From: a virus
Strand: one strand, 5' to 3'
DNA length: 25,530 nt
IMG/VR virus record: IMGVR_UViG_3300006224_000036
Span: 1 to 25,530 of that record
The translations under genes and the position numbers were made by a program. Within the stretch, counting starts at the first letter, position 1. The number at the start of each line of letters is the position of its first letter. This document shows positions 1-25,530 of the stretch, in pieces. A model generated the notes under the pieces. That model did not search any database and was not told where the DNA came from. It saw nothing but the letters and a program-made list of their open reading frames with translations.

Positions 1-3000
1 TGCATCTCGCGCACGAGCTTGTGCATCATACGCTCGGCTTGGAATTCCTCGTGCTGCGATGTGGCTGCGACGTCGCCCATGTAGCGGGAGAGATTGAACC
101 GGTTCTTCTCGACGCGCAGCTCATGGTTCAGCTCGTGCAAGATGACTTTGAGCAGGTTCTCCTGCTCCGCAGCAGTACCGGACACCGTGCCGTTGAGCAT
201 CATTTCCGCATTTGGCGAAACCGCAGCGGAGATGTAGATGGCATCGTCGAGGTCGTCGGGGTCAACGCCGAGCAGCGAAGCCCATCGAACGATTTGGTCC
301 TCGAATCCCGGTGCCTCATCCCAGAACTCGCGAGGCGGGATGTACCATCCCATGACCTCTTGACCGGGTGCGTAAAGCCGCCCTACGAAGTAGGGCACTA
401 CCCGAACCGGAGTTTGGTCCGTGATGATTTTGCCGAAATCGTCGGTGATGTACTTATCGACCTCGGGGACGATGTCCTTGATGCGGAATTCTTTCCAGTA
501 TTCCTCCGGGGGCAGGACGTCCACGGTGTCTCGGACGGTGGCATCGAACCGCTCCATGCCCGCAAGGACTTGGTCGGGGATTCTGCCGTCCTGCGCCGTA
601 TCGAGGAATTCGTCCCAGAACTGCGCGGTGCCGAACGCCTCGGGGTTCATGCCTACGGGGAACGGGAGACCGCTGGCGTAGGCGTAGCCGTTATCGACCA
701 GCCACTTGCCCGCCTCGTCCACGGTGTCGAATTCCTGAATGGTGCCGTCCACGTCACGGAGCGCGGCGAGCTTCCTGCCCTTGACCGCCTTGACGCGGTA
801 CTTGCCACTCTTCATCTGCACAGCGCGGTAGCCATCCACGTCGGGGATGACCGGTGGAGTGCCAAGAAGCTCCTTGTCCATCGCTGCGGTCACCGGACGT
901 TCCTCGATGACCTTGCGTGGCGCGAGGTTGATGAACGTGCCGCTCTCGTCCTGCGCGAATTTCGCGGGGTTGCGAAGAACGGGTTCCGCCGCTTCCCCTG
1001 CCTCGTCGGTCATGCGCCAGAAGTCGCGGAGGTCGGGGTTCTTCAGCTTCTCGTAGATGACTTTCCAGTCCCACATACCCGGCGAGATGATTTTGTCGGT
1101 GGTTTCGGTGATTGCCGATGGAGCAACGATGAATTCGAGCGGTCGAGACGGCTCGCTGTAAAGACGAAGCTCCTTCGGGTTCACCCACGCTGTCGGGATG
1201 TCGGTCCATCCGACCGGCTCGTCGGGGAACTGCGCACTCATGTCGTACTTGAACGGCGTGACGATTTCGCCGGGTTGCAACGGGAGGTCGTGCTGACCCT
1301 TCGCTTCGAGGCGGTACACCTCGACCAGCTCTTCGCCCTCGTCGTACATTTCGGGATTTCGGACGACGGTGACCGGTCCCCAATTGTCATTCAGCTCTTC
1401 AAACTTGTACGGATTGACGTTCGCCTCGAACTCGGATTGGTAGTCGTCGTACAAGTCATCTTCGGGATACGAACTGACGCCGTCGGTCCACTCGCCGTAC
1501 TCGTCGTCGTACTCGTAGCCCTGCCGCCGTGCCCATTCCTCGAACGTCGGCTCGTCAGCCCACTCGCCTTCGATGAAGTCGTCCGTCTCACGAGCGGGAC
1601 CTTCCCGCATGACGTCGTCGAAGGTGGTCGGCTCGTCACGGCTGGACAGCACACGTGCCCAGCGTTCGGCGGGAGCGGCAGGTTCGCCGATGACGGTCTC
1701 GTACTCGTGACCGTGCATCCCCCGCTTCGCGAGTGCCTCGAATTCGTCGTAGGTCTGGGTCCCGTTGACCACGTCGAGCAGCTCTTGGATGCCCGCTTCG
1801 TCGATTTCGGCTTTTGTCGCAACGGCTTCGCCCGGAATCTTTCCCGACACCTTCAGGGGAACGCCGTTCACGCCGAGCACCGGAGCGTTGCCGTAACGAA
1901 TTCGAGATTCGATTTGCTCCAGCTCTTGCGTGAGCTGTTCGTATTCCGAAACGGATTCCGGAGTTTGGTTCATCCCACGGAGACCGAGACCGGTAGGTTC
2001 GGTGTCCATAAGCTGCTTGTTCAGCTCTTCGATGCGGAGGCGGAGCTTGTGCATCTCTGCGCCGAACGCCCGCTTCTCGCCGATTGACAGCTCTTCCCCG
2101 GCTTCATCCACGCCGAAATCAATCTTCTGCTGGTACTGACCAATCTGCTCACGCAGCTTGTAGATTTGCTGCTGGATTCCAGCTTCGGACGAGATGGTCG
2201 CGGGGATGGGCGTGCCATCGGGCATCGTGTCGAGCTGCATCCCGATTTCGTCGAGACGGTCCTTGATTTCCTGACGACGGACGATGTCGTCCGTGCGAGG
2301 GCGTGGCTTCAGCGGGGTCGTATGCTGCGCCGCCATCACGCCTTCGGGGTTCGCGCCGGTGTGCCACGGACCGTAATTCATCTCTTCGAGAAGGAAGGTC
2401 CGCGCCTCGGCGGGCGTGTAGGTCTCGTACAGCTTCGCGTTGTAGATGGTGTAGTAGACGTCCTTCGGCATCGCCTTGCCGACCACGGGGTCGTAGACCA
2501 TCGTGGCGAGCTGCTCCTTCTGCGCAGCGGTAAGCTGCCCGAGCATCTCGTTCTCGTCGAACTTGGCGAGCAGGTCGGTGTCCACGTACTCGACCCATGC
2601 GTGAGCGTTCGGCGGGTTACCCGCACCTTGGATGGAGCCGTGGACGAGGATGCGGTTCGCCTCGTTCGCCGGGTCCTCCCACCCAATGTGTTTCGCCGAA
2701 AGCTCGTAGCACCGACCGAGCCGGTCCTCGAATCCCTCGGCGTGGCGGACCATCGTGAACTGACCGCCCTCTTCGATGACGTCGTCCGCCCCGGCAATCG
2801 GAATGTCGGGCGGTCGCTCAACGATGAGGTTCGCGGGTTCGACAGGTCGGTCCGAACCCCACTTCAGGACTTCGGTGGCGTGGGCGGGCTGCGTCCGTGG
2901 GATGACGACCTCTTGGGTCATGCCTTCCTCGGGCAACAGCTTGCCCGTGATGTCGAGCTTGGTAGCTTCGAGCTGTACCGCTTCTTTGCGACCGAGCGGC

Positions 3001-5408
3001 TGCTGCGTGAGCTGCTGCATCGTGCGCAGCTTGGTGTCACGGTCGATGCCGAGCACGCGGTCGGTCGAATTGAGATGTCGTTTCGAGGTTTCCTCGGCAG
3101 GACGGAGCGTGCCACGAGCGAAACGACCGGGCTTCTTCGGTCCGAGTAGCTGGTCGAGACCGACGCCGTACGCCTCTTCGGTGAATTGGGATAGCTTCTC
3201 GTACTCCTTGGTGGTGTTGCGCAACGGCGAGTAGCCGGGGACGTACCACCGAGCATCGAGACCGAACAGCGACGACCGCTCCAGTCCGAGGTCGCGCTGG
3301 GCTTCAGCGAGGTCATCGAATTGGCTCTTGAACATATGCAGAGCTTCGATGGCTTGGCTGATTTCATCGTCGGTCGCGTTGTGGTAGGTGCGGCTCGCTT
3401 CGAGGTCGCGCCGAACGATGTCGTCCATCTTCGCCCAACCGCGCTGATTCGCAGCGATGAGCTTCTGGCGGGCGACGGCGATTTTCTCGTCGGCGGCGAT
3501 GAACCGCTCCCACGCGCCCTTGCGACCACCAAGCTGCCGCAGAAGGCGGGTGCGCTCACCCGATGCCTGTGCGATTTCTTGGCGGAGCTGGCGGATGCGG
3601 ACGTAGGTCTGCTCGTAGATGCCGCCGCCACGGATGGGGTAGCCCTCTCGCAGCGCGTTGTCCGCCTTGATGGTCTCCATGTATTCCTGCAAGAGCTTGC
3701 GCTCTTCTTCGAGACCCTCGGTGATTTCACCGTTGAGCTTGCCCCGGTCGATTTCCTTATCCAGCCACGACTTGTAGGAACGCAGACCCTTCTTGGCGGT
3801 CGGCTGACCGGTGAATCCGTGGGCTGCTGCCTGTGTGTCGATGGTCGGCTTCAGCTCGGCGCGACGGGCGATGAGGGCTTCCTTGCGAGCCGCTTGCTCG
3901 GGGGTGAAGTAGATGCGCGGAGCTTCGTTGGACAGCTCGATGGTGCGTCGTGCGGCGGCGTCGGGAGCGGTATCGACGATGGAGATGTCGAACGGTTCAT
4001 CTACCGCCTGTCGCCCCACACCGGCGAGCTGTGTGGGCTGTGCGCCCTTCTGCTGGTAGCGAGTGATGTCACGAAGCTCATCCTGCGCCGAAGCGAGTCG
4101 GTCCTTGGAGCGAGCGAGCAGGTCATCGACCCGCTCGATTTCTTGGACAGCGGCTTCGATTTTCCCGACCTCGTCGGGGTCCTCGATACCCTCGATGAGA
4201 ACGCGGTACGCGGCTTGCCGGGAGTCAACGGCGGAGTCGATGTCGCGAAACGCCCAATAGATGTCGGGATATTCGTCGAGGAAAGACTCACCGTATGCCT
4301 TGGTGACCCACATCCGGAGCTTCTCATTCGGGATTTTGGACATGAGAACCTGTCCGAATTCCGAACCGAGCATCTCTGCCATCGCCTTGCGCCCTTGCGC
4401 GTTGCGGCGTGCGCCCTTGATGAAGGCGTTGATGGCTTCGTTGCCCTCGCGCATGATGCCGACGGCTTCTCCGGGCATATCGCCCATACCGAATGTCTGT
4501 TCGACCCACTCCGAGATGATGGGGACGCCACGGAGACCCTGCCGAGCAGTCACCTGCCCGTACTCGTTGGTCACCGACCGACCTTTGAGAGCGAATCCCA
4601 ACGCGGAGAGACGCTCTTCGCCGCCGAGCGGGATGCCCATCCACTTGATGCCACCGGTGCCGTACGCCTTGTAGATGTCGGTCATCAATCGGCGACCTTC
4701 GTCGGCAGCGTTGGTGACGTCACCCGCTTCGCGCAGCGCGAACGCCTTCAGCCGACCGGCATCGTCGAAATGACCGAGCGCACGCAGCTCATCCAGCTTC
4801 GGGGTGATTTTGTTGACCATCGCGGCAAGCTCGTCGGCGTTCTTGGCGACGACATCCGCACCGTGGACCGTGGCATCGAGAGCGTCGTCGGTGAAGCCGA
4901 GCAGCACCTTAGCGACCTCATCCACGTTGTCCCCGTACAGAGCGAGACCGTGGAGCAGCGACTTGCCCGAGCTTTTCGCAAGCGCGGAGAAGCCCGTCGT
5001 GATGTAGGTGAGCGGGTCGGTCGCAATCGAGACGACGAGACCGCCGAGCATCTGCGCCCACTTGTTCTCGACGCCGAGGTCGGCAAGGATGTCCGACCCC
5101 TCCACACGACGCTCACCGCGAAGAGACTTGCCCATCTCTTCCCACGGGCTGACGTCGGGGTCCTCGACAGGATTCACGACGTTGTGAACAAGTGAACGAA
5201 CACCTGTTCCCAGCACATCGAGCGGACCGAACAGCCGCTCCAGCGTCCCCGGCTTCTGCGAGGTATCGGGGACCGGCTGGTCTACCGCCTGAAGCTGCTG
5301 CGTCATGTGCTGGTTCGCCTGAATCGTCTTGCTGATGTCATCGACCCCGAGGACCTGCTGGGTCTTGAAGAAGGGTGAGGACGAATTGCTGAAAAACGGC
5401 GTTGCCAT
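1..5408 (-). CDS. Giant ejected/polyvalent virion protein with peptidase-like domains, 3' end beyond window
   Basis: One frame runs without a stop from the ATG at 5408 (AAGGAGG, 7 bases upstream) to base 1, giving at least 1802 residues. Near the start, LGGLVVSIATDPLTYITTGF (121-140) is a membrane-like patch with the DPLTY motif seen in large phage internal proteins. Long charged coiled-coil stretches lie at about 430-520, 555-630 and 1083-1135. Around 895-985, GRCYELSAKHI (C900), NAHAWVEY (H936) and VYDPVVG (D973) form a papain/transglutaminase-like triad. Around 1365-1425, VYRLEAKG ... LEFIVAP weakly recalls ADP-ribosyltransferases. At 1758-1762, HELNH is a zinc-peptidase motif, with E1788 or E1792 as possible third ligand. 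Such many-domain proteins are packed in the head and injected ('polyvalent proteins'); they may modify the host or open the envelope. The C-terminus is unseen, so the protein is probably over 2000 residues. Confidence 0.85.
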   Translation of the reverse strand, partial: MATPFFSNSSSPFFKTQQVLGVDDISKTIQANQHMTQQLQAVDQPVPDTSQKPGTLERLFGPLDVLGTGVRSLVHNVVNPVEDPDVSPWEEMGKSLRGERRVEGSDILADLGVENKWAQMLGGLVVSIATDPLTYITTGFSALAKSSGKSLLHGLALYGDNVDEVAKVLLGFTDDALDATVHGADVVAKNADELAAMVNKITPKLDELRALGHFDDAGRLKAFALREAGDVTNAADEGRRLMTDIYKAYGTGGIKWMGIPLGGEERLSALGFALKGRSVTNEYGQVTARQGLRGVPIISEWVEQTFGMGDMPGEAVGIMREGNEAINAFIKGARRNAQGRKAMAEMLGSEFGQVLMSKIPNEKLRMWVTKAYGESFLDEYPDIYWAFRDIDSAVDSRQAAYRVLIEGIEDPDEVGKIEAAVQEIERVDDLLARSKDRLASAQDELRDITRYQQKGAQPTQLAGVGRQAVDEPFDISIVDTAPDAAARRTIELSNEAPRIYFTPEQAARKEALIARRAELKPTIDTQAAAHGFTGQPTAKKGLRSYKSWLDKEIDRGKLNGEITEGLEEERKLLQEYMETIKADNALREGYPIRGGGIYEQTYVRIRQLRQEIAQASGERTRLLRQLGGRKGAWERFIAADEKIAVARQKLIAANQRGWAKMDDIVRRDLEASRTYHNATDDEISQAIEALHMFKSQFDDLAEAQRDLGLERSSLFGLDARWYVPGYSPLRNTTKEYEKLSQFTEEAYGVGLDQLLGPKKPGRFARGTLRPAEETSKRHLNSTDRVLGIDRDTKLRTMQQLTQQPLGRKEAVQLEATKLDITGKLLPEEGMTQEVVIPRTQPAHATEVLKWGSDRPVEPANLIVERPPDIPIAGADDVIEEGGQFTMVRHAEGFEDRLGRCYELSAKHIGWEDPANEANRILVHGSIQGAGNPPNAHAWVEYVDTDLLAKFDENEMLGQLTAAQKEQLATMVYDPVVGKAMPKDVYYTIYNAKLYETYTPAEARTFLLEEMNYGPWHTGANPEGVMAAQHTTPLKPRPRTDDIVRRQEIKDRLDEIGMQLDTMPDGTPIPATISSEAGIQQQIYKLREQIGQYQQKIDFGVDEAGEELSIGEKRAFGAEMHKLRLRIEELNKQLMDTEPTGLGLRGMNQTPESVSEYEQLTQELEQIESRIRYGNAPVLGVNGVPLKVSGKIPGEAVATKAEIDEAGIQELLDVVNGTQTYDEFEALAKRGMHGHEYETVIGEPAAPAERWARVLSSRDEPTTFDDVMREGPARETDDFIEGEWADEPTFEEWARRQGYEYDDEYGEWTDGVSSYPEDDLYDDYQSEFEANVNPYKFEELNDNWGPVTVVRNPEMYDEGEELVEVYRLEAKGQHDLPLQPGEIVTPFKYDMSAQFPDEPVGWTDIPTAWVNPKELRLYSEPSRPLEFIVAPSAITETTDKIISPGMWDWKVIYEKLKNPDLRDFWRMTDEAGEAAEPVLRNPAKFAQDESGTFINLAPRKVIEERPVTAAMDKELLGTPPVIPDVDGYRAVQMKSGKYRVKAVKGRKLAALRDVDGTIQEFDTVDEAGKWLVDNGYAYASGLPFPVGMNPEAFGTAQFWDEFLDTAQDGRIPDQVLAGMERFDATVRDTVDVLPPEEYWKEFRIKDIVPEVDKYITDDFGKIITDQTPVRVVPYFVGRLYAPGQEVMGWYIPPREFWDEAPGFEDQIVRWASLLGVDPDDLDDAIYISAAVSPNAEMMLNGTVSGTAAEQENLLKVILHELNHELRVEKNRFNLSRYMGDVAATSQHEEFQAERMMHKLVREM
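123..137 (-). other. HELNH zincin motif in the giant protein
   Basis: Residues 1758-1762 read H-E-L-N-H within ILHELNHELR, 25 residues before HEEFQAERMM, where E1788 or E1792 could be the third zinc ligand. The hydrophobic residues before the motif (VIL) fit an active-site helix. The domain is near the window edge, so its full extent is unknown. Confidence 0.55.
2490..2711 (-). other. Cysteine-peptidase-like domain core in the giant protein
   Basis: Codons for C900 (2709-2711), H936 (2601-2603) and D973 (2490-2492) lie in GRCYELS, NAHAWVEY and VYDPVVG. The spacing C-35-H-36-D, HAWVE and YDP are hallmarks of papain/transglutaminase-like folds. ILVHGSIQ precedes the His and VYYTIYNAKLYETYTPAEA follows the Asp. 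Activity as protease, amidase or acyltransferase is undecided. Confidence 0.6.
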
Positions 5409-5426
5409 GTCCGTCCTCCTTCACGT

Positions 5427-6971
5427 CTAGCGGTAACCGCCCCACACCGGGTCTTTGACCCAATTGTTCGTGACCGCTGGGCTGGTCGTGGTCGGAATCC
5501 CCGCTTGCGAGCGGATGTAATTGTCAAACGGTCCCGAGCTGAACGAGTCGGGCGTATTCTCAAACCAATTCCGAAGTCCAGCAAGGCGATTCTGTGGAGG
5601 AACCTGTACGACCTCGTTCGACCCCGTCCACAGCGGGTTCGGAGCAGGAGCCACGGCGACGGCAGCACCGTTCACGCTCGCGCTGACGTTGCCGGGAAGG
5701 ACGCTCTGCGGCGACGTCGCCCACGGGACCGGCGCGTTGCCGTAGGGGTTGTTCTTCGGAAGGTCGTAGATGCGGGTCGGGTTGGTCTGCCATGCGGTCG
5801 GACCGTAGATGTAGGTCATCAGGTCGGCGGCTTGCGAGTTCCCCTGCGAGGCGAGCAGAGGCAGGTTGATGCCGAGCGCGGAGATGAGCTTCGCTGTCTC
5901 GTCCGGTGTCGCCGCCCGCTGCACTCCAGCGGTGTTCGGGTCGGCATCGGAAGCACCGGCGATGGCGTACTCCGTTGCCTTCTGCCACAGCTCGGGCGAG
6001 AGAGCGGAAGCGGCGGTTGGGTCCTTCACGTACTTGCCGTTGACCTTCACGTAGCCCTGCGCAGCCATCGCCGCGTCGAGGTCCTTGATTTGCTTCTCTC
6101 GCTCCCACGCAATCTGCTGCCGAGCACGCTCGTTCTCGGCGGCAATCTGCTGCGCGAGCATCGCCTCGCGGCTGGCGCGGTCACGACGGGTGTCCTTCGA
6201 CGCTTGCATCTCGAACTCCGGTCCCACGTACGCGGGACTGTTTATCGTCTGCGGGTTCGAGACCGGGTCGCCGATGTCCTGTCCTGTCGTGGCGGATGGA
6301 GCATCACCGAACGGGTCACCGGCGTTCTTCACCTGCACCCATGCGTTCTTCGCTGCGCTCCACTTCCACGTGTAGCCCTTCTTCGCTGCCTTGGTCGGCT
6401 TCTTGGTGGGCGTCACGACCGAACCGGCGAGACCGGCGATGCTCGAACCGAGCACCGGCATCTTCACGCCCTTCATGCTGCCTTGGAGCTGACCGATGTT
6501 CAGACCGATGGACGACAGCAGCTCGAACACGTCCTTGTTGTAGCCGGTGTTGTACTGCCGCTGCCCCTCGTTGAAGGTGTTCTGCCAATTCCCCTGACCG
6601 GTGTTGTACTGGCGTTGCCCCTCATTGAAGGTGTTCGCCCAATTGCCCTGTCCGGTGTTGAACTGACGCTGACCCTCGCCGAAGGTCTTGTCGAACTGCC
6701 GCATCTGCTCGCCTTGGGTCTCGGCGGCTGCTGCGTACTGCGCGTTGGTGCGAGCATCCTGACCGAGAGATGCGGTGGAGCGGTACATCCCACGCGACGC
6801 TTGCTGCGCGGCGTTCTGGCGAAGAGCTTCCTGCCAAGCAGGGGTCTGCTGCCTGACCGCCCACGAATACGTGTCGTCCCGTGGCTGCTCAACCGCCATG
6901 TTGTACCACGTGTTCGGGTCCGGTCCTGTGCTGGGCTTGTTGTACCAGCTCTCGGGCGTCGGGTTTGCCAT
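5427..6971 (-). CDS. Internal virion (ejection) protein with tandem repeats
   Basis: The protein has 514 residues; the ATG follows GGAGCGTGAC. I do not recognise a named domain. Residues 30-97 are Ala/Gln-rich helix. Residues 99-143 are nearly exact tandem repeats of EGQRQ[FY]NTGQGNW[AQ]NTFN. Residues 149-186 are fairly hydrophobic (FELLSSIGLNIGQLQ ... PVLGSSIAGLAGSVV) and could insert into a membrane. A Lys-rich patch follows (KKPTKAAKKGYTWKW), then a long charged helix at 264-310 (AMLAQQIAAENERARQQIAW), and a Pro/Asn-rich C-terminus. Ala/Gln-rich helices with a membrane-active patch fit ejection proteins that leave the head with the DNA. Its place between the propeller tail protein and the giant protein (18-base gap) supports this. 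The function remains inferred. Confidence 0.6.
   Translation of the reverse strand: MANPTPESWYNKPSTGPDPNTWYNMAVEQPRDDTYSWAVRQQTPAWQEALRQNAAQQASRGMYRSTASLGQDARTNAQYAAAAETQGEQMRQFDKTFGEGQRQFNTGQGNWANTFNEGQRQYNTGQGNWQNTFNEGQRQYNTGYNKDVFELLSSIGLNIGQLQGSMKGVKMPVLGSSIAGLAGSVVTPTKKPTKAAKKGYTWKWSAAKNAWVQVKNAGDPFGDAPSATTGQDIGDPVSNPQTINSPAYVGPEFEMQASKDTRRDRASREAMLAQQIAAENERARQQIAWEREKQIKDLDAAMAAQGYVKVNGKYVKDPTAASALSPELWQKATEYAIAGASDADPNTAGVQRAATPDETAKLISALGINLPLLASQGNSQAADLMTYIYGPTAWQTNPTRIYDLPKNNPYGNAPVPWATSPQSVLPGNVSASVNGAAVAVAPAPNPLWTGSNEVVQVPPQNRLAGLRNWFENTPDSFSSGPFDNYIRSQAGIPTTTSPAVTNNWVKDPVWGGYR
6543..6677 (-). repeat. 54-bp tandem repeats within the ejection protein gene
   Basis: Two full 54-bp copies and half of a third encode residues 99-143. 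Copies start with CCGGTGTTG on the plus strand at 6544, 6598 and 6652, exactly 54 bases apart. Copies differ mainly at third positions, plus Phe/Tyr and Ala/Gln swaps, so the array is selected at protein level and is not brand new. Confidence 0.9.
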
Positions 6972-6983
6972 GTCACGCTCCTT

Positions 6984-9611
6984 TCACCTGACGGGGTTCT
7001 GGATGTAGGTGTACGTCACCTTGTTGATAGTGAGCGGGGCGTCGGCACCACTCGCCGAGATGGTGGTCTGCATATACCTGCCTCGCGCCTGAACGCGCAC
7101 GCGGGCTGGCTGCACGTCGTTCGCAGGACCGATGGACACCGTCTGCGTCACACCGGGGACATCGTCCGTCGTCGGAGCGATGGTCACGTCCTGCGGAGTC
7201 GGCGAATCAGCGGCAAGATGGATTTGGCGGAAAACCTTTGCCGTCTCATAGCCGCCGATGGGCACCGGAGGGAGCGTGTAGCTCATCGGGATGACGCTTC
7301 CGTCGTCGGTTTCTCCGTAATCCAGCCGGTACACGTCACCGGTCGTGGCGGAACCGCCGTACAGCACGTACTCGTCGTCGGTCGAAACGTAGAACACCCC
7401 GATGGATAGGTTGGAATACTGCGCCCATGCCTTCTTGTCGAGGTCGTAGACGAGCACGGTGTTGTTGGTCGTGTCTCCGTTGAGAGCACAGGCGAGCCAA
7501 TACTTGTTCTTGTAGAACGCCGCTGCCGCCTTCGGCAGCATGGATGCCGAGATGCTGTCGAGCGTCGGCTGGATGAGCAGCGACAGATTCTCCAGACCGG
7601 AGCCGTCATCAGCCCCGATTCCCTTGATGAGTCCGTACGTGCGGACGCTCTTGTCGGCGCACAGCATGATGACCCCGTTGGGAGCGACGGCGAACGTCTT
7701 TGGTGCCACGCATCCGAAGCCCGTCACGGGATAGGCGAGTGCCGACCACGTCTCGGCGGGTCCGGAGACTTCGCAGGAGTACAACCGGTCCTTCGTGGTG
7801 AACCACAGCTTGCTGTCCCAAATCGTCAAACCGGTGCAATCCGCTTGCGCGTTCGGCGGTGCGACCCGGAACGCTTCACCGTTGACCCACGACGACCCTT
7901 CTACCCTGCCGACATCGGTGACCTCGACCATGCCGCTGTTCGGCACGTCGGTCCCCGTCACGACCGCTGTCCCCGTGAGCGCACCCGAGGTGAACAACCG
8001 GTCTTGGTATTCGACGAGGAAACCGCCCTTGGGCGTCGTGCCCGAGACGTCGCTGAACGTGCCGGTGACGGTGCATTTGTGCAAGTCCATCGACTCGGAG
8101 TTCACGTAGGTCACACCGTCGTAGGTCGCAAAACCGAATTGCGTCCCGGTCACGCTTCCCCGGTGTACCCATGTCGCTCCGTCGATGTGGAGGAACGAGG
8201 CGACGTCGATGCTGTTGTGGTTCACGTCCGCAACGCCGACATCGACTTCCATCGCCTGTGCGACGACGGTGAATCTCAGGTCCATGCCCGTCGTGTCCGA
8301 CCACACGCCGCCCGAGTACGACTGCTCGGAACCATCGGCATACCCACCGGCACTATTTCGGTTGGTGTAGAACGTCGTGCTGCCGCCGCTGCCGATTCCC
8401 TTCAACCCCACTCGGTAAGTCGTCCCGCCGGGGATACGGACCGAGGGGAAGCTGAACGTACGCAAGCTGGCAGTCTCACGAGTCATCGTTACATTCGCCG
8501 ATGCCAATTCCGTTCCGCTCAAAGTCATCAGGACAGCGGTTACTGTCTTGCTCGATTCGGCGGGGTTCTGGATGATGGCTTGGAAGTTCTTGACGACCCA
8601 TTGGGTGTCCGTGCTGGTGCCGACCTTGAAGGTCTGCCCAATCTGATACTCCGCCGGTTCGTGGAAATGAGACATCGGTGAAAGGGTCGTCGTCTGCTCT
8701 GCGACTACTTGGTCAGCTCCGGTCTCATAGAACCACCAACCCCCATCGCTCGTACCCGTGACATCCAGCTCGGTCGAGTCACTCCAGATGCCGTCAACGA
8801 ATACCCGATAGGACGGGTCGAACTTGAACGAGATGGCGTCCACGTTCGAGTAGGTGCCGGTCACCGTATGCCACTCGTTGTCGCCGGTATCGCACAATTG
8901 ACCCATTGGCGGACCCGCTGGATACCACGTCGTACCCGACCGCCATGTCACACCCACGATTCCACGGCTTCTGACTCGAATTGATGTCGTGGTCGATGAG
9001 GGGGTGCTGTTCATCCAGTACGCGCCCCCGCCGAGAGGATAGCCGCCGCGCCATGACTGGCTCTGGCTTCCGGTCACCGTCGCCGGTTCGATGTAGACAT
9101 GGTGATGTGTCGCGGAGAGCGACCCGAAGGTGTAGTCCTCGACGCTCGTGCCGGTGAGCGTGGTCCCCTCGCATTTGATGGTCTTGGACCCCGGACCGAG
9201 CAAAACCCGGACTGAAGTCGATTTCGGGATTAGGAACTCCGCTGTCCCTGAAATCCCGTATGCCACACCTCCCGAGTAGTCCGCACCATCGACCTGTTCG
9301 TACGTCCCCGACTGATACACCGAGCTGGCGTGGACCGCAGTCCACGGCTGCGTGTCGGCGGGCTGCGACCAAATCGCCGTTCCGCAGACCGCAAGAAGGC
9401 AGTCGCGGGTTCGGGTGATTGCCTTGACGGGGTACGCGCCGAGCGAATTCTCATTGGTCGGGACGTACCCGTGGCGACGAGTGATGCCGCCGGTGAGCAG
9501 GATGTCGCAGTTCAGCATCGCCGGGGTCATGTTCGGCGGAAGCATCGACGGGTCTGTCGCGGTGTTCAGACCACCATCGAATTTCGTGAAGGAAAACGTC
9601 TTGGTCGCCAT
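6984..9611 (-). CDS. Beta-propeller tail (nozzle/hub) protein with an inserted region
   Basis: This 875-residue protein starts 6 bases after the adaptor stop. The N-terminus (FTKFDGGLNTATDPSMLPPNM, then GGITRRHGYVP) is the arm typical of podoviral nozzle or stabilisation proteins such as the P22 gp10 class. From about residue 485 blade-like repeats continue: LHIDGATWVHRGS, FLVEYQDRLF, LTIWDSKLWFTTKDRLY, FAVAPNGVIMLCADKSV, AAAFYKNKYWLACAL, VLVYDLDKKAWAQY, YVLYGGSATTGDVYRLDYG. Residues about 105-452 do not look like propeller: they hold Trp/Gly-rich beta sequence, and 305-452 resembles the bacterial choice-of-anchor R-type surface domain (EPAEYQIGQTFKV, GGTTYRVGLKG, SGGVWSDTTGMDLRF). The protein probably forms the tail tube that meets the cell; the insert may bind a surface glycan. 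It is longer than the usual 450-700 residues because of this insert. Confidence 0.72.
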   Translation of the reverse strand: MATKTFSFTKFDGGLNTATDPSMLPPNMTPAMLNCDILLTGGITRRHGYVPTNENSLGAYPVKAITRTRDCLLAVCGTAIWSQPADTQPWTAVHASSVYQSGTYEQVDGADYSGGVAYGISGTAEFLIPKSTSVRVLLGPGSKTIKCEGTTLTGTSVEDYTFGSLSATHHHVYIEPATVTGSQSQSWRGGYPLGGGAYWMNSTPSSTTTSIRVRSRGIVGVTWRSGTTWYPAGPPMGQLCDTGDNEWHTVTGTYSNVDAISFKFDPSYRVFVDGIWSDSTELDVTGTSDGGWWFYETGADQVVAEQTTTLSPMSHFHEPAEYQIGQTFKVGTSTDTQWVVKNFQAIIQNPAESSKTVTAVLMTLSGTELASANVTMTRETASLRTFSFPSVRIPGGTTYRVGLKGIGSGGSTTFYTNRNSAGGYADGSEQSYSGGVWSDTTGMDLRFTVVAQAMEVDVGVADVNHNSIDVASFLHIDGATWVHRGSVTGTQFGFATYDGVTYVNSESMDLHKCTVTGTFSDVSGTTPKGGFLVEYQDRLFTSGALTGTAVVTGTDVPNSGMVEVTDVGRVEGSSWVNGEAFRVAPPNAQADCTGLTIWDSKLWFTTKDRLYSCEVSGPAETWSALAYPVTGFGCVAPKTFAVAPNGVIMLCADKSVRTYGLIKGIGADDGSGLENLSLLIQPTLDSISASMLPKAAAAFYKNKYWLACALNGDTTNNTVLVYDLDKKAWAQYSNLSIGVFYVSTDDEYVLYGGSATTGDVYRLDYGETDDGSVIPMSYTLPPVPIGGYETAKVFRQIHLAADSPTPQDVTIAPTTDDVPGVTQTVSIGPANDVQPARVRVQARGRYMQTTISASGADAPLTINKVTYTYIQNPVR

Positions 9612-9617
9612 CGGGCA

Positions 9618-10232
9618 TCACCACGTCTGCCGAGGCAGCGTGCTCATGTCCGCCGTCCTCGTCCGAATCGTCTGCCACTCGGCATTTTGCAGGTCGTCGT
9701 TGTAGAGCGCGGTGAGACGGTCAGCCGCCATGTAGTCACCGAGCTGCTCGTACAGACGCGCCTTCACGTACTTGGTGAGGATGAAGTCGTACTGGCTGTC
9801 GAACGCCGTAGTGCCCGATGTCTCGGTGACCTCTGCCGGGAGACACGTCCGGAAGAAACGGATGGTTCCCGAGACGTCAGGCGTGGGGTACAGCCACAGG
9901 GCACCGTCGGAGACGAGGTAGCGGTCCGGGTCTCCCGTTGCCGGTTGCTGCTGGTAGTACGTGAAGTCCATCTCGTTCAGGCGGGTGAGGGGTTCATCGT
10001 CCCCATTGAAGTAGACCGCCTTCACGTCGATGGTGCCCGTGGGAAGCGAGTAGCTCGCCTGTCCTGCGAGAGCACCGGCGTACTCTTCGTCCTCCCACGG
10101 GCGTACCTTTTTCGCGAAATCGCGGGCAGCGTCGTTGTAGTGACGCAGGATGGAAGCATCGGAGAAAATCGACGCTACCGGTTCCTCGACGTCCTCGCGG
10201 ATTCCAGAAAGAACGGTGTTCCAAGCAGTCAT
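9618..10232 (-). CDS. Head-tail adaptor (connector) protein
   Basis: The protein has 204 residues; its ATG overlaps the fibre stop by one base. The helical N-terminus (IREDVEEPVASIFSDASILRHYNDAARDFAKK) is followed by a beta part: YSLPTGTIDVKAVYFNGDDEPLTRLNEMDF, WLYPTPDVSGTIRFF, and then two helices (YDFILTKYVKARLYEQLGDYMAADRLTALYNDDL). This order, with an S-x-L-P and a YPTP motif, fits the podoviral adaptor family (SU10/P22-gp4 type) that sits below the portal and joins the tail. The gene order, adaptor followed by propeller tail protein, agrees. A simple alternative is another tail-completion protein. No enzymatic motif is present; the lysozyme activity known for P22 gp4 is not indicated. 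Confidence 0.72.
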   Translation of the reverse strand: MTAWNTVLSGIREDVEEPVASIFSDASILRHYNDAARDFAKKVRPWEDEEYAGALAGQASYSLPTGTIDVKAVYFNGDDEPLTRLNEMDFTYYQQQPATGDPDRYLVSDGALWLYPTPDVSGTIRFFRTCLPAEVTETSGTTAFDSQYDFILTKYVKARLYEQLGDYMAADRLTALYNDDLQNAEWQTIRTRTADMSTLPRQTW

Positions 10233-13078
10233 CAGTCTGTCCTTTCAGTCCACGAGATTTCGTCGGAATCTCGTTCGGTCCACGTACCGGCTACGGAGCC
10301 ACGTTCGAGCCACGACGAACCTCCGCCGGGGACGACTTCAGCCCATGCCGCAGTAACCGGTTGCTGCTCGGTCCACGACCGTACATCGGCACCACGCTCG
10401 TTCCAGCCCAGCCACACTTCGGGCAGGTACACCGTCAGGGTGTCGGTGACCACCACGTTGTCCGAGACGCTGCGCTTCGGCTGCGGTAGGACATTGGCGG
10501 TATCACGGACAACGATGTCGTCCGAAACGGAACGGAGAATCGGACCGCTGATGTTGAGCGTCTCTCGGACGACGACATTGTCGGTGACGCTGCGGACGAT
10601 GTCGGGGCGCACCTGAACGGCTTCTGAAACGCGGATTTGGTCGGTGACGGTGATGCAGACCGGCAGACTGACCGGTTCTTCAACGTGCCCAATCGAGAAG
10701 TCATCAATCCAGACGGTCTTGCCCGCGTTGGACGCATCGGTGGCGTACGTGCCGATGAGGAATTGGACGCTGCCCATGTAGGACGAAGCGACCTCGAAGC
10801 CGTACCACACGAAATTCCACTTGCCGCCCTCGACGAACTGGCGATGGAGTGCCTCGGGTCGAGTAAGACTCCACGTACCGTCGGGAGCGAGGTAGGTATA
10901 GGCGTTGACACCGTCCCATACCGCAAGGTCAACGTACGTGTCGGTCGCGCAATAGACCCACGCGCCCATGTAGTGTCGGACACCGGCGTCGAAGATGCAG
11001 ATGTCCCACCAATCGCTGTTGTACCCGCCATAGCTACCCGAGCCGTCGTAGATGATGTGCAGCGAGCATCCCCACGTACCATGACCGAAATCCGTCGCGA
11101 TACCGAGGTCCGTGGTGCCGTCGAACACGCCAGCGTAGCCCATGCCGTTGTAGACACTCCGCGTGTCTATCGACGCCTCGCGGATGGGGTCTTGGACGGT
11201 GACGGTGTCGGTGACAGAGACCTTGATGTCTCCGACCTTGATGGATGGCGTGTCGGAAACGGTGACCGTATCGCTCACCGACCGCTGGATGTCCAGACTT
11301 TCCGGACTACCGGACGCTGTATCCGAAATTCGGATTTGGTCGGTGATGTCCGCTTCGACCGGATGCCATACGTACGAGTAGTAGAGGATGTTCGATTCGT
11401 GGGTGTCGTCCCCCGAATCGTCCGAGACCATGATGAGGTACTCGCCGTACTTCCACGGCACGATAGGGAGATTCGTGTCGATGACGCTGCTTGTGCCGGG
11501 TCCCAAAGGACTTCCGGGCACGTTCGCCCACGTCACGACCCATGAGCTTCCGTCATGGAAACGGTGCTGGACGTAGATGAGGGTCTCGTTCGTGGACATA
11601 TTCGTCCACTCGACCGTGATGGTGTTGTTGTCGTTGTACGTCGCCCGGAAATTCGTTGGGTCGAACGGGCTGTATTGCAGATTCGGCTCACGGACGACGA
11701 CGTTGTCGGAAACGCTGCGCTCGATGGTCGTTCCCACGCCACCGGTAAGCTCGACGGTGACCTCGTCACGGACCACGATGGACTCGGTGTAGACCTGCTC
11801 ACCGAGCGCGTCATGCACGGTGACCGTATCGGAGACCGAGACCGGGATGGAGAGCTGCCGGTCCGCGCTGTCCGAAACCGTCAAACCGTCAGAAACCGAG
11901 ACCGGAATCGACAAAACACGGCTCACGGTGTCGGAGACTGTGAGCGTATCCGTGATGTTCGCGACCACATTCAGGCGCACCGTGACCGTATCCGTGACGG
12001 AAACGGTGTCGGTGACCGATTTGTGATGCTCTGGCACCCGGACCGCGACGGTTTCCGAAATCCGGATTTGGTCGGTGACCGAGGGTACGAGGGTCACACG
12101 CACTTCGACGGCATCCGACACGTTCGTCGTGTCCGTCACCGTCTTTTCGACCTCGGGCACATCCCCGTCAACGACCTCGGCGGTCGTCCCGTCGGTATCC
12201 GAGATTCGGATTTGGTCGGTGACCGACTTCACGATGTCGAGACGGACCGTGACCGTGTCCGAGATGGTCGCCGTGTTGGTCAGGGCGGGCACGTTGATGG
12301 GCGTGACGTTGCGGGAGACCGTCTCCGAGACTCGGATTTGGTCCGTGACATCGACCGACACGGGGAACACGTTGGTCGAGACCGTTTCCGAGATACGGAT
12401 TTGGTCGGTGATGTTCGCGGTCGCCGCAGCAGGACCGGCGGTGGACGAGATGATGCCGGTGAACTGCGCGTGGTTCTGCGACGCGCTGCCGGTGACGGTC
12501 GTGTTGCCGACGGTGCCCGCCGTGGTGTCGTGACCCGTGATGACGACGAGACCGCCGCCGTTGCCGACGTTGCGCATATTGTTGATGCGGATGGTCGGGC
12601 TGGAGAGGTCGCTGTTCGACGGGCTGCTCCACCACGTCGTCGATGACGTGTCCGCGCCAGCCGTGGCGACGGCGATGACCAAGCTGTTGTCCGCCGGTGT
12701 GGTGCCGCCGGGGATGGTCGCGTTGGTCGCGGTCGTCTCGCTGGTGTCGGTGTAGTAGAACGGGTTGCCCGAGCTGATGGGCATATCTTGGATGGTGATG
12801 GTGCGACCGACGAAGTGGTTTCCGGAGGTCAGCGTCACCTCGTAGGTAGAGTCACCCGACTGCCACCAGCGGTAGAACACGTAGACCTTCGTGTAACCGG
12901 CGGCTTCCGCGTAGGAATCCGCGAGCGTGCAACCGGCGACCGTGAACGCCGACTCCGTACCGTCCGTCTCGAAGAACAGCAGGACGAGGTCGCCCGTCGT
13001 GGTGCCCGTGCCTGTTCCGATGTATGCCGACGTGGTGCCGTACTGCAACGTGCCGACTGAACGCACTCCGAATGCCAT
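10232..13078 (-). CDS. Large multidomain repeat fibre/virion protein
   Basis: This 948-residue protein starts with ATG after a one-base gap. Domains by eye: 1-210, a globular beta domain seen in phage virion proteins (GTTTGDLVLLFFETDG, VYVFYRWWQSGDSTYEVTL); 223-466, about twelve V-T-D-x-V/I-x-V/I-S-D/E-T repeats; 471-570, an Fn3-like domain (NFRATYNDNNTITVEWT); 578-636, three repeats; 637-800, a jelly-roll-like, Trp/Tyr-rich domain (GGYNSDWWDICIFDAG, KTVWIDDFSIGHV) that could bind carbohydrate; 811-888, four repeats; 889-948, six Trp motifs of the W-x-E type. Fn3 and jelly-roll domains in phage fibres are known to bind cell-surface glycans. It likely forms a tail fibre or head decoration. Its stop overlaps the adaptor start (TGATG). 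No endosialidase or lyase motif and no chaperone domain was seen. Confidence 0.68.
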   Translation of the reverse strand: MAFGVRSVGTLQYGTTSAYIGTGTGTTTGDLVLLFFETDGTESAFTVAGCTLADSYAEAAGYTKVYVFYRWWQSGDSTYEVTLTSGNHFVGRTITIQDMPISSGNPFYYTDTSETTATNATIPGGTTPADNSLVIAVATAGADTSSTTWWSSPSNSDLSSPTIRINNMRNVGNGGGLVVITGHDTTAGTVGNTTVTGSASQNHAQFTGIISSTAGPAAATANITDQIRISETVSTNVFPVSVDVTDQIRVSETVSRNVTPINVPALTNTATISDTVTVRLDIVKSVTDQIRISDTDGTTAEVVDGDVPEVEKTVTDTTNVSDAVEVRVTLVPSVTDQIRISETVAVRVPEHHKSVTDTVSVTDTVTVRLNVVANITDTLTVSDTVSRVLSIPVSVSDGLTVSDSADRQLSIPVSVSDTVTVHDALGEQVYTESIVVRDEVTVELTGGVGTTIERSVSDNVVVREPNLQYSPFDPTNFRATYNDNNTITVEWTNMSTNETLIYVQHRFHDGSSWVVTWANVPGSPLGPGTSSVIDTNLPIVPWKYGEYLIMVSDDSGDDTHESNILYYSYVWHPVEADITDQIRISDTASGSPESLDIQRSVSDTVTVSDTPSIKVGDIKVSVTDTVTVQDPIREASIDTRSVYNGMGYAGVFDGTTDLGIATDFGHGTWGCSLHIIYDGSGSYGGYNSDWWDICIFDAGVRHYMGAWVYCATDTYVDLAVWDGVNAYTYLAPDGTWSLTRPEALHRQFVEGGKWNFVWYGFEVASSYMGSVQFLIGTYATDASNAGKTVWIDDFSIGHVEEPVSLPVCITVTDQIRVSEAVQVRPDIVRSVTDNVVVRETLNISGPILRSVSDDIVVRDTANVLPQPKRSVSDNVVVTDTLTVYLPEVWLGWNERGADVRSWTEQQPVTAAWAEVVPGGGSSWLERGSVAGTWTERDSDEISWTERTD
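10235..10414 (-). repeat. Trp-rich W-x-E motif tail of the large fibre
   Basis: Residues 889-948 contain six short motifs spaced 8-13 residues apart: GWNERG, SWTEQ, AWAEV, SWLERG, TWTERD and SWTERT. Repeated WTEQ/WTER tails are familiar in phage virion proteins; their job (oligomerisation or attachment) is not established from this sequence. Confidence 0.75.
10415..10648 (-). repeat. Third repeat array of the large fibre (4 units)
   Basis: Residues about 811-888, after the jelly-roll-like domain: VTDQIRVSEA, VTDNVVVRET, VSDDIVVRDT and VSDNVVVTDT. The VVVR/VVVT variant is specific to this end of the gene and unit 12. Confidence 0.8.
11171..11347 (-). repeat. Second repeat array of the large fibre (3 units)
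   Basis: Residues about 578-636, between the Fn3-like and jelly-roll-like domains: ITDQIRISDT, VSDTVTVSDT and VTDTVTVQDP. Confidence 0.8.
11681..12412 (-). repeat. Main repeat array of the large fibre (about 12 units)
   Basis: Residues 223-466. Units of 20-28 residues begin [VI][TS]D. The form T-D-Q-I-R-I/V-S-E/D occurs four times here and twice more in the later arrays; its DNA core GATTTGGTC[GC]GTGA is nearly identical between copies. The linker PEHHKS (residues 349-354) is also found in the short paralogue. Confidence 0.85.
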
Positions 13079-13079
13079 G

Positions 13080-14222
13080 TCACACCACCCTCACTCCCCC
13101 GACCATGTAGGTCGGGTTGTCGGGGGCGATGTTGATTTCGATGGCGGCGACGGGACCGGCAGGGACATCACAGTCCGCCGTGTCCTGAACCGTCACCGCG
13201 TCGCTGACACTCAGGTTGTGCTCCGGAACCCTCACCGTAACGGTGTCGTTGACGGTCAGAGTGTCCTGCGCTTGCTTGGCGACGTCGCCGGTCGATGCCG
13301 TCGCGACGTCTTGGACGGTCACGGTATCGGTGACACTCTTAGCAACCGGACCGAGCTGCACCGTTACGGTGTCGGAGATGGTGACTGTATCCGATGCGGC
13401 AGGAACGAGGTTCAGCCGCACTACTGCCGTGTCGGATACCGTCACGGTCTCCAACACAACAGGGGATGGGGGCGGCAGACAGATGACGGTGTCCGCCAGC
13501 GTCGCGGTGTCGATGACGCTGATGAGACTCGTGTAGAGCAGCGCGACGGTCTCTGCCGCCGTCACCGTGTCAGTCACGGAGCGTACGATGGTCGGACGCA
13601 CCTGAAGCGTATCGACGACTGCCACCGTGTCGGTGACCTCGCGCTCGATAGCTGCTGGCTCGGAGCTGACGACATCGGCGTCGGCGGTGTCGTGAATCGT
13701 GACCGTGTCGGACGCCGACTTGTGGTGCTCCGGAATCCGCATCGTGACGGTCTCGGAGACACGGATGTTGTCGGTGGCACTACCCGTCGCCGCCCCACCG
13801 CCGCGTTCGGTGTAGGTGAAGCTCCCGATGCTCGGGTTGGTCCAAGACAGCTCGAACGAGCCGCTTGATAGACCGCCGCTCACATTCACAGCTTGCGAGC
13901 CAGCGATTGACGTGGCATCCGTTCCGAACGGGTCATCGCTGTTGTTCAGCCAGCCGGTGCTTACCTCGCTCCACGAGTTATCGTCCATGACGATGAACTC
14001 ACCGGCGATGTACCAGCCGCTCGTGAGGTTCCACGTGCTTGCTTCCCAGAACGCTACGGCGGCGACTTCGTTGATACCCGTAGAGTCGTATCCCTCGTTA
14101 TGAGAGGTCACGGTCCCTGTCGGGGTGGTCCGGTAGCCCCACCGCGCCGTGAAGTATCCCGTCGTGGCGGAGGTGTCCTCGGAGGTGGCACTACCCGTGT
14201 AATAGAGCGTGGTGGTAGCCAT
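13080..14222 (-). CDS. Repeat-rich fibre/virion protein (short paralogue)
   Basis: The protein has 380 residues; its ATG follows AAGGTGGTGA. Residues 1-140 form a beta-rich, Trp/Ser/Thr-rich globular domain (WKY-free, with EFIVMDDNSWSEVSTGW and SFELSWTNPSIGSFTY). Residues 149-358 hold about ten units of some 20 residues with the core V/A-S/T-D-x-V-T-V-x-D-T-x-x-V. The C-terminus (IEINIAPDNPTYMVGGVRVV) is a short cap. Such threonine/valine-rich beta repeats are typical of extended stalks in phage fibres. The units resemble those of the next gene, and the linker PEHHKS occurs in both. It probably forms or decorates a tail or head fibre. Receptor binding is inferred. One base separates its stop from the next start. 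Confidence 0.65.
   Translation of the reverse strand: MATTTLYYTGSATSEDTSATTGYFTARWGYRTTPTGTVTSHNEGYDSTGINEVAAVAFWEASTWNLTSGWYIAGEFIVMDDNSWSEVSTGWLNNSDDPFGTDATSIAGSQAVNVSGGLSSGSFELSWTNPSIGSFTYTERGGGAATGSATDNIRVSETVTMRIPEHHKSASDTVTIHDTADADVVSSEPAAIEREVTDTVAVVDTLQVRPTIVRSVTDTVTAAETVALLYTSLISVIDTATLADTVICLPPPSPVVLETVTVSDTAVVRLNLVPAASDTVTISDTVTVQLGPVAKSVTDTVTVQDVATASTGDVAKQAQDTLTVNDTVTVRVPEHNLSVSDAVTVQDTADCDVPAGPVAAIEINIAPDNPTYMVGGVRVV
13149..13778 (-). repeat. Array of about ten 20-residue VxDTVTVxDT repeats
   Basis: Units at residues 149, 170, 196, 216, 236, 256, 276, 297, 318 and 339 share the core [VA][ST]D-x-V-x-V-x-D-T. Two regions, PEHHKSASDTVTIHDTAD (165) and PEHNLSVSDAVTVQDTAD (332), each followed by a P-x-x-A-I-E end, look like an internal duplication of a two-unit block. 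Confidence 0.85.
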
Positions 14223-14233
14223 GACTCACCACC

Positions 14234-14611
14234 TTACGTCGGGATGCCGTCAGGGAACTGCTCCGCGATGTGGGGATAGGTGGCGAACACCTGATTCCAC
14301 TTCGCCTCGGTGTCCAACACGGTCACGTAGTCGTCCGCGTCGAGCGCGGAAGGTCCGTCCATCCGCAGCACCGCGAATGTCGGCAGGGTGTCCTCGTCGC
14401 CTTCGACGTACTCCTTGTCGTAGTACGCGGTGAAGCTGTGCTGGTAATACTTCCGATGGACCCTTTGCGGAATCTGTGTCGTGCTCCCGTCATGTTTCGT
14501 GACGGTCCACATCTCCCACGAGTAGGAGTGCTGCGGTTTGGTCGCAATCACTCGTTCACTCGCATCGGGCGATTCGATGAGCCATGCACGGACGAGATAC
14601 CACACGACCAT
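14234..14611 (-). CDS. Unknown 125-residue protein before the fibre genes
   Basis: I do not recognise this protein. The ATG at 14611 follows GGGGTGATGGC, a weak SD. The sequence is polar and aromatic (WYLVRAWLIESP, YSWEMWTVTKHDGS, RKYYQHSFTAYYDKEYVEGDED, KWNQVFATYPHIAEQFPDG), with no membrane segment, signal peptide or cysteine. It looks like a small soluble alpha/beta protein. Its place between the last glycosyltransferase and the repeat fibres, with 11 bases to the next start, suggests a virion accessory, fibre-assembly factor or chaperone, but nothing in it proves that. Confidence 0.55.
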   Translation of the reverse strand: MVVWYLVRAWLIESPDASERVIATKPQHSYSWEMWTVTKHDGSTTQIPQRVHRKYYQHSFTAYYDKEYVEGDEDTLPTFAVLRMDGPSALDADDYVTVLDTEAKWNQVFATYPHIAEQFPDGIPT

Positions 14612-14671
14612 GCCATCACCCCATCGAGTCTCCGGAGCCGATTCCGTCGGTCACTTCGATGCGTATCGGCT

Positions 14672-15454
14672 CTACTTCGCGTTCGGAATCACGTTGCTCG
14701 GCGGGAACATCTCCCCGTCGATGTTCACGTGGCGGCAGAAGATGTTCGTATCCACCAAGAACGGGTACTTTTTCCTTCCGATGCTCTTCCATCCTGCCCT
14801 CTCAATCACGTTCTGCTCCATGACACGGGTACACCAATTCAGGTCACTCGTGCCGGTCGCTGATGCCCATCCCCCGCTCTCGGGGTCGAACCACGTGCCC
14901 GAGGGCTGGTCGAACACCCGCCGGGTGATGGTGCCCGAGACGAGGTACTCGGGAGATTCCTGCCACATGAGCTGAAGAATCTTCCCGTTGATGAGAAGGC
15001 ACCCGGTCGGTACACCATCCGCCCACACCTTGTCCCCGAGTTTGAAGTCGTCGTAGTAGCTCGTGCCGCGACCGCGATATACCAGCGGCTCGGGCGGCAG
15101 CGACTTGGTGTAGTACAGCCCCGAGACGATGGGGATGGATTCGTCGCGGATGTACTCGTTGAAGCGGATGAACGTGTCGGGCGGGGGGCACGTGTCATCT
15201 TCGATGAGCAGCAGCCAGTCCCAATTCCCCTCCACGACCTGCTTCACGATGAGGTTCTGCGCGTCGGCGACGCCGTAGCCCAGCGGGGCGAAGGTGTCGT
15301 ACGCCTGAAGCATATGACCCATCGACCAATTGCACGGGATGATTTGCCCGTAACGGGCGAGCACCCACTCGATTCTCACGGTCCCTCGCGTCGGGGTGCC
15401 CACGAACAGGCGGTTCCCGATGTCGTTCTTCTTCGGATTCTTCACGAGCGTCAC
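14672..15454 (-). CDS. GT-A-like glycosyltransferase
   Basis: The GTG at 15454 is preferred: AGGGGGT lies 6 bases upstream, as in its neighbours, and it overlaps the RmlB stop as GTGA. An ATG at 15460 is in frame but has no room for that SD. From the GTG the protein has 260 residues. It opens with LFVGTPTRGTVRIEWVLA, then QNLIVKQVVEGNWDWLLLIEDDTCPP, where EDD (85-87) is the likely DxD metal-binding motif. IVSGLYYTKSLPPEPLVYRGRG, GVPTGCLLINGKIL and the late PFLVDTNIFCRHVN with its His follow the plan of phage and bacterial GT-A proteins annotated as glycosyltransferases. It is soluble. It is the last sugar gene before the fibre genes, and a 60-base gap follows. Confidence 0.75.
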   Translation of the reverse strand: MTLVKNPKKNDIGNRLFVGTPTRGTVRIEWVLARYGQIIPCNWSMGHMLQAYDTFAPLGYGVADAQNLIVKQVVEGNWDWLLLIEDDTCPPPDTFIRFNEYIRDESIPIVSGLYYTKSLPPEPLVYRGRGTSYYDDFKLGDKVWADGVPTGCLLINGKILQLMWQESPEYLVSGTITRRVFDQPSGTWFDPESGGWASATGTSDLNWCTRVMEQNVIERAGWKSIGRKKYPFLVDTNIFCRHVNIDGEMFPPSNVIPNAK

Positions 15455-16440
15455 AGCCATACCCCCTGATGTTCGACCGTCCACAGAACGGTCTTGATGA
15501 GCGAATCGTCGAAATCGACCGGGTACTCGTAGCCCGAATTCAAGAGCTTCGAGGAATCCAGCGCGTAGCGCAGGTCGTGACCCGGACGCTCCGAATGGAA
15601 ATCGACGATTTGGTACTTGAATCCCTTATCGAGAATCGCCGCGATTTTGCAAGCCAAATCCAGATTCGAGATTTCCTCGACCCCGGCGATGTTCCACTCG
15701 TCGTATCCCGCATATCCGAGGTTGATTATGTGCAGGAGTGCATCAGCGAGGTTGCGGGCGTGCAGGTACATCCGCGACCCGCTCTCGCCGTCCGCTGTTC
15801 CGTGAATCGGAATTTGCTTTCCGTCGAGGATATAGCGGATGCACTTGGGGACGAATTTCTCGAAATGCTGACGCTCGCCGATGATGTTCATCGTGTGCGT
15901 CGTGATGACCGGGACCTTGTACGTGTTCGAGTACGCGATGCCGATGGCTTCCTGCGCACTCTTCGACGCTGCGTACGGGTTCGAGGGACGGTGCCACTCG
16001 AATTCGCGAAACGCATATCCGTCGGGTGCCGGTCCGTACACCTCGTCCGTGCTGAAATTCACGAACAGACGAAGCTCGGGATGCCGCCTCGCGTAATCGA
16101 GGATGTGCGTCGTGGCATCCACGTTGTTGCGGATGAACCACGCAGGGTCGGAGATTGAGCGGTCAACGTGGGACTCGGCGGCGAGGTGGAGGATGAAGTC
16201 CACCTCGCCGACCTCGGCATCCACCGCGACGGGAATCGGCAACGTCAGGTCGAGCGAGTAGAAGCTCACCCTGTCCTTGTTGCTCTCCCAAATCTCGATG
16301 TCGGAAAGCCGGTCCTGCGTCAGCGACGCATATCCCAGCTTGTCGAAGATGACGATGTCCCAATCCGTGTTCTTCAGCAGATGCTCGACGAGGTGCGAAC
16401 CGACGAAACCCCGACCGCCGGTGACGACCGCCCTAGCCAT
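15451..16440 (-). CDS. rmlB: dTDP-glucose 4,6-dehydratase-like enzyme (RmlB type)
   Basis: This 329-residue protein starts at ATG 16440; longer frames upstream only add an Arg/Ser-rich shadow of the methyltransferase gene. The SDR motifs fit RmlB closely: GGRGFVG (8-14) for NAD, HLAAESHVDRSI (85-96), NFSTDEVYG with the catalytic D132-E133, and Y156-A-A-S-K160 in PSNPYAASK. R-x-x-N-I-style substrate residues appear as HTMNIIGERQHFEKFVPKCI. The normal reaction turns dTDP-glucose into dTDP-4-keto-6-deoxyglucose, the entry to rhamnose and other deoxysugars; GDP- or UDP-sugar relatives cannot be excluded. RmlA, RmlC and RmlD partners are not in this window, so the host or other phage genes must supply them. 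Its stop overlaps the next gene's start. Confidence 0.85.
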   Translation of the reverse strand: MARAVVTGGRGFVGSHLVEHLLKNTDWDIVIFDKLGYASLTQDRLSDIEIWESNKDRVSFYSLDLTLPIPVAVDAEVGEVDFILHLAAESHVDRSISDPAWFIRNNVDATTHILDYARRHPELRLFVNFSTDEVYGPAPDGYAFREFEWHRPSNPYAASKSAQEAIGIAYSNTYKVPVITTHTMNIIGERQHFEKFVPKCIRYILDGKQIPIHGTADGESGSRMYLHARNLADALLHIINLGYAGYDEWNIAGVEEISNLDLACKIAAILDKGFKYQIVDFHSERPGHDLRYALDSSKLLNSGYEYPVDFDDSLIKTVLWTVEHQGVWL

Positions 16441-16948
16441 AGCTCTTGTCCCAAGCACGCTTTTCGAGGGCGACCTCGATGTTGCCGCCTTCCATGTACG
16501 TGTTCGCGACAATCTTCCACGGCTTCGGCTTGTAGATGCGCCACAGCAGTCCCTTGGCGTTCGGCTCGATGGGGTCGAAGTACGCCCACGTGACCTCATT
16601 GACCGGGTTCACGTGGGTCGGGTCCTGCACGAACCCCTTCGAGTAAGCGTACGGCGCGGAGATGAGCATCTTGCCGCCCACCTCTAGGATTCGCCAGCAC
16701 TCGTCCATGAATTTGAGGAACCCGCCCTTGGCAGGGTTGATGTGCTCCACGAGATGCGAGCACAGAATCAGCTCGCAGCACTCGTCAGGCAGCACCCACG
16801 GGTACTCTTCGAGGTCTTGGACGATGTCCACACCCTTCACCGGACGGACGTCCACACCGACGAAGCCCTGCTGCTTGTTCTCGCCGCAGCCCAAGTCGAT
16901 GCGGACGCCACTCGTCCGATGCTTGTCGAGAATCTCTTTGACGTCCAA
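16433..16948 (-). CDS. SAM-dependent class I methyltransferase (second)
   Basis: This 171-residue protein starts at TTG (16948) next to an AGGGGGT site. The core reads VRIDLGCGENKQQGFVGVDV (15-34, motif I and the ribose-binding acidic residue), DLEEYPWVLPDECCELILCSHLVEHI (about 45-70), and RILEVGGKMLISAPYAYSKG, followed by DPTHVNPVNEVTW. This short form with SH-x-x-EH and DPTHVN matches a group of small phage- and bacterium-encoded methyltransferases found beside glycosyltransferases. It lacks a large lid domain, so the acceptor may be small or held by a partner. It shares little with the methyltransferase at 17466-18065 outside the motifs, so it is not a recent duplicate. It overlaps the next gene by 8 bases. 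Confidence 0.82.
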   Translation of the reverse strand: MDVKEILDKHRTSGVRIDLGCGENKQQGFVGVDVRPVKGVDIVQDLEEYPWVLPDECCELILCSHLVEHINPAKGGFLKFMDECWRILEVGGKMLISAPYAYSKGFVQDPTHVNPVNEVTWAYFDPIEPNAKGLLWRIYKPKPWKIVANTYMEGGNIEVALEKRAWDKSYG

Positions 16949-16952
16949 TGCT

Positions 16953-16959
16953 ACCCCCT
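16953..16959 (-). promoter_or_regulatory. Shine-Dalgarno site supporting a TTG start
   Basis: AGGGGGT ends 4 bases before TTG at 16948. No ATG or GTG is found in frame between this site and the methyltransferase motif I, so the TTG start is the best available. Confidence 0.55.
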
Positions 16960-16966
16960 AAGTGGT

Positions 16967-17476
16967 CTACGCCGTGGCGAACGCGAGGTTGTAGGTCACG
17001 TTCACGGCTTGGTTGTTGGTGCAGGTTGCGGCGGTGAAGCTCTGTGCGGCGAACAGCGTGCCGGTCGCCGAGCTGTTGAAGAGACCGACCTGCCCGATGC
17101 GGCAGGACGAGCCGGTGACGTCGGTGTTCCAGCTCGCAGCCCACGTCGCGTAGATGGCGAGCGACTTCGCGCTCGTCGAGGTCGAGAACGTGGTGCGGAC
17201 GTAGCTGCCGTTCGTCTTGGTGATTTCGCTGACCATCGCGGTCTGCGACGCGGAGACGGCGACCGTATCCGAACCGAGGGCGATGTGGGTGAGCGAACCG
17301 GCGTCGGCAGAGCTGCCGAGTGCCTTCACCATGTACTGCGTGAAGCCGTTGTCCACGACGATGTTCTTCTGCCAGCCCGAGTCGTGGGCGACAGTACCGT
17401 CCGGGTCAACGACGTGGAGACGGAACATCCCTCGAATGGCGATGCCGTCCCCGCAACCCTTCTTCTTACGAGGCAT
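16967..17476 (-). CDS. Putative small virion protein inside the sugar cassette
   Basis: The protein has 169 residues and an ATG start 4 bases after GGAGGAAG; it overlaps the methyltransferase end by 11 bases. The first 12 residues are very basic (MPRKKKGCGDG). The rest is beta-rich, with many Ser, Thr, Ala: DNGFTQYMVKAL, LTHIALGSDTVAVSASQTAMVSEI, IGQVGLFNSSATGTLFAAQSF and a C-terminal NVTYNLAFATA. The pattern (ALG-S-D-x-V-x-x-x-x-x-Q-T ... QVGLFN ... G-x-L-x-A-x-x-F) resembles a widespread class of small phage tail or baseplate-associated proteins with no firm name. It is not a sugar enzyme, so its place between two methyltransferases is odd; it could be a fibre or decoration protein and even the acceptor of the glycan. 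That is inference. Confidence 0.6.
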   Translation of the reverse strand: MPRKKKGCGDGIAIRGMFRLHVVDPDGTVAHDSGWQKNIVVDNGFTQYMVKALGSSADAGSLTHIALGSDTVAVSASQTAMVSEITKTNGSYVRTTFSTSTSAKSLAIYATWAASWNTDVTGSSCRIGQVGLFNSSATGTLFAAQSFTAATCTNNQAVNVTYNLAFATA

Positions 17477-18065
17477 CTGCTTCCTCCTTCTTGTCTTTAC
17501 GTGCGACTGCGATAGACGACACCGGATACCGTGTGTCCATCTGACCCAACCAGCCCTCCGTCAGCGGATGGACCGGAACCCCCGACTTCGTGAACTGGAC
17601 GTGGTCCCTCCATTCCTGTGTGAACGTCTTGCCGTTGGTCTCCAGATGGACGCCTACAAGCCCCGCCTGTGACACGCACAGGTCGAGTGCTCTCACATGA
17701 ACGCCCCACAAGCTCTCGCCATCCTCGGCGTAAGCGTTCGGGGCGGAGAGAAGGAGATAACCCCCCGGCTTCAGTACACGAGCGCACTCCTTGACCACCA
17801 CCATCGGGAAGATGCACAGATGGAGCAGGTCGGAGCACAGGACGGTGTCGTAGGTCTCGTCGTCCTGCGGAATCTCGTGCGCGTCACCTTCGATGTCGCC
17901 GATGGGTCGGAAGTCCAGACCGACCCACTCGCACTCGGGAAACAGCCGCTTGTAGGGCTTGCGACCGCATCCCACGTCGAGGACCTTGCCTTTGACGAAT
18001 TCGTTGCCGTTGGCGGCGAGGAACGCCCGCATCGGCATCTCTTGGATGGTCATCGGGTCAGCCAT
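17466..18065 (-). CDS. SAM-dependent class I methyltransferase
   Basis: This 199-residue protein starts 8 bases inside the previous gene, after GGGAGGTG. It has the standard AdoMet fold: motif I KVLDVGCGRKPY (27-38), WVGLDF with the acidic residue for the ribose (D51), GDAHEIPQDDETYDTVLCSDLLHL (motifs II-III, about 60-83), and RVLKPGGYLLLSAPNAYAE (motif V area). This is the Methyltransf_11 type, acting on small molecules or sugars. The C-terminal part (WRDHVQFTKSGVPVHPLTEGW) probably forms the substrate lid. In this cassette O- or N-methylation of a sugar or glycan end is a plausible job; capping a glycan chain is one possibility. The substrate is unknown. A host-interference role is less likely given the position. 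Confidence 0.82.
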   Translation of the reverse strand: MADPMTIQEMPMRAFLAANGNEFVKGKVLDVGCGRKPYKRLFPECEWVGLDFRPIGDIEGDAHEIPQDDETYDTVLCSDLLHLCIFPMVVVKECARVLKPGGYLLLSAPNAYAEDGESLWGVHVRALDLCVSQAGLVGVHLETNGKTFTQEWRDHVQFTKSGVPVHPLTEGWLGQMDTRYPVSSIAVARKDKKEEADAS

Positions 18066-18849
18066 CGAGCACCTCCCTCAATTCCAGAAGGAAACGCTCG
18101 GTGGAATTCATCTCGTGCCAGTACGCCGCCGCTTCCAAATCCGGTTCGGTGTATTTGAGCGTTTCGCGGATTGCGACAGCGATTGCGATGAAATCGTCGT
18201 GCCGCACGCGCCTCGCATAGTCCAGCTCGTGCGTCACCACCGCACGGCGACCGGCTTCCATGAATTCGCGTGGGCTTGCGGCGGAACCGTCATGGGTCGT
18301 GAGACGGATGCACATCGTCGATTCGGCGACGAGCTGCTTCATCATCGCTTCGTCGTACTGCCCGAATTGATACCCCACGAGTCTGACATCGGGCATCTCC
18401 TTGGCGAGCCAGTCCCCGACGGCTTGGAACATATCGTTGCCGTACTTGTAGGGGTTGGTGCCGAGGTAGCACGCAATCTGCGGGGTCTCGGGGAACGGGG
18501 TGACGTCGAAGTGGTGACGGGTCGCCCACATCACCGTCGTCGCATCCACGCCCTTGTCCCACAGCTCGCGTCTCAGTCCGTCCGAGTCGCAGACGTGAAT
18601 CGCCTCGGGAATGGAAGTGATGTCCTCCAGATGGAGCACGTCGCTCCCGCACCAATGGATGATGCGACGTTTGGCGCGAGAAGTCCGTTCGAGCGTCGCA
18701 TCGTACGAAGGTGGGTCGTACATTCCGACGATGTGGCAGTCGTTACAGTCTCCGACGTACCCGGCGTTGACGAGTTCGTATCCGAGGGCATCGGCGCACA
18801 CCCTTCCGAAGAAATCCATCATGGGCGGAGCATAGACGACGTTCCTCAT
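18058..18849 (-). CDS. GT-B-fold glycosyltransferase-like protein
   Basis: This 263-residue protein starts at an ATG overlapping the SDR stop (ATGA), with GAGGGAG just upstream. Features of a GT-B donor-binding half are visible: RRIIHWCGSDVLHL (about 61-74), AIHVCDSDGLRREL, then IACYLGTNPYKYGNDMF, PDVRLVGYQFG, MCIRLTTHDGSAASPREFMEAGRRAVV. The last resembles the ...E-F-M..G...V loop of GT4 enzymes, with E195 as the likely donor-binding glutamate. The protein is short for the family (usual 350-400), and its N-terminal acceptor half is reduced to about 60 residues, so it may be a minimal or partner-dependent transferase. It overlaps the next gene by 8 bases. Similar proteins occur in phage and bacterial glycan clusters; the activity is inferred. 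Confidence 0.62.
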   Translation of the reverse strand: MRNVVYAPPMMDFFGRVCADALGYELVNAGYVGDCNDCHIVGMYDPPSYDATLERTSRAKRRIIHWCGSDVLHLEDITSIPEAIHVCDSDGLRRELWDKGVDATTVMWATRHHFDVTPFPETPQIACYLGTNPYKYGNDMFQAVGDWLAKEMPDVRLVGYQFGQYDEAMMKQLVAESTMCIRLTTHDGSAASPREFMEAGRRAVVTHELDYARRVRHDDFIAIAVAIRETLKYTEPDLEAAAYWHEMNSTERFLLELREVLDG

Positions 18850-19730
18850 CGCTCCCTCATCCATTCGTAGGTGCGGCGAACGCCCTCTTCGAGCGTCACC
18901 TTCGGCTCGAAGCCGAGCGAGCGGATGTGGGAGAAGTCGGCTTTCTTGACCTCCGAGACGAGGAACGCCGGTGGGTTGGTCACCACATAGCTCCCGGTGC
19001 CCACGGTGTCGATGACGATTTTGGCGCAATCCTCCATCGTGCGGTACTCGTCGGTCCCGATGGAGAACGCCTTGTAGTCCTGCCAGTTCGGGGGTGTCGC
19101 CAGAACGAGGCGCAGCCCGTCGATGAAGTCGTCCACGTGGCACCATGACCGCACGCAGCCCCGGTGCGCCTTGATGATGTCGCCCTTCATCGCGGTGTCG
19201 ATGAAGTTCGAGACCGCAGACCTGAATTCGCCGTTGGGGACCTCGTGCTTGCCGTAGACCATGAACGGGCGAATCGAGTACGCCCGGATAGCCCCCAGCT
19301 CGACGTAGTGCTTCACCACGCCCTCGGCAGCGAGTTTGGTCAGTCCGTAGATGCCGTTCTGTTCAAGGATGTCCGGTTTCCCGAAAACGGAATTGTGCCC
19401 GTACACCTCGGACGTGGAGAAATTGATGAGCCAGCATCCCGCCTGATGACACGCGTTCACGACGTTATACGTGCCCTCGCAGTTCGAGCGGAACGACGTC
19501 AGCGGGTCGCTTTCGCCGGTGAGCCGTCCGACCTGTGCCGCCATGTGGATGACGACATCGGGACGCCTTGCGGCGATGAAACGCTGGAGGAACGGACCGT
19601 TGCAGACGTCGTGCTGCTGTTCTGGCTCGTCGAGGATGTCGTAGACACTAACGCGGTGCCCGTCGTCGATGAGCGCGGGCACAAGGGACTGACCGATGAC
19701 ACCTCTGCCACCGGTGACGACTATTCTCAT
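18846..19730 (-). CDS. NAD-dependent sugar epimerase/dehydratase (extended SDR)
   Basis: The protein has 294 residues and an ATG start with AAGGGGGT 6 bases upstream. It has the extended short-chain dehydrogenase pattern: the NAD-binding GGRGVIG (7-13), an acidic residue after the second strand (YDILDEP), HMAAQVGRL, STSEVYG (105-111) and the catalytic Y128-G-L-T-K132. A later block, GCVRSWCHVDDFIDGLRLVL, matches the C-terminal substrate domain with its HVDD motif. Such enzymes act on nucleotide-sugars in the cytoplasm (4-epimerases, 4,6-dehydratases, 4-reductases). STSEVYG, rather than STDEVYG, argues against a 4,6-dehydratase; an epimerase or GDP-fucose-synthase-like reductase is more likely, but the exact reaction is not decided. 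Its stop overlaps the next start by ATGA. Confidence 0.82.
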   Translation of the reverse strand: MRIVVTGGRGVIGQSLVPALIDDGHRVSVYDILDEPEQQHDVCNGPFLQRFIAARRPDVVIHMAAQVGRLTGESDPLTSFRSNCEGTYNVVNACHQAGCWLINFSTSEVYGHNSVFGKPDILEQNGIYGLTKLAAEGVVKHYVELGAIRAYSIRPFMVYGKHEVPNGEFRSAVSNFIDTAMKGDIIKAHRGCVRSWCHVDDFIDGLRLVLATPPNWQDYKAFSIGTDEYRTMEDCAKIVIDTVGTGSYVVTNPPAFLVSEVKKADFSHIRSLGFEPKVTLEEGVRRTYEWMRER

Positions 19731-19734
19731 TTCA

Positions 19735-20475
19735 CTACCCCCTTGGAATTCTGTTCTCTTCGTCGATGTACGGGCGCAGGAAATCGCGCACTTCCTGTCC
19801 GATGAGCGGGCGTTCCTCACCTCCGGTCGCCGACTCGCTGCTCCCGTGCTGGCGGTACTTGTAGAGCGGATTCGCTCCGAGGTAGACGACGCGGGGCTTC
19901 TCCAGAATCCAGTTCATCACCGTCGCGCCATCCATGAATTTCTTCGTGTGCTTGAATTCGTGCATCCGCAGCTTGCGGTCGCGGACCCATTTCCCCGAAA
20001 GCCCCGCGAACAGGGTCACCGAGACGCCGGTGATTTCGTACATCACGCGGACCTGCTGCTTGGTGTCGGTGGGCATCCAATGGAGCTGATTCATGCCCAT
20101 GTCGAGCTGCCCGTCCTCGCCGACGTGGTGCAGGTCGGCGAACGCCCAATCCGCATCCTCCGGGATGACCTGCGCGAGACGCTCGGCGGCGGTCGGATAG
20201 AGCATATCGTCGGCGGAAAGCGGGATGATGATGTCGGTCGGCTGTCGAAGCAGGGATTCCCATCCCCATTTCGCGCTTCCCGAATTCCCGGCGTGGCGGA
20301 CGAGCTTCACCTCTTTGGGGAGGTGCAAGAGCACTTCTTTCGTCTCGGGGTCGTCCGATGCGTCGTCGAACACGACGACACGCGCCTCGTGGGTCTGATT
20401 CAGCGCGGACTCCACAGCGTCAGGCAAGAAGCGTCCGAGGTTGTAATTGATGATTCCGATGGTCACGTGGGTCAT
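19735..20475 (-). CDS. GT-A glycosyltransferase (GT2-like)
   Basis: This 246-residue protein starts at the ATG that overlaps the previous stop (ATGA), with AAAAGG upstream. The N-terminus is a typical GT2 Rossmann-like half: VTIGIINYNLGRFLPDAVESAL, then VVVFDDASDDPET (about 33-45), where the aspartates bind the nucleotide. The DxD-like metal-binding motif is SADDMLYP (about 87-94). Downstream are FAGLSGKW, MDGATVMNWIL with a possible catalytic Asp, and VVYLGANPLYKYRQHGSSES, the usual end of the catalytic core. No membrane segment is present, so the enzyme is soluble, unlike many lipid-linked GT2 enzymes. It likely adds one sugar to an acceptor made by the neighbouring enzymes. Donor and acceptor cannot be told from the sequence. 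Confidence 0.82.
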   Translation of the reverse strand: MTHVTIGIINYNLGRFLPDAVESALNQTHEARVVVFDDASDDPETKEVLLHLPKEVKLVRHAGNSGSAKWGWESLLRQPTDIIIPLSADDMLYPTAAERLAQVIPEDADWAFADLHHVGEDGQLDMGMNQLHWMPTDTKQQVRVMYEITGVSVTLFAGLSGKWVRDRKLRMHEFKHTKKFMDGATVMNWILEKPRVVYLGANPLYKYRQHGSSESATGGEERPLIGQEVRDFLRPYIDEENRIPRG

Positions 20476-21464
20476 GTCAGCACCTTTTCGTACAGCTCGA
20501 CGACCGGGGCGATGTGGTAGCTCATCGTATAGCGGTAACGCATGAGCCGGACATCGGTCCGGAATTGCTTCGCCGGTGGCAGGTGCTTCATTTGGCTGAA
20601 ATCGTCGAGGTAAACCCCCAAACCAAGTTCGCACACCGATTTGAGCAGCGGATTGTTCAATGCCACGACGGGGATACCGGCGGCGAGGTACTCATACGCC
20701 TTGTTCGGGCTGGAGTGCTCCCATGCGTCGCACGGCTGCAACGTGCCCGAGAACCCCCAATCGTGCTGCGCGAGCCGGTGCGTCAGCAGCCGGTATTCGA
20801 GAACGGTGGGATGCTTCGTCCCTGTGCCGTAATCCACGCCGCCCCCGCCGGGATAGTAGTGGAAGTCGTTCCCCAGAAAATCGGCGAGCGGCGACAGGTC
20901 TCGCCATGCGTGCTTCGCGCCTCGCTTCTCCATACCGCCCGCATACACCACTCCCCCGAGATGGGGCAGTAGCTTGCGTTCGACAAGCGTGGACGAGCTG
21001 GCGTAGTTACCGACGCACGCATACGGCTTCCCCTCGATGTCGAATCCCTTGGAGATGGCGAAAGTACGCTGTTGCTCCGTGACGAACACGAAGGCGTCCG
21101 CAGCCGCGTAGGACTCCGCTTCCATGATGAAATTCGGGTCCTCCGGATGCGGGGGACGAGCCGAGGTTACGTCATGGACGTTGAAGATGATGGGGCGGTC
21201 GTCAATCTCGCGGATGTAGGGCACGGTCCAATTCGGCTCGTTGTGGATGTGTATCAGCTCGCCCGGAAGCTCGTGGACCGCTTTCGCCACATCGTCCCGC
21301 GTCCCGCTCTTGCGGGTGACGATTCGCTCGTAGACATCGGTGAATTGCGGTGGGAGCTGGCGTCCGACGACGCTGTGCCCCCACCCATTCTCTTTGAGTG
21401 CCTCGGCTATCTTGCCCGCACGTACGCACGGGTAGGAACCGGACACCATGACGGCATGACGCAT
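20472..21464 (-). CDS. GT-B glycosyltransferase (GT4-like)
   Basis: The protein has 330 residues. The ATG at 21464 is chosen: AGGGGGT lies 6 bases upstream, while an earlier in-frame start at 21527 would fall within the hairpin and add a non-conserved Pro/Gly-rich stretch. The fold looks like two Rossmann halves: N-terminal MRHAVMVSGSYP and HIHNEPNW, then NVHDVTSARPPHP, FVFVTEQQ, and a C-terminal donor half starting VVYAGGMEKRGAKHAW. The diagnostic motif is SSPNKAYEYLAAGIPVV (about 251-267), the nucleotide-sugar binding loop of GT4 enzymes, where the Glu of Y-E-Y-L contacts the donor. It probably transfers an activated sugar in the host cytoplasm. Its stop overlaps the next start (ATGA). The substrate is unknown; the location suggests virion or surface-glycan modification. 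Confidence 0.8.
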   Translation of the reverse strand: MRHAVMVSGSYPCVRAGKIAEALKENGWGHSVVGRQLPPQFTDVYERIVTRKSGTRDDVAKAVHELPGELIHIHNEPNWTVPYIREIDDRPIIFNVHDVTSARPPHPEDPNFIMEAESYAAADAFVFVTEQQRTFAISKGFDIEGKPYACVGNYASSSTLVERKLLPHLGGVVYAGGMEKRGAKHAWRDLSPLADFLGNDFHYYPGGGGVDYGTGTKHPTVLEYRLLTHRLAQHDWGFSGTLQPCDAWEHSSPNKAYEYLAAGIPVVALNNPLLKSVCELGLGVYLDDFSQMKHLPPAKQFRTDVRLMRYRYTMSYHIAPVVELYEKVLT

Positions 21465-21481
21465 CTGTTTACCCCCTAGAG

Positions 21482-21526
21482 TGCCGGGGCAGAGAAGTGG
21501 GGGGTAGTCGCTCCCCTGCCCCGGCA
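21482..21526 (-). terminator. Perfect 11-bp inverted repeat between coat and first sugar gene
   Basis: TGCCGGGGCAG (21482-21492) and CTGCCCCGGCA (21516-21526) are exact inverse complements around a 23-base loop. The hairpin starts 10 bases after the coat stop codon and ends 17 bases before the next ATG. On the minus strand the bases after it (CTCTAGGGGGTAAACAG) hold no T-run, so it is not a textbook intrinsic terminator. It may be an mRNA-stabilising stem, an attenuator or a processing site. The loop holds a C-run complementary to the downstream SD AGGGGGT. Confidence 0.6.
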
Positions 21527-21536
21527 AAAGGAAATG

Positions 21537-22451
21537 CTAGATGCCGGTCGGCGCAGCAGCGTACATCCGGAGACGCTGGACGTAGTTGCTGATGAGGACC
21601 TTGGCACCTGCGCGGAAGGTCGAGATGACCTCGTCGCCACGGGCGGAAGCGTCGCGGTCCTTCTCCAGACGGAAGTCACGCGGCTTCCACAGACCGACGC
21701 CTTCCTTCACGAACATGAAGCCAGCCGCGCCCGAAGAAGCGGCGACGTACGCCAGCGAGTGCTGGTAGACGTCGATGTCGCCCCAGAGACGCTGCACGAA
21801 GTACCGGCTGACGACCTGCTCGCCCACACCCGGCATCGCTGCCGCGTAGGTCTGCGTGTACGTGGACTTGGCAGTCCAGTACCACGAGTACGCGGGCACG
21901 ACGGCGTTCTTGGTTCCCGGCACCGAAATCTTGCTGGCGTCGAGACGCGCCTTCGCAGCGGCGTAGTGGGTGAAGGTGAAGCCGTTGGTGCTGTTGGTGC
22001 CCGTCACCGTACCGGTGGTCACACCGGCGGCGATGCGGTTGAGAATCATCTTCTCCAGACGGACGGCGCAGGTGTAACCCTGCTGCCGAGCAATCTCGCC
22101 CGGAATATCGACGATGGCGTCCTCCTTGACCACGTCGGTCACGAAGGACGTGATGCCCATCTCGGACGCGGTGATGATGACGCTCGCGTTGGTGAGCTGG
22201 GTGTAGTTCACGAAGTCGTTGACTTCGTTCAGGACCGAGCCGCCCTCTGCGATGGTCGTGGGGTCGAAGTACGGGTAGACGATTGCCGACCCCTTCTGAC
22301 CCTGACCGATGGGCTTGCACAGGCGAGGCAGGACACCCTCGTCGTACAGGAGCTTGTACGCCTGTGCCTCGATACGACTGATGACGCCGTTAGTGAACTG
22401 ACCGGAAAAACCGGTAGTCGCGTTTGCGCCCTCATAGGTCTTGGTTGCCAC
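21537..22451 (-). CDS. Major capsid protein
   Basis: This 304-residue protein, started by GTG, is the likely coat subunit with the HK97 fold. The N-terminus (about 1-60) is helical and Gln/Gly-containing, followed by KPIGQGQKGSAIVYPYFDP and EVNDFVNYTQLTNASVIITASEMG, a beta pattern like the strand and E-loop part of N4-gp56/P22-5-type coats. A long helix with EIARQQGYTCAVRLEKMILNRIAAG matches the spine helix region. The stretch AAKARLDASKI and a C-terminal beta segment (FRAGAKVLISNYVQRLRM) complete the fold. No cleaved prodomain or fused protease is apparent. It follows the scaffold gene and is itself followed by a perfect hairpin (21482-21526), which may help set coat output apart from the sugar genes downstream. 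Assignment rests on sequence pattern and position. Confidence 0.85.
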   Translation of the reverse strand: MATKTYEGANATTGFSGQFTNGVISRIEAQAYKLLYDEGVLPRLCKPIGQGQKGSAIVYPYFDPTTIAEGGSVLNEVNDFVNYTQLTNASVIITASEMGITSFVTDVVKEDAIVDIPGEIARQQGYTCAVRLEKMILNRIAAGVTTGTVTGTNSTNGFTFTHYAAAKARLDASKISVPGTKNAVVPAYSWYWTAKSTYTQTYAAAMPGVGEQVVSRYFVQRLWGDIDVYQHSLAYVAASSGAAGFMFVKEGVGLWKPRDFRLEKDRDASARGDEVISTFRAGAKVLISNYVQRLRMYAAAPTGI

Positions 22452-22460
22452 GGGTATTCA

Positions 22461-22467
22461 TCTCCTT
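22461..22467 (-). promoter_or_regulatory. Shine-Dalgarno site fixing the GTG start of the coat gene
   Basis: AAGGAGA lies 9 bases before the GTG at 22451. An ATG inside the same stretch (AAGGAGATGAATACCC) is in a different frame and opens no coat reading frame, so the GTG is the supported start. Confidence 0.7.
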
Positions 22468-22485
22468 GTTGGTTTCGGGAGATGC

Positions 22486-23238
22486 CTAGAGGATTTCCTT
22501 CGCCTCGTACCAAGCGATGCGCTGCTCCGGGGTCATCATGTCGAAGTCGGGATTCGGGTTCGGTCCGGGGTCAGCAGCCCGCTTGGGCTTGACTCCCTCG
22601 ACCTGAATCCCCTTCGCGGCGAGTTCCCTCAGAACCTTCGCCCGCTCTTCTGCGGCGATTGCCTCGCGATTGACCGTGCTTCCCTCACGAATCAACGACG
22701 CCTTTTTGAGAGAGGCGCGGATGTCCGTGAGTGACTTCGCGTTGGGCTGGAGGTTGTTGTCGATGATGACCTGCTTCAGCTCTTCAGGGTCGATTCCCTG
22801 CTTCTCAGCGAAGCTCTGAAGCTCTGACTCCGCCAAGTCGTTGTAGAGAACATCGACTTGGTTGAGCTGGCTACCGTACTTCTGCTGGAAGTACGAATCG
22901 ACCGCCAATTGAGCTTCCGGGGAAAGCTCGGGGACATCGGTCTGCGATGCCGCTGCTGCGGCTTGCGCGGGCGTCATGTTGTCCGCGAACCTCTCCACGA
23001 GCTTCTCGCGTCGAGCGATTTCCTCGAAACCGCGATTCAGGTCCTTCTCGCGCTTCTCCAACGCTTTCCGCTCCGCTTCGAGCTGCGCTCTCCAGTCAGG
23101 GACCTCTTCGGTCTCCTGCGCTGGCTCATCAGCAGCTTGCTCGGCGAATTCCGCGTAGTCTGCGGTGACGGTCTCCCTTCCTAGCACGCTCGGCTCTTCT
23201 ACTTCCTCTTGCGGCACCTCTACTTGCTCGTCCGACAT
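22486..23238 (-). CDS. Capsid scaffolding protein
   Basis: The protein has 250 residues and an ATG start 6 bases after AAAGGAG. Scaffold proteins template procapsid assembly and leave or are cleaved before DNA fills the head. The sequence shows the usual features: a very acidic, disordered N-terminus (about residues 1-48, rich in Glu), a strongly helical, heptad-like segment at about 48-85 (WRAQLEAERKALEKREKD), an Ala/Gln-rich stretch, further charged helices, and a Lys-containing C-terminal part with a Pro/Asn-rich linker (PGPNPNPDFDMM) before a final short helix. It stands directly before the coat gene (34-base gap), the standard scaffold-coat order. No protease motif (Ser-His or HExxH) was seen, so there is no sign of a fused maturation protease. 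Confidence 0.82.
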   Translation of the reverse strand: MSDEQVEVPQEEVEEPSVLGRETVTADYAEFAEQAADEPAQETEEVPDWRAQLEAERKALEKREKDLNRGFEEIARREKLVERFADNMTPAQAAAAASQTDVPELSPEAQLAVDSYFQQKYGSQLNQVDVLYNDLAESELQSFAEKQGIDPEELKQVIIDNNLQPNAKSLTDIRASLKKASLIREGSTVNREAIAAEERAKVLRELAAKGIQVEGVKPKRAADPGPNPNPDFDMMTPEQRIAWYEAKEIL

Positions 23239-23271
23239 GATTGCTCCTTTCGCTCGAACCGCGTGGGCTGG

Positions 23272-23310
23272 GCGACCGCCATAGCCGCGAAATGCGCGTG
23301 TTACGGTCGC
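23272..23310 (-). other. Weak hairpin between YkgJ-like and scaffold genes
   Basis: In the 105-base gap, GCGACCG (23272-23278) is the inverse complement of CGGTCGC (23304-23310). The 25-base loop itself contains CGCG-AAATG-CGCG, which could fold into a small inner stem. No T-run follows on the minus strand, so it is not a standard terminator. It might modulate the start of the scaffold/coat transcript or be chance in G+C-rich DNA. No convincing -10/-35 pair was seen in the gap. Confidence 0.3.
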
Positions 23311-23343
23311 TGTCCCCGCGTGTGGGCGAATGAGGTATGGGGG

Positions 23344-23757
23344 CTAGAAGCGGGGGGACGAATTCCCGCTCTCGCCAAGCACACAGCCGTCGGTGAGGTG
23401 GTAAAGCCCCACGTTCTCGGCTGTCAGCTCCTTGCAAACGACCGGCTTGCGGTCGGGATGGAGATTGCAGGTGAAGTCGTCCATCAACGCCTTACAGATG
23501 GAATCGACCTCATAGCCGCCATCAACCTTCTTGACGTCGTTCTTGCGGACCAAGACCAAGTCGAGCAAGACCTTGGCTCCGTGAAGGATGAGGTAGTCGG
23601 CGTCGTCGCGTGTTATCTCGGGCACGTCGAAAGCCCAATACCACTCGCTGAAGTCGTCGGGTTCGATTTGGAAGAACAGGTGGCGGCAACACGAAGCGCG
23701 GCACCTCCATATGTTCTCGATGCAATTGGGTTGGTCAGACTCGGAGTGCTCGGTCAC
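23344..23757 (-). CDS. YkgJ-like cysteine-cluster protein (putative metal-binding)
   Basis: This is a 137-residue protein. A GTG start at 23757 is chosen because GCGGAGG lies 6 bases upstream; it overlaps the previous gene by 23 bases. The cysteine layout is C12, C19, C23-C24, C88, C97, C108 and C125. The blocks CRASCC and CKALMDDFTCNLHPDRKPVVC resemble the UPF0153/YkgJ family, whose pattern is C-x(2-3)-CC near the N-terminus and later C..L....C..Y..RP..C; members are thought to bind zinc or an iron-sulfur centre. The enzymatic role of the family is unclear. In this phage the gene sits between portal and scaffold. It could be a host-acquired accessory gene or an assembly or modification factor. 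The family call is by motif only. Confidence 0.6.
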   Translation of the reverse strand: MTEHSESDQPNCIENIWRCRASCCRHLFFQIEPDDFSEWYWAFDVPEITRDDADYLILHGAKVLLDLVLVRKNDVKKVDGGYEVDSICKALMDDFTCNLHPDRKPVVCKELTAENVGLYHLTDGCVLGESGNSSPRF

Positions 23758-24058
23758 GGTCTGCCTCCGCGTCGTAGATGTGGAGCTTGACGTTCATCAG
23801 ACCGGCGACGCACCGGTAGCACCAATTGTGCAGCCGGTCGCCCATCGGATTGCGGTTCGCGCACGCCTTGGCGCGACGCTTCACGTCGAGCACCATCGCG
23901 GCTTGGTCGTCGATGTCGTCGGTGGCGATGAAGTACGGGCAGAGCTGGAGCTGCTGTGCCATCTCTTCCATCTGCGGGTAGAACTCCACGCGGGCGACAG
24001 CCCTCCACTCGAACTCGTCGGGGACGACCATCGCGGGCGGATTGTCGGAATACGGCAT
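23735..24058 (-). CDS. Small Cys-containing protein of the head module, function unknown
   Basis: This 107-residue protein starts directly after the portal stop codon (TAGATG). I do not recognise a named family. The middle and C-terminal parts hold four cysteines and some histidines: Cys40 in LCPYF, a Cys in KACANRNPMGD, and a CxxC in HNWCYRCVAG. Such spacing would suit a small metal-binding fold, but this is inference. The N-terminus is short and Pro-rich (MPYSDNPPAMVVPDEF). Its 3' end overlaps the next gene by 23 bases, so the two are probably co-translated; the next gene is also Cys-rich, and the pair may act together. No membrane segment or signal peptide is visible. It could be a minor head protein or a non-structural assembly factor. 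Confidence 0.6.
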   Translation of the reverse strand: MPYSDNPPAMVVPDEFEWRAVARVEFYPQMEEMAQQLQLCPYFIATDDIDDQAAMVLDVKRRAKACANRNPMGDRLHNWCYRCVAGLMNVKLHIYDAEADRDRALRV

Positions 24059-25530
24059 CTACACCTGACCCCCTGCTCCTGCCAGCCCCATCGCCGAGAG
24101 CACCTCTTCGGGTGCCATCCCGTTCGTCTGGGCTACGGCTTCGACCATCTCCAAGATGTCCTCGGGACTCATGCCCGAGAAGTCGGTCGGCATCCCCGAC
24201 ATCGCGCCTTCCATCATCTCGTCCGGAGACCCGCCCTGCATCATCAGCTCGGGCGGCATCGGTGGTGCCTCGCCGCCGGTCGGTGCCGGGGGCGGTGCTT
24301 GCAGAGCCGCGTTGAGCATATCGGGCGTGATTTGACCGCCAGCTTGCTCCGGTGGCAGCGGGTTGCCGTTCTCGTCGGTGGGCATCTCCGCCTGTGCCGC
24401 CATCTGCGCCTCGCGGTCGGCGAGGATTTGGTCGGCAATCTGCGGCGGGATGTTGGTCAGGTTGTACTTCAGGGCGTCCTCGGGGGTCACCAAGCCCATC
24501 CCAATCCACATTTCGAGGTTCTGCATCTTCTCCTGCTGTGTGGCGGGAAGCATGGACGTGTCGGCGACGATGAGGTCCATGTCAATCATTTCCTTGGTGA
24601 AACTGCCGTTCTCCCGCTTGGCAATCATGCGACCCTCGAACGGCACCTGACTCGTGACCATCTCTTCGGTCTCCGGGTCGCCCGGAACCGGCTGCATCCC
24701 CGCGACGGTGACCATCCACTCGAAGTCGGGATACTGCGCCATGAGCGCGAGCACCTGATGTCCGACCCGCTTTATCGCCCACGTGAGCCAGCGCGAAGCC
24801 ATGCGGACGCGGGTGCGGTCGGACTCGGAGATGATGGCGATTTCCTGTGCCGTTGCGGGGTTGCCCTGCCCCTGCTTGCCCTGCGTGATGTCGTGGATTG
24901 CCATGACGTCCATCGCATCGGTGTCGAGCATCCCGATGTAGTCGAACACGTGGCGCGACGGCGTGGGGGCACGTTCGACCCTGAACTGGTTCACGTCGCG
25001 GCACGGGAGAATCTGAATCGGCGCGTTGTTGACCTTGTCCGAGTCGATGCCGCTGCCCTGACCCACCAGCACGTAGCCGCCGCCGCTTCTCACCGTGGCG
25101 TCGAAGATGAACTGGCTCATCCGGTTGCGCATGACTTGGATGTTGATGAGGTCGTGGATGTCGCCGCGCCCGTAGAACCGTCCCGGCTCGGGATAGGCGT
25201 GGATGGGCGTGAACGGCATCTGCCCGTGGGCGTTGGGGTTCTTGTCGTCGTTGATGACCTGCCCACCGGCGACGATGATGCGGCGACCGCCCTTGTACTT
25301 GGGCTTGGTGCCCACGGCGACCTCGTCGGAATTGACCTCCGCCTCCCACTCGATGCGCGTGGGGTCTCGATACCACAGCTCGTAGACCTGACAGCTCGTG
25401 GCGGGGTTGGTGTTGTCGTACTTGCGGGCGTAGAGTGCCTCGTCCCCGTACGGCATCCCGATGTTCCAGTCGGGGTCGAACGTGGACTTGTCGATGGTGT
25501 AGTCCTTGTTGGCGAACAGGTCTCCGACCT
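24059..25530 (-). CDS. Phage portal protein, 5' end cut by window edge
   Basis: The frame stays open to the window edge, so the first Met seen (at 25456) is internal; 489 residues are visible. Portals form the dodecameric ring at the head vertex through which DNA is packaged and ejected. Visible signs are the stretch ending DPDWNIG, the helical middle (RNRMSQFIFDATV) and the segment GMLDTDAMDVMAIHDITQGKQGQGNPATAQEIAI, shortened here to its key part MDVMAIHDITQGKQG, which resembles the post-wing region of P22/SU10-type podoviral portals. The C-terminal 120 residues are rich in Pro, Met, Gln and Gly, a low-complexity tail common in portals. It is followed at once by the next gene (TAGATG). Its place before scaffold and coat genes supports the call. 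The assignment rests on family resemblance and gene order; no alignment was run. Confidence 0.82.
   Translation of the reverse strand, partial: VGDLFANKDYTIDKSTFDPDWNIGMPYGDEALYARKYDNTNPATSCQVYELWYRDPTRIEWEAEVNSDEVAVGTKPKYKGGRRIIVAGGQVINDDKNPNAHGQMPFTPIHAYPEPGRFYGRGDIHDLINIQVMRNRMSQFIFDATVRSGGGYVLVGQGSGIDSDKVNNAPIQILPCRDVNQFRVERAPTPSRHVFDYIGMLDTDAMDVMAIHDITQGKQGQGNPATAQEIAIISESDRTRVRMASRWLTWAIKRVGHQVLALMAQYPDFEWMVTVAGMQPVPGDPETEEMVTSQVPFEGRMIAKRENGSFTKEMIDMDLIVADTSMLPATQQEKMQNLEMWIGMGLVTPEDALKYNLTNIPPQIADQILADREAQMAAQAEMPTDENGNPLPPEQAGGQITPDMLNAALQAPPPAPTGGEAPPMPPELMMQGGSPDEMMEGAMSGMPTDFSGMSPEDILEMVEAVAQTNGMAPEEVLSAMGLAGAGGQV

Follow-up and report, generated by a model that had tools for sequence, protein, structure and literature searches.

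The stretch of DNA analysed here, referred to as the window, is a virus record of 25,530 bases. Its minus strand carries, in this order, genes for a portal protein and a capsid protein, a cassette of sugar and glycosyltransferase genes, genes for an SU10-type adaptor and for two proteins of 875 and 514 residues, and a giant open reading frame (ORF). Both the portal and the adaptor are of SU10 type: The portal gene (24059-25530, minus strand, continuing past the window) matches SU10_portal (PF23899, E 2e-14) and the adaptor gene (9618-10232, minus strand) matches SU10_adaptor (PF24175, E 2e-17). The capsid gene (21537-22451, minus strand) matches PF25209 at E 3e-5, slightly below the cut-off of this family. 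Among the genes scanned, none was recognised as coding for a nozzle or needle protein. The region separating the capsid gene from the adaptor gene (14672-21527, minus strand) encodes two NAD-dependent sugar epimerases/dehydratases, glycosyltransferases and a methyltransferase, which suggests a set of glycan-modification genes within the virion module. The gene adjoining that of the adaptor (10232-13078, minus strand) specifies a 948-aa protein that matches phrog_12240 (E 3e-9, unknown function), and DNA comparison with a second contig, L002, revealed short internal repeats in it. L002 is the only other contig found for this virus and is 99.9% identical to the window. Upstream, it completes the portal gene, giving a frame of 674 aa, and contributes a frame for a large terminase. 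It ends at window base 8819, and no extension of the giant protein past base 1 was obtained.

The giant gene (3-5408, minus strand) is the last gene of the virion cluster on the contig and is located on the same strand as the portal, capsid and adaptor genes. As proposed in an initial annotation of this DNA, its frame is uninterrupted: It starts with an ATG at 5408 and is stop-free to the contig end, yielding a protein of at least 1802 residues, with the 3' end of the gene beyond the contig. A ribosome binding site, AGGAGG (5415-5420, minus strand), is found six bases ahead of the ATG, and an upstream stop precedes the start of the ORF by 18 bases. The third-position GC content is 0.75-0.79 over the entire length, and such uniformity is the pattern expected for one real gene. 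The residues highlighted in the same annotation, C900, H936, D973 and HELNH at 1758-1762, are all present at these positions in the translation. C900 is the sole cysteine among the 1802 sequenced residues.

Database searches with the giant protein returned little. No full-length relative was found by whole-protein tblastn against 50,697 phage records or by an IMG/VR scan, and no significant match was obtained in Pfam, NCBIfam or PADLOC or among PDB sequences. In the sequenced part, neither a lysozyme or transglycosylase family nor an RNA polymerase domain was found. Near the N-terminus, a hydrophobic 'DPLTY' segment (residues 83-201; 4806-5162, minus strand) matches phrog_36598 (E 8e-4) and weakly resembles a 1106-aa protein of podovirus MW202795 (E 0.05). 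MW202795 has distantly related portal and adaptor genes and carries the gene for its 1106-aa protein in the place of the giant gene. Near its end, this protein reads 'FHVRN ... YGALTKFEKSVMKRGMPFYTYVRK'; a counterpart in the window would fall beyond base 1. An ADP-ribosyltransferase-like domain was considered for residues 1362-1433 (1110-1325, minus strand) due to a by-eye likeness (vYR...pGeiVT...EFIV) and is not claimed, as tblastn of phage records did not support it.

Residues 887-1018 (2355-2750, minus strand) constitute a Cys-His-Asp domain with the predicted nucleophile C900 (codon 2709-2711), H936 (codon 2601-2603) and D973 (codon 2490-2492), all on the minus strand. About 24 residues inserted between His and Asp (2505-2576, minus strand) are absent from most relatives. 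The domain belongs to a family represented at 13 further loci of phage, plasmid and bacterial origin, although no Pfam, NCBIfam or PHROG family covers these residues. The homologues compared match the window sequence with E values from 7e-17 to 0.008, and a family profile built without the window scores the giant protein at 87 bits. Both values show that the region is not a product of chance. Most members were collected from public virus and genome contigs with a DNA pattern encoding RCYE...HAWV (L003-L008, L010, L011, L019, L028, L030 and L033, with L030 and L033 being alike). Since this pattern fixes C, Y, E, H, A, W and V, the invariance of these residues in pattern-found members proves nothing. 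An LVHG stretch, the acidic residue (Asp, or Glu in two pattern-found members), a Tyr and a closing GPW lie outside the pattern and are common to most or all members. Furthermore, two relatives were found independently of it, L087 by profile search (E 1e-15) and L096, a Polaromonas plasmid protein, by tblastn (E 1e-6). Both retain Cys, His and Asp. Pattern matches in L015, L023, L029 and others were rejected as chance. The window domain, L006, L028 and L007 used as queries yielded no match in phage records, and profile searches extended to other phyla recovered true members rarely or not at all. The family profile also matches bacterial proteins with a canonical transglutaminase-core pattern (L088, L094), and one member reaches Pfam Transglut_core at E 0.003, below the curated cut-off of that family. 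As separate observations, a stretch of L006 (2527-2997) and other members of the Cys-domain family weakly match (E 0.03-0.04) Fil of phage 186 (PF10893, phrog_816), which is a cell-division inhibitor, and related transglutaminase-like Cys-His-Asp sequences are found in frames of 2183, 7609 and 7145 aa (L091, L092 and L093, respectively), in genomes of the same phylum as the Myxococcales contig L019.

In phages, genes for this domain are often located beside virion genes: near a head maturation protease gene (L003), ahead of a gene of head-morphogenesis (MuF) type (L007), downstream of a minor head protein gene (L010), near a tail sheath gene (L030) and near head protein genes (L006). Solo copies of about 115 residues are found on one contig each from Nitrospira and a myxobacterium and on a Polaromonas plasmid. 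As the plasmid and bacterial contigs have no obvious virion genes, the domain is not tied to virions. It represents a mobile module, frequently retained by phages alongside virion genes, and this would be compatible with packaging.

An AlphaFold model based on 11 sequences has a core pLDDT of about 90. In the model, C900 lies on a helix, inside it and not clearly at its start, whereas H936 and D973 are placed on strands. This corresponds to the layout of the transglutaminase-like/papain-like superfamily, in which Cys resides on a core helix and His followed by Asp, Glu, Asn or Gln on later strands (PMC10318531). The best fold matches in the PDB are LapG and human NTAQ1 (Z 6.8 each), followed by SpvD, PeiW/PeiP, protein-glutaminase, SseI, MOA, ComA and staphopains. 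Most of these neighbours belong to the same superfamily, with every Z below 8. Foldseek by itself gave a best E of 0.13 and none below 0.1, and the viral structure library contained no significant match to the model. Taken together, the PDB neighbours of the confident model, the profile matches and the contact with Transglut_core assign the region as a small transglutaminase-like domain. The superfamily comprises peptidases, amidases, deamidases and transglutaminases (PMC10318531), and sequence alone cannot choose among these activities. The model makes an amide hydrolase likely. The initial annotation had called the domain peptidase-like: A real hydrolase-type domain is indeed present, but peptidase is just one option, because the nearest folds also include deamidases and amidohydrolases.

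The second site is located at the end of the sequenced chain. Residues 1630-1802 (3-521, minus strand) form a probable zincin domain, cut by the contig end, with the HELNH motif at 123-137 and EFQAE, the probable helix of the Glu ligand (residues 1788-1792), at 33-47, both on the minus strand. As a sequence motif, HELNH-x25-EFQAE is a gluzincin signature, and its form and spacing match those of many phage zincins collected by pattern. Against a profile of 25 phage zincins, the region scored 35.4 (probability 79%), and none of 150 motif-keeping shuffles reached this value (best 31.8). Because a related motif served to pick the templates, and because shuffling also breaks local hydrophobic patterns, this result is to be read as support and not as proof. 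Pattern scans returned many phage zincins, none of them a close relative, and no homologue of the region was found. A single-sequence model failed (pLDDT 39); for this reason, the zincin is graded as probable only. At this low confidence, the model places three strands before HELNH, which lies in a helix, and EFQAE in the next helix. This order corresponds to that of the zincin core, which consists of an N-terminal helix, three strands and two helices (PMC5512222). Thus, the proposed HExxH peptidase-like domain is upheld as a probable zincin of the HExxH-E type by motif, profile and shuffles. Its predicted setting, with HELNH helical and the Glu on the helix that comes next, is taken from a model too weak to count as a fold. 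Alternatively, HELNH could be a chance motif in a helical region, leaving the Cys-His-Asp domain as the only real one. When the giant protein is shuffled at constant composition, HExxH alone arises in 2.6% of cases, and both the low pLDDT and the missing homologues would be compatible with chance. By contrast, HExxH followed after 15-45 residues by ExxA[DE], a looser form of the observed signature, occurs in only 0.15% of the shuffles, and the zincin profile score also draws on residues beyond the motif. A chance motif is considered unlikely.

The initial annotation described the giant protein as a virion protein of polyvalent type, and the neighbouring portal, capsid and adaptor genes support a product of the virion module. 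The position in the virion cluster, the Cys domain and the probable zincin together give it the look of a polypeptide with several enzymes that would enter the host along with the phage DNA. The best explanation, with a probability of about 50%, is a polyvalent-type ejection (internal virion) protein of a short-tailed phage resembling SU10, composed of a carrier part and enzyme domains embedded behind it. In SU10, the portal (gp6), the capsid protein (gp9) and the adaptor (gp11) are followed in numbering by the ejection proteins gp20-24 (PMC9509320), and by analogy the location of the giant gene after portal, capsid and adaptor fits this explanation. The sequence similarities to MW202795 and phrog_36598 (E 0.05 and 8e-4) are weak and count against it. 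The N-terminal part would act as carrier. The protein would be packaged in the head and then ejected with the DNA, and the zincin might cut the long chain before or after ejection. In the host, the Cys-His-Asp domain might target an amide bond, either in the peptide backbone or in a side chain, of a protein from the host or the phage, candidate reactions being proteolysis, isopeptide cleavage and deamidation of Gln or Asn. A more specific proposal, possible but doubtful, is that the domain with its RCYE, HAW, DP and GPW motifs is an uncatalogued injected effector that modifies host proteins by deamidation or by cleavage of N-terminal or isopeptide amide bonds, and that the ejected chain also includes a zincin for its own processing. 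Few of the multi-enzyme proteins that phages inject have been studied, although their action is predicted for the first minutes of infection. A small, well-delimited Cys domain with a lone cysteine would offer a simple handle for probing the effect on the host.

Two further explanations concern the task of these sites. The Cys-His-Asp domain might open the cell wall at DNA entry by hydrolysing an amide linkage in the wall peptide, analogous to transglycosylase domains of other ejection proteins that cut the wall sugar chain. PeiW and PeiP, phage wall endoisopeptidases (PMC2989375), are among the fold matches, SU10 gp20 has been described with transglycosylase activity against peptidoglycan (PMC9509320), and no lysozyme or transglycosylase family was found in the sequenced part. 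However, PeiW and PeiP rank below LapG and NTAQ1, and small solo relatives in phage head loci, on a plasmid and on bacterial contigs represent an improbable setting for an entry enzyme. A wall-opening function is considered unlikely. It is equally hard to credit that both sites only process the phage's own virion proteins in the prohead and that the giant protein is no effector: Although DdrB of P1, which bears a zincin, undergoes cleavage prior to packaging (PMC5512222) and relatives of the Cys domain adjoin head maturation genes, L003 already has a head maturation protease beside its Cys-domain gene, and for the solo copies on the plasmid and the bacterial contigs there is no virion on which they could act.

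An ejected multi-enzyme protein can be compared with several known systems. The likeness to gp20-24 of SU10 (Kuravirus), virion proteins missing after genome release (PMC9509320), is drawn from gene position, and the sequenced residues of the giant protein revealed no counterpart to the transglycosylase activity of gp20. The N4 virion RNA polymerase is also a giant virion protein that reaches the host and includes an HExxH zincin domain (PMC5512222). It differs by its RNA polymerase domain, as no such domain was found in the sequenced part. LapG, NTAQ1, protein-glutaminase and PeiW/PeiP share with the Cys domain a layout in which a helix bears the Cys and the strands after it bear His and Asp, and a link to Transglut_core exists at the sequence level. 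In contrast to these enzymes, the Cys domain comprises only about 110-130 residues, carries RCYE, LVHG and C-terminal GPW motifs and is embedded in a giant phage protein.

The closest parallel is provided by the polyvalent proteins (Iyer et al., 2017, PMC5512222). Their catalogue includes four peptidase superfamilies, zincin, assemblin-like, DD and LonC (PMC5512222). A transglutaminase-like Cys-His-Asp domain is not among these four, and the terms 'papain-like', 'transglutaminase' and 'cysteine' are absent from the main text of that paper. In the open-licence literature, no paper was found that ties transglutaminase-like domains to polyvalent or virion phage proteins. The combination of such a domain with a probable zincin is absent from the published polyvalent catalogue. 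In other respects, the giant protein resembles its members: It is a very long chain encoded among late virion genes and probably contains two unrelated enzyme domains, of which the Cys domain is firm and the zincin probable. Zincin is the commonest domain of polyvalent proteins, for which Iyer et al. proposed zincin self-processing (PMC5512222), and the giant protein probably has one.
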